Positions 1 through 64,000 of a stretch of 64,000 nt of DNA are shown one piece after another. Source of the DNA: Candidatus Poseidonia sp. Lineage in GTDB: Archaea; Thermoplasmatota; Poseidoniia; Poseidoniales; Poseidoniaceae. A program made the translations under genes and the position numbers. Position 1 is the first letter of the stretch. Each line of letters opens with the position of its first letter. The notes beneath the pieces are model-generated. The model saw only the letters and a list, made by a program, of their open reading frames with translations. It ran no database searches and was not told where the DNA came from. Location of the stretch: assembly GCA_030828165.1 (NCBI GenBank), contig JAURDA010000001.1:1-64000 (forward strand). The letters are read 5' to 3'.

Positions 1-171
1 ATTGAATTGTGGCGGCTTATCTTCTCAAGAACCGTGACATTTGTTTGAGATTCCTCTGTGCTCTGCACGAAGATAACTTGGAAAGCGGGTTTCGGTGTCA
101 AGTCATAGTTGAAGCTTTCATGACTCGTGTTTACCGCTTTCCTCATAGATTGAGTCGGCCGACGGGACATC

Positions 172-1512
172 ATGGGATTCAAGCGCGTGCTGATTGCCAA
201 CCGCGGAGAGATTGCGCTGCGAATTCTGCGCACCTTGCGAGACATGGGCATCGAAGCGGCCATCATCCACGGCCGTGAAGACCGTCTTTCGCTTCCGGTC
301 CAACTTGCCGACATCGCTTATCCCAACTACCGAACCAATCCGCTTGATTCCTACTTGGACATCGAAGCCGTGGTCAAAGCGGCCAAAGAACTCGAATGCG
401 ACGCTGTCCACCCTGGCTACGGCTTTTTGGCCGAGAACGCAGCGTTCGTTGCTCGCCTCGAGGAAGAAGGCATCACTTTCATTGGGCCAGCCTCCAACGT
501 CATCACCTTGCTCGGGGATAAAATCCAGGCTCGCGCGGCGATGGAAGCCGCAGGTCTTCCCACGGCAAAGGGTTCGTCTGAACCGATCTCAAGTGCGGAG
601 GTCGCCAGTGCACTTGCCGACGAAATCGGCTACCCTGTCATCATCAAAGCGGCAGCCGGCGGTGGCGGCATCGGTATGCAAATCGTGGAGGAAGCCGGTG
701 AGTTCGAGGGCGCTCTGAAACTCTGTCAGTCCCGGGCCAAATCGGCCTTTGGGGACGAGCGTGTCTTTGTTGAGAAGTACATCCAAGGCGCTCAACACGT
801 TGAGTTTCAGGTGCTGGCCGACGGGAAAAACGCGATTCATTTCGGTGAGCGGTTTTGCTCGATTCAGCGCCGCCATCAAAAATTGGTCGAGGAGGGTCCG
901 TGGCTCAGCGATGAAAAAAGGGCTGAAATCGGGGCATTGGTCTGCAAGGGCGCTGAAGCCGTGGGCTACAAAGGCTTGGCGACCTTCGAATTTCTACGGG
1001 ACGCCAACGGGGATTTCTACTTCCTCGAAGTCAACCCTCGGGTGCAGGTTGAGCACACGGTGACCGAACTCATCACGGGACACAACCTCGTTGAACTTGG
1101 CGTGCGTGTCGCTCAAGGTGAATCCCTGCCCCTTCAGCAGGACGAAATCACTTGGCGCGGCCACGCCATCCAATGCCGGCTGAATGCAGAGGACCCCCGT
1201 GCCTTCGTCCCCAGCCCCGGTCGCCTTTGGGAATGCCATTTTCCCAGTGGGTTTGGCATCCGTTGCGACACCCATGCGCATCCCGGATACGAGATGCCGG
1301 GTTGTTTTGATTCGCTGCTGGCCAAATTGCTGACCTGGGGTCACGACCGTGAGGACGCCATTCGTCGCATGCGAACCGCCCTTGACGAGACGATGATCAC
1401 CGGTGTTGAACACCTGATCCCCCTCCACCGCCGCATCATGGACGAGGCCGATTTCAACGCCGGCGACATCACCATTCAATACATCGATATGCACCAGGAA
1501 TTGCTGGGCTGA
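172..1512 (+). CDS. accC: Biotin carboxylase (acetyl/propionyl-CoA carboxylase subunit)
   Basis: ATP-dependent carboxylation of biotin on a carrier protein, first half-reaction of acyl-CoA carboxylases; cytosolic. The 446 residues match the free-standing family (about 450). Seen: N-terminal RVLIANRGEIALR, the HPGYGFLAENA segment, the ATP-grasp glycine loop AAAGGGGIGM near residue 163, and the catalytic EVNPRVQVEHTVTE stretch near residue 287. No biotin carrier domain is fused and none, nor a carboxyltransferase, lies nearby, so partners must be elsewhere. It could supply malonyl-CoA to the 15-25 kb megasynthase or serve a propionyl-CoA route; the sequence does not decide. ATG start follows GACGGGACATC. 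The sugar kinase follows after 15 bases in the same direction. Confidence 0.93.
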   Translation: MGFKRVLIANRGEIALRILRTLRDMGIEAAIIHGREDRLSLPVQLADIAYPNYRTNPLDSYLDIEAVVKAAKELECDAVHPGYGFLAENAAFVARLEEEGITFIGPASNVITLLGDKIQARAAMEAAGLPTAKGSSEPISSAEVASALADEIGYPVIIKAAAGGGGIGMQIVEEAGEFEGALKLCQSRAKSAFGDERVFVEKYIQGAQHVEFQVLADGKNAIHFGERFCSIQRRHQKLVEEGPWLSDEKRAEIGALVCKGAEAVGYKGLATFEFLRDANGDFYFLEVNPRVQVEHTVTELITGHNLVELGVRVAQGESLPLQQDEITWRGHAIQCRLNAEDPRAFVPSPGRLWECHFPSGFGIRCDTHAHPGYEMPGCFDSLLAKLLTWGHDREDAIRRMRTALDETMITGVEHLIPLHRRIMDEADFNAGDITIQYIDMHQELLG

Positions 1513-1527
1513 GGGGAAGGTGAACGG

Positions 1528-2451
1528 ATGAGCGTCTTGATCGTTGGAAGTCTTGCGTACGATTCGGTGGCCTCGCCCGAAGGCGAAATCGAGCGTGCGC
1601 TCGGTGGTTCCGCCACGTACGGGGGTCTCTCGTGCCAGTTTCACCTGAAACGCAAGGGCCTTGCCGATGCGGGCATCGTGGGCGTTGTTGGTGAGGACTT
1701 TTCAAACGACGACCGGGCCGTGTTGGAACGCTCAGGCTTGAATCTCTCCGGCCTTGAAGTCGCATCCGGAGAGACCTTCCGCTGGGAGGGCGCATACCAC
1801 GGGTCCATGGCCGAAGCGGAAACGCTGGCGACGCACCTCAACGTCTTCGAGCATTTTGAGCCCCACGTTCCAGAAGCCCTTCGGGCCCCCTCCGTTTTGT
1901 TCTGCGCCAACTTGCATCCGCTCATACAGCAACAGGTCATGCACCAAACCCAACCTGCCCGTTTGACGATGCTGGACTCGATGAACCTCTGGATTTCCAT
2001 CGCCAAAGAATCGCTTCTCGAGGTGATGACGGAGGCGGATTTGGTCATCATCAACGACGGCGAGGTTCGCCAACTCACGGAAGACGCCAACATCGTCCGG
2101 GCCATGCACACATTGGCCGAGCAAACGGCGACCAAAACCTTGGTCGTTAAACGAGGGGAACACGGCGTGATCGCCCTTCATGACGGCTCGGTGTTGGCCC
2201 TTCCCGCCTACCCAACCGCTCGCGTGGTCGACCCGACGGGATGCGGGGATACGTTTGCAGGAGCTCTTGCAGCCCACTTTGCACACGGCGAAGGTCCGGT
2301 GACCCTGTCTGAACTTCGGCAAGGTTTGCTCTTTGCAACGGTCACGGCTAGTTTTACGCTCGAGCGCTTTGGTACCGATGCCTTGCAGAACTTAACGGGC
2401 GATGAGTTTGAGGCCCGCCTGATGGATTACCGTTCCATGGTGATGGGCTAA
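1528..2451 (+). CDS. PfkB-family carbohydrate/nucleoside kinase
   Basis: Ribokinase-like kinase that phosphorylates a sugar or nucleoside with ATP. Seen: the N-terminal glycine motif LGGSATYGG (residues about 29-37) and the C-terminal family signature VDPTGCGDTFAGAL (about 234-247), whose Asp is the catalytic base in this family. Length (307) is typical. Substrate cannot be read from sequence; ribokinase, 2-keto-3-deoxygluconate kinase and nucleoside kinases share these motifs. Start ATG has GGGAAGGTGAACGG ahead of it and lies 15 bases after accC, so co-transcription is likely. It converges on the membrane-protein gene that ends 2 bases beyond its stop. Confidence 0.85.
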   Translation: MSVLIVGSLAYDSVASPEGEIERALGGSATYGGLSCQFHLKRKGLADAGIVGVVGEDFSNDDRAVLERSGLNLSGLEVASGETFRWEGAYHGSMAEAETLATHLNVFEHFEPHVPEALRAPSVLFCANLHPLIQQQVMHQTQPARLTMLDSMNLWISIAKESLLEVMTEADLVIINDGEVRQLTEDANIVRAMHTLAEQTATKTLVVKRGEHGVIALHDGSVLALPAYPTARVVDPTGCGDTFAGALAAHFAHGEGPVTLSELRQGLLFATVTASFTLERFGTDALQNLTGDEFEARLMDYRSMVMG

Positions 2452-2452
2452 T

Positions 2453-3979
2453 TCAATCCTCATCAAGGCGTGGAAGGCCGTCAAGGTCGTCCTGGCTTTT
2501 GCTTGGTTGCAGGTCTTCAAACGTAAATCCGTTCAAATCCCCTCGGGTCGATTGCTCAATTTCCATCGCAGCGGCTTGGAGGATCTCGGCTCTCTCGGCC
2601 AATCGGGCTGCCTCTTCAGGCGGCAGCGACCCGCCGTTTTCAGTTGAAAGCGAATCGTGCACGTTGCTCGGTTCCGTTCGCGCTGCTTCGGCGTGTTCCC
2701 GTAGAGCACTCGAAGTGGCCGTGGTGCCGTAAGGGGAAGGTGAGCGAGCGGGGAGCATCGACCCTAAGACGGCACGGGAGCGCTCGCGCACGTTTCTGAG
2801 CAGGCCGTTCCCGGGCCGCCGAGGATGAATGGTTTGTGGCCGACGTGGGGTGAACATCGTTTCGGAGAGTTCTCGTGGGCGGCGCAGCGTGAAGAGGCGT
2901 TCTTTGGGAGGTTGAGGGGTTGGGTTTTCCCAAGGCGTGGTTGAATCAGGTTCGTGGTCGGCGAGGGCCTGCTCAACTTGCTCAGCGTCGAGAATCTGTT
3001 CGGTCTCCTCGTCGATGTCCGGGAGGTTTGGTGTTGCCACGGGTTCGCCGTTCGGGCCGGTCCCGGTTGGGAGAACGTTCCCTCTTGATGGTTGGTTCAC
3101 GGGGATGCCTTGGTGCATGGGGGGCGTCCCAACGGGGACCAGCACATGTCCTGCGGTCGGCGTTGGGCGGTGATCGTCCGGGTTTGAGCCGGTCAACGCT
3201 TCGGTGTAGGTGGTGAGGAACGTCGGGAAAAAGCCCGTGATTTGCGAAGGCGCAACGGGTTCGGGTTCCTGAACGGGTGTCCAGTCGGGTTCAACGTGTT
3301 CAGCGAGGTGCGGTTTTGCATCCACCTCCTCTCCGGTCGAAGCGAGGAAGGCGTCCACTGCATGCGGCGTGTGAAGGGCGTTGGGCAGAAGGGGTGCGGG
3401 GGGGACGTCTTCTGCGAGGCGCCCGTGGTCCATGCCGGCTTCGATGGCCTCCATCATCGCGATGACATCCTTCATGCTCTTTCCGTTGGCGAGTTGATGA
3501 AACATGAAACTCAAACGGTTCAGGGCGCGTTCGTTGCCAAACATCACGTGGGTGTCACCCGATTGGGTTTGGACGGTGAGGGTGGGCTGTTTGGTCACGA
3601 ATCGAGCCAAAACCAAGGCCGAGCCGACCGCCATGAATCCGAGGCGATACAGCGGGGGGACCATCACTCGGTACCCGATCCAAAGGAAGCAGAGGCCAAA
3701 GACCACCATCCAACCGGGGACGAGTTGGGAGGAGTGATGCTTGATGGTATGGATGGCGTTGAGGCGAATGTCCAAACTGCCCTGCTTGCGTCCTTGAACG
3801 CTCAGCATCCGCTCATCGAGCATGATGTCAACCCGCTCTTTCGTTTCCGCCAACCGCAACGAGGAGAAGGTCACCCCCTCCAGTTCGCCGGTTGGAACAG
3901 AACTCTGCCCAATCTCGCGCATCCCGTTCTGCCTCCACCCGTACGGGGTTATGAAACCACCGCCATGCGAGTGGGGCAT
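2453..3979 (-). CDS. Membrane protein with long disordered C-terminal tail, function unknown
   Basis: Not recognised. From the ATG at 3979 (508 residues) the protein has a short region rich in charged beta-like segments, then two adjacent membrane helices (around LVPGWMVVFGLCFLWIGY and LYRLGFMAVGSALVLARF), then a conserved-looking patch (ERALNRLSFMFHQLANGK), then about 300 residues rich in Pro, Glu, Thr and Arg with no predicted fold. The first part resembles bacterial-PH-like membrane proteins only loosely. An upstream TTG at 4003 is an alternative start; 3979 is preferred because it is ATG with GGGGCGAGACG ahead. Likely co-transcribed with the aSelBL gene upstream. Confidence 0.7.
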   Translation of the reverse strand: MPHSHGGGFITPYGWRQNGMREIGQSSVPTGELEGVTFSSLRLAETKERVDIMLDERMLSVQGRKQGSLDIRLNAIHTIKHHSSQLVPGWMVVFGLCFLWIGYRVMVPPLYRLGFMAVGSALVLARFVTKQPTLTVQTQSGDTHVMFGNERALNRLSFMFHQLANGKSMKDVIAMMEAIEAGMDHGRLAEDVPPAPLLPNALHTPHAVDAFLASTGEEVDAKPHLAEHVEPDWTPVQEPEPVAPSQITGFFPTFLTTYTEALTGSNPDDHRPTPTAGHVLVPVGTPPMHQGIPVNQPSRGNVLPTGTGPNGEPVATPNLPDIDEETEQILDAEQVEQALADHEPDSTTPWENPTPQPPKERLFTLRRPRELSETMFTPRRPQTIHPRRPGNGLLRNVRERSRAVLGSMLPARSPSPYGTTATSSALREHAEAARTEPSNVHDSLSTENGGSLPPEEAARLAERAEILQAAAMEIEQSTRGDLNGFTFEDLQPSKSQDDLDGLPRLDED

Positions 3980-4018
3980 GATGGACGTCTCGCCCCGTTG
4001 CAAAAAACGCCGTATCGT

Positions 4019-5044
4019 TCAAGCGTCCAGCGGCGTCGCTGTCGCCGAGCCCATGATGCGCGGTCGAGAATCGAGTTGAGCCAACAAGACGGGCGGCGGG
4101 TTCGTTCGGCGAACAAAGAGGGGCGTCTCCCATGCGACGGTGAGTTGGGCGCCCTCCACCGCAGCGATTCGGCCGACCACAAACTGCAGGTCGACGCTGG
4201 CGTGCACAACATCGCCGACGGCCAACACCCGTTTTTGGAACGGCGATGTGGATAAGTTGAGGACGGAGCGTTCGTGGCGAACGATCGCAAGCGGCGTTTC
4301 CGTGTTGCTTTGTTTGTCAACCACCGGGGGATGAACGATGATGGTATCCCCGTTCAAATGGTCCTCTTTGGCGTTGCGTAAGGCCAAACCAACCCGGTCA
4401 CCGGCTTTGGCGACCTCCACGTCGTCGTCCATGACCTGGAGGGATTTTGCCGTCCCGCTACCGTTGGCTGGAAGCAATTTCAACTCGTCGTGAACCTTGA
4501 CGCAGCCCGCTTGGACATAGCCAATGGCGACCAGGCCGATGCCTTTGACGTTGAAGTGCTGGTCGACGGGGAGGACCAACGGTGCCTGTGCATTCTCCAA
4601 CAAGTCGCCTTCGATCTCCTTCATCAAGTCGAACAAAGCCTCTCGAAGTTGAATGCCGTCGTTGGCTTCAAATCGCCAACCACCCAGACCTGCTTGCTTG
4701 AACAGCATGTTGACCTGGTCTTCATCGATCCACCCGCCTTCGCTGGGATTGAGCACCGCGATGCCTCGTTGAATGCCTGCGCTTGCAAAGGCCACCAAGG
4801 CTTCTCCGAGCGTAGCGTCCACGGCCGTGACTTCGATAAGGCCAGCCTCGGCCGTCGAGAGGGCGTTGAGGAAGGGTCGCAAACGTTCGGGGTATTTTGC
4901 TGGGCGAATCAACGAGAGGATCCGGGCATCATCGCCCGTTCCCTCTTTGTGGACATAGGTGTGAACGTCGCGTTGGTCGGCTGCTTTCGCCACGCTTTTG
5001 GCCAACTCATCCGATGCGATCACGGCCACGTTCAGGACGACCAT
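4019..5044 (-). CDS. SelB-like elongation factor homologue with degenerate GTPase domain (aSelBL family)
   Basis: Homologue of EF-Tu/SelB. Seen: an N-terminal region (LNVAVIASDELAKSVAK) where a GTPase P-loop GxxxxGK[ST] would be expected but is absent; the later G-domain motifs (DxxG, NKxD) are also absent. The second half looks like the EF-Tu beta-barrel domains 2 and 3 (FNVKGIGLVAIGYVQAG, VGLALRN). No C-terminal winged-helix domains for SECIS binding. This is the pattern of the archaeal aSelBL family, reported to have broken GTPase motifs and no known function. Start chosen at ATG 5044 (341 residues) with TTTGGAG upstream, since family N-termini begin just before LNVAV as I recall them; a longer ORF extends to 5125 into the thioesterase gene. 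Confidence 0.75.
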   Translation of the reverse strand: MVVLNVAVIASDELAKSVAKAADQRDVHTYVHKEGTGDDARILSLIRPAKYPERLRPFLNALSTAEAGLIEVTAVDATLGEALVAFASAGIQRGIAVLNPSEGGWIDEDQVNMLFKQAGLGGWRFEANDGIQLREALFDLMKEIEGDLLENAQAPLVLPVDQHFNVKGIGLVAIGYVQAGCVKVHDELKLLPANGSGTAKSLQVMDDDVEVAKAGDRVGLALRNAKEDHLNGDTIIVHPPVVDKQSNTETPLAIVRHERSVLNLSTSPFQKRVLAVGDVVHASVDLQFVVGRIAAVEGAQLTVAWETPLFVRRTNPPPVLLAQLDSRPRIMGSATATPLDA

Positions 5045-5084
5045 GTTGGCTCCAAAGGCATCGGCTTGAAGAACCAATGGGTGG

Positions 5085-5588
5085 TTAAGCGTCCCGCTTT
5101 GCCTTCTGCGCCAACATGTTGTCACGAATCCGTTTGGCCTTTTCCCATTCCTCTTGCTCCTCGTCGTTCGAGGGTGAGAATTGCGGTACGGGAATCGGGC
5201 GCATCATGGAATCGATGGCGACGAAAAAGAAGTAGCCTTCGCAGATGATCTTCTTTTCCCACGTCGCCTTGCTCATGGTGTAGGCCGTGACTTTGGTGCA
5301 GGCCGTGTGGCTGCTGGTGTAGACCACCTGTCCCGTGACTTCAAGCAGGTCACCTTGCCGAGCGGGGGCGATGAACGTCAGGGTGTCGATGGAGATGGTG
5401 ACGAATTCGCGATGAGCAAACTTCGCACAGGCAATACCGCCAGCCTTGTCCATCAGCGAGAGCAAGCGTCCACCGAACAGGGTGTCGTAGGCGTTGGTGT
5501 CTTGGGGAAACACCTCCTCGATGAGGGTCACGGGTTCGGTGGAATAGGGCTCCATGACTACGGCAAAGGGTCCACCCTCATAATTCAT
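5085..5588 (-). CDS. Acyl-CoA thioesterase, hot-dog fold (YciA/BACH type)
   Basis: Hydrolyses acyl-CoA to free acid and CoA. Seen: the family pattern FPQDTNAYDTLFGGRLLSLMD near the N-terminus, with the conserved N and GG preceding the hot-dog helix, then IDTLTFIAPARQGDLLEVTGQV and SHTACTKVTAY strands. Length of 167 residues is that of a single hot-dog protomer, which usually works as a hexamer. Start at ATG 5588; TTG 5594 is possible, and a later in-frame Met near residue 12 also has a plausible purine-rich leader. Divergent from the giant surface-protein gene, 99 bases away, and upstream of aSelBL by 40 bases. Confidence 0.85.
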   Translation of the reverse strand: MNYEGGPFAVVMEPYSTEPVTLIEEVFPQDTNAYDTLFGGRLLSLMDKAGGIACAKFAHREFVTISIDTLTFIAPARQGDLLEVTGQVVYTSSHTACTKVTAYTMSKATWEKKIICEGYFFFVAIDSMMRPIPVPQFSPSNDEEQEEWEKAKRIRDNMLAQKAKRDA

Positions 5589-5687
5589 CGTCAAGCCAAG
5601 CCGTACGCTGTCGTCATTTCAGTCGCCGAGTCCGAGAAGCGACGGGATTTTATGCGTTCAAAGTGTGGCGGGACCGTAGGTGACACC

Positions 5688-8600
5688 ATGCAAAACGAAT
5701 CACCCCGTAAAACGACGCCAATTTTCTTGATGATGCTGATGGTGCTCGCACCGCTTGCAGCAGCCAACGTCACCAACTTTTCGGACGGCTCCGCTTCGGT
5801 TTCCGTTGAAATCCGGGACGGCGGCGATCTTCAAAACCTCGTCGATGGAAGCATCGACCTTCCCGACGGTGAGACCGTCACCAGTGCCTCTATGAAGGTC
5901 TCCACGACCATGGTCGAGCACGGCGCACAGGTTCGCATTGACACGGATACGATGCCCCGCGTCTGGAATCCGCAATACAACAACCAATTGACCAACTTCT
6001 CCGACCAGTCCTTGTTCCAAATCGAGGACGGTTCCGACGCCACGCCGGTTTCGTTGGCTGCAGAAGGTTACCTCACTGATTTCGAGGGCACCGACGGTGG
6101 ATTCATCGACGCCACGGACCCCGGTGCCATGCCCGCCTCCGGCATCGGTTGGGAACACGGGTCGTTGACATCCTCGGACACGCCCGCCGGGTGCAAGTCC
6201 GGCTCGGAATGTTGGGGGACGAACTTGGGCGACACCAACTACACGGACGATAACAACGGCCAACCCTTCACGGTCGCCATGTTCAGCGAAGAGTTGTTCG
6301 TTGACCCGCTGCTCAAGAGCAAAACGGCCACCTTTGACTCCTGGCACAACCTCGAAGCTCGTGACGGTACCCAACAGAACACGGTTCGTTTTACCGACTG
6401 TGCCTACATGGAAATCCGCGCCTCTCCGAATCCCGGCTTCCCTCCCGGCGCCGTTTACAACCCTCAAGAGTGGGATTTCCTGCCCATTGACGACCAAGCC
6501 AGCACGGGCCTGAGCTTTGGTAGCAACTATGCCCAAGGTGGAAGCACGACCAACGGCCGCATCGGTACGGCGTGCACCAAACTCGCTGACACCGACGGTT
6601 CAGGAACCGACGGATGGGGTCTTGCAGGCTCCTCCACCAACCCAACGTCGAATCCCTCGGGCTGGACCACCATTGCCGTTGACTTGACCGACTACATCGA
6701 CCAGTACATCCAGATTCGCTTTGTGATGCAACACGTCGCCACGCCAAATGACCCGATCGACGACAACATGTCCGGCTGGTACATTGACAACTTCCGTCTT
6801 GGCGACTTGTTGCCCCAAAGCGCCAGCATGACGGTTCGAGGCATGACGCCCTCCGTTCTTGGCGGCGAAAACCACCCCAACGGGTACGGCATCCTCGCCT
6901 TGGAAGCCGAGACCACCTCCTCAGCCACCATCACGGTTGACGTTCTCGACACGAGCGGTAACCAGGTCTACGGGAAGGACGGCTCGGCCATGAGCGGCTT
7001 GCGAGGCGACATCATCGAACTCTGGAACATCGATTCTCAACAGTACCGTGCGGTGAACCTGAAGTTCACCTTCGACTCCGGCCCAGACCGCCTTTCAACG
7101 CCGGTCCTGCACGGCTTCAGCATCGGTTCTCGGGTCGGTACCGGGTTCAACTTCACCGCCTTTGGCCCCTCCACCATCGACGACGGTGTCTGGCAGACCA
7201 GCGGCGGTGGCTTCCCGATGATCTACGCTCCTGAGATCCGCCAGACCGCACACAATCCGGTTCTCGAGCGCAGCAAATTCAGTTACCCCATCACGTCGAT
7301 TCAGCCGATGATTCAAGACGATTGTACGGAGTCCCCGAGCATCGAAATCACGCCGACGGGGTCCAACCGCGTCGTTAATTTGACCGACGGCGTCAAAACG
7401 TCGTTCTTCGATGAGCCGTTGTTTGGTTTTACCTCGGTGACGGCTTACCAAGGCCCCTGCAACGTTGGCGGCATCTGGTTCGACCTTGAGTTTGGCCACC
7501 ATGCAAGCCACATGCGTATCGACGTGGCCGACGACGGCGACGTTGATTACGGGTTCACGGAACCGGCGTTTGACATGTTCGGCCGACAGACCACGTTTGT
7601 CTCAAGCACGGTTGACGGCGTCAACTACGCAACGGATTCCGCTACCCTAACCTTGGATTTGAACGGCGAGGCCAACGGTGGCGTGTTCATGTTGCCCGAA
7701 GGCGCCGAAGTCTCTTCCGCAGACCTCAGCTTCGATCAGGTCAGCATTCGTTCCAACACCGACCCAACCGAAGGGTTCGAGTTGTCCTTGATGGCCGGAT
7801 CCCAATCCGTATCGTTGGGCGACATGCCCAACAGCACGGTTCTCTTCCCCGAGTCGCTTTCCCCTGCGATGGACTTCAAGGCCGCCTTGAATTCGCTGCT
7901 CACCAACCCCTCCGTTGCTGGAACACACCAAGACGAGTTCGGCCGCTACTGGATCAAGTTCCGATTCATGGTCGACTCTCCAAACGCCTCCTCGGGAACG
8001 TCGTTGAACATTGTGAACCTCGACGTCGTCTACAACTATTCGACGACCCTGACCTCCACCGATGGATTGGACATTGAACTCAACCAAGGCGTGGCCTTGT
8101 GGACCGGTGGCGCAACCGCAACGGTGCCCGTTGGCCTGTACACCGACACCGGCGGCGGCGTGTTGCTCAGCGACCTGAACGTCGCCTCAAGCACCGGATA
8201 CAGCAACACCATCGCCATCACCGGCAACCCCGTTGGGCTCTACCCCAACGGCGATATCTACGAAATCGTCACCACGCACACCGTTGACTCGCTGACGGGA
8301 ACCGCGCTCTCCGAGGCTTGGCTGACGTTTGAATCCGAATCGGGCTACATCAAGTTCTCATGGAGCGACTTCATGTCGTTCACCGAGGCCAGCGACGAAC
8401 ACGACCACGTCACGCTTGAATCGACGTCATCGGTCAGCGCCATTACCGACGGCTACGAAGTCACCTGGCATTTCCGTGTCAACCCGACTTGGGACGACAC
8501 GGAAGCGGTTCGGGTGTACGCTGGATTGACCACGGCGAACAACATCAACGGCTTGCCGGACGCTGTCTTGCTCGACCCTTCCGTTGGAAATGCAGTGGAG

Positions 8601-11573
8601 AACGATGCTGGGATAACGATGTTTGAGTTGAAGAACAGCATCGGCGTCACGCAGGCGCTGACCGGCGCAGAATCGGGGCAAGACATCAATCTCGTCGGCC
8701 AAATCCGACTCCAAGACCTCAGCGAAGCCCCTGACCCCAGTTCCTACTTCCTCGTGCTCGAACTCAAGCACGTCAACACCACCGACGGCAACATCACCAT
8801 CGAATGGGAAGAGGTCGCCAACCGCTCCGGCGTGATCGGAGGCGACTTCAACTGGAACATCGATTTGGGCAGCGCCGCAGGAAGCGAGACCTACCGTTTC
8901 GCCGTGCGAGGCTACGAAGGCGGCGACTTGCTCTGCCCTCCGTCGGAGTATAACCCTGACGAGACCTGTGCTATTCCGTTCGACATCACCATCGACACCT
9001 ACGAACCGAACCTTTTGGACATCCAAGTACTCAGTCCGGGAACCGATGAAAACGTGGACTCCAACTGGCGAACGTTGCTCGACGACACTTGGGTCGTCCC
9101 TCAACAGGCGCAAAAGATCCGCATGTCAAGCCAAGACTTGCCCAGCCCTCCCGCATCGCTCGACCTTCACCTCTGGGTGGAGCATGACCACGATGCCAAC
9201 AGCGACGGTCAACCCAATGCAGATGAATACATCACCATCACCATGAACGGCGATGGCGAAGCACCCACGGCAAACTATTCCGGTGAGTACAACGACTACG
9301 CCAATGAAGGATTGGAAGGCAAAGTTTCGCTATGGATTGAAGGTTACGACCTTGCAGGAAACCCCATCGACGGTGGCGGTCCAGGGTTCGCCAACGACCA
9401 AGTCACCTACGTTTCGATGTCGTCAAAATCCCCCGTCATTCGCAACTTCTTCATCGAGGACTCCAAGGGCAACGGTTTCCTGAACTCAAACGAACTTCAG
9501 TGGGACGGTACGTGGAACCAAACCATGTACGCCGGCAACACCTACCACCTCATCCTCGAGGCAAGCGACGACAACGGATGGCGTGACGTTGACTTCTTCA
9601 AGATCAACTTGGACAAAACCACCGACGCAGAAGGCGTGAATCAAGACCTGAACGTGTGGTATTTCCCTCGTAACGAAACCGCATGGACCGACAGCCCGTA
9701 TCTGGAAATCGTCTACGACGGCAACGTGGCCCCCTCCATGCTCACGATGGACAACACCGCCCTCATCGACCCCTTCGAAGCCGATTTCATCCTCAACATT
9801 CCCGTTCGCTTGAAGTGGGGCGTCGTCGGCTTGGACGGCAAGGACATCGAACCGAAACTCCAGATGCAGGACCTCGACAACCCGCTCTACACCATGCTCT
9901 CCGGCGTTCCCGGACGCTACATCCAGGACTGGCGATACAGCGATGGGATTCAACTTGATTTCCGAACGGACGAAGTGAACAACGAAATGGTGACGCCGTA
10001 CTTCGACGACCTGAGCGAGCCGTTCACGAACGACGTGCGCGAAGGCTTCGTCTACGCCGGTGACACCGTCCGATTTTCGGGTCAATTCGCCTTTAGGGAG
10101 GGTATTTTCTACAGCGTCTTCATCAACCCTGAGGTTGAATTGACGATGGAGATTACACGCCAGGATGCCGCTGAAGATTTCGGCAAAGGGTACATTTCAA
10201 CCCCCGGTGAAACGGTGACGCACACCTTCACTGGCGGCGTGTTTGACATCAACATCACCGCCCCGGTGTTCACCAACGAGTACGTCTACACCTTCCGACT
10301 GATCAACTTGCCCGATGGAGCGGAAGATTACACCTCGGCCTTCTGTGCGACTTCAACCGACTACGGCTGCCAGAGCTTTACGCTGAAGGTCGACCGCACC
10401 TCTCCGAAGGTGGTCTCCAATTCTTGGCTTGCCGAGAAAGGTGCGCTTCCTCAAGGGGATACTAACCGACCCATAGCGAACGTGCTTTCCACCGCAACCT
10501 ACCACTGCGTTGACCTCCAAGTTCAAATTGAAGAAAAGGAAGCCATGTTCCCCGGTGACTTGCAGGTCAATTGGATGTTCTACAGCAACACCGCCAACTA
10601 CATGCCATGGCTTGAGTACACCAAGTACTTCGACTCTCAACCGGCTTCCCAAACCTTGACCCTGACGACCATCCCCGGTGGATACCTTGGTTCAGCGAGC
10701 TGCGTTGACCTTTGGCCGTTGGACGACAACACCTTCGAGCCGGATCAGCAGAAGATCACCGAGGAAGTCCCAACCCTCATCTTCTGGTTGACGGGCGTCG
10801 ACTCCGCAGGTTCCACCATCCCCAACGGCGGAGGCCCGCAAGAGGACGGCACCGTGTTGCCGATCTTCTCCAGCCAGGCGCAGTACAAATCCCAGTACAC
10901 GTTCATTCACGAGAAAGCGACCTTCGACGTTCAGGACGTGTTGCTCAACGACGACCCTCGTGTTGGCGACTCGATGAAGATGCAAATCAAGATCAAGAAC
11001 ACGGGGACCATGGCCGGTGTCGCTGAACTGGTCATCAAGTCGGTGACCGACGGCGGCACGCCCGTTGTTGAGCAGACCGTGAACAGCGCCGAGTTGAGCA
11101 TTGCCGAGGTCAGCGACTGGATTGTCGTGGATCTGGAGCCCTTCGCAGAGCAGACGACGGGCATGTACTACATCATAAGCCTGAACGGTTCAAACGACGC
11201 CATTTACGACGGTTCCGATGCGCAATGGAGCGACGTGTTCAATGTCAAGGTGGCCGAGGAGGAATCCTCCTCATCGCTGCTCTTGATCGTGGTTCTCCTC
11301 GTCGTGGTCATCGGCGTTCTCGGGACCCTCGTCTTGGTTCTGGCTCGCCGTAATAGCGGCGATCTCTCGCTGCTGGACGATGAGTACGAGGATGACGATG
11401 ACGGCGCTTTTGCTGACGGAGGAAAGGTGCTCGCTGAAATCCCTGCCGATGTCGACCCCGAAATGGCTCGTGCGATGAAGGAGTTCCCCCAGTGGACCCA
11501 GGAAGAGATTCAAGGGTACTTCGACCAAGGTTGGAACGTGGAATCCCTTCGAGACTGGGTCAATAACCAGTGA
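5688..11573 (+). CDS. Giant secreted surface protein, C-terminally anchored (1961 aa)
   Basis: An exported surface protein of unknown binding or enzymatic role. The ATG at 5688 is chosen because it is preceded by AGGTGA and opens a signal peptide (FLMMLMVLAPLAAA, cut expected after AAA near residue 29). The extracellular part is rich in Asp, Thr, Ser and Asn with N-glycosylation sequons. It has MAM/choice-of-anchor-like pieces (MSGWYIDNFRLGD) and, near 10.95-11.2 kb, a CARDB-like domain (VGDSMKMQIKIKNTGTMAG). A single membrane helix (about residues 1864-1886) is followed by basic and then acidic residues and a 35-residue conserved-looking tail ending WNVESLRDWVNNQ. No catalytic motif was recognised. 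The upstream open frame to 5181 lies opposite the thioesterase gene and is not used. Confidence 0.8.
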   Translation: MQNESPRKTTPIFLMMLMVLAPLAAANVTNFSDGSASVSVEIRDGGDLQNLVDGSIDLPDGETVTSASMKVSTTMVEHGAQVRIDTDTMPRVWNPQYNNQLTNFSDQSLFQIEDGSDATPVSLAAEGYLTDFEGTDGGFIDATDPGAMPASGIGWEHGSLTSSDTPAGCKSGSECWGTNLGDTNYTDDNNGQPFTVAMFSEELFVDPLLKSKTATFDSWHNLEARDGTQQNTVRFTDCAYMEIRASPNPGFPPGAVYNPQEWDFLPIDDQASTGLSFGSNYAQGGSTTNGRIGTACTKLADTDGSGTDGWGLAGSSTNPTSNPSGWTTIAVDLTDYIDQYIQIRFVMQHVATPNDPIDDNMSGWYIDNFRLGDLLPQSASMTVRGMTPSVLGGENHPNGYGILALEAETTSSATITVDVLDTSGNQVYGKDGSAMSGLRGDIIELWNIDSQQYRAVNLKFTFDSGPDRLSTPVLHGFSIGSRVGTGFNFTAFGPSTIDDGVWQTSGGGFPMIYAPEIRQTAHNPVLERSKFSYPITSIQPMIQDDCTESPSIEITPTGSNRVVNLTDGVKTSFFDEPLFGFTSVTAYQGPCNVGGIWFDLEFGHHASHMRIDVADDGDVDYGFTEPAFDMFGRQTTFVSSTVDGVNYATDSATLTLDLNGEANGGVFMLPEGAEVSSADLSFDQVSIRSNTDPTEGFELSLMAGSQSVSLGDMPNSTVLFPESLSPAMDFKAALNSLLTNPSVAGTHQDEFGRYWIKFRFMVDSPNASSGTSLNIVNLDVVYNYSTTLTSTDGLDIELNQGVALWTGGATATVPVGLYTDTGGGVLLSDLNVASSTGYSNTIAITGNPVGLYPNGDIYEIVTTHTVDSLTGTALSEAWLTFESESGYIKFSWSDFMSFTEASDEHDHVTLESTSSVSAITDGYEVTWHFRVNPTWDDTEAVRVYAGLTTANNINGLPDAVLLDPSVGNAVENDAGITMFELKNSIGVTQALTGAESGQDINLVGQIRLQDLSEAPDPSSYFLVLELKHVNTTDGNITIEWEEVANRSGVIGGDFNWNIDLGSAAGSETYRFAVRGYEGGDLLCPPSEYNPDETCAIPFDITIDTYEPNLLDIQVLSPGTDENVDSNWRTLLDDTWVVPQQAQKIRMSSQDLPSPPASLDLHLWVEHDHDANSDGQPNADEYITITMNGDGEAPTANYSGEYNDYANEGLEGKVSLWIEGYDLAGNPIDGGGPGFANDQVTYVSMSSKSPVIRNFFIEDSKGNGFLNSNELQWDGTWNQTMYAGNTYHLILEASDDNGWRDVDFFKINLDKTTDAEGVNQDLNVWYFPRNETAWTDSPYLEIVYDGNVAPSMLTMDNTALIDPFEADFILNIPVRLKWGVVGLDGKDIEPKLQMQDLDNPLYTMLSGVPGRYIQDWRYSDGIQLDFRTDEVNNEMVTPYFDDLSEPFTNDVREGFVYAGDTVRFSGQFAFREGIFYSVFINPEVELTMEITRQDAAEDFGKGYISTPGETVTHTFTGGVFDINITAPVFTNEYVYTFRLINLPDGAEDYTSAFCATSTDYGCQSFTLKVDRTSPKVVSNSWLAEKGALPQGDTNRPIANVLSTATYHCVDLQVQIEEKEAMFPGDLQVNWMFYSNTANYMPWLEYTKYFDSQPASQTLTLTTIPGGYLGSASCVDLWPLDDNTFEPDQQKITEEVPTLIFWLTGVDSAGSTIPNGGGPQEDGTVLPIFSSQAQYKSQYTFIHEKATFDVQDVLLNDDPRVGDSMKMQIKIKNTGTMAGVAELVIKSVTDGGTPVVEQTVNSAELSIAEVSDWIVVDLEPFAEQTTGMYYIISLNGSNDAIYDGSDAQWSDVFNVKVAEEESSSSLLLIVVLLVVVIGVLGTLVLVLARRNSGDLSLLDDEYEDDDDGAFADGGKVLAEIPADVDPEMARAMKEFPQWTQEEIQGYFDQGWNVESLRDWVNNQ

Positions 11574-11582
11574 GGCCCTCCG

Positions 11583-12389
11583 ATGGCCGGACCGCTGGAT
11601 TGGGCAGACCCGGAGTGGTCCGACCCCGACGGTGGCACCGTGGTGCTTCACGGGACCTTACCCACCGTGGTGTACCCCAATGTTTTGCGCCCACGCTACG
11701 CTTGGGACGGTCTGGCGTTGCTTGAAACGCCCGACGTGGTTGAGTTATGGGAGCAAGAAGAGGCGGACGAGGCCGAATCACAGGGCGTCAATCTCACGTA
11801 TGCCATGTTGTCCGGAGGAGCGTTTGGCCGGTATGCCGAGGGCATATCGATGCTTTCTGAACTTCAAGGTGGACGTTTTCCCGACCCCGAACCGCGTCGC
11901 TTGCAGCGCAACGCTGCGCGGCACGACCGACCCGTGTTCTTTTTGGAACCGATGGCCGATGACCCGGAGTGGAACGATTTCTTGACCCGTGAAGCCAAAG
12001 TCATGTCCCACTGGAAGAAACTGCTCAGCATGGTTCGCATCAAGAAACGGTGGAAAAAGGCCGTTAAGCGCCATATCTTCGGCATCACGCCTCCCCCCAA
12101 GGGTCAATCAGCCGACTACGCCAGTGCGAGCGTCATGGCTTCGGCTTGGTGGGACATCAACTGCGAGATGAGCACGCCCTCGCTGAACCAGGAACGGAAC
12201 GACCGATACGCTGCTCGCCTCCGAGGGGCGCTCGCATCGCTTCGGTCCACGCACGGCGACGAGGCCGTGCTGATGTTGGTCGTCCACCAGCCGCAACGAG
12301 AGGCGTTGTTGGCGTCGTTGAGAGGCCTCCCCGCTGCGGAGGAGATTTCATCAACATCCACCGACACCCTGCACTCGGAGGAGGAATGA
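11583..12389 (+). CDS. Conserved hypothetical protein, possibly TraB-like
   Basis: Function unknown. The 268-residue soluble protein starts with an acidic segment, has an early HGTLPTVVYP strand-turn, a basic middle (KKRWKKAVKRH) and a C-terminal part NQERNDRYAARLRGAL followed by a hydrophobic strand VLMLVVHQPQREALL. That last arrangement resembles the end of the TraB/PrgY family (ERN, then a strand with a His before a helix), but other family hallmarks are not obvious, so the link is tentative. It starts 9 bases after the giant surface-protein stop with GAGGCCC as leader and ends one base before the GTG of the TBP-like gene, so translation of the two is probably coupled. Confidence 0.6.
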   Translation: MAGPLDWADPEWSDPDGGTVVLHGTLPTVVYPNVLRPRYAWDGLALLETPDVVELWEQEEADEAESQGVNLTYAMLSGGAFGRYAEGISMLSELQGGRFPDPEPRRLQRNAARHDRPVFFLEPMADDPEWNDFLTREAKVMSHWKKLLSMVRIKKRWKKAVKRHIFGITPPPKGQSADYASASVMASAWWDINCEMSTPSLNQERNDRYAARLRGALASLRSTHGDEAVLMLVVHQPQREALLASLRGLPAAEEISSTSTDTLHSEEE

Positions 12390-12390
12390 C

Positions 12391-12933
12391 GTGGCCGCCG
12401 GTTCCATCGATGTTCGGGTTGAAAACCAGCTCGTCCGCTTCATTTGTCCTGTTCGTATCGATCCTGACCGCGTCGTGGCCGAGTTGGGAGGGACGAGAAA
12501 CAGCGGCGTGGTCATCAAGGCCATGGACCGCCCCCGTGCAACGATCGTCATCGACGAGGAAGGTCGCATCGTGGTTCATGGGACCCACCGGGTTGAGGCA
12601 GCACGTGCAGCAGCCAAGGAACTCTTGCTTCGCTTGGGCATGGACGACAACGGCTTGGTTGCGGAAATGGGTCCGGTGGTGGCTTCCTTCAAATTTGAAA
12701 ACGACATCAACCTTCAGGCCATCCCGGCACAGTTGCCCTCCGGAACGGCGGTGTACGACGCTCGACTTGGGTGCACGGTCCTCTCCGATGAACGTCACAA
12801 CTTGACCGTGAACATTTGGCCCAACGGCACGTGCGTCGTTTCCGATTCCCGTCACGCCAACATGGTGGCCATGGCTGCCGTGTATTGGAAATCGGTCTTT
12901 GCGGACCGTGGGTTCTTCGTTGAACGCCTTTGA
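12391..12933 (+). CDS. Divergent TATA-binding-protein-like protein
   Basis: Looks like the two-repeat TBP fold. At 180 residues it has the usual archaeal TBP length, and repeat 1 shows the TBP signature order: GVVIKAMDRPRATIVIDEEGRIVVHGTHRVEAARAA, where RPRATIVID takes the place of the canonical PK-x-LIF strand. Repeat 2 (residues about 95-175) has NLTVNIWPNGTCVVSDSRH in the equivalent place. The aromatic residues that kink DNA in true TBPs (Phe pairs) are replaced, so it may not bind TATA boxes. GTG start at 12391 with a strong GGAGGAGG leader overlapping the previous stop. A standard TBP is expected elsewhere in the genome; this may be a paralogue or a TBP-fold protein with another role. 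Confidence 0.6.
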   Translation: MAAGSIDVRVENQLVRFICPVRIDPDRVVAELGGTRNSGVVIKAMDRPRATIVIDEEGRIVVHGTHRVEAARAAAKELLLRLGMDDNGLVAEMGPVVASFKFENDINLQAIPAQLPSGTAVYDARLGCTVLSDERHNLTVNIWPNGTCVVSDSRHANMVAMAAVYWKSVFADRGFFVERL

Positions 12934-12943
12934 GGTTGAGCCC

Positions 12944-13822
12944 ATGGTCTACGACGGCCCCGTGCTCGACAATCATTTCCACCTCAACCGGCGTGGGTTG
13001 TTTCTTGATGCAGCGCGTGGGTTCAAACAAGCCGGTGGGACGGACGTTGTCTTGGTGCACTGTCCGGATTTTTCAGCACCACCAGAAACGTATGATGGGC
13101 ATCGAGAGGCGTATGCGGACACCCTCGCCATGGCCCAAAGCGTCCGCACCGAAGTTGAGTTGGGCGTTCGTGTTGTTCTGGGGCCGCATCCAGCAGCCTT
13201 TGCTCACCAATTTGAGCGATGGGTGGCGGAGGAGGGTCAATCCGGTCGTGAGCGAGCCGTTCAGAATTACCGCCATTCCATTGACGCAGCGCTCCACTTT
13301 GTCCACGAAGGTCAAGCCCATGCCATCGGTGAGGTCGGTCGGCCTCACTGGCCGGTTTCCGATGAAATTTGGGATTTATCCAACGAATTGCTCGAAGAGA
13401 CCATGCACCTCGCTGCACAGGAGGGCATCCCTTTGCAACTCCACGTCGAAGGTGAATCGGCGTCCACGTATCCCGACCTCGCCCAGCGAGCGGTCCGACA
13501 AGGCATGGATTTGCTGAAACTGGTTCGTCATTACTCGCCCCCCGACGTGCGATCCGAGAACACCCACGGGTTGACGCCCAGCGTTCTTTGCGGAAAAGGA
13601 GCGATTGAGCGGTTGTTGGAAACCCACGAAGCCGCCCGCAACGGATTCTTCCTCGAGACCGACTACATGGACGACCCACGTCGTCCAGGCGCCGTTCTTG
13701 GACCGAAAACCGTGCCCAAGCGAACCCGCCAACTTCTCGAGGGAGGCATGGCCGAAGAGGTGCTTTGGCACACCCATCACGACCTGCCGATGAAGGTCTA
13801 CGGGGCTTTGGAAGACGTGTAG
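12944..13822 (+). CDS. TatD-related metal-dependent hydrolase
   Basis: Amidohydrolase-superfamily protein of the TatD DNase branch, found in archaea with uncertain substrate. Seen: the N-terminal metal motif DNHFH (residues 9-13, counterpart of DxHxH), AIGEVGRPHW with the bridging Glu near residue 129, LQLHVEG with the third His, and ETDYMDDP with the C-terminal Asp. ATG 12944 is selected because GAGGTTGAG precedes it and DNHFH then sits at the usual distance from the terminus; the frame is open further upstream into the TBP-like gene. Ten bases separate it from that gene, consistent with one operon. Confidence 0.78.
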   Translation: MVYDGPVLDNHFHLNRRGLFLDAARGFKQAGGTDVVLVHCPDFSAPPETYDGHREAYADTLAMAQSVRTEVELGVRVVLGPHPAAFAHQFERWVAEEGQSGRERAVQNYRHSIDAALHFVHEGQAHAIGEVGRPHWPVSDEIWDLSNELLEETMHLAAQEGIPLQLHVEGESASTYPDLAQRAVRQGMDLLKLVRHYSPPDVRSENTHGLTPSVLCGKGAIERLLETHEAARNGFFLETDYMDDPRRPGAVLGPKTVPKRTRQLLEGGMAEEVLWHTHHDLPMKVYGALEDV

Positions 13823-13896
13823 GAATCAACGACCGTTCGGCGCAATTCTCCCATCACATTGATGAAAGAGGATTTGCAGGCAACGATGTGAGCGCC

Positions 13897-14979
13897 ATGC
13901 CCCGCCGAAGCCGCTGGCCGTTGCTTGTCGCGCTCTTGTTGTGCGGATTGCTCCTCCCTCTCGGAGCCGCTCAACTCCCGACCGCACCCGGCGTTGAGAT
14001 CGATTGCGAGGACAAGCAACCGGAACTCGACGTCCATCCGCTCAACGACCCGGAGGTGACCATCACCTGCACCGTGCGAAACCCTTCTTCCTTCCAAGAA
14101 TCCATCAGCGTCGAAAAAGAATGGGACGGGATGGAAGTCGACATGATGCTCGAGGAAGATACTTTTGACCTCGGTCCCGATGAAGAAGAAGACTTCACCG
14201 TCACCTTCTCAGGACAAACCCGCCTGTCCGCATCGCTTTCCTACGACTTTACTCTGGTCGCCACCGTCACCAACGTGGGGATGCTTGATTGGCCGGAAGC
14301 CATGGCTTCCAATGCAAGCGTGAGCGGCGACCTGAACATCGCCTCCTACGGCATGGTTGAACTGGACATCTCCGACAAAAGCACGCGAACCATGCAAGAA
14401 GACGATGAAGTCAAAATCACCTTCCAATTTCAAAACAACGGCAACGATGACGACAAGATTCGGGTGAGCATCGCTAACGCTGCAGAACTCGAAGAGGTTG
14501 GATTCTCGTTCCCCGGAGGCACGTTTGTTGCTGAAAACGTCGTTGAGGACGGAACTTCCACGGTTCGTGAATTGACCGTTCGGGCACCTTCCGATGTTCT
14601 TGTTGACGAACGCTACCAATTGGTGTTCCAAGCCCAGAGCGAAAACGACGATGAGGCACCGGTCATCGAGAGCACGGTCTCCATTCAACTCGAGGCAGGC
14701 AAGACCGCTGGAGGCCTTGGCGGTGGCCTTGAAGAGGTGGACAAGGACACGGTCGTCCTGTACGGCAGCATCGGTGCTGCGGTCATCTTTGGCTTGGTGT
14801 TCGTTGCCGCCTTCGCACGTGCTCTTCGTCGTAGAGCCAACTCACAACCGATGTACGTCCCCCCTGTCGAGGTCCCTGACGAACCCGAAGATGACGACCT
14901 CGACCTCTCCGAGTTGGACGATTTGTTTGCCGATGAAGAAGACGGTGACGACTTCGATTCGGTCTTTGCCGATTTGTAG
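13897..14979 (+). CDS. Secreted, membrane-anchored protein with CARDB-like domains
   Basis: Exported protein of unknown role. Seen: signal peptide (WPLLVALLLCGLLLPLGAAQ), ectodomain with Cys pair near the start (EIDCEDKQ, TITCTVRN), two beta-sandwich units of CARDB/NEW3 type (VTITCTVRNPSSFQESISV; KITFQFQNNGNDDDKIRVSI), a single membrane helix near residues 285-305 (LYGSIGAAVIFGLVFVAAFA), a basic stop-transfer RALRRRAN and an acidic cytoplasmic tail (DDDLDLSELDDLFADEEDGDD). Start at ATG 13897; GTG 13888 in frame is an alternative. Architecture matches the 5.7-11.6 kb surface protein, so both probably belong to the cell envelope. Confidence 0.75.
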   Translation: MPRRSRWPLLVALLLCGLLLPLGAAQLPTAPGVEIDCEDKQPELDVHPLNDPEVTITCTVRNPSSFQESISVEKEWDGMEVDMMLEEDTFDLGPDEEEDFTVTFSGQTRLSASLSYDFTLVATVTNVGMLDWPEAMASNASVSGDLNIASYGMVELDISDKSTRTMQEDDEVKITFQFQNNGNDDDKIRVSIANAAELEEVGFSFPGGTFVAENVVEDGTSTVRELTVRAPSDVLVDERYQLVFQAQSENDDEAPVIESTVSIQLEAGKTAGGLGGGLEEVDKDTVVLYGSIGAAVIFGLVFVAAFARALRRRANSQPMYVPPVEVPDEPEDDDLDLSELDDLFADEEDGDDFDSVFADL

Positions 14980-15064
14980 GCGGTTCACGCCACCGCCCGC
15001 CCTTGTCCGCCGCCGCTGAACTCGGCCGATGTGCCCCGATTTTAGGAGGAACACTCAAAGGCTT

Positions 15065-15082
15065 GGTGTAGCGCACTACACC
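15065..15082. promoter_or_regulatory. 18-bp inverted repeat ahead of the fabI-megasynthase operon
   Basis: Perfect 7-bp arms GGTGTAG and CTACACC separated by CGCA, 21 bases before the fabI ATG. A weak TATA-like GATTTTAGG at 15039-15047 would place the transcript start inside or next to it, so it fits a repressor operator over the start site; it could also fold as a 5'-UTR hairpin. No regulator gene is adjacent. Confidence 0.5.
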
Positions 15083-15103
15083 TGTTCCCCAAGGGTGTTT
15101 TTC

Positions 15104-15895
15104 ATGTTGGGACTTGAAGGAAAAACAGCGTTCGTGTTTGGAGTTGCCAGTGAAGACTCCATCGCTTGGGCGATTTGCAAGCAACTTGCGGCTGCGGGCG
15201 TTACGCTCTATTTGGGCTATCAAAAGCGGTTCATGAGCCGGATTTTCCAACTCAAAGACCAGCTCCCCGCCATCGGGGGGTTCTATCCCTTGGACGTCTC
15301 CTCAGACGCCACCACCAAGGAATTCTTCACCGCTTTTGCAGCAGATCACCCCGGAAAAAAGGCAGACATCCTCATCCACGCCATCGGTTTCGCCCCACGT
15401 TCCTGCTTTGACCGCCCCATCCTGTTCGTTGAAGACGAGGACATCAACACCGCCATGACCATCTCGGCCAACTCCTTACAGCGCTGCCTCAAACACGCCT
15501 TGCCCTACTTGGCCGACGGCTCCTCGACCATCACCCTGACGTATGCGGCCTCCAATCGGTTCGTTCCGAGTTACGGCATCATGTCGATGGCCAAAGCGGC
15601 CTTGGAGTGCTGGACGCGGGAGTTGGCCTGTCATCTCGGTCCCGAGGGTCACCGCATCAACGCCATCTCCTCCGGACCCATCCGAACCATCGCTGCGAGC
15701 GGTATACCCGGTTTTGACCGAATTCTCGACCACGTGGAAGCCAACGCTCCGCTACGGCGCAACGTGAGCCAAGACGATGTCGCCGGAGCAACGCTGTGGC
15801 TCGCCAGTCCGCTCGCAGGTGGAGTGACGGGCCAGTGCATCTACGTCGATGCGGGCTATTCGATCACGATGGTGCCGGAGAGCATCATGAACTGA
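15104..15895 (+). CDS. fabI: Enoyl-[ACP] reductase, FabI type
   Basis: Reduces the 2-enoyl thioester at the end of each fatty acyl elongation cycle with NAD(P)H. The 263-residue protein is an SDR of the FabI branch: divergent nucleotide loop VFGVASEDSIAWAI near residues 11-24 (FabI lacks the usual TGxxxGxG), and the catalytic Tyr147, Tyr157 and Lys164 spaced Y-x9-Y-x6-K, the E. coli FabI spacing (146, 156, 163). C-terminal VTGQCIYVDAGYSI is also typical. ATG 15104 follows AAGGGTG and gives the expected N-terminus. It is the first gene of an apparent operon, nine bases before the megasynthase, which itself lacks an enoyl reductase domain, so it probably works in trans with it. Confidence 0.87.
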   Translation: MLGLEGKTAFVFGVASEDSIAWAICKQLAAAGVTLYLGYQKRFMSRIFQLKDQLPAIGGFYPLDVSSDATTKEFFTAFAADHPGKKADILIHAIGFAPRSCFDRPILFVEDEDINTAMTISANSLQRCLKHALPYLADGSSTITLTYAASNRFVPSYGIMSMAKAALECWTRELACHLGPEGHRINAISSGPIRTIAASGIPGFDRILDHVEANAPLRRNVSQDDVAGATLWLASPLAGGVTGQCIYVDAGYSITMVPESIMN

Positions 15896-15904
15896 GGTGA
15901 GAGC

Positions 15905-18900
15905 ATGGGGTTGACCACGGAAGACGGCAAACCTTGCGAGGGGATTGAACAAGGCCCGTTTGAACCCGTTGCCATCGTGGGTCTCGGGGCGCTCATGCCC
16001 GACGCTTCGGACATCGATGCCTTTTGGGACAACATCTTGAATGCGAAAATCAGCATTCGTGAATTGCCCGAAGGTCGATGGCCGGGGCCGACTGAGCATT
16101 TTTGGAAAGAAGGCGGACCGGGCGAGCACACTGAAGGGTACACCTATGCGAAAATTGGGGCGCTTGTGGAAGGTGCGGAGTTTGATTGGCGACGCTGGCG
16201 CCAACCGCCGGGGACGCTGCCCCAAATCGACCCCTGTCAACAGTGGGCCGTGACCGTCTCGGCCGACGCCATCGAGCACGCAGGATACGACGGGGAAGAG
16301 CGAGACATCGACCGAACCCGAACGGGCGTGGTGTTCGCCAACGCTTTGGGCGGTGAAAACCGAAACATGTCAAACATCCGTGTATGGTCCAACCACACCA
16401 CGACCCTCGCCAAGGAGCACGGTCTGCCTGCAGACAAGGCCGATGCGTTCCAGGATGCCGTTTTGGAAGGCACGCCGAGGGTTGACGAAGACACCATGCC
16501 CGGAGAGCTGGCGAACGTGGTTTCGGGTCGCGTGGCGAATTTGCTCGATTTGCAAGGTCCCAACCACGCCATGGACGCAGCGTGTGCTTCCTCGATGGCG
16601 GCCGTCCTCGATGCCTGCCGATTGTTGCAGACGCGACAGGTCGACGTCATGCTGGCCGGTGCTGCTGACCGGACGATGGATCCGGCCACCTTTGCGAAAT
16701 TTTCAGCCATCGGGGCCCTGTCACCCACGCATTCCTCCCCGTTCGATGCTCGGGCCAACGGCTTCGTCATGGGCGAAGGTGCGGGGGTTCTCGTCCTCAA
16801 GCGCTTGAGCGACGCGATTCGTTCCGGCGATGAGATCTACAGCGTGATTCGCGGCGTCGGCGGCTCTTCGGATGGCCGAGGCAAAGGCATCACGGCGCCG
16901 AGTCAACGGGGTCAAGTGCAAGCCATCGCCAGGGCGTACAGCCAAGCCGGATATGCACCGTCAAGCGTTGAATTGGTGGAAGCGCACGGGACCTCGACCA
17001 AAGTTGGAGATGCTACCGAACTTTCGACCCTCTCTCGGTTGTGGACGGGAGTCGAGGGCACCGGCAAAGTCGCCGTGGGTTCCATCAAGTCCCAGATCGG
17101 CCACCTCAAGGCCGCAGCCGGCATTGCTGGCATCATGAAATCGGTGATGGCGCTCCACCATCGAACCATTCCCCCCAGCGCCAATTTCCAGACGCCCAAC
17201 CCTACCGTGGATTGGGGCGCTATCCCGTTCTTCGTTCCCACCCAGCCCTTGGACTGGCCACGTCCCGCCGACCATCCTCGCCGGGCAGGCGTTTCCGCGT
17301 TCGGCTTTGGAGGCACCAACTTCCACATCGCTTTGGAAGGATACGAGCCCGATTTCCACGCTCCTCTGGCCGCCCAGTGGGAGGGTCGATGGCAGGCGTA
17401 CAGCGGACAGGGCGATGCAGCTGCACCATCCGTGTTCGATGCCTCGCTTTCGCCAACCCTCACCCATGAAGCCCTCAAAGCGATTGAGGGCGGCGTGTTG
17501 CTGCGCTCGGCTGCCTCGGTTGAGGCTTTGAGCGCCGATCTGGCTTCGCTCAGTTTCGAAGGCCCGTTGTTTGACGACGACCCTCGCGGCTTGCGGCTCT
17601 CGCAGGCGCTTCAGGAAGCCAGCGAGGCTTACAACGTGGGCCACCCCGTACGCTTGGCTTTGGTGGCGACCTCGTGGGCCGAATTCACAAAACGTCAGTC
17701 CTTGGCCGTCCAAGCGATGGGCGACAAGGAAAAGTGGGGCTTTTTGCAAGCCCAAGGTGTCTTGCTCACGGACGAGGCAGCGCTACCCCCCGAGGCGAAA
17801 GCCGTTCACATGTATCCCGGTCAAGGCAGCCAATACGTCGGGATGACCGCTGACCTCGTCAAGCGATTCACTGCGCCGGACGATGTTTGGCGTCAAGCCG
17901 ACGAGACGATGGTCGAGGTGCTTGACGGCGAAACCCTCTCCAGTTTTGTGCTGCGCTCGGACCTCTCCAAAGAAGAGCGTCAAGAAGCCGAGCACAAACT
18001 CAAGCAAACCGAATACACCCAACCGGCCATGCTCACGGCCGATTTGGCCATTGAGCGCACCCTGAACGCCTTCGGTCACCAACCCGATATGGTCGCAGGG
18101 CACTCCCTTGGAGAATACGCAGCGCTGATGTCATCGGGGATTTTGGATATGGACGGTGCGTTGCGAGCCGCCGCTGCGCGGGGCACCGAGATGGGCTCGG
18201 TCGTCATCGACGACAAGGGCCTCATGGCGAGCGTGACCGCACCGTACGCCGAAGTCGAAGCGGTTTTGGAGGCGACCGACGGCTACGTCATCGCCGCCAA
18301 CAAGAATTCGCCAAAGATGACGGTCATCGCCGGTGAAACCGCCCCCGTTCGGGCGGCCATGGCGTCGTTTGAAGCGAAGGGTTTCTCGTGCGTTGAACTC
18401 GCTACTTCACACGCCTTCCACTCAAGAATCGTGGCTCCTGCCAACGAACCGCTGCGCCGATTTTTGGAAGGCCTGGAGATTCGCTGGCCCAGCGTCCCCA
18501 TCACCGCCAACGTTGACGGGACGTTTTATCCGACGAAGGGAGAGGAAGCCAAGGCTGCCATTTTGGAAAAACTTGCACCACAGATGGCGTCCTCGGTGGA
18601 ATGGACCAAGCAGATCGAGACCATGTACGGTGCCGGAGGGCGCCTTTTCGTTGAAGTCGGGCCGAAACGTGCGCTGACGATGTTTGCCATGCAGATCTTG
18701 GAAGGCAAACCGCACGTTCCCGTCATGACCAATCATCCCAAACAGGGCGGAATCGCTTCGTTTTTCACGGCCATCGGGGCCCTTGCGTTGGCCGGCCGCC
18801 CACCCGAATGGCCTGCTCTCGACTCCCCTTCCCTCCAAGACGCCTTCAAGGCCGGTCCAATCGAAGCCCAAGGGGGCGCCGGTTTGGTCGCTTCTTCGAC

Positions 18901-21900
18901 CACAGCAGAACTCGAAGCACTCCGTGTGCGTGCCCGTCCGCTGCCCGGAAGCGGCTCGCCTGCGCCGTCAGTGCCTGCGAATTCAGCCGTGATGGCACCC
19001 CCCTCCAACGACGAGCCCGCTCTTGGTCGAGCGATACGAGGCTACGTCGGTGACCGCATCGCCGCCTTTAGCGGGTATCCAGCATCGTTCTGTCACGGTC
19101 ATGTGGCTCTTGTTGACGGGTTGGGTTTGACGCCTGCGCAAGTGCAACAGGTTGCCGCAACGCTCGCTTCGGAAGCGACGACTGACCCCGAAGTCGACGG
19201 CTATGCCGCGGTGACGGCTGGCGATTTTGAACGCTGGGTTCGCCGCCCTCCTGCAACGTGGCGCCCGATGGCTTCCGTCACCGCTCCTTCGTCTCCAATG
19301 AACGTCCCCGTTCACACGGTTGGCGCGCTTCAAACCGCTTCACGCCGGGACCAAGACCCCTACGTCGTGACGGGCGTCTCGTTGGGCCTGCCGGGAATGG
19401 ACCGGGTGTTTTCAGAGGATGCGTTTGAGAAGCTTGTTCGCGGCGAGACCTGCATTAGCGAAGTCTCGGATGAATACAAACAACGCCTGCTCGACAAGAA
19501 CATCGTTCGGCTGATCAAAGGACGTGACGGCTCGGTGAACATGGACCAAGCCACCGTGTTTGGCGATATCCCGCAACTTGCCGGTCTCAAAGGGGCCTTT
19601 GACCTCGCCGACGAGTTTGGCATCGACCCCAAAGCGATTGTCGCTTGGGACATCAGCACCCAACTGTCCGTGGCCGCAGGCCTCCTTGCTCTGCGTGATG
19701 CTGGTATTCCGCTCACGCCGGTGGAGCAGGTCGGAAAGGGCGGGCTGAGGCTGATTCGGAACTGGCAGGTGCCTCAAATCCAGCGAGAGCGAACGGGGAT
19801 CGTCTTCTCCTCCTGTTTCCCGGGCCTCCAAATGGCCTCAAAACATGCGAAATCCAACGGGGATGACGGCGAGGGACGCTTTGACCGGCGCTACCTCTTC
19901 CAAACGCTGAACATGGGCCATTCCCAATTCGCTCAGTACACCGGTATTCGAGGCCCCAACACCACGATCAACCTCGCTTGTGCTTCGGCCACCGCCGCCT
20001 TTGGCGTCGCCGAGGATTGGCTTGATGCGGGCCGTGTCGACCGCGTGGTCATCATCAGCGGTGACGATGTGACGGGAGACGATCTCTGGGAATGGATTGC
20101 CGGTGGCTTTGCCGCGTCGGGCGCCGCCGCGACCAACAACGTCGTTGAAGAAACCGCACTGCCCTTTGACCGTAGACGCAACGGGCTGATTTTGGGGATG
20201 GGCGCCGCTGCGTTCGTCGTGGAACGGCATTCGGAAGCCCAGCAAAGAGGCGTCCAGCCGATCGCCGAATTCCTCGGTTCAACCACGGCAAATTCGGCCT
20301 ACCACGGCACCCGGCTTGACGTTGAACACGTCGGGCAGGTCGTGAACGAGTTCATTACGAGCATGGAGCGGCGCTGGGGCTTTGACCGGCACCAAATCGC
20401 CCCCAACACCGTGTTCTACTCCCACGAAACCTACACGCCAGCGAGAGGGGGCTCGGCCCAATCGGAAGTGCGGGCTCTGCGGGAAACCTTTGGCGACTCA
20501 ACGAACAAACTGGTCATTGCCAACACGAAAGGATTCACCGGCCATCCGATGGCGGTGGGCATTGAAGACGCGAGCATGTTCTACGGTCTCTTGACCGGTC
20601 GGCTGCCCCCCATCGCCAACCACAAGGAGAAGGACCCCGAATTGGGAGATTTGAACCTCTCCACCGGTGGCGATTATCCAAACGTGACCTATGGGCTTCG
20701 CTTTGCAGCCGGCTTTGGGTCGCAAATAGCGCTCTCGCTGATGCGAAAATGGCCGGTGGAAGGCGACCGCATCGACGGTGGGAAGTTGCTCGCTTGGGCC
20801 CGAGGACTCGCCGGAACGGACGATGTTGTCATGCGGGTCTTGCAAAACAAACTCGTGGCCTACGTCAACGGAGACGACAATTTGCACGGCGGCGTTCAAG
20901 GCGATGCTTGGCTCCCTACCGAGGCGTGGGAAGGAAAACCCTCTGCGCAACCGGTCGTCGCCTCAACACCCGTGGCGACCGAACCCGCGGCGCCCTCGGT
21001 GGCTGAACCACCGGCAACGCCACCCGCACCAACTCCGGCCCCTCCTGCGCCCGTTGTTGGCGATGCAGACATGATTTCAACGGTCGTGGACGTGGTGGTT
21101 CACCACACCGGTTACCCGGCAGATTTCGTTGAGCTGGACCAGGACCTTGAGGGCGAATTGGGCATCGACACGGTGAAACAAGCCGAGATCATGGCGGACA
21201 TCCGGGAACGATTCTCCCTCCCTGTCGACGAAGACTTCGTTCTTGCCGATTATCCAACCCTCAACCACATGATCGGCTACATCCAGCGCATGACCGGCGG
21301 CGAAGCCGCCCCTGTTGTGGCGCCCGTTGCCGCCGCCACGTCTCCCGTAACCCTTCCTGAGGCCACCCCGCAGCCAGCAAACGAAAGCGCTCCATCTGCG
21401 CCCCCGGTTGAGACGGTTGACGACGCTACGATGGTTGAAACCGTTGTTTCGGTGGTCGTTCATCACACCGGTTACCCGGCCGACTTTATCGAACTCGACC
21501 AAGACCTCGAAGGGGAATTGGGCATTGATACGGTGAAGCAAGCCGAGATCATGGCGGACATTCGGGACCGATTTTCGCTCCCGGTCGACGAAGACTTTGT
21601 CTTGGCGGACCACCCTACGCTAAACCACATGATCGGGTACATCCAAGGGATGAAGGGAGGCGCCTCCAAGGCCGCTCCAAGCGTCGTTTCCCCGCCCTCC
21701 CCGTCAAATGATCAACCGATGGCTGAACCCAAATCCGCTCCGCCCGCTTCATCCCCTGCTCCGGTCGCGACGGGCGGCCACGACGAGATTGAATCCGTGT
21801 TGGTCGAAGTGGTGGTCAACCACACGGGCTATCCTGCGGATTTCATCGAGATGGACCAGGACCTCGAGGGTGAACTTGGCATTGACACGGTGAAACAAGC

Positions 21901-24736
21901 TGAGATCATGGGGGAGATTCGGGAACGCTTCTCCTTGCCGGTCGACGAGGACTTCGTGTTGGCCGACCATCCAACGCTCAACCATTTCACGGCCTACATC
22001 GTGAGGATGCAAGGCGGTGATGCAGCGGCAACCCAAGCGGAATCCAACGCTGAAGCCTCACCAGCCTCAGCCCAAGCCCCAGCATCGGCGCCTGCCGAAT
22101 CGGTGGCCACGGGCACCCGTCGGTGGCAGGTTGAGGTTGAAGCCTGTCCGGGCGTGCATTCCCCGCTTTCCCTTTCGGGAACGGTTGTGGTTTCCGATGA
22201 CGGTTGGGGCATCGCCGAGGCCTTCTGTCAACGCATGGAGGCAAGAGGTTTGAAGGCCGTGCGCGTTGGTTTTGAAAGCAAAATCAGGGACCCATCTCGG
22301 CTTGAAGAAAACGGAAGGGTGGTCCTCAGGGCCGACCCGGAACAGCCCGAGCATCTCCAATGGATCGCCAGCGAACTCAGCGAAACCGCCTTGGCGGCCT
22401 TGGTTCACATGGCGCCAATAAAACTCGCCTCTGAACAATGGGGCGAGGACACCTACCCTTCCTCGCAGGTTGCCCTTGCCGCTCACGGATGGTTTGGACT
22501 GCTCAAGGAGTTGGGCGGGCATCTTTCAACCGAAAAGCCGGGGCTTGTCGCCTCGGTCACGGCCCTTGACGGACGCCACGGAAACATCGGCGACCGGTTC
22601 AACGCCGTTCAATGCGCTGCGAGCGGCATCACGAAATCCTATGCGTTTGAGCGCCCTGATTTGCGATGCCGTGCCTTGGATTTGCATCCTGACGTGGTAT
22701 TGGACGAAACGGCCGCTGCTGAAGCCATTGAGCACGACTTGTTCGGTCTCGACGGCGAGGTTGAGGTCGGTCTGGACCGTGACGGTCGCCGATGGGCACT
22801 CGTCGCCTTTGCGGAAGACGTCGTGGACGAGGTGAAACCGCTGACAGCGGCCGATACGTGGCTCGTCTCGGGCGGAGGCTCGGGCGTGACGGCTGCGTCC
22901 ATCATCGGGGTGGCGAAGGCTTCGCCGAAAGCCGGGGCGCATTTCGTCTTGCTCGGTCGTTCGGTGCTCATCGAATCAACCGAATCTTGGATTGATTGGA
23001 CGGAAGCCCAATTGACCGAAGAGAAGAACGCTTTGCGACAGCGCCTCGTCGATGCGAGCGATTCAGGCAAAGTAACGATGGTGGAATGGAACAAAGCATG
23101 GCAGGCCTTCACGCGAAGTTGCGATGTTTACCGGACGCTCCACGTCATTCAGCAAACCGGAAACACCGCTGAATACCGGTCCGTGGACGTCATGGACGCC
23201 GACGGTTTGCGTGACCTTGGCTCTTCGTTGGGCCGCCCCATCACCGGGGTGGTTCACGGAGCGGGCTTGGAAGATTCCAAGTTGGTCGCTGACAAAGGCT
23301 ACGACGTCTTTGATCGTGTGGTCCGCGTCAAGGTTGACGGCTGGCGTGCTTTGCTGGGAGCCGTGAACGCCTCGGGATTGGACGTCCCTGAATTTGCGTG
23401 TTGTTTCACGAGCGTCGCTGGACGGTTCGGCAACGGTGGGCAAACCGATTATGCGGCGGCCAACTCGATTCTTGACGCTGAAATGGCCCGTTTGACCGCG
23501 ACCTCTTCAGCTCGGGGGGTCGCCATCGGTTGGACCGGCTGGCGGGACGTCGGCATGGCGACTCGTGGGTCCATCGAAGCGGTTTTCGCCGCTGCGGGCA
23601 TTGAGACGTTGGCGGTGGACGACGGCGTCGCCATCTTCGTCGCCGAGGCGTTGCAGGGCGGCAAGCGACGCGTTCTGGGCTGCGGCTCGCTCGGGCTGAT
23701 GGACCGATTCTCGTCTTTCCGAGAAGCCCCGGTGAAGTTGCCTTCACCGATGTCGGAGTTGATGGCGGACCCGTCCCGTTTCCCGTTCATTGACAAGATG
23801 GTTGAACTGGAAGAACACGAGCGTCTTGTCTCGCAATGCACGCTGTCCACTGAAGACCATCCGTTCCTCATCGACCACGCCATCGAAGGCGTTCCTTACC
23901 ACCCCGGCGTGATGGCGTTGGAGATGTTTGCACAAAACGCCCTGTTGTTGCGCCCCACCACTTGCCTTGCAGGGTTTGAGGACGTGGCGTTCGGCCTCCC
24001 CGTGAAACTTCTCAAGGGACCGATAACGGTGCGTGTCGAGGCTGAGTATCTTCGTTCCAAAGACGACATGACCTGGGTGCGTTGCCGCTTGGTTTCGGAT
24101 TTGACGAACTCAAAAGGCGAGCGTTTCGGTGAGCGAGAACACCACGTGGCCACGGTTCGTCTGGTCAACAAGCAGGAAGACCTTCGGCCGTTTTTGCAGC
24201 ATGAAGTCGAAGCGTTGCCCACGATCGGCACGCCGCCGGGCGGTGTGTTGCTCCACGGCCCCGAGTTCATCTATTCGCGATATTTCCACGGGCCCCGCTT
24301 CCAATCTCACGGTGGCGTGCTCGCTGGGTTTGGTGACGAGAATGCCATCGGCATCGATGGCGTGGCCCTGATGCGCCATCAACTTCCGGCCACCGATCAG
24401 TTTGCTAACGAGCAAGCCGGCGAGACGGTGCTGCTCGAAGCCCTGCCCATGCTCATCGAAGCCGGCTTCCAAAATGCCGGTTTGGTGGCCATGGAATCGC
24501 TTGGATACAGCAGCCTTCCCGTCGGCATCGCATGGTCCACCATGCTTCGCGTTCCTGAAGCGGACGAACACCTTCGTCTCCGCAGTTTGCAAACGGCTCA
24601 TCACGACGACGGCGTCACCGAGCACGATGTGTTGATCGTCGGCGAGGACGACGCGCCCGTGCTTTCCCTCAAGGGATTGAAACTGAAGGCCATGGCCACG
24701 GTTGAAGAGGGCCAACGGTTCTCGCTCGAGCGCTGA
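15905..24736 (+). CDS. Multidomain fatty-acid/polyketide synthase: KS-AT-KS-ACPx3-KR-DH (2943 aa)
   Basis: Iterative type I synthase related to bacterial PfaA/PUFA-like enzymes. Domains by residue: KS1 about 20-470 with Cys227 (DAACASS), His361 (EAHGTST), His400 (IGHLKAA); AT about 630-940 with GQGSQ and Ser734 (GHSLGEY); linker with a weak carrier-like stretch near 1035-1115; KS2 about 1150-1640 with Cys1359 (LACASAT), His1507 (YSHETYT) and His1547 (FTGHPM); three carrier domains at about 1720-1797, 1839-1917 and 1959-2036; KR with an N-terminal structural half, about 2060-2590, NADPH loop SGGGSGVTA, Ser2503 and Tyr2516; double hot-dog DH about 2630-2935 with His2652 (DHPFLIDH), YHPGVMALE and FHGPRF. 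No enoyl reductase or thioesterase domain. In all three carriers the usual pantetheinylated Ser is Thr (GIDTVKQ; 1756, 1876, 1995). Flanked by FabI and a phosphopantetheinyl transferase. Product is unknown; a saturated or partly unsaturated fatty acid is the simplest reading. Confidence 0.93.
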   Translation: MGLTTEDGKPCEGIEQGPFEPVAIVGLGALMPDASDIDAFWDNILNAKISIRELPEGRWPGPTEHFWKEGGPGEHTEGYTYAKIGALVEGAEFDWRRWRQPPGTLPQIDPCQQWAVTVSADAIEHAGYDGEERDIDRTRTGVVFANALGGENRNMSNIRVWSNHTTTLAKEHGLPADKADAFQDAVLEGTPRVDEDTMPGELANVVSGRVANLLDLQGPNHAMDAACASSMAAVLDACRLLQTRQVDVMLAGAADRTMDPATFAKFSAIGALSPTHSSPFDARANGFVMGEGAGVLVLKRLSDAIRSGDEIYSVIRGVGGSSDGRGKGITAPSQRGQVQAIARAYSQAGYAPSSVELVEAHGTSTKVGDATELSTLSRLWTGVEGTGKVAVGSIKSQIGHLKAAAGIAGIMKSVMALHHRTIPPSANFQTPNPTVDWGAIPFFVPTQPLDWPRPADHPRRAGVSAFGFGGTNFHIALEGYEPDFHAPLAAQWEGRWQAYSGQGDAAAPSVFDASLSPTLTHEALKAIEGGVLLRSAASVEALSADLASLSFEGPLFDDDPRGLRLSQALQEASEAYNVGHPVRLALVATSWAEFTKRQSLAVQAMGDKEKWGFLQAQGVLLTDEAALPPEAKAVHMYPGQGSQYVGMTADLVKRFTAPDDVWRQADETMVEVLDGETLSSFVLRSDLSKEERQEAEHKLKQTEYTQPAMLTADLAIERTLNAFGHQPDMVAGHSLGEYAALMSSGILDMDGALRAAAARGTEMGSVVIDDKGLMASVTAPYAEVEAVLEATDGYVIAANKNSPKMTVIAGETAPVRAAMASFEAKGFSCVELATSHAFHSRIVAPANEPLRRFLEGLEIRWPSVPITANVDGTFYPTKGEEAKAAILEKLAPQMASSVEWTKQIETMYGAGGRLFVEVGPKRALTMFAMQILEGKPHVPVMTNHPKQGGIASFFTAIGALALAGRPPEWPALDSPSLQDAFKAGPIEAQGGAGLVASSTTAELEALRVRARPLPGSGSPAPSVPANSAVMAPPSNDEPALGRAIRGYVGDRIAAFSGYPASFCHGHVALVDGLGLTPAQVQQVAATLASEATTDPEVDGYAAVTAGDFERWVRRPPATWRPMASVTAPSSPMNVPVHTVGALQTASRRDQDPYVVTGVSLGLPGMDRVFSEDAFEKLVRGETCISEVSDEYKQRLLDKNIVRLIKGRDGSVNMDQATVFGDIPQLAGLKGAFDLADEFGIDPKAIVAWDISTQLSVAAGLLALRDAGIPLTPVEQVGKGGLRLIRNWQVPQIQRERTGIVFSSCFPGLQMASKHAKSNGDDGEGRFDRRYLFQTLNMGHSQFAQYTGIRGPNTTINLACASATAAFGVAEDWLDAGRVDRVVIISGDDVTGDDLWEWIAGGFAASGAAATNNVVEETALPFDRRRNGLILGMGAAAFVVERHSEAQQRGVQPIAEFLGSTTANSAYHGTRLDVEHVGQVVNEFITSMERRWGFDRHQIAPNTVFYSHETYTPARGGSAQSEVRALRETFGDSTNKLVIANTKGFTGHPMAVGIEDASMFYGLLTGRLPPIANHKEKDPELGDLNLSTGGDYPNVTYGLRFAAGFGSQIALSLMRKWPVEGDRIDGGKLLAWARGLAGTDDVVMRVLQNKLVAYVNGDDNLHGGVQGDAWLPTEAWEGKPSAQPVVASTPVATEPAAPSVAEPPATPPAPTPAPPAPVVGDADMISTVVDVVVHHTGYPADFVELDQDLEGELGIDTVKQAEIMADIRERFSLPVDEDFVLADYPTLNHMIGYIQRMTGGEAAPVVAPVAAATSPVTLPEATPQPANESAPSAPPVETVDDATMVETVVSVVVHHTGYPADFIELDQDLEGELGIDTVKQAEIMADIRDRFSLPVDEDFVLADHPTLNHMIGYIQGMKGGASKAAPSVVSPPSPSNDQPMAEPKSAPPASSPAPVATGGHDEIESVLVEVVVNHTGYPADFIEMDQDLEGELGIDTVKQAEIMGEIRERFSLPVDEDFVLADHPTLNHFTAYIVRMQGGDAAATQAESNAEASPASAQAPASAPAESVATGTRRWQVEVEACPGVHSPLSLSGTVVVSDDGWGIAEAFCQRMEARGLKAVRVGFESKIRDPSRLEENGRVVLRADPEQPEHLQWIASELSETALAALVHMAPIKLASEQWGEDTYPSSQVALAAHGWFGLLKELGGHLSTEKPGLVASVTALDGRHGNIGDRFNAVQCAASGITKSYAFERPDLRCRALDLHPDVVLDETAAAEAIEHDLFGLDGEVEVGLDRDGRRWALVAFAEDVVDEVKPLTAADTWLVSGGGSGVTAASIIGVAKASPKAGAHFVLLGRSVLIESTESWIDWTEAQLTEEKNALRQRLVDASDSGKVTMVEWNKAWQAFTRSCDVYRTLHVIQQTGNTAEYRSVDVMDADGLRDLGSSLGRPITGVVHGAGLEDSKLVADKGYDVFDRVVRVKVDGWRALLGAVNASGLDVPEFACCFTSVAGRFGNGGQTDYAAANSILDAEMARLTATSSARGVAIGWTGWRDVGMATRGSIEAVFAAAGIETLAVDDGVAIFVAEALQGGKRRVLGCGSLGLMDRFSSFREAPVKLPSPMSELMADPSRFPFIDKMVELEEHERLVSQCTLSTEDHPFLIDHAIEGVPYHPGVMALEMFAQNALLLRPTTCLAGFEDVAFGLPVKLLKGPITVRVEAEYLRSKDDMTWVRCRLVSDLTNSKGERFGEREHHVATVRLVNKQEDLRPFLQHEVEALPTIGTPPGGVLLHGPEFIYSRYFHGPRFQSHGGVLAGFGDENAIGIDGVALMRHQLPATDQFANEQAGETVLLEALPMLIEAGFQNAGLVAMESLGYSSLPVGIAWSTMLRVPEADEHLRLRSLQTAHHDDGVTEHDVLIVGEDDAPVLSLKGLKLKAMATVEEGQRFSLER
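21064..22020 (+). repeat. Three tandem acyl-carrier repeats in the megasynthase gene
   Basis: Three copies of a roughly 80-residue carrier module separated by Pro/Ala/Ser-rich linkers, with the GIDTVKQAEIM core at 21161, 21521 and 21878 (spacing 360 and 357 bases). The copies are nearly identical over the core at both protein and DNA level, as expected for recent duplication or gene conversion; tandem carriers are a hallmark of PUFA synthases. Confidence 0.85.
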
Positions 24737-25503
24737 TGGTGGTGTCCATGACGGGCATGACGGAATTGAGTTCACCCGTGCCCGGCGTCCGCCTCTTTGC
24801 AAGTCCCGTGCACGCTCATGCTCTCGCCGACGTCCCGCTGGCAGACGCCGGCGAGGTGGCGACGTTTGCAACCGAGAAACGGCGCAACGAACACTTGACC
24901 GGACGGTGGTTGCTCGGCCAAGCCCTGATGGCGCACGGAGAGCGGGATTTGTCCGCCCTGGAGGTCCTGCGAAGCGAACAGCGTGCTCCGTCACTTGCCT
25001 TCATCCAAGGTGCGTGGCGGCGTACACCGTTGCCGTCCATCTCCATCGCTCACAGCGGCGGAAGGGCGGTGGTGGCGTTGGGTCCTGCTGGCCGATGCAT
25101 CGGCATTGACCTCGAACCGTTGGAGCGTGCGTTGGCTCAAAACGCGTTTGATCTCATCGCCAAAGGCGAGGAACTTGAACAACTTCGGCTGCATCCTGAA
25201 CAGGCCATGCGGTTGTGGACGGGGAAGGAAGCGGTTCAGAAAGCGATGGGTTTGGGGATGCACCTCAACCCGAGGGATATTCAAATTCCAATTGATAACA
25301 ATAGGAGTCAGATTCCAATTGAAAAATCAAAAATCCAATTGGAATATTGGACTGACGAGGAGTATCATTTTTCCCTCGCCTCTCGACCAAAACCAGTCCC
25401 CGAACGCACGCCCGAGGACGTGCTCTTGGACCAAACCAAGGCGGCGATGAACGCCAATCCCGATTGGGGCGTGGGTTGCAACACCCAACGAAACGCTCGG
25501 TAA
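24736..25503 (+). CDS. 4'-phosphopantetheinyl transferase (Sfp/AcpT type)
   Basis: Moves 4'-phosphopantetheine from CoA to carrier proteins. Seen: the paired family motifs CIGIDLEPLE near residue 120 (Mg/CoA site; usually GIDIE) and LWTGKEAVQKAMG near residue 162 (W-x2-KEA-x2-K), and ISIAHSGGRAVVAL just before the first. Start ATG overlaps the megasynthase stop by one base (TGATG), strong evidence of translational coupling and of the substrate being that enzyme. Length 255 is Sfp-like. Odd: residues about 183-206 are encoded by an AT-rich stretch with three TCCAATTG repeats, unlike the rest of the gene, and the reading frame continues through it. Confidence 0.88.
   Translation: MVVSMTGMTELSSPVPGVRLFASPVHAHALADVPLADAGEVATFATEKRRNEHLTGRWLLGQALMAHGERDLSALEVLRSEQRAPSLAFIQGAWRRTPLPSISIAHSGGRAVVALGPAGRCIGIDLEPLERALAQNAFDLIAKGEELEQLRLHPEQAMRLWTGKEAVQKAMGLGMHLNPRDIQIPIDNNRSQIPIEKSKIQLEYWTDEEYHFSLASRPKPVPERTPEDVLLDQTKAAMNANPDWGVGCNTQRNAR
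25283..25350 (+). repeat. AT-rich TCCAATTG triplicate inside the PPTase gene
   Basis: The octamer TCCAATTG occurs at about 25287, 25315 and 25334 within a stretch that is mostly A and T, in a gene and neighbourhood that are GC-rich. Encoded residues are QIPID, QIPIE and KIQLE. It keeps the frame and lies just after the KEA motif, where family members have a variable loop, so it looks like a small in-frame expansion or insertion. Confidence 0.6.
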
Positions 25504-25938
25504 TCACTCCCAGAAGCGACTGCTCTCCCAAGGCAGGTCCAAGGCAATGCCCACCTCGGTTAACACGACGTAGTTGAACACCAGATAGATCAGCGTGCTC
25601 AAAATCAACACGACCAGAGAGGTGTTGACGATGCGTGTTCGTTGTTTCTTGGCCTGGTCGAGCGTGCAGATGCCTTCGCTTCGGAAATAGAGGGTCAACC
25701 CAACGAGCACCAAAACCACGCTTACGGCGGACAGCAACGGACGGAACCAGCCCATCCCGTTGGTTCCCCAATACAAGTCGTTGGAAAGCGCAGCGGCGGA
25801 GGAGACGCTCGCAAGGCCGAAGAACACCAACACGACGCTTGGAAAACAACACATGGATGCGAGGAAGGCCGAGCCTCCAATGTACTTCCAAAGCGCTTTG
25901 ATGTCCTGCCCGATGCTCTGTTCTCCCACGTTGTTCAT
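25504..25938 (-). CDS. Small membrane protein resembling mercuric transporter MerT
   Basis: A 144-residue protein with about three to four membrane helices. Helix 1 carries a vicinal Cys pair (ASMCCFPSVVLVFFGLA, Cys30-Cys31) followed by a short turn and a tryptophan-bearing second helix (WFRPLLSAVSVVLVLVGLTLYF); a third Cys (GIC, residue 91) lies in the loop before a charged KKQR and the last helix. This order (CC in helix 1, loop Cys, basic loop, final helix) is that of MerT/MerF mercury importers, but no MerA, MerP or MerR is near, so metal specificity is unproven. Other small membrane families are possible. Converges on the PPTase gene; start ATG at 25938 lies four bases after the hydrolase stop. 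Confidence 0.5.
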   Translation of the reverse strand: MNNVGEQSIGQDIKALWKYIGGSAFLASMCCFPSVVLVFFGLASVSSAAALSNDLYWGTNGMGWFRPLLSAVSVVLVLVGLTLYFRSEGICTLDQAKKQRTRIVNTSLVVLILSTLIYLVFNYVVLTEVGIALDLPWESSRFWE

Positions 25939-25942
25939 CTCC

Positions 25943-27595
25943 TCAGGTGCACGTTTTGAAGGCTGTATCGGTGTTGATGGCGTCGTGAATCAACCGGAGA
26001 GGCAGGACGGGCGTCCCGTCTTCCCATTGACCCATCCCGGTGAGCATCGTTTCATCCGTCATGTATTGATAGGCAAAGTCTGCCGTGAAGGTGTCGTTTC
26101 GGCCTTGGGCGACGATGTAATCCGCTTGAGCGTCAATGCGACGGTAAAAGCCCCAATCGGACAACCGGTCGTGGGCGGGGTCGGTTTGCATGTAGTGGCT
26201 CGCCACGAGTCGAGGGAACCCGTATTTGTCGGAACGGACCACAATGAGTTGGTTTCGCTCTTCGGGAAGGGTCCCAAACTGTGCCTGATGGAAGGCTCCG
26301 GGGCACATCCCGACGCTCATGTCGTCTTCGGCGACGGCGATTTGGACCAGCGTATTGGCCGGAATCCGGGCGAAATCGTGCTGCAAGGCGTCCTGCATCG
26401 GCCGACTTGCGGGGGCCTCAAGGGCGACGACCAATGCATGGTCCCCCCATCCTCGCTCAAAGGCGTCGTCAAGACTCAGGAAGGTGTAGGCCGCCCCCAA
26501 ACTGTGACCACCCACCCAGAGCGATGAAGGGTCGATGATCACGCCCCCAATGGTTTTGTCAATGCGGGGGTCGCGATCTTCACCCATCGCCAAGGCGTCC
26601 AGATGGTCCATCGCCGCCCGTATCGAAAGGTTCCGGTAGGTGTGTTGCAAGAAGTTCGAGGTGCCCGCTTCGTAGACCTCATCAAAGGTTTCATGCCCTT
26701 CCGGCCTCAGATCCGAAGGGTATTGCAGGAATGCCACAGCCATGCCCTTGGCCGCTAGGTGGGAAATCCAAGTCTGGTACGCATTGACGTCGGGATAACC
26801 AAAGCCGTGGAGCAAGACGGCCAGCGGGACCGTTGTCAGCGGGGTGTCTTCGGGAAGGTCAGGAAGGGTGAGATGGACGCTGAACGTGACGTCGTCTTCG
26901 AGATCGCCTTGAACCGCAAGGACCTCGGCGGGCATGGTGTAGGGCGAGGAGAATTGAACCGTGTCGTACGGCCCGGGGGTTGAACCGTATCCAATTCGGG
27001 GTGCATCGGGAGGTGCCGGGGCCATGCCCACAAGCGCAGGGATGCCCGGCATGACCAACCAAGCCGCAAAAAAAACCCCCAAGAGGTGGGCGGTTTTGGG
27101 CCAAGAGACACCTTCACCACTGGGTGAACGCAGGGTCGGCGGGCCCCCGAGCACCAATAACACCATCGCAAGGGTCCATCCGTAGAGGGTGGGCAAGAGC
27201 AAGAACGCCCCTCGCAAGTACGCAACGTCCATGATGAAATGAATCGTGAGGAAGCCGAGAACGAAGCCCAGCACAGCAAACAGAACCAACCGGATTCGTT
27301 CGTGATGTTTCGAGGTGAGGTAAGCACGGCGTCCGAAAAAGGACGAGGCGGAGAGGACGATGGCGATGGAGAACGGCAACGCTGCTGACGCACGCAACGC
27401 CATGGTCCAATCCAGCGAACGAACCGCATGAGGCCAAACGGCGTCAACCACGTTGTCGCCGGTCATCAGGTTGAAGACGATTTCACTGAAGGCAAGCAGG
27501 AAGCCTGCCGTAAGCGAGAGCGACGCTGCATGACGGGCCCGGAACGGGAGCTTGGGTTGAGGCGCCAACCCTTCACCGAGTTCGTCTTCACCCAC
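25943..27595 (-). CDS. Membrane-anchored alpha/beta hydrolase (dienelactone hydrolase/PAF-acetylhydrolase-like)
   Basis: Serine hydrolase fused to a membrane domain. The first 200 residues contain about six hydrophobic helices; the C-terminal part is an alpha/beta hydrolase with an oxyanion-loop strand AVLLHGFGYPDVN, nucleophile elbow GGHSLGAAYTF (Ser365), and a late His. Acid residue is not certain. Substrate could be an ester or phospholipid-like acetyl ester; the PAF-acetylhydrolase group is the closest recognisable type. Start is GTG at 27595, the only start in frame ahead of the first helix. Same strand as the MerT-like gene, four bases upstream of it, so the two are likely co-transcribed. 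Confidence 0.7.
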   Translation of the reverse strand: MGEDELGEGLAPQPKLPFRARHAASLSLTAGFLLAFSEIVFNLMTGDNVVDAVWPHAVRSLDWTMALRASAALPFSIAIVLSASSFFGRRAYLTSKHHERIRLVLFAVLGFVLGFLTIHFIMDVAYLRGAFLLLPTLYGWTLAMVLLVLGGPPTLRSPSGEGVSWPKTAHLLGVFFAAWLVMPGIPALVGMAPAPPDAPRIGYGSTPGPYDTVQFSSPYTMPAEVLAVQGDLEDDVTFSVHLTLPDLPEDTPLTTVPLAVLLHGFGYPDVNAYQTWISHLAAKGMAVAFLQYPSDLRPEGHETFDEVYEAGTSNFLQHTYRNLSIRAAMDHLDALAMGEDRDPRIDKTIGGVIIDPSSLWVGGHSLGAAYTFLSLDDAFERGWGDHALVVALEAPASRPMQDALQHDFARIPANTLVQIAVAEDDMSVGMCPGAFHQAQFGTLPEERNQLIVVRSDKYGFPRLVASHYMQTDPAHDRLSDWGFYRRIDAQADYIVAQGRNDTFTADFAYQYMTDETMLTGMGQWEDGTPVLPLRLIHDAINTDTAFKTCT

Positions 27596-27639
27596 GACCG
27601 AAGGTTGTTGAATTCATTGATGAAGTTTCGTTCCTTCCC

Positions 27640-29055
27640 TCAGGCGTTGACGTTGCGAATTTCCGGCGTTTGGTCGGCGAAGAAGAACTCCAGCATGGCC
27701 GCCCACATCACGAATTCAATGCTGGCCTCGAGGTTTTCCTGACCCCCGACCACGGCAACCATGTTCTCAAGGGTGTCTTGAGGGGAGTGATAGGCCGAAT
27801 AATCGTCGTCGTAGGCACCGAGATGGAAGATGGTCTGTGCGCCCAAGTTCCTGAACGTGACGTGGTCCGATCGTCCAAAGGTGTCCTCGTGGACGTCCAT
27901 CACCAAATTGCTGTGGTCGTCCCAATGCTGGTCGCATCCAGCGCCGTACGAACCGTCGATGCGCAGGTCCATGGGTGCGTTGAGGATGTTTCGATGAACG
28001 TGGTCCAGAATGCTCGTGATGGCGACGTCTTGGGTTTCAGGGTCGCTATCGGGCCCGGACCATGCGTGGTAGGGGAACGGGTCGCCGTTTTCTTTCACGG
28101 CGGGCCAGGAGATGCCCATCATGTCCATGTTGATGTAGAAGCGGAGTTCCTTATCTTGGGGCAAGCAGGCATCGCAGTCGTTGTTGGCGAAGGCGTTGGA
28201 GCCTCGCAAACCCTCTTCTTCAGAGGACCAGAGGGCGAGGAACGTGTCGCATTCCACCTCCATATCGGCAAGAACCTGAGCGTAGAGCATCATGGTCACG
28301 GTTCCGGCCGTGTTGTCGTAGGCGCCTTCCCATGTACCGCCGCCCGGGGGCCCTGCAGGCGGTGCAATGTCCATGTGAGCGCCCATGCCTTGCACGCACT
28401 CGCTCGAACGTCCTTGCTTCCAGGCGATCACGTTCAAGGATTCGGGTTGCGTTGGGTTGAGGGTGTCAACCACGCGCATCAAGTGGGTGTCGTAGCCGAG
28501 GCCCTCAAAGTGACCTTGGAAGTAGGCCGCTGCTCGCTCGAATTGCGGGTTTGGACTTCCCATCCAGCGGTGGTTGTAGGCACCGCAATCGTCGGATGGC
28601 GTGTCGCAGGTGATGTAATCCATTTTTTCGTACCACGCCTCACCGCTGACGATCGGCGTTCCGTTGGTGATGGGCAAGTCAACCACCGTCTTTTGACCGT
28701 CCTTGGCGTAGACGGTCAACTCAACAGCGGTCGTGTACGGCGTTGTGAGCAATTGAACCAGCACCCGGTCGCCGTTCACCGGCACCGAACTGTCAAGGTC
28801 CAGGCTACCATTGACGAACAGCAGAATGTCGTGTGCGGACGCACTCAGACGAAGGCCTTCGCCCATGAGCAGCACATCGTGCCATTCTCCGGCGCGCAGC
28901 GTCACTTCGCTGGCGGCGACGCCGTCGATGGTGAGGGCGTTCTCGGCGGTCATGGGTTTGACCTCGTCTTCACCAAAGCACCCCGAGAGCGGGGCGATGA
29001 GCATCAACGAGACCAGCAGGAGGGCTCGAGCGGTGGCGTTGGAGGTGCCCATCAT
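27640..29055 (-). CDS. Secreted lipoprotein M28-family aminopeptidase
   Basis: Exported zinc peptidase. ATG 29055 opens a signal peptide with a lipobox (LIAPLSGCFGED), predicting a lipid-anchored Cys near residue 25; the longer open frame to 29316 lies over carS. Zinc ligands in M28 order are visible: GMGAHMDIAPP (His), EGAYDNTAG (Asp bridging), WSSEEEGLRGS (catalytic Glu and ligand Glu), NMDMMG (Asp) and GRSDHVTF (His). Thus the site looks intact. Family members are broad aminopeptidases. Length 471 is normal with an N-terminal beta domain. Fits a protein-degrading heterotroph together with the subtilase at 30-35.6 kb. Confidence 0.88.
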   Translation of the reverse strand: MMGTSNATARALLLVSLMLIAPLSGCFGEDEVKPMTAENALTIDGVAASEVTLRAGEWHDVLLMGEGLRLSASAHDILLFVNGSLDLDSSVPVNGDRVLVQLLTTPYTTAVELTVYAKDGQKTVVDLPITNGTPIVSGEAWYEKMDYITCDTPSDDCGAYNHRWMGSPNPQFERAAAYFQGHFEGLGYDTHLMRVVDTLNPTQPESLNVIAWKQGRSSECVQGMGAHMDIAPPAGPPGGGTWEGAYDNTAGTVTMMLYAQVLADMEVECDTFLALWSSEEEGLRGSNAFANNDCDACLPQDKELRFYINMDMMGISWPAVKENGDPFPYHAWSGPDSDPETQDVAITSILDHVHRNILNAPMDLRIDGSYGAGCDQHWDDHSNLVMDVHEDTFGRSDHVTFRNLGAQTIFHLGAYDDDYSAYHSPQDTLENMVAVVGGQENLEASIEFVMWAAMLEFFFADQTPEIRNVNA

Positions 29056-29110
29056 GCCGAGGCGTCCTGCTTGGCCTTCATAGGGCTTGGCCCTCACCAA
29101 CGGCTTCGCG

Positions 29111-29764
29111 TCAATACGGAACGTCTTTCCAACCGATTTTGTAACCGATGAGATTGAACGAGCGGTGAAGGACCGGCGTGATGAGAACGAGGGCGAGCAT
29201 CGGCAAGCGGAGTTCTTCTGCAGCCAACACGGAGGGCCCGAGGAAAAGTTGACCGAGCAAAAACACCATGATTGCAAAGGGCAAGGTATCCAAGAGCGGC
29301 GCTTTTGAGGAGACATCGCCTTCTCGTTTCAGGCCTCGACGGCGTTTCGCGAAGGAGCCAACGCTGTCGCCGAGCAGGCAGGCAAAGCCCAGAAAGGTCC
29401 CCAGGACGAAGGCAGCCCCGGTGGTGCCACCGATGTAGAACCAGGCCGATTCTGCCCCGACCAAGGGATGAGCAAAGACGGTTGCCCCGTCGTCAAAGAC
29501 CGTGGCCATGCTTCCTTCGCTCACGAGGTTGGCCAGCAGCACGCAAAGAAGGCCGGACGTGAGCGACCCACCGATCAAACCGTTCCATGTCTTCCCGTCC
29601 CCCAGGATTCGGTTGCCGTCTTTCCATCGGCGTCCCCCGTCGATGGGCCAAGGTCCGTATCCCGTTTTGGGCAGCCATTTCCCCCACATCATGGCGAAGG
29701 TGTTCGCCAGGAAACCGGGGAGGTACAGCCACAAGGTCAGCAAGCAAAGGAGCAGGAAGTTCAC
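29111..29764 (-). CDS. carS: CDP-archaeol synthase
   Basis: Transfers CMP from CTP to unsaturated archaetidic acid, a core step of archaeal ether-phospholipid synthesis, in the membrane. Seen: CDP-alcohol-type family motifs ILGDGKTWNGLIGGSL in the first third and CLLGDSVGSFAKRRRGLKRE with the following DTLPFA, plus five or so membrane helices. The GTG at 29764 is chosen (217 residues): it has CGAGG eight bases ahead and gives the usual NFLLLCLL start helix; an open frame extends to 29887 but runs into the tRNA-Gly. Important as direct evidence that this genome makes archaeal lipids. Confidence 0.88.
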   Translation of the reverse strand: MNFLLLCLLTLWLYLPGFLANTFAMMWGKWLPKTGYGPWPIDGGRRWKDGNRILGDGKTWNGLIGGSLTSGLLCVLLANLVSEGSMATVFDDGATVFAHPLVGAESAWFYIGGTTGAAFVLGTFLGFACLLGDSVGSFAKRRRGLKREGDVSSKAPLLDTLPFAIMVFLLGQLFLGPSVLAAEELRLPMLALVLITPVLHRSFNLIGYKIGWKDVPY

Positions 29765-29862
29765 ATCAATCGCCTCGTTGTTCGTTACAACAACCCCTTG
29801 GCTCAGCCTTTCATGTTTGTTGGTCCAAGGATGTCGAGGGCCTTGCTTCCTGCGAGAAGAGG

Positions 29863-29934
29863 TGCGGATAGCGGGAGTCGAACCCACGACATAAGGTTGG
29901 AAACCTCAGATGATAACCACTTCACCATATCCGC
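29863..29934 (-). tRNA. tRNA-Gly (anticodon UCC)
   Basis: Folds as a complete cloverleaf on the minus strand: 7-bp acceptor GCGGATA/TATCCGC, D stem GTGA/TCAT, anticodon stem TGAGG/CCTTA with loop TTTCCAA (anticodon UCC), T stem GTGGG/CCCGC with loop TTCGACT. Discriminator A at 29863; the next bases are CCT, so CCA is not encoded. No intron. Confidence 0.93.
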
Positions 29935-29993
29935 TTGTGGTGATTTCATCCAATCGCCTCCCCCCTTTGAGGGAATCGGTTGGAGGGGCTCGC

Positions 29994-32900
29994 TCAACGC
30001 TTCCGGAACTCGTCGAAAATGGAGCTCTCCCGCAGCCGACTTGCTGGTGGCGGACGTTGCTGCTGGACCATGCTTCGCTGCGGCAGGTCCACCATGCCGT
30101 GCGTGTCTCGGTAATCGGCCATGCGGCGCGCACGGCGCTCGCTTTCTTTCGCACTTTTCGCACGGCCCCGAAGCATCAGGGCGCCCATCAGGACAAAGAG
30201 AATCAACACCGCCATGCTGGCCTGAATCACCGGATTCTCAATGAGGGTGCTCAACCCCGAACCTTCCGCTTCATCGGCGGTGATCACGGGTGCGTTGGAA
30301 TCGGTGGCCCGAATCACGACCGTCACGGTGTCCATGGGGTACTCCGCACCGGGCTCTCGGGCGGAGAGCTGCAGTTGGTGGTTCCCGGTGGCTTTTGCCG
30401 TCCCCGAGAAGGTGACCGTTTGCGAGGTTCCGCTCTCCGAGGTGAAGGTGATGAAGTGGTTGGAATTCTCGCCCACGATGTTGTTGGTTGCCTCCCAGTT
30501 CACGTTGGCGGCAAACGCCGAAGCCATGGTCGTGCTCAAGGTGCAAGTAAAGGAGAACCAACCGCTTGCGGCCAAATCAACGTCGATGCTCACCGGCGAA
30601 CAGGTCATCGCTGCTTCTGCAGCGTACCGGGTGCCGTCGTTCGGGTAGTGGTCGGGGCGATGGGCGCCGAGACTGGCGTTGTCGCCGTACCCGTCACCGT
30701 CTCCATCGGCGTGTTGGCTCGCCTGGTCGGGGAAGGCGTCCTGATCGTTGGCCCAGCCGTCGCCGTCGTTGTCCGGGCAGCCTGCGGTTCCGCCCATGGT
30801 CGAGGTTCCAGCCTCGCCGGGACAGGCGTCGCCATCGGTCCCTGAGGCTTCGTCACCGTAGCCGTCACCGTCGCTGTCGAACCATTGGGTGGCGTCCGTG
30901 GGCCACAGGTCAAGTTCGTCGCCCGCTCCGTCGCCGTCGCCGTCAGGGCATCCAAACCCGCCCAAGGTGGAGGTTCCCACCGCATTTGGACAAGCATCGG
31001 CTTGGGTGCCGTTTGGATGATCGCCAAAGCCGTCGCCATCAGCATCGTTCCATTGGCTCGCATCATCGGCAAAGGCATCGTTCGTGTCCGAAGTTCCGTC
31101 GCCGTCGCCGTCCTCGCATCCAAACCGGTCCACGGTAGACGTGCCGGACGTGGTGGGACACGCATCGGCTTGCATCCCCGAAGCGTTGTCACCGAAGCCG
31201 TCGCCGTCCTGATCGGCGGTTTGGGTGGCGTCGTAAGGGAAGGCATCGGCCCCATCGCTGAGGTTCCATCCCGATTGATTACCGACCGCCGGGCTCGGGT
31301 TGGAAACACCGTCGCCGTCGTAGTCCAAGCAGCCGAAGCGGTCCAGACTTGAGTTGCCGTTGGTGAACGGACAGGCGTCTTCAGCATCGTCGTAGCCGTC
31401 ACCATCGGTGTCGACCCAGCGAGTAGGGTCGTCGGGGAAGGCGTCGCTCGCATTGGAGTAGCCGTCACCGTCGTCGTCAACACAGCCGTAGCGGTCTTCG
31501 GTTGAGGTTCCGCTTTCGCCGGGACAAGCGTCCGGCTGCAAGCCGCTGGCGTTATCGCCGTAGCCGTCACCGTCCTGGTCAAGCCATTGCGTCGCCAAAT
31601 TGGGGAGGGCATCGATGGCGTCGTCCCAACCGTCGCCGTCGGTATCGGGGCAACCAAGTCGGTTACCTTGGGTGGAGTTTCCGTAGGCCGTCGGGCATGC
31701 ATCGGGGTTGACACCGCCGGGGTTGTCACCGTAGCCGTCACCGTCACCGTCCAACCATTGCGTGACCTCGTTTGGATGGCTGTCCTCGCTGTCGGCCCAA
31801 CCGTCCTCATCGGCGTCAGGACAACCCAAGGTGCCGTTCTGCCACGACTCACCGTAGGTGTTGGGGCAGGCATCGGGCAGGGAACCGGTGGGCTCGTCCC
31901 CAAAACCGTCGCCGTCGGTGTCGTTCCACTGCGATGAATCGGTCATGAAGGCGTCGGCGCCGTCGCCCGTCGTCCAACCGCTGTCGGGGTCCGAGTAGCC
32001 GTCCCCGTCTTGGTCCGGACAGCCTTTCCGGTCGTGGACGGACGTTCCAAACACGGTTGGACAATCGTCGTCCAAGCCATCGTCGAACCCGTCACCGTCG
32101 TTGTCGCCCCAGCGGGTGGGGTCGAGAGGGTACGCATCGGCGCCGTCGTCCGTGGTCCACAACACGTCAGGATCGGAGTAGCCGTCGCCGTCGCTGTCGG
32201 TGCAGCCTCGTCGGTCGTTGGTCGAGTTCCCTGCGATGAGGGGGCAAGCGTCGCCGTTGGTTCCGGAGGGATTGTCGCCGTAACCGTCGCCGTCCGAGTC
32301 CAACCATTGGGTGGAATCGTTCGGGGCGATGTCAGCGCCGTCGGTCGTCGTCCAGTTTGCATCCCCGTCCGATGACCCGTCGTTGTCGGTGTCGGTGCAC
32401 CCGAACCGGTCCCGGGTCGACGTACCGCTGGTGCTCGGACACGCATCGCCTTCGAACCCGCTGGCTTCGTCGCCGTAGCCGTCGCTATCGCTGTCGGCCC
32501 ATTGGGTGGCTTCGCTCGGGAAGGCATCGTCCACGTCGGCGTAGCCGTCCCCGTCGGTGTCGGTGCAGCCGAGTCGACCGGCTTCCGTCGAGGTTCCGAA
32601 TTGACTCGGGCACGCATCGGGGTTGTTTCCGGTGGCGTTGTCGCCGTAGCCGTCACCGTCGCTGTCAGCCCATTGGGTGTTGTCGGAAGCGAAGGCGTCC
32701 GCACCGCTTGAGGTTGTCCACAACACGTCGGGGTCCGAATACCCGTCCCCGTCGGTGTCGGTGCACCCGTAGCGGTCGTGAATCGAGGTGCCTGAGGTGC
32801 TCGGACATCCATCGCCTGAAGTGGCGGGAGGGGGATTGTCGCCGTAGCCGTCGCCATCGCTGTCGGCCCATTGGGTGCTGTCGGTGGGGAAGGCGTCTGC

Positions 32901-35591
32901 GCCGTTGGCCGTGGTCCAACCGCTGTCGGGGTCGGAGTACCCGTCCCCGTCCTGGTCTGCACACCCGTTCCGGTCTTCGTCCGAGGGTCCTGCTACGGTT
33001 GTGCACGCATCGGCCCCGTTGGAGGTTGTCCACCCGCTGTCGCCGTCGGAGAACCCGTCGCCGTCGGTGTCGGTGCAGCCGAAGCGGTCGCTTGTGGAAT
33101 TCCCTGCCAGCGAAATGCACGCGTCGGGTTCGGTACCGGCAGCGTTGTCGCCGTAGCCATCAAAGTCGCTGTCTTCCCACTGGGTCGCATCGGACGGGAA
33201 GGCATCGGCGCCGTCGTTCACCGTCCAGTTGCCGTCGGGGTTGGAGTACCCGTCGTTGTCGGTATCGGGGCATCCCGTTCGATCGGCGGTGGAGGTGCCG
33301 GCCGTGTTGTTGCAGTCGTCATCGTCGTCCTCGTAGCCGTCCCCGTCCGTGTCTTGGGTGAGGTTGGTGAGGGTGTAATCCCCCGTCATCGCGAGGGCGA
33401 AGAACTGAGGTCCAGTCGGGACGTTGGAGCCAAGCACGTGGACTTCCCAGGTGCCTTGCGCAGGGCTTGCGAGCGTGAGCCCCCGCGTGTTGTCGAGGTT
33501 GTTGGACAAGTTGGTCCACGTTCCCGAAGGGCTCTTGAACGCAAGGTCAAGGTCGTTCACGAGGTTGGTGCTGGCCGAAGGCGTTGAGGCCGGGTCGGTC
33601 CAGGACAGGGCGAAATTGATGTCAGCAGCATTGGCGGGGACGTTGAACGACCATCCCCGTTCAGCGTTTGTGGTGACCGATTCGCCTTGGAGCCAGGAGG
33701 TGTTGATGGCCTGCGTCATGTTGACCAGACCCCAACCTTCGTGGTTGTTTGGAGCGGCTTCACCGGCACCGTTGGTCGACGAGGAATACTGTCCATCCAT
33801 GTCATGTGCGCTTGCGGTAAAGATGGCTTTGATGAGGGCCGACGTGGGGGCGCTCTCACCTTCGTTGTCCATCAGGTGTTGCAAGAGGAGCGCCGTTGCG
33901 CCTGCGGTCAGCGGCGTGGCCATGCTCGTCCCGCCCATGTAGGTGTAACTGGCGTTGTGGGCGAGCCAACCGGTGTCGCTCGTGCTGCGTGACTTGGTCG
34001 AGAGGATCATGGTTCCAGGGGCGGTCACCTCGGGTTTGAGGCGGCCGTCGTCGGCCGGTCCACGGGATGAAAATGCTGCCATTCCTTGGGGGTTATCGGC
34101 AATTTTGTCGCCCGAAACCGGAGAGGCAGGATAACCGAAGGCTGACCCCCATGTCCAGGTCATGTTGGCCCGGTCGTTTTCCCCTGCACCCACGGTGAGG
34201 ACGTTCTTTGCCGTGGCCGGCGAACCCATGGAATCCAAATCAATTTCGCCGTCCGAGTTGGCGTCTGCTCCCTCGTTGGCGGCGGCGAACAAGATCACCA
34301 ACTCGTCGTAGGTACGGGCGCTGGCATCGGCTTGCGCCGAAGAGGTGGTGTAAGCTCCTGCTACGTCCGAACCCCAAGAATTGGTGTGGACACGGCTGCC
34401 GTTGGCCCATGCAAGGGAAAACATGTCATCGAGGTCGTTGGGAATGCCGATGAGCGACTCATCGCCGTTGTTCAGCGTGGTTGCGATGGAATGGAACAGG
34501 AGGTGGGCCTCCGGTGCAGCACCGATGATGGCGCCGTTGCTGTGCGTCCCGTCTCCCAAAACCGATCCCGCCACGTGGGTTCCGTGCCCGTGGAGGTCCT
34601 CAGCATCGTCTCCGCACGGACTCAAACTGTAATACGAGCACTCTGCTGCGGTGGGAGGGAAGGAGAGAATCCCCGTGATGTGGTCCCGGAAATCGGGGTG
34701 CATGTTGGTGTTGTTCACGCCGTTGTCAAGACCCGTGTCGGCCACCGTGACGATGATGCCCGAACCGTCAAGTCCCGACCAACCGGTGTTGATGGCGGCC
34801 ATGTTGGTTCCGCTCCAGACATCGGTGACGTTCATCACCTCAATTCCCTTTGAATTCAAGATTTCAAAAAACGGCTTGGCTTCAATCCATTCGACGGTGT
34901 CTTGGTGCGCCAGCCAAGCCAAACCACCGCTGTCAACGGTAGCCGTGGCGAACCGTCCGCTGTGGGAGTCCACTTCCACACCGCTCTGTGCGCTCGTCCC
35001 TTCGGGCAGAGCGTCACCGGCGAGCATGATGTTCACCATGGCCCAATCGTCGTTCACAAAGGGATTGGGTGAATACATCTCAAGGCCGTTCATTCCTCGC
35101 ACAAGGTCGGTCTGGACCTTGTCGACCGCATCCATTCGCGCCATGCCGAGAACGTTGAGGGCGGCCAGTTGGGCAGGGGTGCTGCCCCCAACATCGCAAT
35201 GGAAGCCGCTCGGTGGGAGGAAGGAGAAGCATTCGATGCCGGCTGCGGCCAATTGGCCGTGCCAGTCGGTCGGCACCGGGTAGGCGTGGCTGAGGAGATG
35301 GAAACCGTCAACCCGGGATTCCCCCGTCAGGTCGGCCCAATCCATCGGGGCGACGAGGGTCACGTCTCTGAACAGGAGACGAGATACATCCGTGCCGGCT
35401 TCCGAAGCCAGCCATCCGTATTCCGCCGTCGCCATCGGTGCGATGCCGAGTTGAGCCAATCCCGCCAAGTCCGCATCGCTTTGGGCTTCCAAGGTGGTGG
35501 ATTGAGCCGAAACGAGAACCGCTGGGGAGAGAACTTGGAGCAACATCAGCGTTGAAAACAAAACGGTGGCTCGACGGCGTTGCCTCTGCAT
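29994..35591 (-). CDS. Giant secreted subtilisin-like protease with thrombospondin-type-3 calcium repeats (1865 aa)
   Basis: Exported, cell-anchored S8 serine protease. ATG 35591 opens a basic signal peptide (MQRQRRRATVLF... SAQS). The catalytic triad is intact: Asp285 (VADTGLDNG), His336 (HGHGTHVAG) and Ser556 (GGTSMATPL). A P-domain-like jelly roll follows (about residues 660-740). Residues about 745-1645 are some 30 DxDxDGxxD calcium-binding repeats with interspersed CPxxxGTS pieces. A beta-sandwich follows, then one membrane helix (MAVLILFVLMGALML) and a basic tail. Upstream in-frame starts at 35618 and 35654 exist but would add residues before the signal peptide. Calcium-dependent stalk plus protease suggests surface digestion of protein, a known trait of marine planktonic euryarchaea. 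Confidence 0.9.
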   Translation of the reverse strand: MQRQRRRATVLFSTLMLLQVLSPAVLVSAQSTTLEAQSDADLAGLAQLGIAPMATAEYGWLASEAGTDVSRLLFRDVTLVAPMDWADLTGESRVDGFHLLSHAYPVPTDWHGQLAAAGIECFSFLPPSGFHCDVGGSTPAQLAALNVLGMARMDAVDKVQTDLVRGMNGLEMYSPNPFVNDDWAMVNIMLAGDALPEGTSAQSGVEVDSHSGRFATATVDSGGLAWLAHQDTVEWIEAKPFFEILNSKGIEVMNVTDVWSGTNMAAINTGWSGLDGSGIIVTVADTGLDNGVNNTNMHPDFRDHITGILSFPPTAAECSYYSLSPCGDDAEDLHGHGTHVAGSVLGDGTHSNGAIIGAAPEAHLLFHSIATTLNNGDESLIGIPNDLDDMFSLAWANGSRVHTNSWGSDVAGAYTTSSAQADASARTYDELVILFAAANEGADANSDGEIDLDSMGSPATAKNVLTVGAGENDRANMTWTWGSAFGYPASPVSGDKIADNPQGMAAFSSRGPADDGRLKPEVTAPGTMILSTKSRSTSDTGWLAHNASYTYMGGTSMATPLTAGATALLLQHLMDNEGESAPTSALIKAIFTASAHDMDGQYSSSTNGAGEAAPNNHEGWGLVNMTQAINTSWLQGESVTTNAERGWSFNVPANAADINFALSWTDPASTPSASTNLVNDLDLAFKSPSGTWTNLSNNLDNTRGLTLASPAQGTWEVHVLGSNVPTGPQFFALAMTGDYTLTNLTQDTDGDGYEDDDDDCNNTAGTSTADRTGCPDTDNDGYSNPDGNWTVNDGADAFPSDATQWEDSDFDGYGDNAAGTEPDACISLAGNSTSDRFGCTDTDGDGFSDGDSGWTTSNGADACTTVAGPSDEDRNGCADQDGDGYSDPDSGWTTANGADAFPTDSTQWADSDGDGYGDNPPPATSGDGCPSTSGTSIHDRYGCTDTDGDGYSDPDVLWTTSSGADAFASDNTQWADSDGDGYGDNATGNNPDACPSQFGTSTEAGRLGCTDTDGDGYADVDDAFPSEATQWADSDSDGYGDEASGFEGDACPSTSGTSTRDRFGCTDTDNDGSSDGDANWTTTDGADIAPNDSTQWLDSDGDGYGDNPSGTNGDACPLIAGNSTNDRRGCTDSDGDGYSDPDVLWTTDDGADAYPLDPTRWGDNDGDGFDDGLDDDCPTVFGTSVHDRKGCPDQDGDGYSDPDSGWTTGDGADAFMTDSSQWNDTDGDGFGDEPTGSLPDACPNTYGESWQNGTLGCPDADEDGWADSEDSHPNEVTQWLDGDGDGYGDNPGGVNPDACPTAYGNSTQGNRLGCPDTDGDGWDDAIDALPNLATQWLDQDGDGYGDNASGLQPDACPGESGTSTEDRYGCVDDDGDGYSNASDAFPDDPTRWVDTDGDGYDDAEDACPFTNGNSSLDRFGCLDYDGDGVSNPSPAVGNQSGWNLSDGADAFPYDATQTADQDGDGFGDNASGMQADACPTTSGTSTVDRFGCEDGDGDGTSDTNDAFADDASQWNDADGDGFGDHPNGTQADACPNAVGTSTLGGFGCPDGDGDGAGDELDLWPTDATQWFDSDGDGYGDEASGTDGDACPGEAGTSTMGGTAGCPDNDGDGWANDQDAFPDQASQHADGDGDGYGDNASLGAHRPDHYPNDGTRYAAEAAMTCSPVSIDVDLAASGWFSFTCTLSTTMASAFAANVNWEATNNIVGENSNHFITFTSESGTSQTVTFSGTAKATGNHQLQLSAREPGAEYPMDTVTVVIRATDSNAPVITADEAEGSGLSTLIENPVIQASMAVLILFVLMGALMLRGRAKSAKESERRARRMADYRDTHGMVDLPQRSMVQQQRPPPASRLRESSIFDEFRKR
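30690..33350 (-). repeat. About 30 tandem aspartate-rich calcium-binding repeats
   Basis: The protein pattern DxDGDGYxD recurs about 30 times, alternating units ending SDPDSGW or ADAFP with units ending GDNxSGxxPDAC and GTSxxDRxGC. At DNA level the region is a run of near-identical GTCGCCGTC blocks. Open frames on both strands here are by-products of this composition. Confidence 0.9.
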
Positions 35592-35731
35592 GATTGATGG
35601 GAAACCGAGAACCCTCATCAAAGATTGGTTGGATGGTCTCGGTGAATCCACCAAGTGAGCGAGGGTTCAAGAGATGCAGACTGGGGCGTTGCTCCATGAC
35701 GAGAGCCCACGCGTCCGGCGGCGGCAAGGAC

Positions 35732-37549
35732 ATGATGTCCCCCGAAGACATCAACGAGGGCGCGGAGGTTCTCGGAAAGCAGATTTGGCGCGTGGTCCCT
35801 TACGCCAAAAAATACCCCGGACGTGTGTTCACGGGCATCTTCGCCAACGCCGCCGCGCGCTTCTTCGACCTCATGCCGTTTGTCGCCATCGGTTTGGCCG
35901 TGGACTATTTCACCACCGACGTGCTCTCTGGACCGCAAATCGTCCAAGACATGGTCACCGGTATTCACAGCGACCCGGCGTACGGCTACGGGATTCTGAT
36001 CTTCCTCGGTTTCCTCTGCCTCGCCATCTTCCAAGGCATTTCCGAATACGCCTGGCAGACCTTGGGTTACAACATCCAGCACGACCTTCGGATGGACGCC
36101 ACGCGCTCGCTCATCGCCATGGAAGCCTCGTACTACGACCTGCGTCAGACGGGTCAAATCATGTCGGTCCTCTCAAGCGATGTCAATCAACTCGAGGACG
36201 TGGTCTCCGATTCCTCCACCTCCATCATTCGGATCGTCATCACCTTCGCCACGGCCTTCATCATTCTCGTCCTGATGTCGTGGAGGTTGGCCGCCGTTCT
36301 CTTCGCTCCGATTCTGTTCATCGTTCCGGCGGTCTACTGGTTCTCGACACGCGTGCAACGAAAATACCGCAAACAACGCGAGTCCACGGGGGACATCCAC
36401 GCCATTCTCGAGAACCTGATTTCGGGCATCGCCGTCGTTCAAGCCTACAACGCTGAGGAGTGGGAAGCCGACCGTGTTTCGGTTGAATCCGGTTCCTACC
36501 GTGACCAAGCCATGGGTGCGAGCAAGGACCGCAACCGCTTCATTCCGATGATTTACGCCGTCGCCGGCGTGGCGTTTGGACTGCTCGTGACCGCCGGCGG
36601 TTACCTCGCCAGCACGGGCGAAATCACCACGGGGCAATTGGTGACCTTCTTGCTCATCAGCACCCGAATGACGATGCCGATGTTCATCTTCGGCATCCTC
36701 GTCAACCAACTTCAACGGGGCGAAGCGGCAGCCCGGCGCGTCTTCGCAGCGGTTGATCTTGAGCCCACCATCGTCGACGAACCCGATGCCGTCCCCCTTG
36801 AAGGCGGCCTTCAAACCATTGAGTTCAAGGACGTGTTCTTCACCTATCCAAACACCTCCATCAAGGTGCTCAACGGCATTTCGTTCAAGGTTGAAGGAGG
36901 CGATTTCCTCGGCATCATGGGGCACACGGGAGCCGGCAAGACCACCATTTTGAAACTCATCATGCGCTATTACACCCCCGACAGCGGGGAGGTACTCGTC
37001 AACGGCAAACCGATCACGGCCTTCACCCTGCACTCGTTGCGCGAAGCCATCGGTTTTGTCAGCCAGGACCCCTTCTTGTTTTACGGCTCGGTTCGGGACA
37101 ACGTCATCTACAACCAAGAGGCCACGGATGCCGAATTGGAAGCGGCCCTCCACATGGCGGGTGCTTGGGACTTCGTTCAGGAACTCGAAGAGGGCATGAA
37201 CACCTTGGTCGGTGACCGCGGCGCCATGCTCAGCGGCGGTCAACGTGCACGAATTTCCCTCGCCCGAGCCCTCCTGAAGTCGCCCAGCCTGCTCATTCTC
37301 GACGAAGCGAGCAGCGCCTTGGATGCTGAAACGGAGCGACGCATTCAGGAAAACCTGCTCTCAACGGGCAAAGACCGGGCGACGATTGCGGTCGCTCACC
37401 GACTGAGCACCATCCGAAACGCCAACGAAATCCTGTCCATGGTCGACGGTGCCATCGTCGAACGAGGTCTCCACGACGAACTCGTCGCGTCCGGCGGCGT
37501 CTACGCCAGTCAATGGACCATCCAAACCGGCGACATGGCCGGTTTGTGA
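35732..37549 (+). CDS. ABC exporter, fused permease and ATPase (MsbA/multidrug type)
   Basis: Half-transporter that dimerises to export lipid, peptide or drug. N-terminal six-helix permease (about residues 30-330), then ATPase with Walker A GHTGAGKTT near residue 397, Q-loop SQDPF, signature LSGGQRARISLARAL near residue 498, Walker B LLILDEASSALD and switch His in AVAHRLST. Length 605 is typical. Start is uncertain: ATG 35732 has AAGGA close by, ATG 35735 has better spacing and ATG 35696 would add 12 residues. Divergent from the subtilase gene, 140 bases away. Substrate unknown; with neighbouring surface proteins an envelope role is plausible. Confidence 0.88.
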   Translation: MMSPEDINEGAEVLGKQIWRVVPYAKKYPGRVFTGIFANAAARFFDLMPFVAIGLAVDYFTTDVLSGPQIVQDMVTGIHSDPAYGYGILIFLGFLCLAIFQGISEYAWQTLGYNIQHDLRMDATRSLIAMEASYYDLRQTGQIMSVLSSDVNQLEDVVSDSSTSIIRIVITFATAFIILVLMSWRLAAVLFAPILFIVPAVYWFSTRVQRKYRKQRESTGDIHAILENLISGIAVVQAYNAEEWEADRVSVESGSYRDQAMGASKDRNRFIPMIYAVAGVAFGLLVTAGGYLASTGEITTGQLVTFLLISTRMTMPMFIFGILVNQLQRGEAAARRVFAAVDLEPTIVDEPDAVPLEGGLQTIEFKDVFFTYPNTSIKVLNGISFKVEGGDFLGIMGHTGAGKTTILKLIMRYYTPDSGEVLVNGKPITAFTLHSLREAIGFVSQDPFLFYGSVRDNVIYNQEATDAELEAALHMAGAWDFVQELEEGMNTLVGDRGAMLSGGQRARISLARALLKSPSLLILDEASSALDAETERRIQENLLSTGKDRATIAVAHRLSTIRNANEILSMVDGAIVERGLHDELVASGGVYASQWTIQTGDMAGL

Positions 37550-38110
37550 TCAGACCTGAGCCGGGCGTCGAAGCAGCACCAGGTTGACTGTCGCCACGAC
37601 GATGATGAATCCGGAGAGCCAAATCGGCATCAGCGGGACGTGCTCGTATGGCAGATGCAGCATGTCCAAGAGCGATTCGCCACGCGTAAAGGTGCCGCCA
37701 ATGGATGCGGTGGTGAGAATGAGGCCCACGGCCACCATGCCCCCGAGCGCCTGCCAGCGGCGACCCCATTCGTGCAACCAGACCTCGGAACCTTGTCGCC
37801 ATCGCGTCAGCAAGACACCAAACGCCAAGCCGAAGGCCGTTGAGGCGAGCAGCATTTTGTTGATGAGCAGCGGGTGGTCAACGCCTTCGCCGGGACTCGC
37901 TTGGATACCGGTCATGATGGCCATCGGCATCGACAGCAAGCCGAAGGCGAGGGCGAAGTGCGCAACGTTGTCGGCGAGGGTGAGATGGCGTCGCATCCCC
38001 AACAGGTCGTGGCTGGCGAGGCCGGCGAGAAGGAAGGCGGCTCCGGCCATCGCAAAGGCGCCAACGGTCATTTCCGTGCTCACCACGTGAAGCGTACCTG
38101 CGGAAACCAT
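37550..38110 (-). CDS. Five-helix membrane protein with membrane-facing histidines, function unknown
   Basis: Not recognised. 186 residues with five predicted membrane helices. Several His lie at or in helices (TLHVVSTEM, NVAHFALAF, HPLLINKMLL, HLPYEHVPLM), a pattern found in b-type cytochromes and in DUF2231-like membrane proteins, so heme binding is possible but unproven. Its start overlaps the stop of the C-x3-CH protein gene (ATGA), so the two are translationally coupled, and it ends directly against the ABC exporter stop. Context with two secreted proteins bearing Cys-His motifs suggests a joint redox or surface function. Confidence 0.6.
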   Translation of the reverse strand: MVSAGTLHVVSTEMTVGAFAMAGAAFLLAGLASHDLLGMRRHLTLADNVAHFALAFGLLSMPMAIMTGIQASPGEGVDHPLLINKMLLASTAFGLAFGVLLTRWRQGSEVWLHEWGRRWQALGGMVAVGLILTTASIGGTFTRGESLLDMLHLPYEHVPLMPIWLSGFIIVVATVNLVLLRRPAQV

Positions 38111-39084
38111 CAGTCCTCACCTCCAATTTCATTCAAATCCGCTTCGTAGGCTTTCAGTGAGCTTTGGGAGCGCCGGTGTTGGAGGCCGACGAAAAGGGAC
38201 GTCGCCGCCACCAACATCGCCAGCGATTGAACGTAGGCCGTGGGTTCGTCAACCGACCACGACGCATCGTCGCTGTTGATTTGGAACCAAGGGGTGGTTT
38301 GGGGGGGCCCTTCGCCTTCGAGATGGGCGCGCCACTCGATGACAACCGGTTGAACGCTCGCTGGAAGCGTGAACGCCCACGAACCGTCCTCAAGTTGGCG
38401 CACGCTGGCTGTTTGGGCTTCACCGCCCACGGTTCGCCAGTCAACGGCGACGACGTCCACAAATTCGGTTTGAAGATTCACTTCGGTGTCTTGACCCACG
38501 GTGATTTGGGTCGGCGGCGTGAACGTTGCTGAGAGGCGTGGGAGGTTTTCCGGTACCTCCACCACGCTGACGGTGGCCGGAGAAGCGGTTGCTCCGAAGA
38601 ACGGTGCTTCGCTGCCGTCTTGCGTGCCGTGGTGAATGGCGGCGTGGAGGTTGTAGGTTCCTACGGCGGGGGCTCGCAAGGTCCACGAAACGGTGTGATT
38701 GGTTTGCCCGGGAGCGATTTGCGCTTCGACGTAATTTTCCACACCCCCTTCGCTGTTGGAGATCACGGTCCAACCGTCGTCGGCAGGCGTGTCCTCGGCA
38801 CCGGAGAGGTCGCTGAGCAGGAAGACGCCCAACAGGCCGTTGGTGGTGGTTTGAATGTTTGAAACGGTGACGGAAACGCTGGTCAACAACGCATCGTACG
38901 CCACCTCAGGCGCTTCAACGGTCACGGTTGCGGGCGAGGACCGGTTCATGTCGGCGTCGCCGTGGCAGGCTCCACCGCATTGCGCATCAAAGGTGCCCGC
39001 ACCAACGCCGCTGGGGTTTGCGGCTCCTTGGCTCGAGGCGAGCAAGAGCATGGCGAGAACGCCCAACAGGCGATGCCGGGTCAC
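38110..39084 (-). CDS. Secreted anchored protein with C-x3-CH motif
   Basis: 324-residue exported protein: signal peptide (LLGVLAMLLLASSQGAANP), then immediately AQCGGACHGDADM, i.e. Cys-x3-Cys-His where heme c sites normally have Cys-x2-Cys-His, then two beta-sandwich domains (SVSVTVSNIQTTTNG; EVNLQTEFVDVVAVDW) and one C-terminal membrane helix (VQSLAMLVAATSLFVGL) with a basic end. The layout (signal, CxnCH, reelin/choice-of-anchor-V-like sandwich, anchor) parallels the gene just upstream. Whether it binds heme or another metal cannot be told. Overlaps the upstream gene's end by four bases and the downstream membrane protein by the ATGA overlap. Confidence 0.65.
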   Translation of the reverse strand: MTRHRLLGVLAMLLLASSQGAANPSGVGAGTFDAQCGGACHGDADMNRSSPATVTVEAPEVAYDALLTSVSVTVSNIQTTTNGLLGVFLLSDLSGAEDTPADDGWTVISNSEGGVENYVEAQIAPGQTNHTVSWTLRAPAVGTYNLHAAIHHGTQDGSEAPFFGATASPATVSVVEVPENLPRLSATFTPPTQITVGQDTEVNLQTEFVDVVAVDWRTVGGEAQTASVRQLEDGSWAFTLPASVQPVVIEWRAHLEGEGPPQTTPWFQINSDDASWSVDEPTAYVQSLAMLVAATSLFVGLQHRRSQSSLKAYEADLNEIGGED

Positions 39085-40328
39085 GCTTCTTCACCTCCTT
39101 TTCGGAGGGCGGCCAGCGGCATGAGCGCCAAGGCCAGCAGCAGAACACCGCCCAAGACAAATCCACCAAGGTCCGACGGTGACGGCTCCTCGACACCGGT
39201 CAAGACGACCTCAGCGTCCACGGCATCCGCACCGGCGATGAACACCCGTTCGTCGTTGAAGGGCTGAACGGTGTAGGCGGTCGGCCCGCTCATCAGCGGG
39301 AGGTCGGTGAAGCGGGTTGAATCGGTTTGTCCGATGACAACGCCGTTGCGCAGCACGTTGAAGCTCGTCACGTCACCGTTCCAATTCCACTCGAGGTCAA
39401 CTTCTCCGTTGTTTTGCGGGGTGGCCTCAAGGTCGCTGATGAACGGCCCGTTGACCGGCTCCAAGTCGATGGTTGCCGTCGCCGTGGCGCCGTTGGCGTC
39501 GGTCACGGTCAAGGTCACGGTTTCGCTGGCATCCAATACCAACGCCACCTCAACCCCGGTTGCGCTTTGGCTCCCCCATGACCAGCGGTAGGAGAGGTCG
39601 CCTCCATCGGCGTCGGTTGAGGCTTCGCCGGACAGGAGGATGGTTTCTCCGAACCAAACCTGGGTCGAGCGAACATCCACGGCGGCGGTTGGCGCAAGGT
39701 TCGCCACGACGTGCGTGTGTTCCTGCACTTCGCTTGTGCTCTGACCGTCCGTTGCTTGAATCACCGCGGTCCATACCTGTCCGGGGGCGAGTTTGCCAGC
39801 GGGGACGCCGGTCGCGTTCTCCAAGGCAGCATCTCGGAAGCCGTTCTTGAACCACGATACGGTGAGCGTGACGTCGTCGCCGTCCACATCGCTCGTCGTG
39901 AGCGTTGGAAGCAGGTCAACGAGTGAAGAGGAGGCCGTCGGCCAAGAAAACGCTACGGTCGGCGGGGCGTTCTCGATGAGAACTGCAGCCGTCGTGAATT
40001 CGCTTGAACCGTCCGTGCCGTCCGTCACCGTCACCACGGCGTGCCAGGATTGGCCGCGCTGAAGCCGGGAAGCCTCCATGCGCAAGGCGTCGCTGCCTGC
40101 GGCTTGGGCTTCGCCGTCCATGTACCACGTCACGGTCTCCACCGAGCGCTCGTCACCGTCGGGATCCTCGGTCGTGAGGTTGAGATGGAGGTCGTGCAGA
40201 GCGGAAAACGAAGCCGACTCCAGCGTTGCCTCAACCACGACGGGTGGGCGTTGGCCACGGTGATTGCGGGTCCGGTTTGAGCTTGCGACCACGCAAGTCC
40301 GTCGGAAATGCTCACGCTCGCCTGCCAC
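39081..40328 (-). pseudogene. C-terminal part of a frameshifted PKD/Ig-like repeat surface protein
   Basis: This frame continues the gene that starts at 41584. Coding homology begins only near 40245 (VVVEATLESASFSALHDLHL); the residues before it in this frame are out-of-frame reading. It holds three to four Ig/PKD-like repeats (EDPDGDERSVETVTWYMDG; STDADGGDLSYRWSWG) like those of the N-terminal part, a fibronectin-III-like unit (NGEVDLEWNWNGDVTSFNVLRNG) and the C-terminal membrane helix FVLGGVLLLALALMPL with basic end. It has no signal peptide of its own, while the upstream part has no anchor. A single missing base around 40236-40255 explains both, from sequencing/assembly error or true disruption. 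Confidence 0.7.
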
Positions 40329-41584
40329 AGGTCCCCCTTTGTTGTGTGTTCAGCCGGGAGCGGGTTGAGGTTGTCAAGTTCCGGTTGGACCTCTCCGTTC
40401 TTCGTCCAAACGAGTTCGGTTTCGACAATGGCGTCGCCCTCGGGGTCGCTTTCGGTCCATGAGAGGGCGATGGCGTCAGCGGTGGTCGGGTTTTGCGAAG
40501 GTGAAACGGTGATGTTGGCGACGGTCGGGGCTTCGTTCGTTGAACCGATCATCACCGGAGCGGAGGTGAACCACGCTGAAACATCTTCACCGTCGGCCAC
40601 CCGCACTTGAACGTCCCAGACATCGCCGGGACGGGTGGCCAGAGCTGGCAAGGTGCTCGTGTTGTGAAGCGAGGCTTGGGGCGTGCCGTCAAGGCGCCAC
40701 CTGGATTCGCTCGAAGCGACGGTGTCGCCGTCAGGGTCGTTCGAGGCGAAGGTGAACGAAACATCGTCGGACGTGTCCGGGGCTTCGTCACTCACCTCGA
40801 GGTCGGTCACGGCGGGCGCGCTGTTGAGCACGGTGACGGTCGCCGAGTTGACGGTGTCTCCTTCGTCCACGCCGTCGGAGGGCGTGACCGAAACGAACCA
40901 GATGTCGCCTTTGTTCGTTGCGCTGGCAGGCAGGGTTGCCGAGGTGTGGGCGGCTTGAACAACACCGTTGCGATGCCAAGCGAACACCGTCCCGCTTTCC
41001 CCGTCGCCGTCCTCGTCGGCGTAGGTGTAGGTGGCGGTGAGGGCGTCCAACGTGGTGGGTTGGGCGGGGGTGAGCGCAACATCGCTGACCTCGGGGGGGT
41101 TGTTGGTGGACACCGCCTCGCTCACCGACAACGAGGTGGTGGCGTAACTGTCGCCGCTGGTGAATCCGTTGTTGTTCGCAGACAGGACTGCGAGGTCGAA
41201 TTGCGTTGCTCCCGACCCCGCTGAAGGAGCCGTCCAATCAAGGCTCCACGAGGTCGTTCCGGGTGAGAAATCGTGGGTGGCTTGCAGCCCGTTGCCCGCC
41301 ACTTGGGTGTTGGCGTCGGGATTGGAGAGGGTGCCTTTGCTCACCTCCAGATTGAAGCCGCCCGTGGCCGGTGAACCCGCCATGCTGACGCCGAGGGTGT
41401 AACTTGTTCCCGGCGTGTACGCCGAGGGTAAACCCGTTAACTGAGCGGAAAATCCGCTGGATGACCCGTGGCAGGAACACCCGTTCGAGCGGTTGTAGAT
41501 GCCGTCTTCTTTCGCGTGGACGGCACCCGAGGGGAGCAGCGCCAAAAGCAGAAGCGTGAGCAGAATCGCTACCGGTTTTCGCAT
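40130..41584 (-). CDS. Secreted C-x-CH protein with choice-of-anchor-V and Ig/PKD-like repeats (N-terminal part, frameshifted)
   Basis: Starts with a signal peptide (ILLTLLLLALLPSGAVHA), then NGCSCHGSS (Cys-x-Cys-His), then a reelin-like choice-of-anchor-V domain (YTPGTSYTLGVSMAG ... GFNLEVSKG ... SWSLDWTAP) and at least three Ig/PKD-like repeats of about 100 residues (DEDGDGESGTVFAWHRNG; NDPDGDTVASSESRW; SDPEGDAIVETELVW). In its last 35 residues the sequence turns into nonsense (LRQRWSRLRF), while the -1 frame carries on the repeat from near 40245, so the true product is one protein encoded by 39081-41584. Start ATG at 41584 follows AGAGGC. The bacterial relatives usually carry a CxxCH in this place. 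Confidence 0.75.
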   Translation of the reverse strand: MRKPVAILLTLLLLALLPSGAVHAKEDGIYNRSNGCSCHGSSSGFSAQLTGLPSAYTPGTSYTLGVSMAGSPATGGFNLEVSKGTLSNPDANTQVAGNGLQATHDFSPGTTSWSLDWTAPSAGSGATQFDLAVLSANNNGFTSGDSYATTSLSVSEAVSTNNPPEVSDVALTPAQPTTLDALTATYTYADEDGDGESGTVFAWHRNGVVQAAHTSATLPASATNKGDIWFVSVTPSDGVDEGDTVNSATVTVLNSAPAVTDLEVSDEAPDTSDDVSFTFASNDPDGDTVASSESRWRLDGTPQASLHNTSTLPALATRPGDVWDVQVRVADGEDVSAWFTSAPVMIGSTNEAPTVANITVSPSQNPTTADAIALSWTESDPEGDAIVETELVWTKNGEVQPELDNLNPLPAEHTTKGDLWQASVSISDGLAWSQAQTGPAITVANAHPSWLRQRWSRLRFPLCTTSISTSRPRIPTVTSARWRP

Positions 41585-41626
41585 GCCTCTGCATGTTCGC
41601 TTGTCTTTTTGATTGCTTGCTACCGT

Positions 41627-41944
41627 TCACGGCTTGCGAGCCTCGTTCTCCGCCTCGCTCTTCGCCAGCCGGTCGCCGTAGGTGATGCCCACGGAAGCGA
41701 GAAGGAAAAGCGGAATGCCGGCGATGAGGGCCCAAACGCCAACGGTGAGTCCTCCAAGGCGCGCATCATCAAACAATTCGCTCAGCGCGATGATCGACAG
41801 GACCATCGCCACACGCCCCATGACCAACACGGGCCGGATCGAAGACCAAATGGCGGCGGTGTCGCTGGCGTGGTCGGGTTGATCCAAGGCCGACAAGCGT
41901 TCAGCGAGACTCGGCGGCACGAAGGAAGACGCCCTCGAGCACAT
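41627..41944 (-). CDS. Small two-helix membrane protein, function unknown
   Basis: Not recognised. From ATG 41944 the product has 105 residues: a soluble N-terminus (SLAERLSALDQPDHASD), two membrane helices (VLVMGRVAMVLSIIALSEL and LTVGVWALIAGIPLFLLASV) and a charged C-terminus (AKSEAENEARKP). The open frame extends to 42181, but that would overlap the glycosyltransferase gene by 180 bases, so the internal ATG 56 bases after the glycosyltransferase stop is chosen. Possibly co-transcribed with it. Confidence 0.55.
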   Translation of the reverse strand: MCSRASSFVPPSLAERLSALDQPDHASDTAAIWSSIRPVLVMGRVAMVLSIIALSELFDDARLGGLTVGVWALIAGIPLFLLASVGITYGDRLAKSEAENEARKP

Positions 41945-41999
41945 CAAGAACGTTCGGCAGACGCACCGGTCAGCTCCGCCGTTTTCGGGTGTGTTCTGC

Positions 42000-43139
42000 T
42001 CATGCCGTTCGGACCCGGTCGTCGATTTGCGCGCCTTCGCCCGCCTTTCCACCGGTTCGTCGAATTTCCCGCCAGGCCTTGATGACGCCTTGGCCGTACG
42101 CCCACTGGGCGAGGAAGACAAAGAGCGGTGCGAAGAAAACCGTGCCGACCGAGCGGTGAGGCGATGTTCCGATGGCGGCACCGAACCATGACAGGGCGAC
42201 GTAGAAACCCATCAAACCCAACGGAACGTGAAACGCAACACGGGCTGCATTCCATTCGCCCTCCAGCGTGAACCAAAGGTCGGCGGCAGCGCCTCCTGAA
42301 ACAGCCCCGTAAACGAGCGCCGAGAGGGCAGCGACCACCAAGAGCGGGAAAAATCCGATGGCGGTGTGGGACCACGTGGCGATCTCCGGCCAGCGTTTGT
42401 TGGCGACCATCCGGGTGTACCCGTAATTCCGCATCTGCTTCATGTAGGGTTTGAACGGCCGTCGGCGCCGATGGGGCATGACGTTGGACGGGTCGATGAA
42501 CAACTTGTGACCTGCCCGCTGAATCTTCGCGTCAAGCACGACGTCTTCTGCGCCGATGCATCCCTCTTCGAAGAAACCCACCTCGCGAAGGTTGGCCATT
42601 CGGTGAGCGCAGTTGACGCCGGGGTTGTGGGTGATGGGGACGAGCTCCCCCTTGGGTTGAGCACCGTAGCGCGTTCCGGCGGTCATGAACTTCGTGCAAA
42701 AGGCCACGTCGGCGCACTTGGCGCCAAACGGGTCGTCGTCAGGAGCGAAGTTTGGCCCTCCGACGGCCCCGACTTCGGGGTTGTCAAACCAACGGATCAA
42801 CTTGGCCACCCAGTCCAGCGGGGGGACGGTGTCGTCGTCGGTGAAGAGCACGAGGTCGTGGTCCATTTGGTTGAGGGCAAAATTGCAGGCATCCGCTCGG
42901 TTGCGAGAGGGGTCCTCAATCCACGTTGCGCCGTGTTTTTCGCAAACGGCCTTGGTGTGGTCCTTGGATTTTGAATCGGAAATCACGACCTCGAAATGCG
43001 GGTAGGTCTGTTTGCCCAAGCGCTCAAGCACGATATCCAGTTCATCGGCGTTGTTGATGGTGGGAATCAGCACCGCTGTTTTGTACGGCGTGCCGTCTTC
43101 TTTCAGCAGCACCGGAACGGTCGCCGCGTTCTCGCCCAT
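42000..43139 (-). CDS. Family 2 glycosyltransferase, membrane-bound
   Basis: Inverting nucleotide-sugar transferase for surface glycans or lipid-linked oligosaccharides. Seen: start of the GT-A fold YKTAVLIPTINNADELDIVLERL, the metal motif LFTDDDTVPP (Asp101-103), GGPNFAPDDD, the acceptor-loop GAEDVVLDAKI, and HRRRRPFKPYMKQMRNYGYTR, followed by about four C-terminal membrane helices. The 379-residue length and helices are those of dolichol-phosphate-type or polysaccharide-assembling GT2 enzymes. Donor and acceptor cannot be inferred. Begins 46 bases after the pilin stop on the same strand; it may glycosylate surface proteins, which is inference. Confidence 0.82.
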   Translation of the reverse strand: MGENAATVPVLLKEDGTPYKTAVLIPTINNADELDIVLERLGKQTYPHFEVVISDSKSKDHTKAVCEKHGATWIEDPSRNRADACNFALNQMDHDLVLFTDDDTVPPLDWVAKLIRWFDNPEVGAVGGPNFAPDDDPFGAKCADVAFCTKFMTAGTRYGAQPKGELVPITHNPGVNCAHRMANLREVGFFEEGCIGAEDVVLDAKIQRAGHKLFIDPSNVMPHRRRRPFKPYMKQMRNYGYTRMVANKRWPEIATWSHTAIGFFPLLVVAALSALVYGAVSGGAAADLWFTLEGEWNAARVAFHVPLGLMGFYVALSWFGAAIGTSPHRSVGTVFFAPLFVFLAQWAYGQGVIKAWREIRRTGGKAGEGAQIDDRVRTA

Positions 43140-43185
43140 GGGACAGGCGAGCCGCCCGCCTCATAAGAAATCAAGGGCGAAATTC

Positions 43186-43689
43186 TCACTCGGCCGGGAC
43201 GCCGTTCGTGGTGTCGATAACCTTCTCTTCACGGGTGTCCGTGATGGTCACGTCGATGCTGCAGGAGCTGCTGCACAGATCGGTGCCGGTCTCGACGATG
43301 GTCACGGTGTCACCGACGGACCAGAACTGGTCGTTGGTGTCTCGGCCGTTGTCCACCAGAACGCAGACGCCGCCATCGCCGCCTGGGTTGTCGCAGAAGA
43401 CCGGGGAGCCGCCGTCAATCGAGAGCTTCACGGAGACGGAAGCCCAGTTGATGTCGCCACCCTGGTCCATGGTCAGCATGATGAGGTTGTCATCGGTGCC
43501 CGTGCTGGGTTGACCCTGAGCATCCTCTCCGCTGAACGCGTAGAGGGCCAGGTTTCCGTCGGTGTTGCCTTCTGCAAGGGAGCTAGCCCACACGTACAGC
43601 ACACCAGCCAGCACAACGGTGATCGCCACCATCAAGATGGTAGCGATAACGGGGCTGACAGCCTCTTCATTTCGGTTTTCGTTTTTCAT
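43186..43689 (-). CDS. Archaeal type IV pilin/archaellin-like protein
   Basis: Pilin subunit exported and processed by a prepilin peptidase (PibD/EppA type). The N-terminus has the archaeal pilin signature: a short charged leader KNENRNEEA, then VSPVIATILMVAITVVLAGVLYVWA, the hydrophobic assembly helix; the following 130 residues are a beta-rich head with four to five Cys (PVFCDNPGG, GVCVLVD, DLCSSSCSI) that could form disulphides. Very strong ribosome site AAAGGAGGA seven bases ahead and a TATA-like element 50 bases upstream suggest a highly expressed, monocistronic or lead gene. No pilus ATPase or platform gene is nearby. Confidence 0.85.
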   Translation of the reverse strand: MKNENRNEEAVSPVIATILMVAITVVLAGVLYVWASSLAEGNTDGNLALYAFSGEDAQGQPSTGTDDNLIMLTMDQGGDINWASVSVKLSIDGGSPVFCDNPGGDGGVCVLVDNGRDTNDQFWSVGDTVTIVETGTDLCSSSCSIDVTITDTREEKVIDTTNGVPAE

Positions 43690-43739
43690 ATTTTTGTCCT
43701 CCTTTCCCCTTTGGGGGTAGCCCTCCTATGCCCGTCCTT

Positions 43740-43748
43740 CTATTAAAC
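43740..43748 (-). promoter_or_regulatory. TATA-like box of the pilin gene
   Basis: Minus-strand GGTTTAATAG, about 52 bases before the pilin ATG. An archaeal start site 23-27 bases downstream would give a leader of roughly 25-30 bases that contains the GGAGGA ribosome site, a consistent arrangement. Confidence 0.55.
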
Positions 43749-44038
43749 CATACTGTGCAGAATCCTCAAGCCCGCGCGAAAAAACGGGTTTTTTAGCGAA
43801 ATTTCCCACGCCGTGTTTCCTCGAATTCGCGCGCCGGGAGTGGTGCATACGGTTTGTAAATAACACGACGGGAAGAAAAAAGAACGCGTAACGCGTTCGC
43901 TCGGGGTGGAGTTGAGGTGAACAGGGTGAGAGAAACCGAGAGGGGATGGGATGCACTCAACGAGAACTTCAACAGCCCTGTTCATGAAACCGTAGCATCA
44001 ACCGGTTTATATGCGTTTTTGAGCCAAAAAACCGCCCT
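43749..44038. other. Gene-free stretch between pilin and map
   Basis: About 290 bases without a supported gene. It holds an A6/T6 stretch that can pair (AAAAAACGGGTTTTTT at 43781-43796), a second TATA-like TTTATATG at 44005-44012 that reads as TATA in either direction, and on the minus strand a T6 run at about 44024-44029, just past the map stop, that could end its transcript. Short open frames here look non-coding. Confidence 0.5.
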
Positions 44039-45052
44039 TCATTCGACCGTCAAGATCTCCGGACCGCCGGAGGTCACGTGAACGGTGTGCTCAAACTGGG
44101 CGATGTTGCCGCCGTCCTTGCAGCGCAGCACGTGGTACGTCTCCAAGAATCGGATGCTGATGAGTTTCTTCACCAGAGCGTTCCACTTGCTTTGGAGACT
44201 CTCTTCATCAGCATCGGGAAACGGTTTCTTCAGCATTGGGAACGCCCATCGTTCTGCGAAAGGAAGGGTCGAATACCGCTCTTCGAGGTTCCGAGCCATC
44301 TGCGCGCCCAAGGGCTTGAGTTGCCCTTTTGCCCGCGCCTTTCGCGACGTCGTCATCCCGGTGACCCGGTAGATGTTGGACGAGTGATGGCGGCCGATGT
44401 TTTCGATGAGCCCGGAGGACCCGGTGGTGTTGAACGGTTCAACCGCATACACGCCGCCTTCTTCCACCACGCCACGGAAGCCTTGGTTGTCCTTACCGCA
44501 GGCGTAGGACGGCACCGAGACACCGGCGTGCAGTTCCCACGGCTTGAGTTGGTGGCCGCAGAGGTTCCGAATCGGCTGAAATCCAGCGTCCAACGAGGGT
44601 TGCGCAGCGGCTTGCCCGACTTTGTACCACGGCGTGCCGGGGTGGAGCATTTCCACCGCAGCGTCTCGCGCCTCTTTGGCCGCCTTGATTTGCTCGGTGT
44701 GCTCGTTGCTGTTGCCAACCTCAAACGTCAACGCATTGTCGCCGATGTGCCCTTTGATGTGAACGCCAAAATCAATTTTCACCAAGTCCCCCTTCTGGAG
44801 AACCGATTCGCCTTCCCATCCCTCAACCGCCTCCACCTGATGGTTCGTCGTGAAATGGGCTGCGAGGTCGTTGACCGCAATGGTGCCGGGAAAAGCGGGT
44901 TTACCGCCGTGGCGATGAATAAAACGTTCAGCGGATTCAATGATTTCGTGAAAGGTTTTGCCGGGCTGCAATTCCAGCTTCATCGCTTCGAGAGTACGGC
45001 GGGCCACATGACCTGCATCCCGCCAATATTTCAGTTGCGACTCTTCCACCAT
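44039..45052 (-). CDS. map: Methionine aminopeptidase, type II (archaeal)
   Basis: Removes the initiator Met from new proteins using two metal ions. Seen in order: HGGKPAFPGTIAVND with the substrate His region, KIDFGVHIKGHIGDNA giving both Asp ligands, NLCGHQLKPWELHAG with the ligand His, VYAVEPFNTTG with a ligand Glu, and near the C-terminus NIAQFEHTVHVT with the last Glu. The 60-residue helical insert before that Glu marks the type II (archaeal/eukaryotic) enzyme. 337 residues is longer than most archaeal Map (about 295), mainly in the insert. Its start overlaps the end of the Sua5-like gene by 22 bases. Confidence 0.92.
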   Translation of the reverse strand: MVEESQLKYWRDAGHVARRTLEAMKLELQPGKTFHEIIESAERFIHRHGGKPAFPGTIAVNDLAAHFTTNHQVEAVEGWEGESVLQKGDLVKIDFGVHIKGHIGDNALTFEVGNSNEHTEQIKAAKEARDAAVEMLHPGTPWYKVGQAAAQPSLDAGFQPIRNLCGHQLKPWELHAGVSVPSYACGKDNQGFRGVVEEGGVYAVEPFNTTGSSGLIENIGRHHSSNIYRVTGMTTSRKARAKGQLKPLGAQMARNLEERYSTLPFAERWAFPMLKKPFPDADEESLQSKWNALVKKLISIRFLETYHVLRCKDGGNIAQFEHTVHVTSGGPEILTVE

Positions 45053-45648
45053 TCAATCACGCTATGCGTGGGTACAACGCCCTCTCTCATAATGGTTACT
45101 TCAACACCAGCGTCGCCCTCGGTGACGTTGACGAAGGTGCTGCCCAAGCCTCCAGGGCAGGTCCCTTCGAGCACGGCGTGTGGAGGGAGCCCCAAACCGC
45201 GCCCCGCTTCTTCAGCGGAAGGTGCCGGCGTTTCGCCCGATTCGTTGGCGCTTGTTGCGGTGATCGGGCCCACGGCCTCAACCAACGCTCTCGCCACCGG
45301 ATGGGCGAGGCAACGAACCGCCACGCGCGCCCCGCCCAGTCTCGGGTCAAGCGGTTCAATCGCGTCGAGAACGAACGAAAATCCACCCTTCGGGAACGCG
45401 GCCTCCAAGGCATGAATCTCCGGAGGGACGACCACCAGCGCTGCGGCCTGATCCAACGAGAGAACACCGAGACTCACCGGTTTGTCCGCTGAGCGTTGTT
45501 TGAGTGCAAACAAGGCGTCAAGCGCTTCCGAAGTCGGCAAGCAGGCCAGTCCGGGCAGGGTGCTGGTGGGATACGCCACAACGCCATGGCCGTGGAGATG
45601 AGCCAGGACGTCCTCGTCGATCATGCCTTCACGCTCATGCTGTCCCAT
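45031..45648 (-). CDS. Threonylcarbamoyl-AMP synthase, Sua5/YrdC family
   Basis: Makes threonylcarbamoyl-AMP from Thr, bicarbonate and ATP for the t6A modification of ANN-reading tRNAs. Seen: VVAYPTSTLPGLACLP near residue 22 (usual PTET[VT]YGL), the nucleotide/threonine motif KQRSADKPVSLGVL (K-R-x3-KP) near residue 50, and TSANESGETPAPS. Only the YrdC domain is present; the C-terminal Sua5 domain of longer archaeal proteins is missing. ATG 45648 immediately follows the upstream stop with AAGG nearby; ATG 45624 is a shorter option. Coupled with map, another housekeeping protein/tRNA gene. Confidence 0.85.
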   Translation of the reverse strand: MGQHEREGMIDEDVLAHLHGHGVVAYPTSTLPGLACLPTSEALDALFALKQRSADKPVSLGVLSLDQAAALVVVPPEIHALEAAFPKGGFSFVLDAIEPLDPRLGGARVAVRCLAHPVARALVEAVGPITATSANESGETPAPSAEEAGRGLGLPPHAVLEGTCPGGLGSTFVNVTEGDAGVEVTIMREGVVPTHSVIEWWKSRN

Positions 45649-45921
45649 TCATGCCTTAATCCACACCTCGACATGACGTTCGGCAACCGTGGTGGCCAAA
45701 TCTTTGTCTTCGGTTCGCACCATCAGTTTCCCGCTTGGAAAGAGCGTCATGATGCAGGGGTCGGTGAAGGTCCAGCACAGGCGGGAACGAACGCCAACCT
45801 CGTACCCTTCTGCCTCAATGGCAGCCCCAACCGCATCGAGGTCAATGCCGTCAATGCCCTCGGGAACGATCTGGTAGGAGGCTTGAGTCCCGCACAATTT
45901 CATCGCAAAGCGTTCGCTCAC
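45649..45921 (-). CDS. Small conserved hypothetical protein (90 aa)
   Basis: Not recognised. Soluble alpha/beta protein: helix DLDAVGAAIEAEGYEVGVR, strands LCWTFTDPCIMTLFPSGKLMVRT, then helix DKDLATTVAERHVEVW. The strand-loop PSGKLMVRT followed by a helix resembles a half TBP-type or Pcc1-like fold, a weak likeness only. It ends directly against the Sua5-like gene start and follows the proline-rich protein gene by nine bases, so it lies inside the 47.1-44.0 kb minus-strand operon. Confidence 0.6.
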   Translation of the reverse strand: MSERFAMKLCGTQASYQIVPEGIDGIDLDAVGAAIEAEGYEVGVRSRLCWTFTDPCIMTLFPSGKLMVRTEDKDLATTVAERHVEVWIKA

Positions 45922-45930
45922 GGTCTCACC

Positions 45931-47118
45931 TCAAATATCGTCAGGACGAGAAGGGGGGCCGGATGGAGGTCCGCTCGGTGGTCCAGAAGGAGGACCGCTC
46001 GGCGGCCCAGATGGAGGGCCCGAGGGCGGGCCACTCGGTGGTCCTGAGGGTGGACCGGATGGAGGCCCGCTGGGTGGCGCCCCCGATGGAGGTCCCGAGG
46101 GAGGACCGGAAGGTGGTCCGGATGGAGGCCCCGAGGGTGGACTGCTCGGAGGTCCAGAAGGTGGGCCGCTCGGGGGCCCGGATGGAGGTCCTGAGGGTGG
46201 CTCGGTCGGAGGACCGGACGGGGGAGCGCTTGGAGGGCTCGGGGCGGATGGCGGAACCGGTGGAGGTGTTGCTTCGGCTGCAGGTGGGAGTGGTGGAGGT
46301 GAGGTGGCGGTTTCCACTACGGGTTCAGGTGGGGCCTCGGGCGGTGCTACCGGAGCCTCGGGCTCGGGCGCTGCCAAAATCTCAGGCTCGGGGGCTGCCG
46401 GCGTGGAAGGAAGCGGTGCGAGCAGGGGGTCAGCGGCAGGGGCTGCCTCGGGTGCAGGAGGAGTGGCCTCGTTTGGCGCCGGTGTTGGGGAAAGAAGAAG
46501 ATCGCTCGAGGCGGTGACGGGGGATTGGGCGGGCTCGGATGATGCTGACGCCCACGGTGGCGTCCGTGGGCCTTCCTCGTCTTCAGCCTCAGCCGCAAAG
46601 CCTTGGCTGACTTTCGTGCCGCCACCCTCCATGCTTTCGCCGACATAATTCGTCAGCACGATGGAATCGGGGTTGATGATGCCGCGTTCCTCGACGGACC
46701 CAAAGTCGCCCAAATGGGAGTCAAAGGCTCCGCTGAACAACGAGGACCCGATGGCGTTGCCCATGGCGCGCCCTTGCTCGGCTTTGAACTCAAAATCGGC
46801 TTCGTACGGGCCGAGTTTCATCCCTTGCCCTCCGCCGCTGAATTCAAACGACCATGTTCCGGTGACGATGCCGGCTTCGAACTTGAACTGACGCGTCAGG
46901 CCCGGCCCGATGGAGGTGATGCCCTCCACCGGTTCGTAGCGAACGCCTTTGTCGGTGACCAAGGCAGCGGAAAGGCCGCCTACCGGGATGGCCGATTCGT
47001 TCACGACATCGACCACGACGAAGATCACGTCCTCGTCATCGTCGTCAATCTCCATGCTGACGGACATGAGATGAGCGTTGAGGGAGCCGGCACGTGCGCT
47101 GTGGTCGTCGCTCATCAT
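45931..47118 (-). CDS. Protein with beta-sandwich N-domain and long Pro-rich tail of PPSG repeats
   Basis: Function unknown. Residues about 10-110 form a predicted beta sandwich (SVSMEIDDDDEDVIFVVVDVVNES; LTRQFKFEAGIVTGTWSFEFSG), similar in look to DUF4352-type domains. A middle part follows, rich in Ala, Pro and Glu. The last 110 residues are an almost pure GPPSGPPS repeat ending PSRPDDI. No signal peptide or membrane helix, so it is probably cytosolic, or bound to the membrane through partners. ATG ATG start with AGGTGAGG just ahead. Nearby RDD and TM2 membrane proteins often occur with such Pro-rich proteins, whose tails act as flexible linkers or as ligands for Pro-binding domains. Confidence 0.7.
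   Translation of the reverse strand: MMSDDHSARAGSLNAHLMSVSMEIDDDDEDVIFVVVDVVNESAIPVGGLSAALVTDKGVRYEPVEGITSIGPGLTRQFKFEAGIVTGTWSFEFSGGGQGMKLGPYEADFEFKAEQGRAMGNAIGSSLFSGAFDSHLGDFGSVEERGIINPDSIVLTNYVGESMEGGGTKVSQGFAAEAEDEEGPRTPPWASASSEPAQSPVTASSDLLLSPTPAPNEATPPAPEAAPAADPLLAPLPSTPAAPEPEILAAPEPEAPVAPPEAPPEPVVETATSPPPLPPAAEATPPPVPPSAPSPPSAPPSGPPTEPPSGPPSGPPSGPPSGPPSSPPSGPPSGPPSGPPSGPPSGAPPSGPPSGPPSGPPSGPPSGPPSGPPSGPPSGPPSGPPSGPPSRPDDI
45946..46240 (-). repeat. GPPS-coding tandem repeat
   Basis: A 12-base-period repeat (GGxCCxCCxTCx) encoding Gly-Pro-Pro-Ser about 25 times, with many synonymous differences among copies, so the protein repeat rather than the DNA repeat seems conserved. Open frames on the opposite strand in this stretch are artefacts. 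Confidence 0.8.
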
Positions 47119-47180
47119 GCCTCACCTGTCCCGACTGAAGGGTGGCTCTACTTCAATGGCTTGCCCGTTTGCGGATGAAA

Positions 47181-47744
47181 TCAGCGCAAGCGAAGACGGG
47201 TCTCGGAAGGCAACGACCAATCCACGGCAGCCACGGTGTGGTGGGTTTGGTCAACCTTGGTTCGGTATTCGTTGTCTTTCGACCCCGCGTTGAAGGCATC
47301 CCGGAGACCAAACCACAACGGTCCGATGACCGGAAGCATGTAGATCATCTTCGCCACGGCTCGGGGACCCCAATGATGGGCTTCCAAAACCGTCCCGTTG
47401 TCGTGAACGATGGCGATGCGAAAGCCGCGCTGAGCCAAGGAACGGCCCATGGTCTGCCCGGTGTACTTGAAGTACAGATAGAAGGCACCGGCGAAAACAA
47501 ACCAGTTGACGAAAAAGAAGACCACGCTCTGGGTGCCTTGAGAGAGCAAGCTGAGGTTGTAGAGGTAGGCGACCAGTTGCCCGCCGGAAAGAAACGCCAG
47601 CACCACGCTGAGCATGATGACGTCGAGCATGAACGCCAAAACGCGTTTCCAAGCCGGAGCGATGAGCATGCCCTCGGGAGCCGACCCGAGAATGCTCTGA
47701 GCGAGGGTTCCGCCCTTTACGATCGTCACCGCATCGTCGGCCAT
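47181..47744 (-). CDS. RDD-family membrane protein
   Basis: 187-residue membrane protein of the RDD family, named for conserved Arg-Asp-Asp. Seen: WKRVLAFMLDVIMLSVVLAF (Arg and Asp in helix 1), a second helix pair (FFFVNWFVFAGAFYLYF), then GQTMGRSLAQRGFRIAIV, and a last helix (AKMIYMLPVIGPLWFGLRDAF). Family role is unclear; transport or ion-coupled functions have been proposed for members. Start ATG follows AAGGC. It lies upstream of the proline-rich protein gene in the same direction. Confidence 0.8.
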   Translation of the reverse strand: MADDAVTIVKGGTLAQSILGSAPEGMLIAPAWKRVLAFMLDVIMLSVVLAFLSGGQLVAYLYNLSLLSQGTQSVVFFFVNWFVFAGAFYLYFKYTGQTMGRSLAQRGFRIAIVHDNGTVLEAHHWGPRAVAKMIYMLPVIGPLWFGLRDAFNAGSKDNEYRTKVDQTHHTVAAVDWSLPSETRLRLR

Positions 47745-47855
47745 GCCTTGCCCACGCCTTCTCCTTTGTCAAAGGCTGCGTTCTTACCGTACGAAGATTG
47801 GCGACGAAATCCACCCTCAAGGGCTGTCAATTTGGCGGAGGGAACTGGGTTCTAA

Positions 47856-48296
47856 TCAGTGCCTTGTGATGACGTGCCCCTTGCCGTCCTTGTAATTGCC
47901 AGTTGCGAGCAAGATGATGTCGACGATCCACCAAAGGTAAACACCTCCCCCGGTGAAGAATTTCACCAATCCAAGAAGGTAGGACCCTGAATAGATGCGG
48001 TCGATACCGAACGCGCCAAACAGGATGGAGAGCACCATGGTGAGACCCCAACTCTTCTCTGAAGCGATGCCAGATTGTGTTTGATGGATGGAAAACGGGT
48101 CGGTTGGGGCGGGATAGATGGATACGGGTTCCGGTTGGGGCGGATAGATGGATACGGGTTCCGGTTGGGGCGGATAGATGGATACGGGTTCGGGTTGAGC
48201 TGGATAAATGGAGGCCTGCTCAGACGAGAGGCTCGGATAGATGGAGTCCTGCTCAGACGAGAGGCTCGGATAGATGGAGTCCTGTGAAGATTGCAT
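47856..48296 (-). CDS. TM2-domain membrane protein with SIYP repeats
   Basis: 146 residues. The N-terminal 65 residues are a repeat region: DSIYPSLSSEQ twice, then PEPVSIYPPQ units. The C-terminal 70 residues are a TM2 domain: WGLTMVLSILFGAFGIDRIYSGSYLLGLVKFFTGGGVYLWWIVD, with two helices and the Gly/Asp-rich linking loop. TM2 proteins occur in all domains of life; function unknown. ATG 48296 is chosen because it precedes the repeats directly; the frame is open to 48458, which would overlap the helicase gene end. Confidence 0.78.
   Translation of the reverse strand: MQSSQDSIYPSLSSEQDSIYPSLSSEQASIYPAQPEPVSIYPPQPEPVSIYPPQPEPVSIYPAPTDPFSIHQTQSGIASEKSWGLTMVLSILFGAFGIDRIYSGSYLLGLVKFFTGGGVYLWWIVDIILLATGNYKDGKGHVITRH
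48105..48290 (-). repeat. 30-bp and 33-bp tandem repeats in the TM2 gene
   Basis: Three exact or near-exact 30-base units (48111-48200) and two 33-base units (48215-48280), encoding PEPVSIYPPQ and SLSSEQDSIYP. Units are multiples of three, so copy-number change keeps the frame. Confidence 0.85.
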
Positions 48297-48406
48297 GGTC
48301 GGCTTGTGAGGTCGCCGACTTATGAGCCTCACCGACTCCCGGGCCTCCGGCGAGTTTCTGCACAAAGTTCTTCCCCGAAACGTGGACCGCTTTCGCCGTC
48401 GAGGCT

Positions 48407-50395
48407 TCAATCCTGATGGGTGACATGCCAAGCAAAGAGTTGGCTTTCCTCGACCCAATCAAGGTACGACCGCCAGGTGGGGTCGTGACGCAGGGTCGTG
48501 GGGTGACCGAGAAGAACAAGTCCCCGCTTGGCCCGCGTGATGGCCACGTTCAAGCGTCGGTAATCGGCCAGGAAACCCACTTCGCCGCGGTCGTTGGCCC
48601 GGACGGTCGACATGACGATGACCTCTTTTTCTCGGCCTTGGTACCCGTCAACGCTTTTGATTTCCAAGCCCGCATACGGTTCCCCAGGTTCCCGTCCACC
48701 CGCATCGTCAAACAGATGGACGAGTTCGCGAACCTGACCGTTGTAAGGAGAAATCACCCCGATGTCCTCGGGTTGAAGGTCGCCCATCGCCAACAGGTCG
48801 TTCACGATGCTGAGGACCTTGGCCGCCTCGTCACGGTTGGAACGGCTTTTGCCTTCCTCATCCGTTTCCTCAACGCCCTCAACGGGAACGAAGGCCATCG
48901 GTCGGTCCCAATCCGGCCACAGAAAACCTGCGGGAGGTGGGCGCTGTTCCGGTGTGCATCCGTCCTCGAGTCGATTTTCGTAGAAACGGGCGCTTGGAAA
49001 TTCTCGCAGCGTGGGGTGCATGCGGTATTGCGTGGTAAGCATCATGGATTCCAAACCGCAGGCAATCAGTCGGTCAAAGAGGGAACGGTTGAGCCCGCCC
49101 GACTCAGCCCGTTTGCTGATGACCGTGGGCGGAAGCTGTTGATGGTCGCCCACCAAGACGAGTTGTCGGCACCCTTTCACGATGGGGACCAACGCACTTG
49201 GTTCGGTGGCTTGGGTCGCTTCGTCCATCAAAACGATGGGGAATTTTCGACGCTCCAACAACCGGTGGCCTGCGCCGATGGTGGTGGCGCAAATCACCTC
49301 GGCCTCGTCGAGAATGCTGGCGGTCATTTCGTCCTCCAAGCGGCGAATTTCTTTGTGGTTGATGTTGATGTCCCGATGCATCATCCCCTTGTCCTTGCCT
49401 TTGAGCGAAGGAAGTTCCCGTTTGAATTTGCGGAGTTCGTCCTGCAGGAACGTCAGCTCCTCTTGTTTCGGGTGGTCTTCGAGAATGGCATCAAGGGTGG
49501 CCGACCGCAAGGCTTCCCGTACCTTCACCGGGCGACCAACTCGGAGCGCCTTGACGCCCAAGTCGAGCAAGCCTTCGAGCAGGTTGTCGACCGCCACGTT
49601 CGATTCAGCGGTGGCGAGGATGGGTCCGCTTCCTCGGGCGGCGAGGTAGTGGAGAAGGTGGGTGGCCGTCGTTGTTTTCCCGGTTCCCGGAGGGCCTTGA
49701 ATCAAGGTCAGACGTTGGTTCACGGCGGCGTCAATGGCCGCTCGTTGCGAGGTGTTGAGGGTGGCCAAGGTCGGCAACGGCCCCCGTTGGAGCAACTTGC
49801 CGCGAATTTCGGGAGGGAGGCGGGCGCTATCGTTGATGTCCAAGACGTTGCCCAGCAAGACCTCCCGAAGCACCGTCCCGCCGTCGCCTTCGGTTGAATG
49901 GAAGGCTTCGAGGGCTTCGTGCATCCGGTCGTGAGCCACGCGGTTGGCTCCGCGGTCCAAGCGCCAACCTCCCTTGCGCAAGTCGCGAGGCCGTTCGGCC
50001 ACGACCACCCGAATACGGGTTGGGCCTCGGTCGAGCACCACGCCTTCAACCACTTTTTCTCCCCACGGCCGGGAACGGGAGATCAGGACGATGTCGCCGT
50101 GCGAAAACCGGTGTTCGGGTAATCGGCCGCTGTCCTGCGACTCAAACACCACGATGTCCTCGCCAAAGAAACGCCCTTGGGTCCGGGCTCGCAAGTCAAA
50201 CATGGCCACTCCAGCGAGGACCAACCGTTGTTTTGTCCAGGTTTTCCACCGTTCCTCGACCGCCTGAGTCTCGTCGTCCAGTTCTTGGCGAATCAATTCG
50301 GTCATGCGGTTGAAATGGTCCTGACTGCGGCGCCACCGGTCCGGCATCGGCTCGTCTTTCGCCATCGGCACTTCGGGAGGAGAGGCGCTGTTCAT
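48407..50395 (-). CDS. Superfamily 1 DNA/RNA helicase, Upf1/IGHMBP2-like
   Basis: ATP-driven nucleic-acid helicase. Seen in order: a beta-barrel domain (residues about 90-160), Q-motif region TSQRAAIDAA, Walker A LIQGPPGTGKTTTA near residue 238, Walker B VLMDEATQATEP (DEAx), motif III VGDHQQLPPT, motif IV LTTQYRMHPTL, motif V SVDGYQGREKEVIVMS and motif VI VAITRAKRGLVLLG. These are the full SF1B Upf1-like set. Start is uncertain: ATG 50395 (662 residues) is used; ATG 50422 and 50365 are alternatives, while the first 60 codons up to 50575 run into the divergent promoter. Archaeal members are thought to act in DNA replication or RNA processing. Confidence 0.87.
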   Translation of the reverse strand: MNSASPPEVPMAKDEPMPDRWRRSQDHFNRMTELIRQELDDETQAVEERWKTWTKQRLVLAGVAMFDLRARTQGRFFGEDIVVFESQDSGRLPEHRFSHGDIVLISRSRPWGEKVVEGVVLDRGPTRIRVVVAERPRDLRKGGWRLDRGANRVAHDRMHEALEAFHSTEGDGGTVLREVLLGNVLDINDSARLPPEIRGKLLQRGPLPTLATLNTSQRAAIDAAVNQRLTLIQGPPGTGKTTTATHLLHYLAARGSGPILATAESNVAVDNLLEGLLDLGVKALRVGRPVKVREALRSATLDAILEDHPKQEELTFLQDELRKFKRELPSLKGKDKGMMHRDININHKEIRRLEDEMTASILDEAEVICATTIGAGHRLLERRKFPIVLMDEATQATEPSALVPIVKGCRQLVLVGDHQQLPPTVISKRAESGGLNRSLFDRLIACGLESMMLTTQYRMHPTLREFPSARFYENRLEDGCTPEQRPPPAGFLWPDWDRPMAFVPVEGVEETDEEGKSRSNRDEAAKVLSIVNDLLAMGDLQPEDIGVISPYNGQVRELVHLFDDAGGREPGEPYAGLEIKSVDGYQGREKEVIVMSTVRANDRGEVGFLADYRRLNVAITRAKRGLVLLGHPTTLRHDPTWRSYLDWVEESQLFAWHVTHQD

Positions 50396-50496
50396 CCGTT
50401 TCACGGCCCCCTTTCGCCCCATGAAGCGACGACCCCCCCGCCCCTCATCATCGTATGGATGGTGAACGAGGACTTCGGCGAGCGAGAAACCCGCAT

Positions 50497-50506
50497 TCTT
50501 AAACAG
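50497..50506. promoter_or_regulatory. Possible shared TATA-like element of a divergent gene pair
   Basis: CTTAAACAG on the plus strand, GTTTAAGAA on the minus strand, lying 35 bases before the zinc-ribbon gene GTG (50541) and about 100 bases before the helicase start. Weak match to archaeal TATA boxes, in an otherwise GC-rich gap. Confidence 0.3.
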
Positions 50507-50540
50507 AGATTCTGCGGCGGAGGGATGAGGTGGGTAGGCC

Positions 50541-51710
50541 GTGTTTGGACGCAAGAAAAGGGAAAAGGACACCATCGGTGAATCCTGCCCCTATTGCGAG
50601 TACCTGAACCCGCTCGGCGCCCAAACCTGCGAGCAATGCTACTACGAACTCAACAAATCTGCACGCGACCAACCGATGGCAGAACCCACCACCACGGGTG
50701 AAGAAATCATGGATTTGCTCCTCGGTGAGAACGAAGACCCTGAGGAGACCGTCGCTGTGGTTCAGGCGGTCTTGGCGATGGACGACGTGACCGTGGACAT
50801 CGACCAATACGCCGTTGTCCCCCCATCGGGCGATGAGGAAGAGGCTGAACCAGAATCCTTTGAGTTCATTGAAGGGCAAGGCCCCACCCTTTCTCAAACC
50901 GTTTTGGCTGAAGAAGAGGAAGAGGAAATGCTCACGGCTGCCGACGCTCCAAAGGAACGCATTGAGTTCGCCTTGGAAGCGGTTGACCCGCTTGCCGAGG
51001 TGGCCGAACCCGTCCATACGGGAAAGGGTGGCCTTTACTCGCCCACTGTGTCCACCCCCAACGACGATGATTTGCTCGGCGAAGTGGGTCCTGCCCCGTC
51101 CGAAGCGACACCCGATTTGCCGGACCTGCCGGACGACGACATGGACGAGGCGCCCGAGTCGTTGGCTCAAGCCGTGGTGAGTGAGCCCCAACGCCAGACC
51201 TCTGCGGCCCCGGTTCAGGCCATCGAAACCGCCGTGAGCGCCGTTGCTCCGCCCCCCTCAACCTCAACGCCCGACCTGCCCGACTTTTTTGATGAGGACG
51301 AGCCGTCCGAGCAGGCTCCTCAATCCGTCGTTGCCGTCCCGTCCGCAGAACCCGCAGAGGCTTCTGAACCGGATGCCGTCGCTCCTACCGAAACGGATTC
51401 GCAACCCGAATCAAACGAAAACCGCATTTGGCCCTGGCCCAAAGGGGAGCCTTGGGCGCCGACCCAAGTCTACCAGGAAGTGGTCGCAGCCATGGAACAC
51501 ATCAAGCACGGGCGAATGGAGCAAGCAGCGCATACGCTCGACGGCCTCGGGCCGCACCTCGACCAGAACCTCGACATGCTGCTCCACATCTCGGTCTTGA
51601 TGCAACATTTGGGCCGACACGACCACGTCAAGTGGACGTTGGACATGGCAGCCTACGTCCACCCCAACGACCCGCACGTTCAACAAGCCCGGGCTCAATT
51701 GCTTGCTTAG
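50541..51710 (+). CDS. Zinc-ribbon protein with acidic linker and helical C-terminal domain
   Basis: Function unknown. The N-terminus carries a four-Cys zinc ribbon (CPYCEYLNPLGAQTCEQC, residues about 16-33). Residues about 40-290 are acidic and Pro-rich and are probably disordered. The last 90 residues (PTQVYQEVVAAMEHIKHGRMEQAAHTL, then LHISVLMQHLGRHDHVKWTLDMA) form helix pairs like a TPR fold. GTG start with GAGGTGGG about seven bases ahead. Divergent from the helicase, followed by the GNAT gene after ten bases. Such architectures occur in archaeal adaptor proteins; no enzyme motif is seen. Confidence 0.72.
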   Translation: MFGRKKREKDTIGESCPYCEYLNPLGAQTCEQCYYELNKSARDQPMAEPTTTGEEIMDLLLGENEDPEETVAVVQAVLAMDDVTVDIDQYAVVPPSGDEEEAEPESFEFIEGQGPTLSQTVLAEEEEEEMLTAADAPKERIEFALEAVDPLAEVAEPVHTGKGGLYSPTVSTPNDDDLLGEVGPAPSEATPDLPDLPDDDMDEAPESLAQAVVSEPQRQTSAAPVQAIETAVSAVAPPPSTSTPDLPDFFDEDEPSEQAPQSVVAVPSAEPAEASEPDAVAPTETDSQPESNENRIWPWPKGEPWAPTQVYQEVVAAMEHIKHGRMEQAAHTLDGLGPHLDQNLDMLLHISVLMQHLGRHDHVKWTLDMAAYVHPNDPHVQQARAQLLA

Positions 51711-51720
51711 AGGGAACCCG

Positions 51721-52290
51721 ATGATGGCTACACCCGAACTCGTCGTCGATGACGAATTGGTGTTGCGCCCTGCTGCAAAAGGCGTGCTCGAAGCGATGAT
51801 TGAGGCGTATCACGAGGATGCACCCGCCGCCCAAACCGCGTTGCCGTGGTTGGATCCCAGCGACGACATTCGTCGCCAACTCCGGGACATGCTCTACGAT
51901 ATCAACGCCCAGCAAGGAACCGACCGGCTCCATTTTTGGTCCATTCACGTTGCCTCGACGGGTGAATTTGCCGGCTTGGTCGGCCTCGGTGACGAACTGC
52001 AATCCCCGCATTCGGACTTCAATTTGGGGTATTGGGTGCGTCAAAAGCACCGACAACAACGCATGGCGAGCCGATGCGTTGACGCCATCTTTGCGTGGCT
52101 CGCCCAGCGGGACGAGGCGACGATCGTTGAGATCGCCGTTCATCCCCACAACACGCCCGGCTTGGCCACGGCGAGTGCCATCTGCAAACGGTGGGACGGC
52201 GAACGGCTTGAAGCGTTCATCGGCATCGAATTCAACGAACGCACCGTCCCGCATCATCTCCATCTGGTTGACGTGCAGCCGGGGGCCTAA
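51721..52290 (+). CDS. GNAT acetyltransferase, RimJ/RimL-like
   Basis: Transfers acetyl from acetyl-CoA to an amine, perhaps a protein N-terminus. Seen: LVLRPAAKG at the start, FWSIHVASTGEFAGLVGLGDEL (strands 3-4 and the GLVGL turn), FNLGYWVRQKHRQQRMASRCVDAI (motif A region, with Q/R-x-x-G-x-[GA] replaced by RQQRMAS), and EIAVHPHNTPGLATASAICKRWDGERL. The CoA loop is therefore not standard. ATG 51721 has GAGGG at proper distance; an earlier TTG at 51703 overlaps the previous gene. Length 189 fits the RimJ/RimL class. Confidence 0.75.
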   Translation: MMATPELVVDDELVLRPAAKGVLEAMIEAYHEDAPAAQTALPWLDPSDDIRRQLRDMLYDINAQQGTDRLHFWSIHVASTGEFAGLVGLGDELQSPHSDFNLGYWVRQKHRQQRMASRCVDAIFAWLAQRDEATIVEIAVHPHNTPGLATASAICKRWDGERLEAFIGIEFNERTVPHHLHLVDVQPGA

Positions 52291-52291
52291 C

Positions 52292-53071
52292 ATGCCGACA
52301 TGGTTCACCGTTGACAGCGATGACCTGCGCCACCTTCCCAAGCATCAGGGCCATCCGACTCGCAGCACCGTTCCGTTTGACGGCAAGCCCGATGAACTCT
52401 CCTCAACCTTTCAGGACGGATGGCGAGGATTTGTTTCCTGGATGGCGAGCCACGATGCAGCCGTGACCTTGTTTTTGATCACCGACCTGCTGGAAAACGA
52501 GGCGTTTGTGGAAATGTTAACGGATGCTTTGGCCCGGTTTCCGACCCGACTCACCGTCGGCTGTCACGGGCACGAACACCGCTCATGGTCGGCTTGGGGA
52601 GAGGATGTCGAGGGATTCTCAGCGACGCTTGCACGTTCAACGGCGCTGCTCAAACACCACGCTGGCGATGCCTTTCGGCCTTATTTTCGAGCACCGAACG
52701 GCTACGTTGCGCCGTGGATGGCCCCGGTCCTTGCTCAACACGGGTTTACCGTGGACTCCTCGGTGAACCCCTCGTGGCTGGTTCGAAAGAAAGCCGGCGG
52801 CGCTTCGTGGTCCGAAGTGAAGGAGGCCATGGCGAAGGTCGGGGTTCTTGAGCGCCCGTGGATGACCCGGTGGTCCTTGCCGGTGAACGGCCCGGCGCTG
52901 TTCCGTTTCCCGCTGTCCTTTCTCGCACGACGGGCGTGGAAAAAGACGCCTGAACCGTTGTTGGCCGACGAACTTGAGCGGGTTGAACGCCGAAGTGAAA
53001 ACATCACCACGGTCTACTGCCACGTGCTTGACTTTGCGCGCAACAACGGGACGTGGACGCCTCCTCGTTGA
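52292..53071 (+). CDS. Polysaccharide deacetylase (NodB homology) family protein
   Basis: Metal-dependent removal of acetyl groups from N-acetylated glycans or related amides. Seen: TVDSDDLRHLP near the N-terminus (catalytic Asp-Asp), LTVGCHGHEHRSW (metal motif H-x3-H with the first His), YFRAPNGYVAPWM (motif RAPxG) and a C-terminal TTVYCHVLDF. Length 259. ATG 52292 starts just after the GNAT stop; the open frame further upstream lies over that gene. No signal peptide is visible, so the substrate is met inside the cell, for example a sugar-nucleotide or lipid-linked intermediate. Confidence 0.78.
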   Translation: MPTWFTVDSDDLRHLPKHQGHPTRSTVPFDGKPDELSSTFQDGWRGFVSWMASHDAAVTLFLITDLLENEAFVEMLTDALARFPTRLTVGCHGHEHRSWSAWGEDVEGFSATLARSTALLKHHAGDAFRPYFRAPNGYVAPWMAPVLAQHGFTVDSSVNPSWLVRKKAGGASWSEVKEAMAKVGVLERPWMTRWSLPVNGPALFRFPLSFLARRAWKKTPEPLLADELERVERRSENITTVYCHVLDFARNNGTWTPPR

Positions 53072-53112
53072 CGAGGCATAGAGCCAAGTAAAACCGATGT
53101 TCTCCCCAACCC

Positions 53113-53472
53113 ATGAGCGTCGTGAACTTCGCCGAGAAATTTGACCTGTTTTCCGACCTTTGGTCGCCCAAGGTGATTGCCGAGATGAACGACTACCAAT
53201 TCAAGCTGGTCAAGATTCAAGGCGAATTTGTCTGGCACGACCACAGCGATACCGACGAAGTATTCATCGTCATCGAAGGCAGCATGAAGATTGAGTTTGA
53301 GGAGCGAACCTTGACCCTCAGCGCTGGCGAGATGCACGTCGTTCCAAAAGGAACTCGGCACAAACCCTACGCTGAACAGGAATGCAAGGTCATGCTCGTT
53401 GAGCCACGGGGCGTCATCAACACCGGTGATGTGCGGGGTGAACTGACCGCTGAAAACGATGCTTGGATTTGA
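53113..53472 (+). CDS. Cupin-domain protein
   Basis: Small single-domain cupin (119 residues). Seen: motif 1 [24 protein letters not shown] with the G-x5-H-x-H-x3-4-E pattern (HDHSDTDE) and motif 2 [19 protein letters not shown] (G-x-H-x-VPxGxxH). The metal ligands look complete. Function could be an isomerase, a dioxygenase-like enzyme or a sugar-binding domain; small archaeal cupins of this kind are rarely characterised. It follows the deacetylase by 41 bases on the same strand. Confidence 0.82.
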
Positions 53473-53487
53473 GAAACGAGGCGAACC

Positions 53488-53495
53488 ATAAATAT
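53488..53495 (+). promoter_or_regulatory. TATA-like box ahead of the 33-aa peptide and alkyltransferase
   Basis: ATAAATAT, an AT island in GC-rich DNA, 22 bases before the ATG at 53517. The predicted start site would fall close to that ATG. A ribosome site GAGGA at 53506-53510 lies between them. Confidence 0.45.
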
Positions 53496-53516
53496 CCGGC
53501 AATCCGAGGAAATCCC

Positions 53517-53618
53517 ATGGAATCTGACGGTATACGCCTGCAAATGATGATGCTGATCGGCCTCGTGGCCTTGGTCGTGGCAGCGCGCTTGCGAAACGTC
53601 TTCGGTGATGGTGAATAG
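53517..53618 (+). CDS. 33-residue single-helix membrane peptide
   Basis: Short open frame MESDGIRLQMMMLIG... with one hydrophobic helix (MMMLIGLVALVVAA) and a basic-then-acidic end (RLRNVFGDGE). GAGGA lies six bases before the ATG and a TATA-like box upstream; the end overlaps the start of the alkyltransferase gene, allowing coupled translation. Membrane orientation would be N-out by the positive-inside rule. No homologue known to me; it may be a real small protein or a leader peptide. Confidence 0.5.
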   Translation: MESDGIRLQMMMLIGLVALVVAARLRNVFGDGE

Positions 53619-53910
53619 CGAGATGAAGGGTACGCCGTTTCAACAAAAAGTATGGAAGGCGCTGAAGAGCATTCCCCGGGGAGAGGTACGCACGTACACG
53701 CAAATCGCGGTTCAAATCGGCCACCCCAAATCGGCCCGAGCCGTCGCCAATGCGTGTGCGAGCAACCCCTACGCTCCCGAAGTCCCGTGTCATCGCGTGG
53801 TTCGCTCCGACGGAGGTCTTGGAGGTTATAGCGGGACGGGGGGCGTGGAACAAAAGCGCCTCCTGCTGAGCGAAGAAGGGGTTGACGTGGGTCAACTCAG
53901 AGCTCGGTGA
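53608..53910 (+). CDS. O6-alkylguanine-DNA alkyltransferase (MGMT/Ogt domain)
   Basis: Direct reversal of O6-alkylguanine damage by transfer of the alkyl group to a Cys. Seen: TPFQQKVWKALKSIPRGEVRTYTQIA (helix-turn-helix DNA-binding part), RAVANACASNP and the active-site PCHRVV (Cys61 from ATG 53608), GGYSGGxxxK-like end (GGYSGTGGVEQKRLLL). Only the catalytic C-terminal domain is present (100 residues, versus 150-200 in most), and the Cys is intact, so it is not the Cys-less ATL type. Starts ATG 53608 or 53623; also GTG 53605. Overlaps the small peptide gene by 11 bases. Confidence 0.85.
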   Translation: MVNSEMKGTPFQQKVWKALKSIPRGEVRTYTQIAVQIGHPKSARAVANACASNPYAPEVPCHRVVRSDGGLGGYSGTGGVEQKRLLLSEEGVDVGQLRAR

Positions 53911-56566
53911 TGTCCGTTCGCTCCGAGGAGACGGCGAAGTTCTTCTGAGCCGTAGCGTAGATTTTTGCGTCCAATTCACCTTCGCGAACCAGGCACGAGA
54001 GCGCCGCCAAGGCGATGGCGGCGCCGTCGATTTCGAAGAAACGGCGAAGCGCTTCTCGAGTATCGGACCGGCCAAAACCGTCGGTGCCGAGAACCGTGTA
54101 CGGCCCGTTAACCCACTGTCGAATCATGTCGGGAACCGCCGCCATGTTGTCGGAAACCGCAACGGTGGGAAGGGGTTCGGCGAGCAGCGTCTCCACCCAC
54201 GGCTTTTGGGTGTCTTCGCTGGGGTGGAGGCGGTTGTGGCGGTCGCAAGCCAGTCCTTCTCGGCGCAATTCTCCGTAAGAGGTTGCGGAATAAATCTCGG
54301 CACGAACGCCGTAGGTTTCGAGTTTCTCAACGGCGTCGAGCACCTGAACCATGATCGGGCCTGAACCGATGAGGCGAACGACGGGGCCGTTGCCCTTCGG
54401 GGCACCTCGAAGCAAGTACATGCCTTTCACGATGCCCTCGTCAACGCCTTTTGGCTTGGGGGGCATCGGATAATTTTCGTTATAAATGGCGATGTAATGC
54501 AGGACGTCCTTGTCCTGAGCGTACATTTCCTCGATGCCGTAGCGAACGATGGTGGCGATTTCGTAGGCAAAGGCCGGGTCCCACGCCCGTACGGCAGGGT
54601 TGGTGTGCGCCATCAGCAAGGAGTGGCCGTCTTGGTGTTGCAAGCCCTCGCCGTTGAGGGTGGTTCGCCCGGAGGTGGCTCCCATGAGGAAGCCTCGAGC
54701 GCGCTGGTCCGCTGCGGACCAAATCAAATCGGCGACTCGCTGGAAGCCGAACATGGAATAGAACGTGTAGAACGGCACCGTTGGATAGAGGTGGGTGGCG
54801 TAGGACGTGGCCGAGGCGATGAAGGTGGAGGTGGCTCCGGCCTCGTTGATGCCTTCTTCGAAGAGTTGGCCCTTTGTGGATTCTTTGTACTTCATCAGCA
54901 CGTTGTGGTCCACCGGTTTGTAGAGTTGGCCTTCGGGGTGGTAGATGCCGAATTCGGCAAAGAGCGGGTCCATACCGAAGGTTCGGGCTTCGTCGGGGAT
55001 GATGGGGACGACGCGTGGACCGAAGGTCTTGTCCTTCATCAGCGAGCGAAGCACCCGCACGAACGCCATCGTGGTGGAGACTTCCATCGTTCCCTTTGTT
55101 CCCTCATCGAACTCGGCGTACGCAGCGGGTTCGGGCAGCACGATGGTGTCGGACGGCACGGTGCGCTTTGGCAGGAAACCGCCCAGCGCCTCTCGACGAG
55201 CTTTGGCGTAGGCGACCAGGTCGGGGACATCCTCCGGGAGGACATAGGGGTAGGACTCGAGGTCCTTGTCGCTGAAGGCCAACCCGAGGTCATCGCGCAT
55301 GAACTGCATCGTCTCCATGTCGGCCTTCTTCTTCTGATGCGTGGTGTTTCGTCCAGCGAAGGAAGGGCCGAGTCCGTAGCCCTTGATGGTGCGAATCAGC
55401 ACGACGGTCGGCTGGCCTTTGTGCGCCGTTGCTTGCGCGTAAGCAGCGTGCAACTTGACGAAGTCGTGTCCACCGACATCGGCACAAAGCGCAACGAGGT
55501 CGTCGTCGGAGAGGTGGGCGACCAGAGCGGCCAAGGCTTCGGTGTTGAACAATTCCTTGCGGATGGTCGCTCCGTCTGCCGTCATCAAACGCTGCTCGTC
55601 GCCGTCCACCAAACCGTTCAATCGGTTAGCGAGATGGCCCGCCGTGTCCCGTTCGAAGAGGTCGTCCCATGAACTTCCCCAGAGCACTTTGATGACGTTC
55701 CAACCTGCTCCACGGTACCGGCCTTCAAGCTCCTGAACGATCTTGGAGTTTCCACGGACGGGGCCGTCAAGCCGTTGCAAATTGCAATTCATGGTCATGA
55801 CGATGTTGTCCAGACCTTCTCGGCCAGCCAGCGAGAGTTGGGAAAGGGATTCGGGCTCGTCCGATTCACCGTCGCCCATCGTGTACCAAACGCGGGAGGC
55901 GGACGTGGAAATGAGGCCTCTGTCCTCAAGGTAGCGGTTGAACCGAGCCTGGTGAATGGCGGTCATGGCGCCCAAACCCATGCTGACCGTTGGGAATTCC
56001 CAGAAGTCGGGCATCAAGCGAGGGTGGGGGTAGGAGGAAAGTCCCTCGCCGCCCACTTCCTGACGGAACTTTTCCATCTGCTCCCGTGTCAAACGACCTT
56101 CAAGCCAGGCTCGGGCGTAGATGCCGGGAGAGGCGTGACCCTGCCAGTACAGATGGTCGCCTGCGGAGCCCCCGTCTTTGCCGCGGAAAAAATGGTTGAA
56201 ACCGATTTCCCATGCGTGGGAAGCCGAGGCATAGGTGGAGATGTGACCGCCAATGCCTTCGAAGTATTTGTTCGCCCGAGTCACCATCATCATGGCGTTC
56301 CATCGAATGATGCCGTGCAGGCGGGTTTCGGTGTCCAAATCACCGGGATAGGCGCCTTGGTCATGAGGGTGAATCGTGTTCAAGTACGGTGTTTCAACCA
56401 CGTCGATGCTCACGCCGGCATCCTTGGCCGAGGCCACGGTGGCCTGGAGCAGCCGTTGTGCTTCCTCAGGTCCAAGGTGTTGGGCGACCGCACGAATGGA
56501 ATCCTCCCATTCTTGGGTAGCAACAGGGTCGGGGTCCGGTGATGTTGAGCGCCGTGAGAAGCCCAT
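53897..56566 (-). CDS. aceE: Pyruvate dehydrogenase E1, homodimeric (AceE) type
   Basis: Thiamine-diphosphate-dependent decarboxylation of pyruvate (or a close 2-oxo acid) feeding a lipoyl E2. Seen: N-terminal helices, TPYLNTIHPHDQ, GHISTYASASHAWEIGFNHFFRGKD, the ThDP motif GDGESDEP followed by NCNLQRLDGPVRGN, and later FITGATSGRTTLNGEG-like LMGATSGRTTLNGEGLQHQDGHS. ATG 56566 (889 residues) gives the E. coli AceE length (887) and has AAGGGGGA upstream; the frame is open to 56644. Archaea normally use ferredoxin oxidoreductases, so this is a bacterial-type acquisition, with E2 and E3 not in the window. Confidence 0.92.
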   Translation of the reverse strand: MGFSRRSTSPDPDPVATQEWEDSIRAVAQHLGPEEAQRLLQATVASAKDAGVSIDVVETPYLNTIHPHDQGAYPGDLDTETRLHGIIRWNAMMMVTRANKYFEGIGGHISTYASASHAWEIGFNHFFRGKDGGSAGDHLYWQGHASPGIYARAWLEGRLTREQMEKFRQEVGGEGLSSYPHPRLMPDFWEFPTVSMGLGAMTAIHQARFNRYLEDRGLISTSASRVWYTMGDGESDEPESLSQLSLAGREGLDNIVMTMNCNLQRLDGPVRGNSKIVQELEGRYRGAGWNVIKVLWGSSWDDLFERDTAGHLANRLNGLVDGDEQRLMTADGATIRKELFNTEALAALVAHLSDDDLVALCADVGGHDFVKLHAAYAQATAHKGQPTVVLIRTIKGYGLGPSFAGRNTTHQKKKADMETMQFMRDDLGLAFSDKDLESYPYVLPEDVPDLVAYAKARREALGGFLPKRTVPSDTIVLPEPAAYAEFDEGTKGTMEVSTTMAFVRVLRSLMKDKTFGPRVVPIIPDEARTFGMDPLFAEFGIYHPEGQLYKPVDHNVLMKYKESTKGQLFEEGINEAGATSTFIASATSYATHLYPTVPFYTFYSMFGFQRVADLIWSAADQRARGFLMGATSGRTTLNGEGLQHQDGHSLLMAHTNPAVRAWDPAFAYEIATIVRYGIEEMYAQDKDVLHYIAIYNENYPMPPKPKGVDEGIVKGMYLLRGAPKGNGPVVRLIGSGPIMVQVLDAVEKLETYGVRAEIYSATSYGELRREGLACDRHNRLHPSEDTQKPWVETLLAEPLPTVAVSDNMAAVPDMIRQWVNGPYTVLGTDGFGRSDTREALRRFFEIDGAAIALAALSCLVREGELDAKIYATAQKNFAVSSERTDITEL

Positions 56567-56741
56567 GCTCGGTGTCCCCCTTGATGAGGGCTCTATGGTG
56601 AGGGTTTTCAATCCCTCGCCAAGGTGGCGACTGCCTTTGGCCAAAGACCCGGGGTTCGGCGTACCGATTTTTCGTCATTGGGGGCGACGTTCATCGTTTT
56701 CTTGAGCAAGCAATAAGAACCGACTTTCAAAGCCGCAGGAT

Positions 56742-56921
56742 ATGTCCGTTGAGGCTATGGTACAGAAGATGATTGACGATTTGACCGCCGCTCTTGGAGA
56801 TGCTGCAAAGCACGACAAGGGCAACTCCGCCGCTGGCACCCGTGTGCGAAAGGCCATGCAGGAAGCCAAGGCTGCTGCTCAGGCCATTCGCGTTCAGGTC
56901 CAAACCGACAAGAACGCTTGA
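56742..56921 (+). CDS. Histone H1-like (Hc1-type) small basic protein
   Basis: 59-residue protein: MIDDLTAALGDAAKHDKGNSA then AGTRVRKAMQEAKAAAQAIR and VQVQTDKNA. The run KGNxAAGTRVRKAxQExKxxAxxIR is the hallmark of the Hc1 family of bacterial H1-like proteins (known from Chlamydia and Bacteroidetes), which bind DNA through the conserved helix pair. The long Lys/Ala/Pro tail of some members is absent. ATG 56742 follows GCAGGA. It lies between aceE (divergent) and a CoA transferase gene. Function as a nucleoid protein is inferred from the family. Confidence 0.72.
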   Translation: MSVEAMVQKMIDDLTAALGDAAKHDKGNSAAGTRVRKAMQEAKAAAQAIRVQVQTDKNA

Positions 56922-56997
56922 AGCGAAGAACGGCGCAAGCGCCCTGCTCCTGCTCAGCCGAGCATAGGTTGAATTGATGCGTTGCTGAGGCCACGCC

Positions 56998-58044
56998 ATG
57001 CAACCGCTCGCCGGTATCAAGGTGCTCGACCTTTCCCGCATTCTGGCCGGTCCACACGCCGCCCAGACCCTCGCTGATTTGGGAGCAGAAGTCACCAAGG
57101 TTGAAGCTCCGTGGGGCGACGATACCCGCCGTTGGGGTCCGCCGTTTCAAACCGGGTTCACGGGAGAAGACGTCGCGGCGTACTACCTCTCCTGCAACCG
57201 GGGCAAGACCGTGCTGAACGGCGACATCAAAGCCGAGCGGGAACGCATCCGTGAACTCATCGCCCAAGCCGATGTCGTCATTGAGAACTTCAAGCCGGGC
57301 ACCTTTGACCGACTCCTCGGACCGGTCGACCGGCGAACCGTTCTTTGCAGCATTTCCGGCTACGGCCAAAGCGGACCGCGACGGGACGAAGTGGCGTTTG
57401 ACCTCACGATGCAAGCACGCAGCGGCATCATGTCCATCACCGGCGACGCCGACGGTGGGCCGGCGAAGGTCGGCGTTGCCTGGATCGACGTCATGACCGG
57501 AATGAACGCCGTCAGTGCGATTCTTGCCGCCCTGTACCACCGGGAAAAGACCGGCGAAGGCGCGAGAATTGACATCACCCTCTGGGACACCGCTCTGGCT
57601 GCGTTGGTCAATCAAGGGCACAATGCCCTGGCCGGCATCACGCCCGGCCGCATGGGCAGCGCCCATCCCAACCTCGTCCCTTACCGTGCGTTCCAAGCCA
57701 GCGACGGGTGGTTTGCCATCGGCGTGGGCACCGAAAACCAGTGGAAAGCGCTCGTGAAGGCGCTCGACCTTGACGTCCCTGAACGTTGGACGGAGAACAG
57801 CGCTCGAATCAACGAGCGAGAAGCGGTTGAGGCGGTCGTCCAAACCGCCGTTGCAGGACGGGACCGCGCGGCGCTCGAGGCGCTGCTGAACGGGATTCCG
57901 TGCGCGCCAGTCAACACGGTGAACGAAGCGCTTGTCGATGTCCAAACCGAAGCCCGTGGAGGTCTCGTTGACCACGAGGGCGTGACAACGCTCGCCAGTC
58001 CACTTCGCTTCCTTCAACCGTCAAACGAGAACAACGAGGTTTGA
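56998..58044 (+). CDS. CoA-transferase family III (CaiB/BaiF)
   Basis: Transfers CoA between carboxylic acids or acts as an acyl-CoA racemase. Seen: LAGIKVLDLSRILAGPHAAQTLADLGAEVTKVE at the start (family nucleotide/CoA region), RGKTVLNGDIK, VVIENFKPGTFDRLLG, ISGYGQSGPRRDEVAFDLTMQA with the catalytic Asp region, and NGIPCAPVNTV near the end. Length 348 is slightly short (380-420 usual). ATG 56998 follows the small H1-like gene by 76 bases. It overlaps the flap endonuclease gene by 31 bases tail to tail. Substrates unknown. Confidence 0.88.
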   Translation: MQPLAGIKVLDLSRILAGPHAAQTLADLGAEVTKVEAPWGDDTRRWGPPFQTGFTGEDVAAYYLSCNRGKTVLNGDIKAERERIRELIAQADVVIENFKPGTFDRLLGPVDRRTVLCSISGYGQSGPRRDEVAFDLTMQARSGIMSITGDADGGPAKVGVAWIDVMTGMNAVSAILAALYHREKTGEGARIDITLWDTALAALVNQGHNALAGITPGRMGSAHPNLVPYRAFQASDGWFAIGVGTENQWKALVKALDLDVPERWTENSARINEREAVEAVVQTAVAGRDRAALEALLNGIPCAPVNTVNEALVDVQTEARGGLVDHEGVTTLASPLRFLQPSNENNEV

Positions 58045-59048
58045 CCGCCTTCCCGAAGGTAGCCGCTTTCGATCAGCTTCTCGAAGGCTTGGTCCATGCG
58101 TCGCTGACTGAATTGACGCTCGGTTTGGAGAAATTGAATCAGGCCTTGCCGGTCGACTCGCCCTTGAACCAACGCTTCGTCCTCCACCTCCACCGCCGGA
58201 TGGTTGTGGAAAATCGCTCGGATTTCCTCAAGGCGCTCCGGAATCTCCTGTTCCTTCGCTTCACAAACCGCTTCCAGCGTACCGTGTTTCTTGATGAGTT
58301 TGAGGCCCGTCTTTGGCCCGATGCCTTTGATGCCGGGGTGGTAGTCGGTGCCGATCATGATGGCCAAGTCCACCAGTTGTTCCCGGCTCAGGTCGTTGGT
58401 CTTCAGCAGTTCTTCAAGCCCGATGGATTGGGCATGAACCACGCGCCCGTAGCGTTTTGTTCCGTCGTCCATCAAGTTGCGCACCAAAACCGGGGCGCCG
58501 TACAACAAAGCGTCCCAGTCCTGCGTTGCGACGACATCCAGTTGCCCCTTGGCCGCCATCACCGCGGCTTGTGCCTCCCCTTCCGCAGCCGCCGTCACCC
58601 ACGGCACGCCCATCAAATCCAACAGCCGTTGCGTCTCTTCGACCATCTGCGGTGAGTAGTGCATGATGCGTGCCGCCATTTTTTGGGCCAGTGCAAAATC
58701 ACCGGCAGCCAAGGCTTCGGTGTGGACCGTTTCGGCTTCTTCTCGCCGTGCTCGCCGTGCCGCCATTTCGTCGGCTTTCAGCTCCGGTGACGTGCCGTCA
58801 AAGACGTACACGGGTTTGATGCCCATGCTCAACAGGGTCGCCGTGCGGTGAAGGAAACCCATCAGGTGGGATACGGGGTTCCCGTTGGCGTCACGAAGCG
58901 GCATGCCGTCGCCCTGTGGGGAGCGGTCGCGCATGGTCGTCAGGAATTGAAACGCCGTCAGGAAGGCGTCGATGCCGACCCGCTTTCCTGCAAGCGCCTT
59001 CAGGTTGGTTTGTTCAGCGGGTGCGATGTCTTTCAGATTGCAGCCCAT
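58014..59048 (-). CDS. fen: Flap endonuclease 1 (FEN1)
   Basis: Structure-specific 5' nuclease that removes flaps in Okazaki-fragment maturation and repair. Seen: MGCNLKDI start, GKRVGIDAFLTAFQFL (metal Asp), YVFDGTSPELKADEM (Asp, arginine/lysine-rich arch follows), AAAEGEAQAAVMA (Glu pair), VATQDWDALLYG (Asp pair) and the helix-hairpin-helix IMIGTDYHPGIKGIGPKTGLKLI. A C-terminal PIP box QTSLFSF (residues about 335-341 of 344) points to PCNA binding. ATG 59048 fits the family start; the open frame to 59390 runs over the divergent promoter and the methyltransferase gene. Archaeal information-processing marker. Confidence 0.93.
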   Translation of the reverse strand: MGCNLKDIAPAEQTNLKALAGKRVGIDAFLTAFQFLTTMRDRSPQGDGMPLRDANGNPVSHLMGFLHRTATLLSMGIKPVYVFDGTSPELKADEMAARRARREEAETVHTEALAAGDFALAQKMAARIMHYSPQMVEETQRLLDLMGVPWVTAAAEGEAQAAVMAAKGQLDVVATQDWDALLYGAPVLVRNLMDDGTKRYGRVVHAQSIGLEELLKTNDLSREQLVDLAIMIGTDYHPGIKGIGPKTGLKLIKKHGTLEAVCEAKEQEIPERLEEIRAIFHNHPAVEVEDEALVQGRVDRQGLIQFLQTERQFSQRRMDQAFEKLIESGYLREGGQTSLFSFDG

Positions 59049-59123
59049 AACCAAAACACAAGGCCACCCTATGTAGGCCTTCGCCTGCGAGAGCATCAAG
59101 AGGGTGAAACGGCAGGAACGACC

Positions 59124-60269
59124 ATGGGGGACGTTCTTGCTTGCCTCCGAGGGTGGCACCCCGCCTTGGCCGCTGCAGAGTTGTCGGCGTTGCTCCCCAA
59201 CGCCGAGCTCGCCTCCACCCCAGCGGTACGCTGGTTGAGGGTGAGCCGCTCGACCCACGAGGAACGCCGCGCAGCCCTCGCCGTTGCCAGTGGATTGCAG
59301 TGTTTTCTCGATGAAGGACGGGTCGTTTCGGTCTCGGAAACCGACGAAGAAGCGTGGTTTGCATCGGCCATCGCCTACGTTGAAGCCCACCCGGTTGAAG
59401 GAAGCTTTGCGGTTCGAGGTTGGTCACAAGGCGGCAAAATATCGGGGTGGAGTCTCTCTCGTCTCTCGCGCCGGCTGGGCGGCGCCCTGCACGAGCGCGG
59501 CTACACCGTTGACCTTGAGCATCCTGAACGGGTGCTGGCGCTCATCGGCGACGGACAAGCCCAACACCTTGCGTGGGGTTGGATGGAGGGTGACGGTCAA
59601 GCGGCTTTTTCCAACGGGGAGCGCCGCGCCGGGGAACGCCCTTTCTTCAAACCCGTCAGCCTCGACCCGATGCTGGCCCGTTTGGCGGTCAACGTGGCCA
59701 CCGGACCGGTCGATGCAGGTCCCGTGGTGGACCCCATGACGGGAACCGGGGGCTTTCTGATCGAAGCGGCGCTGAGCAACCGGCCGTCGTTGGGCATCGA
59801 TCTCAATTCGGAAATGGCGCACGGCGCCGAAGCCAACCTCGTTTGGGCCTGCGATGGGCCGGTCGACCATGCCCGTGTGGTTCGCGGCGATGCGACCCGT
59901 TTGGCCGACCTGCTGCCCGAAGCCTGGCACGGCGCAGTTGCCGGCTTCGTGCTCGACCCACCGTATGGACGGAACTCCCACGGAAACATGGAATCGTTGA
60001 GCCTGCTCGAAGCGTGCCTGAGAAGCGCACGTGGCGTTGCCGCTCCAACCGCGGGATTTGTGTTGATTCTCCCCGTTCACCCGATTCAGCCGCATCCGGA
60101 AACAGCGGTCCCGCTCAACACCGAGTTCTCACTGCTTCACGGCGATTGGGAAGGCGTTCGCACGCTCATTGAAGCGACGGGATGGACCCTCCAATCCGCT
60201 CACGTTGAACGGGTCCACCGGAGCCTTAGTCGGCTGATCCTTCACGCACGATGCGCTCCTCAAGATTGA
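59124..60269 (+). CDS. tRNA (guanine-N2) methyltransferase, Trm11/TrmG10 type
   Basis: SAM-dependent methylation of G10 (or G6) in tRNA. Seen: an N-terminal THUMP-like part (residues about 1-150, degenerate), the SAM loop DPMTGTGGFLIEAAL near residue 208, GIDLNSEM, and motif IV DPPYGRN near residue 277, the N-methylase signature (D/N-PP-Y). C-terminal part closes the Rossmann fold. ATG 59124 has GGCAGGA ahead and follows the divergent fen start by 75 bases, so both may share an upstream region. Fits with the t6A-synthesis gene and two tRNA genes in the window. Confidence 0.85.
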   Translation: MGDVLACLRGWHPALAAAELSALLPNAELASTPAVRWLRVSRSTHEERRAALAVASGLQCFLDEGRVVSVSETDEEAWFASAIAYVEAHPVEGSFAVRGWSQGGKISGWSLSRLSRRLGGALHERGYTVDLEHPERVLALIGDGQAQHLAWGWMEGDGQAAFSNGERRAGERPFFKPVSLDPMLARLAVNVATGPVDAGPVVDPMTGTGGFLIEAALSNRPSLGIDLNSEMAHGAEANLVWACDGPVDHARVVRGDATRLADLLPEAWHGAVAGFVLDPPYGRNSHGNMESLSLLEACLRSARGVAAPTAGFVLILPVHPIQPHPETAVPLNTEFSLLHGDWEGVRTLIEATGWTLQSAHVERVHRSLSRLILHARCAPQD

Positions 60270-60639
60270 GCAACACGGCGTCCGTGCCCTCCGGGGGCGG
60301 CGGGAATTGAGCGCGATGCGGACAACCCTCGTCCAAGACCGCGGCATCTCGGTCGTTCAGCACGTAGGGGTAGGTCTGGCAACCTTTGGGTCGGATTTCG
60401 TACACCGAACACATCCCCTCAGCATCAGCGTCCGCAGACGAGGTCAACAAGAAGACGCACGCACGGGTCTCCTCTCGGTTCAGCAAGGTTAGGACGCCGT
60501 CGTTCACGATGCAGAAGTCCGCCTCTTTCATCCCGGTCCGACGAGCGAGACGGGCCGCTTCCGCCTTGGTGATGGGCATCGTGGTTTCCCTGCAGCACGC
60601 CGAACACCCGCTTGGAATGCACGGAAGAGCACGCGCCAT
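60226..60639 (-). CDS. YkgJ/UPF0153-type cysteine-cluster protein
   Basis: Small metal- or Fe-S-binding protein of unknown function. Seen: CIPSGCSACCRETTM near the N-terminus (C-x4-C-x2-CC), then ADFCIVNDG, ACVFL, MCSVYEIRPKGCQTYPY (C-x-V-Y-x2-RP-x2-C-x2-[FY]-P) and a late Cys. These form the family's conserved eight-Cys cluster, here with seven or eight of them. The 3' end overlaps the methyltransferase gene by 44 bases tail to tail. Family members may be oxidoreductase or metal-handling proteins. Confidence 0.82.
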   Translation of the reverse strand: MARALPCIPSGCSACCRETTMPITKAEAARLARRTGMKEADFCIVNDGVLTLLNREETRACVFLLTSSADADAEGMCSVYEIRPKGCQTYPYVLNDRDAAVLDEGCPHRAQFPPPPEGTDAVLLNLEERIVREGSAD

Positions 60640-60695
60640 GGACGAGCCACACCACCCGCCTTCTTCAAGAAGGGGGGGCCTCTCGGGGGTTCAAC

Positions 60696-60769
60696 GGGCG
60701 ATTAGGGTAGTCTGGATATCCTTCCGGCCTTCGGAGCCGGAGACGGGGGTTCGAATCCTCCATCGCCCG
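60696..60769 (+). tRNA. tRNA-Arg (anticodon UCG)
   Basis: Cloverleaf on the plus strand: acceptor GGGCGAT/ATCGCCC, D arm TAGGGTAGTCTGGATATCC, anticodon stem CCGGC/GCCGG with loop CTTCGGA (UCG), T stem GGGGG/CCTCC (one G-T pair) with loop TTCGAAT, discriminator G at 60769. The following CCA at 60770-60772 is encoded, unlike tRNA-Gly in this window. No intron. Confidence 0.93.
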
Positions 60770-60772
60770 CCA

Positions 60773-61624
60773 TCACGATGCCAACAGGGTGTACCCGCAC
60801 GTTTCCATCAATACGGTAATCGTCTCGTGGTGTTCTTGAGCCAACGGATGGTCCAGAACGAAGAGGAGCTGAAAAGTAGTCTCGCTTATTTTTCGGTACT
60901 CCACGCCGCTGCCTTCGGGAGCCCACACGGCCCCCACCGGCATCGTCGGGAAGTGTTCGTTCCCCCATTCGATGAACGATTCATCCAGTTGCACTGTCGT
61001 CGTACCCTTCTGTTCTTCACGAGCTTCTTCGCAGGCGAAGACGCTGGCGTTTTCTCTTGCAAACCACGGCGCGTTTTCGCTAATGATGTTCAACGCCCCC
61101 TGTTGTTCATCGCCTTCCATGGAAGCAAGAGCGTACTCCATCAACTCCCTCCACAACGGTCGAGCTTCATCCTCTCCATACCAGTAATCGGTGAGGAGAG
61201 CGAGCCGGTTCAGCGCACGGGTGTAAAAATACACTGAACGCTCCTCTCTTGAAAGATCGGCTTTGGTGGACGCGATCAACTCAGCGAAGAGGCTGAACTT
61301 CCGACGGAGTCCGGCCTGATCGGAGTATCGAATGGCGAGTTCCCACATGCTTCGCTGCCAGTTGGCGTATCCCTCGTCTCCGGTTCGAGCAAGCAGGGCA
61401 ACACGCGCCTCGAGGTACGAGATGACGTCAAAAGGGTTGACGACAGAGCCGCCCGGCGTATCTTGAGCTTGCCAGAGGACCGAGTGAAGGTTGAACAGCT
61501 CCTCGCAAACATTGAGCATGTCTTCAACGCTCAGGTTTGCTTCGTCGAGGTACGTTTCGTATTCCTCGTGATGCGCGTGCCTTGAAATCAATTCCATCAA
61601 TTGGTTGGTTGGCTGGTTGTTCAT
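60773..61624 (-). CDS. Hypothetical protein, mostly helical (283 aa)
   Basis: Not recognised. The N-terminal two thirds are predicted helical repeats (MELISRHAHHEEYETYLDEAN; LRRKFSLFAELIASTKADLSREERSVYFYTRALNRLALL), reminiscent of TPR-like solenoids; the last 90 residues form a small beta-rich part (TFQLLFVLDHPLAQEHHETITVLMETCGYT). No catalytic motif seen. It ends one base after the CCA of the convergent tRNA-Arg, so its terminator must lie within the tRNA. Start ATG overlaps the phosphatase stop (ATGA). Last gene of the four-gene operon. Confidence 0.6.
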   Translation of the reverse strand: MNNQPTNQLMELISRHAHHEEYETYLDEANLSVEDMLNVCEELFNLHSVLWQAQDTPGGSVVNPFDVISYLEARVALLARTGDEGYANWQRSMWELAIRYSDQAGLRRKFSLFAELIASTKADLSREERSVYFYTRALNRLALLTDYWYGEDEARPLWRELMEYALASMEGDEQQGALNIISENAPWFARENASVFACEEAREEQKGTTTVQLDESFIEWGNEHFPTMPVGAVWAPEGSGVEYRKISETTFQLLFVLDHPLAQEHHETITVLMETCGYTLLAS

Positions 61625-62262
61625 TGGTTTCCCCTCCCTTTCCCCTTGGTTGGTTTAAATCGGATTGGACGATCGTTTTCGTTTCCAATCGCTTCTTCAT
61701 GGTCGCCATCGGAGGCAATTTGACCGCTGGCCAGGTCCATCAAGAAGGCGACTTGGCGCGGGTTCATGCAGTGAGGACTGCGGATTTCACGAACCGAATG
61801 GATGGCCTCGCGCATGGTCATGCCCCGCAACCAAAGGTACAACGAAGCAAAGGTCCCTGCACGGCTCAAGCCCCCCATGCAGTGCACCACCACCTTGGCG
61901 CCTTCTGGAACGGTGGTCAAGATTTTCTGCAAGACGGGGCTTGCCATGTCCATCCACGCTTCGGTGGGCGCGGTGGTGTCAGCAAAGGGAAGGTGGTTCC
62001 ACGCTAAACCGTTGTTTTGCAACTGCTGAGGAAGGTCTTCAACGCGCAGGACACGCATGTCTTCGTCGGTGATCAGGCTGATGACGTGGGAGACGCCCAT
62101 GTCGACGAGCGCTTGGACATCGACATCGAGTTGGCGGTCCCAACTCCCCGTAGAGGCAACGGGTTGGTACTTTCCCGGGCACAGCGTGAGACCCAAGGCA
62201 CCCTCATCGCCTTCGAGTTCGATCCACGACACGTAGAGTGGATGGGTGGTGCTGGTTCGCAT
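61621..62262 (-). CDS. Dual-specificity protein phosphatase-like (HCx5R)
   Basis: Cysteine-based phosphatase. Seen: VVVHCMGGLSRAGTFASLYLWL, i.e. active-site Cys128 and Arg134 (HC-x5-R), preceded by a candidate general-acid Asp region (NHLPFADTTAPTE; Asp in the WPD-type place) and the SLITDEDM strand. 213 residues is near the size of single-domain DUSPs such as CDKN3/KAP-like proteins. Targets may be phosphoproteins, RNA 5' ends or phosphoinositide-like compounds. Flanked by unknown proteins in an operon; start directly follows the upstream stop. Confidence 0.8.
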   Translation of the reverse strand: MRTSTTHPLYVSWIELEGDEGALGLTLCPGKYQPVASTGSWDRQLDVDVQALVDMGVSHVISLITDEDMRVLRVEDLPQQLQNNGLAWNHLPFADTTAPTEAWMDMASPVLQKILTTVPEGAKVVVHCMGGLSRAGTFASLYLWLRGMTMREAIHSVREIRSPHCMNPRQVAFLMDLASGQIASDGDHEEAIGNENDRPIRFKPTKGKGRGNQ

Positions 62263-62589
62263 TCAAACACCCCCTCGACGGTTGCGGTTGCCATACGCCC
62301 ACATCGTTCGCCAAACATCGAGGCACACATCGTGGTAATCGTCATCGGGAATGCTGTTTTTGAAATTGTCATACGCCATGGACGACAGGTACGCGGAAAT
62401 CGCTTCTTGAACCGCTTCGCGAGGCAAAACGGTGCGGTAGGGGTAATCAGCCGCACCAAGATGAATCACCTGCGCCTCGGGGAAGACGGCGTTGATGTGG
62501 TCGGGGTGACGAGCGCGCACGAGGAGGTCGTCGGGCTGGTGACGGTGGGCGACGATGGACAGAAAGCCGCCGGAAACGAAGAGCCACAT
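62263..62589 (-). CDS. Small hypothetical protein (108 aa)
   Basis: Function unknown. MWLFVSGGFLSIVAHRH at the start, then DDLLVRARHPDHINAVFPEAQV, YPYRTVLPREAVQEAISAY, and MAYDNFKNSIPDDDYHDVCLDVWRTMWAYGNR. I recall proteins of similar pattern (W-F-x4-GF-x-S-V ... VRAR ... DY-x-YR ... Y-NFK) being widespread in bacteria and phages as small uncharacterised proteins, but cannot confirm it here. Stop abuts the phosphatase start; it is second in the operon. Confidence 0.65.
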   Translation of the reverse strand: MWLFVSGGFLSIVAHRHQPDDLLVRARHPDHINAVFPEAQVIHLGAADYPYRTVLPREAVQEAISAYLSSMAYDNFKNSIPDDDYHDVCLDVWRTMWAYGNRNRRGGV

Positions 62590-63042
62590 TCAGGCCACCT
62601 CCATGCCGACGACGGTCGAATCGTGGCCAAGTGCTTCTTGGTGTTCGGCCTTGAGTTGGTCATCGCTCGCCTCGACCTCGTCACGCTGGTCGTTGGCGAC
62701 AAAGGGGCGGACGACGGTGTACGGGGCGAGCTCAAGACGCCCCCCCGCCAGCACGATCGTCTCGTTCGCCATGGCGAGGGAATGCACTGCAATCTCGTGG
62801 TCGACCATGTAAACGCAGCGTAGCACGCCTGCACCTGCGTTTTGCAAGGTAAAACCGAGGTGTTCAAACCACTGGAGCCGCCCGACGTTTTCCTTGGCCA
62901 TCAAGTCGGTCATGAACTGAATGTCGTCGGGTGCGGCGGCTGCGTGGAGCTCAGTAGCCGATAACGCTGGCAATTGCTCTTCGCTGAGCGTGATGTAGCC
63001 GGCTTCGGTGTAGGTCCCTTTTGTCATGATATTTTCTTCCAT
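62590..63042 (-). CDS. Hypothetical protein, first gene of the phosphatase operon
   Basis: Not recognised. From ATG 63042 the product has 150 residues: TKGTYTEAGYITLSEEQLPALSATEL, then helices (MTDLMAKENVGRLQWFEHLGF), a beta part (VLRCVYMVDHEIAVHSLAMANETIVLAGG) and an acidic end. The ATG has GGAGAG seven bases upstream; the open frame extends to 63063 with a second Met. A TATA box 31-39 bases upstream of this ATG drives the operon. The product may be a small regulator or toxin-like protein, but nothing supports a specific role. Confidence 0.6.
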   Translation of the reverse strand: MEENIMTKGTYTEAGYITLSEEQLPALSATELHAAAAPDDIQFMTDLMAKENVGRLQWFEHLGFTLQNAGAGVLRCVYMVDHEIAVHSLAMANETIVLAGGRLELAPYTVVRPFVANDQRDEVEASDDQLKAEHQEALGHDSTVVGMEVA

Positions 63043-63072
63043 TTTTCTCTCTCCTTTTTCCATTGCTGGTAG

Positions 63073-63081
63073 TTATATATA
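63073..63081 (-). promoter_or_regulatory. TATA box of the four-gene operon
   Basis: Minus-strand TATATATAA, a near-perfect archaeal TATA box in locally AT-rich DNA, 31 bases before ATG 63042. The predicted start site near 63050 gives a very short leader that keeps the GGAGAG ribosome site. Confidence 0.65.
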
Positions 63082-63175
63082 CCAAGGTCATAAGGTATAA
63101 AGATTCAAAAAAATGATGCCTTTCAGTCTTCTCTTTCCAAAATTTTAGAAGAATATTGTATCGCTTTTTGAACAG

Positions 63176-63195
63176 TTAAATACGGTCCAACCGTA
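63176..63195 (+). promoter_or_regulatory. TATA-like box and inverted repeat ahead of the 63.2-kb ORF
   Basis: TTAAATAC at 63176-63183 overlaps a perfect inverted repeat TACGGT-CCA-ACCGTA (63181-63195). A start site 23-27 bases on from the TATA would fall at about the ATG 63204, so the ORF would be leaderless; the repeat lies where an operator would sit. Confidence 0.45.
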
Positions 63196-63203
63196 CCCGT
63201 TGT

Positions 63204-63788
63204 ATGGAAGTGAACAAGCCCAGCCTCCAAGAACTTCGAAGAAGCAAGTATACCAAGCGGGCAAAACACTCCCTTTCAGGCATCACCCACGGGAGATTGT
63301 GGGAAACCTCCACACCAATTCACAGAGAAAAAAACTGCACGCAGTGCAACGGGCATTGCGTACAAAATCGTCAACACACGCTGCGAATATCATCGGCATT
63401 TGCCGCGGCTCTAAAATCAATGCCGGGGAGAAAAAAACGATACTCAAGCCGAGTCCCTGGTCCAACACCGGACGATTCCTATATTCAAGCAGGTCAACGA
63501 GCGAGCGGCTTGCCCCATCAGCTTCGACGACGGATGTGTCTTCTGGTAAACATGAACAATGATCGAATCCAGGACATGTTGGAACGCCATCCGGAGTACA
63601 AGCCTGCGAAGGGAAGAGTCAGCGTGGTGATGTTGATGCCCTCGCTCGAGTTGGCCATTGAGGAACTTTACCGGGACATGGTCAAGCGCAACCCTGAGTT
63701 GCGATTCCATCCGGTTTTCAAAAAGCGCTGGGCACCTGCTGCGTGCAGGTTAATAGAATTGCACTGGTTGGTAACGCATGAAAAATGA
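63204..63788 (+). CDS. Hypothetical protein (194 aa), low confidence
   Basis: Not recognised. The first 115 codons are of unusual composition (many Lys, Arg, Gln, Ser; a CTQCNGHC pair of Cys) and could be random; from Met at 63552 the sequence looks more protein-like: ERHPEYKPAKGRVSVVMLMPSLEL, then LYRDMVKRNPELRFHPVF and a helix ending LHWLVTHEK. A TATA-like box at the proper distance from 63204 supports the full-length start. Alternatively the gene is just 63552-63788 (78 residues), or the region is a decayed gene. No RBS is seen at 63204. Confidence 0.4.
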   Translation: MEVNKPSLQELRRSKYTKRAKHSLSGITHGRLWETSTPIHREKNCTQCNGHCVQNRQHTLRISSAFAAALKSMPGRKKRYSSRVPGPTPDDSYIQAGQRASGLPHQLRRRMCLLVNMNNDRIQDMLERHPEYKPAKGRVSVVMLMPSLELAIEELYRDMVKRNPELRFHPVFKKRWAPAACRLIELHWLVTHEK

Positions 63789-63853
63789 GGGACCCCACGG
63801 ACATCCCGACCGACCTTTATGGCCGATATTCACCTATGGATACATGAGAAATC

Positions 63854-64000
63854 ATGAGAGGCAAAGGCTCCCAGAAAAAGGCTCGCTTGGAACGCTTGAA
63901 GAACGAAATCGTCGATTACGTGACGAACACGCCCGGGGCATCCGCTGCGGACATCGTCGCCTTTTTGTCGAACGAACGCAAGATGCGAAACCACGGATTA
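63854..64000 (+). CDS. Start of a winged-helix-like protein, cut by the window edge
   Basis: 49 codons are visible, open to the end: MRGKGSQKKARLERLKNEIVDYV then NTPGASAADIVAFLSNERKMRNHGL. The helix-turn-helix spacing (IVDYVxxxPGASxxDIVxxL) is like a winged-helix DNA-binding domain of archaeal regulators. A TATA-like TTTATGG lies about 30 bases ahead. The remainder, and so the function, is outside the window. Confidence 0.6.
   Translation, partial: MRGKGSQKKARLERLKNEIVDYVTNTPGASAADIVAFLSNERKMRNHGL

What the first reader, a model, noticed from the sequence alone, without database searches (positions are those of the whole stretch)
15104..25503. Complete fatty-acyl/polyketide megasynthase operon in an archaeon
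Three consecutive, coupled genes encode FabI, a 2943-residue KS-AT-KS-ACP3-KR-DH protein and a phosphopantetheinyl transferase. Together these give condensation, acyl loading, carrier, ketoreduction, dehydration, enoyl reduction and carrier activation, i.e. a full reductive cycle; only product release is not visible. Archaea as a rule lack ACP-dependent fatty acid synthesis. The layout resembles bacterial PfaA/PUFA synthases (tandem carriers, AT, KR, hot-dog DH) but differs: two KS domains flank the AT in one chain, and the reductase is a FabI rather than PfaD. I do not know a described system with this exact order.
Basis: partly seen in the sequence, partly recalled or inferred. Interest (0 to 1): 0.92.

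Follow-up and report, generated by a model that had tools for sequence, protein, structure and literature searches.

The report
Archaeal fatty-acid megasynthase with threonine carriers
A group of marine archaea carries a complete one-operon machine that looks built to make fatty-acid chains, and its carrier domains hold a threonine where textbook carriers have the serine that anchors the working arm, although the cell's only arm-attaching enzyme is encoded right beside it.

Summary
In detail: three coupled genes encode FabI, a 2943-aa KS-AT-KS-ACP3-KR-DH protein and a PPTase. The operon is archaeal: same locus beside a TBP-like gene in both families of the order, present in a closed 2.06-Mb relative, under strong purifying selection (dN/dS 0.07). 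The layout is not undescribed. It matches the bacterial "Type R secondary lipid synthase" (KS-MAT-CLF-ACP(3-6)-KR + PPTase; Shulse & Allen 2011); at least 570 candidate relatives turned up in the genome collection. Unreported in the papers I could read is the carrier chemistry: all three carriers read LGIDT, with threonine at the pantetheine site. In bacterial relatives 174 of 174 identified copies are Thr; a Ser/Thr-neutral scan of Acidobacteriota gives 44 of 44. Within archaea Ser reappears at least twice, and one protein mixes both. In Poseidoniales the operon's PPTase is the only detectable PPTase and these are the only detectable carriers. Most likely: a malonyl-fed iterative fatty-acyl synthase whose arm sits on threonine. 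Modification of Thr, KS2's role and the product are inferred, not shown. Verdict: new variant of a known kind, well worth a mass-spectrometry test.

The parts
15104..15895 (+). FabI-type enoyl-ACP reductase (263 aa)
   Evidence: Pfam PF13561 231 bits; best PDB matches are enoyl-ACP reductases, top 1ulu 7e-57; Y147-Y157-K164; adjacent to the megasynthase in every archaeal order locus that reaches that side
15905..24736 (+). 2943-aa megasynthase KS1-AT-psiACP-KS2-ACP3-KR-DH
   Evidence: NCBIfam best model PfaA TIGR02813, 861 bits against a cut-off of 1010
15962..17476 (+). KS1 (PfaA-type ketosynthase), C227/H361/H400
   Evidence: (TIGR02813 358 bits)
17804..18742 (+). AT, GHSLGE with HAFH (malonyl-type)
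   Evidence: FabD model 195 bits
18992..19279 (+). degenerate carrier-like domain (psiACP) without an attachment residue, conserved in Poseidoniales
   Evidence: AF2 pLDDT 89.5; Foldseek best matches are acyl carrier proteins, probability up to 0.99 but E 0.08 or worse; alignment A3
19337..20839 (+). KS2, FabF-like ketosynthase with intact C1359/H1507/H1547
   Evidence: AF2 pLDDT 89; FabF fold TMt 0.88-0.90; C215, H363 and H403 of the domain invariant in 31 homologs
21083..21283 (+). ACP1, attachment residue Thr1756 (codon ACG 21170-21172)
21440..21643 (+). ACP2, Thr1876 (ACG 21530-21532)
21800..22000 (+). ACP3, Thr1995 (ACG 21887-21889)
22832..23584 (+). KR (GGGSGVT, S2503, Y2516)
23702..24724 (+). 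double hot-dog dehydratase, H2658 and E2852
24736..25503 (+). 4'-phosphopantetheinyl transferase; the only one detected in the genome
   Evidence: PF01648 4e-11; sole genome hit; GIDLE and WTGKEA motifs

Best explanation
An iterative type I fatty-acyl synthase of the Shulse-Allen Type R kind, native to Poseidoniales. The operon's PPTase puts 4'-phosphopantetheine on the threonine of each tandem carrier. The AT loads malonyl from malonyl-CoA; KS1 and KS2 condense; KR, DH and FabI reduce the beta-carbon fully, giving a saturated acyl chain. The chain is probably handed from the carrier to a PlsC-family acyltransferase, which would explain why no thioesterase is seen. Shown: the genes, intact catalytic residues, archaeal and ancestral location, selection, threonine at the attachment position, and that this is the only detectable PPTase and carrier set in the cell. 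Inferred: that Thr is modified, that KS2 condenses, chain length, and transfer to a glycerolipid.
For: Architecture and catalytic residues. Vertical and archaeal: present in nearly all f1 genomes and several f2 genera, 97 of 390 in the phylum, and a one-contig genome; synteny with a TBP-like gene across both families. dN/dS 0.07; ACP1 dN 0.006 against dS 0.79. The Thr aligns with the pantetheine Ser of 2cnr and with the X (non-standard residue, taken as the modified Ser) of 1f80. Bacteria 174 Thr to 0 Ser; Acidobacteriota 44 to 0 with a neutral pattern; all four Thr codons used. At least two Thr/Ser switches on the tree plus one mixed STTT array, so Ser and Thr look interchangeable. One PPTase per genome and no carrier outside the megasynthase, including closed genome G073. 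PPTase fused to the synthase in L138, L139, L145. Neighbours supply malonyl-CoA and an enoyl step in relatives. PlsC-like acyltransferases in 59 of 59 genomes; one subfamily found only with the synthase.
Against: No biochemistry. From memory (not checked here), Ser-to-Thr ACP mutants have been reported as not pantetheinylated by standard enzymes. f2 genera without the synthase still have PlsC-like genes and also lack G1PDH, so it cannot be the only route to acyl lipids in the order. The acyltransferase correlation may reflect few evolutionary events and fails in g7. KS2's equivalent was called CLF by Shulse & Allen.
Confidence: 0.72

Rival explanations
1. The Thr carriers are not pantetheinylated. 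They form an inert or scaffolding array, and the PPTase acts on some unseen Ser carrier or has another role.
For: Carriers described in the papers read use Ser (PMC13291983, PMC4882568).
Against: No other PF00550 carrier in 58 relatives or in the closed genome; the weak hits in G073 are an antisense frame and a SAP-like domain. PPTase and synthase are co-inherited apart from explained cases and fused in relatives. ACPs are under strong selection. Ser and Thr swap within orthologs.
Confidence: 0.13
2. The product is a specialised (secondary) lipid, polyketide or polyene rather than a plain saturated membrane fatty acid.
For: The family is classed with secondary-lipid synthases; the synthase is patchy in f2, whose synthase-free genera survive.
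Against: KR, DH and a dedicated FabI allow full reduction; no FabA-type DH/isomerase (PF07977), as PUFA synthases have, was hit; the genome has no other detectable carrier or PPTase for fatty-acid synthesis.
Confidence: 0.35
3. KS2 is not an elongating enzyme but a chain-length factor or malonyl-decarboxylating starter domain working with KS1.
For: Shulse & Allen labelled the equivalent domain CLF; KS2 is divergent (138 bits to FabF, against 226 for KS1).
Against: The Cys-His-His triad is invariant in 31 aligned homologs; the fold is closest to FabF.
Confidence: 0.4
4. A bacterial fragment mis-binned with archaeal DNA.
For: Relatives are common in bacteria.
Against: Same locus next to a TBP-like gene in both families, present in a single-contig genome, own deep clade apart from bacteria.
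Confidence: 0.01

Closest known systems
Type R secondary lipid synthase (Shulse & Allen 2011, PMC3098273)
   Same: KS-MAT-second KS-tandem ACP-KR in one chain, PPTase next door, ACC genes nearby in relatives
   Different: Archaeal; second KS keeps its catalytic triad (theirs called CLF); C-terminal DH not listed for Type R; FabI partner; Thr carriers not mentioned there
PfaA of bacterial PUFA synthases (TIGR02813)
   Same: KS-MAT-tandem ACP-KR-DH order; KS1, KR and the region around it match the model
   Different: KS2 and psiACP inserted after AT; Thr instead of Ser; below the family cut-off (861 of 1010 bits); no PfaB, PfaC or PfaD in the operon
Fused NMO-KS-AT-KS-ACP2-KR-DH-PPTase protein of another Thermoplasmatota family (L145)
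   Same: Same core order and Thr carriers
   Different: Enoyl reductase candidate is an NMO/FabK-type domain and the PPTase is fused
Bacterial KS-AT-KS-ACP-KR-DH proteins with acyl-CoA dehydrogenase and ACC neighbours (e.g. L124, L060, L049)
   Same: KS2 about 48-52% identical, Thr carriers
   Different: No FabI homolog found in any bacterial locus fetched; an acyl-CoA dehydrogenase sits upstream in those scanned

Membership tests
Type R secondary lipid synthase | KS-MAT-(KS/CLF)-ACP(3-6)-KR in one chain | tested here: met
   DH is an extra domain
Type R secondary lipid synthase | PPTase gene directly downstream | tested here: met
   24736-25503, overlapping stop/start
Type R secondary lipid synthase | KS1 clusters with the published Type R sequences (Koribacter, Solibacter, Roseiflexus) | tested here: inconclusive
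   The named strains were not in hand; related Korobacteraceae and Solibacteraceae members (L113, L117) share the family but lie in a separate clade from Poseidoniales
Bacterial PUFA synthase (PfaA) | NCBIfam TIGR02813 cut-off of 1010 bits | tested here: not met
   861 bits
Bacterial PUFA synthase | FabA-type DH/isomerase domains (PfaC) and PfaD in the operon | tested here: not met
   no such domain in the three genes or in the flanking genes scanned
Acyl carrier protein (PF00550) | domain score above the gathering cut-off | tested here: met
   three domains over the cut-off
Acyl carrier protein (PF00550) | serine carrying the 4'-phosphopantetheine | tested here: not met
   Thr at the aligned position in all three
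Functional holo-carrier | arm attached to the residue | not testable with these tools
   needs protein mass spectrometry
FabI enoyl-ACP reductase | Y-x9-Y-x6-K motif and SDR family match | tested here: met

The most novel reading that the evidence does not exclude
A cross-domain family of megasynthases uses threonine instead of serine as the natural 4'-phosphopantetheine attachment residue, served by dedicated PPTases. In Poseidoniales it is the cell's only carrier-based system, and it makes fatty acyl chains for a bacterial-like or chimeric membrane in archaea that lack detectable glycerol-1-phosphate dehydrogenase.
Probability: 0.5. Interest if true: 0.88.

Novelty: new variant of a known kind. 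Interest (0 to 1): 0.78.

Why it matters
Serine is treated as the universal anchor of carrier proteins; a large natural family with threonine, plus natural Ser forms and a mixed array, is a ready-made experiment on carrier and PPTase chemistry. It also names a concrete enzyme for a long-open question: what lipids Marine Group II archaea make, since they lack detectable G1PDH, yielded no archaeal intact polar GDGT lipids in waters they dominate, and carry PlsC-like acyltransferases (PMC6962369). A cell with one PPTase and only Thr carriers makes the test clean.

Tried and rejected
Mis-binning: rejected by synteny, a closed genome and a separate clade. PUFA synthase proper: rejected by the model cut-off and the absence of FabA-type DH and PfaD. 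Decayed pseudo-operon: rejected by dN/dS 0.05-0.07. Other carriers in closed genome G073: sub-threshold hits were an antisense frame inside a PKD-like protein and a SAP-like domain. Using 'of' with locus ids failed and was repeated via G402. Paper searches for Thr-ACP and for Poseidoniales PKS found nothing on point.

Full report
What is there. The window carries three same-strand, tightly coupled genes: FabI (15104-15895), a 2943-aa megasynthase (15905-24736) and a PPTase (24736-25503). Pfam, NCBIfam and PDB searches support KS1, AT, a second KS, three carriers, KR and a hot-dog dehydratase, with catalytic residues in place. The AT carries the HAFH sequence typical of malonyl-specific domains (established knowledge of AT motifs). 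Modelling shows the AT-KS2 linker (residues 1030-1125) to be a fourth carrier-like fold with no attachment residue (AF2 pLDDT 89.5; Foldseek best matches are acyl carrier proteins with probability up to 0.99, although E-values are only 0.08 or worse). KS2 models as a FabF-type ketosynthase (pLDDT 89), and its Cys-His-His triad is invariant over 31 homologs.

It belongs to the archaeon. A full-length protein search found it in 41 of 59 relatives: 28 of the 30 genomes of the window's genus (the other two are 67 and 70 percent complete), all five other genera sampled in family f1, and four genera of f2. Across the phylum 97 of 390 genomes have KS2, including several families outside the order and a 2.06-Mb single-contig genome. 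The same upstream genes, one of them a TBP-like protein, flank it in f1 and in f2 genera g10, g12 and g14; g7 has it without that upstream block. A tree of KS1-AT-KS2 puts Poseidoniales in one clade and the sampled bacteria in another, with other Thermoplasmatota between. dN/dS is 0.05-0.07.

It is not a new layout. Nonomuraea and at least 570 candidate relatives in the genome collection encode homologs; the 80 kept are bacterial and mostly show the same order. Shulse & Allen 2011 named KS-MAT-CLF-ACP(3-6)-KR plus PPTase 'Type R', with an ACC gene between the two in Koribacter. Where I scanned bacterial neighbours I found acyl-CoA dehydrogenase upstream (L049, L124), ETF (L080), single-chain acetyl-CoA carboxylase downstream (L124, L060) and PPTase (L080). 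The enoyl-reduction partner seems exchangeable: acyl-CoA dehydrogenase in bacteria, a fused NMO-type domain in L145, FabI in Poseidoniales; that these partners do the same job is inference.

The odd chemistry. All three carriers read LGIDTVKQAE. The Thr aligns with the serine of solved ACPs, and with the non-standard residue X of 1f80. In 81 bacterial loci selected by KS2, not by carrier, 174 identified motif copies are Thr and none Ser; a Ser/Thr-neutral DNA pattern over 199 Acidobacteriota genomes gives 44 Thr, 0 Ser. All four Thr codons occur, so selection is on the residue. In archaea, genera g5, g7 and g14 have Ser (TCN codons), the tree needs at least two switches, and L143 has one Ser and three Thr carriers in one protein. 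Ser and Thr therefore look exchangeable in orthologs at the same job.

Why Thr is probably loaded. Poseidoniales genomes have one PF01648 PPTase, the operon's, where they have the synthase, and none where they lack it; the three synthase-positive exceptions are a contig end (G023) and the diverged g7 PPTases, which phmmer still detects at 29-37 bits. Every PF00550 carrier above the cut-off lies in the megasynthase. In closed genome G073 there are three carriers, all Thr, and one PPTase. The PPTase is fused to the synthase in L138, L139 and L145. A conserved PPTase with only Thr substrates, and Thr carriers under strong selection, are hard to explain otherwise. This remains an inference until mass spectrometry is done.

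What it may be for. All 58 relatives tested lack G1PDH by PF13685 at the family cut-off, and all have PlsC-like acyltransferases (59 of 59) and carboxyltransferases (58 of 58). One acyltransferase subfamily of about 540 aa was found only in genomes with the synthase, though this may be few events and g7 lacks it. Field work found no intact polar GDGT lipids where Marine Group II dominates, and earlier genome work proposed fatty-acid-containing membranes (PMC6962369; PMC7852524). The synthase is a concrete candidate acyl source, but f2 genera without it survive with PlsC-like genes, so it is not the only route.

Noticed in passing
window 18992-19279: Degenerate carrier-like domain between AT and KS2 in the Poseidoniales compared, lacking Ser or Thr at the attachment site; not evident in the Nonomuraea homolog.
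   Followed up: partly
L143 (G086:C17), megasynthase residues 1953-2244: Natural mixed carrier array, one LGIDS and three LGIDT in one protein.
   Followed up: partly
L145 (G088:C1) 5376-15203: Single-chain NMO-KS-AT-KS-ACP2-KR-DH-PPTase in another Thermoplasmatota family: a near-complete synthase in one polypeptide.
   Followed up: partly
G000:C34 around 9137 (L157 4925-6622): PlsC-like acyltransferase of about 540 aa whose subfamily occurs only in synthase-bearing Poseidoniales (absent in g7).
   Followed up: partly
window 12391-12933: TBP-like protein conserved next to the operon across the order.
   Followed up: no
L151 (G390, genus g5): Synthase of an f1 genus groups with f2 sequences and is Ser-type: possible transfer within the order.
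   Followed up: no
window 5181-11573: 2130-aa ORF without any Pfam match, conserved upstream of the operon.
   Followed up: no
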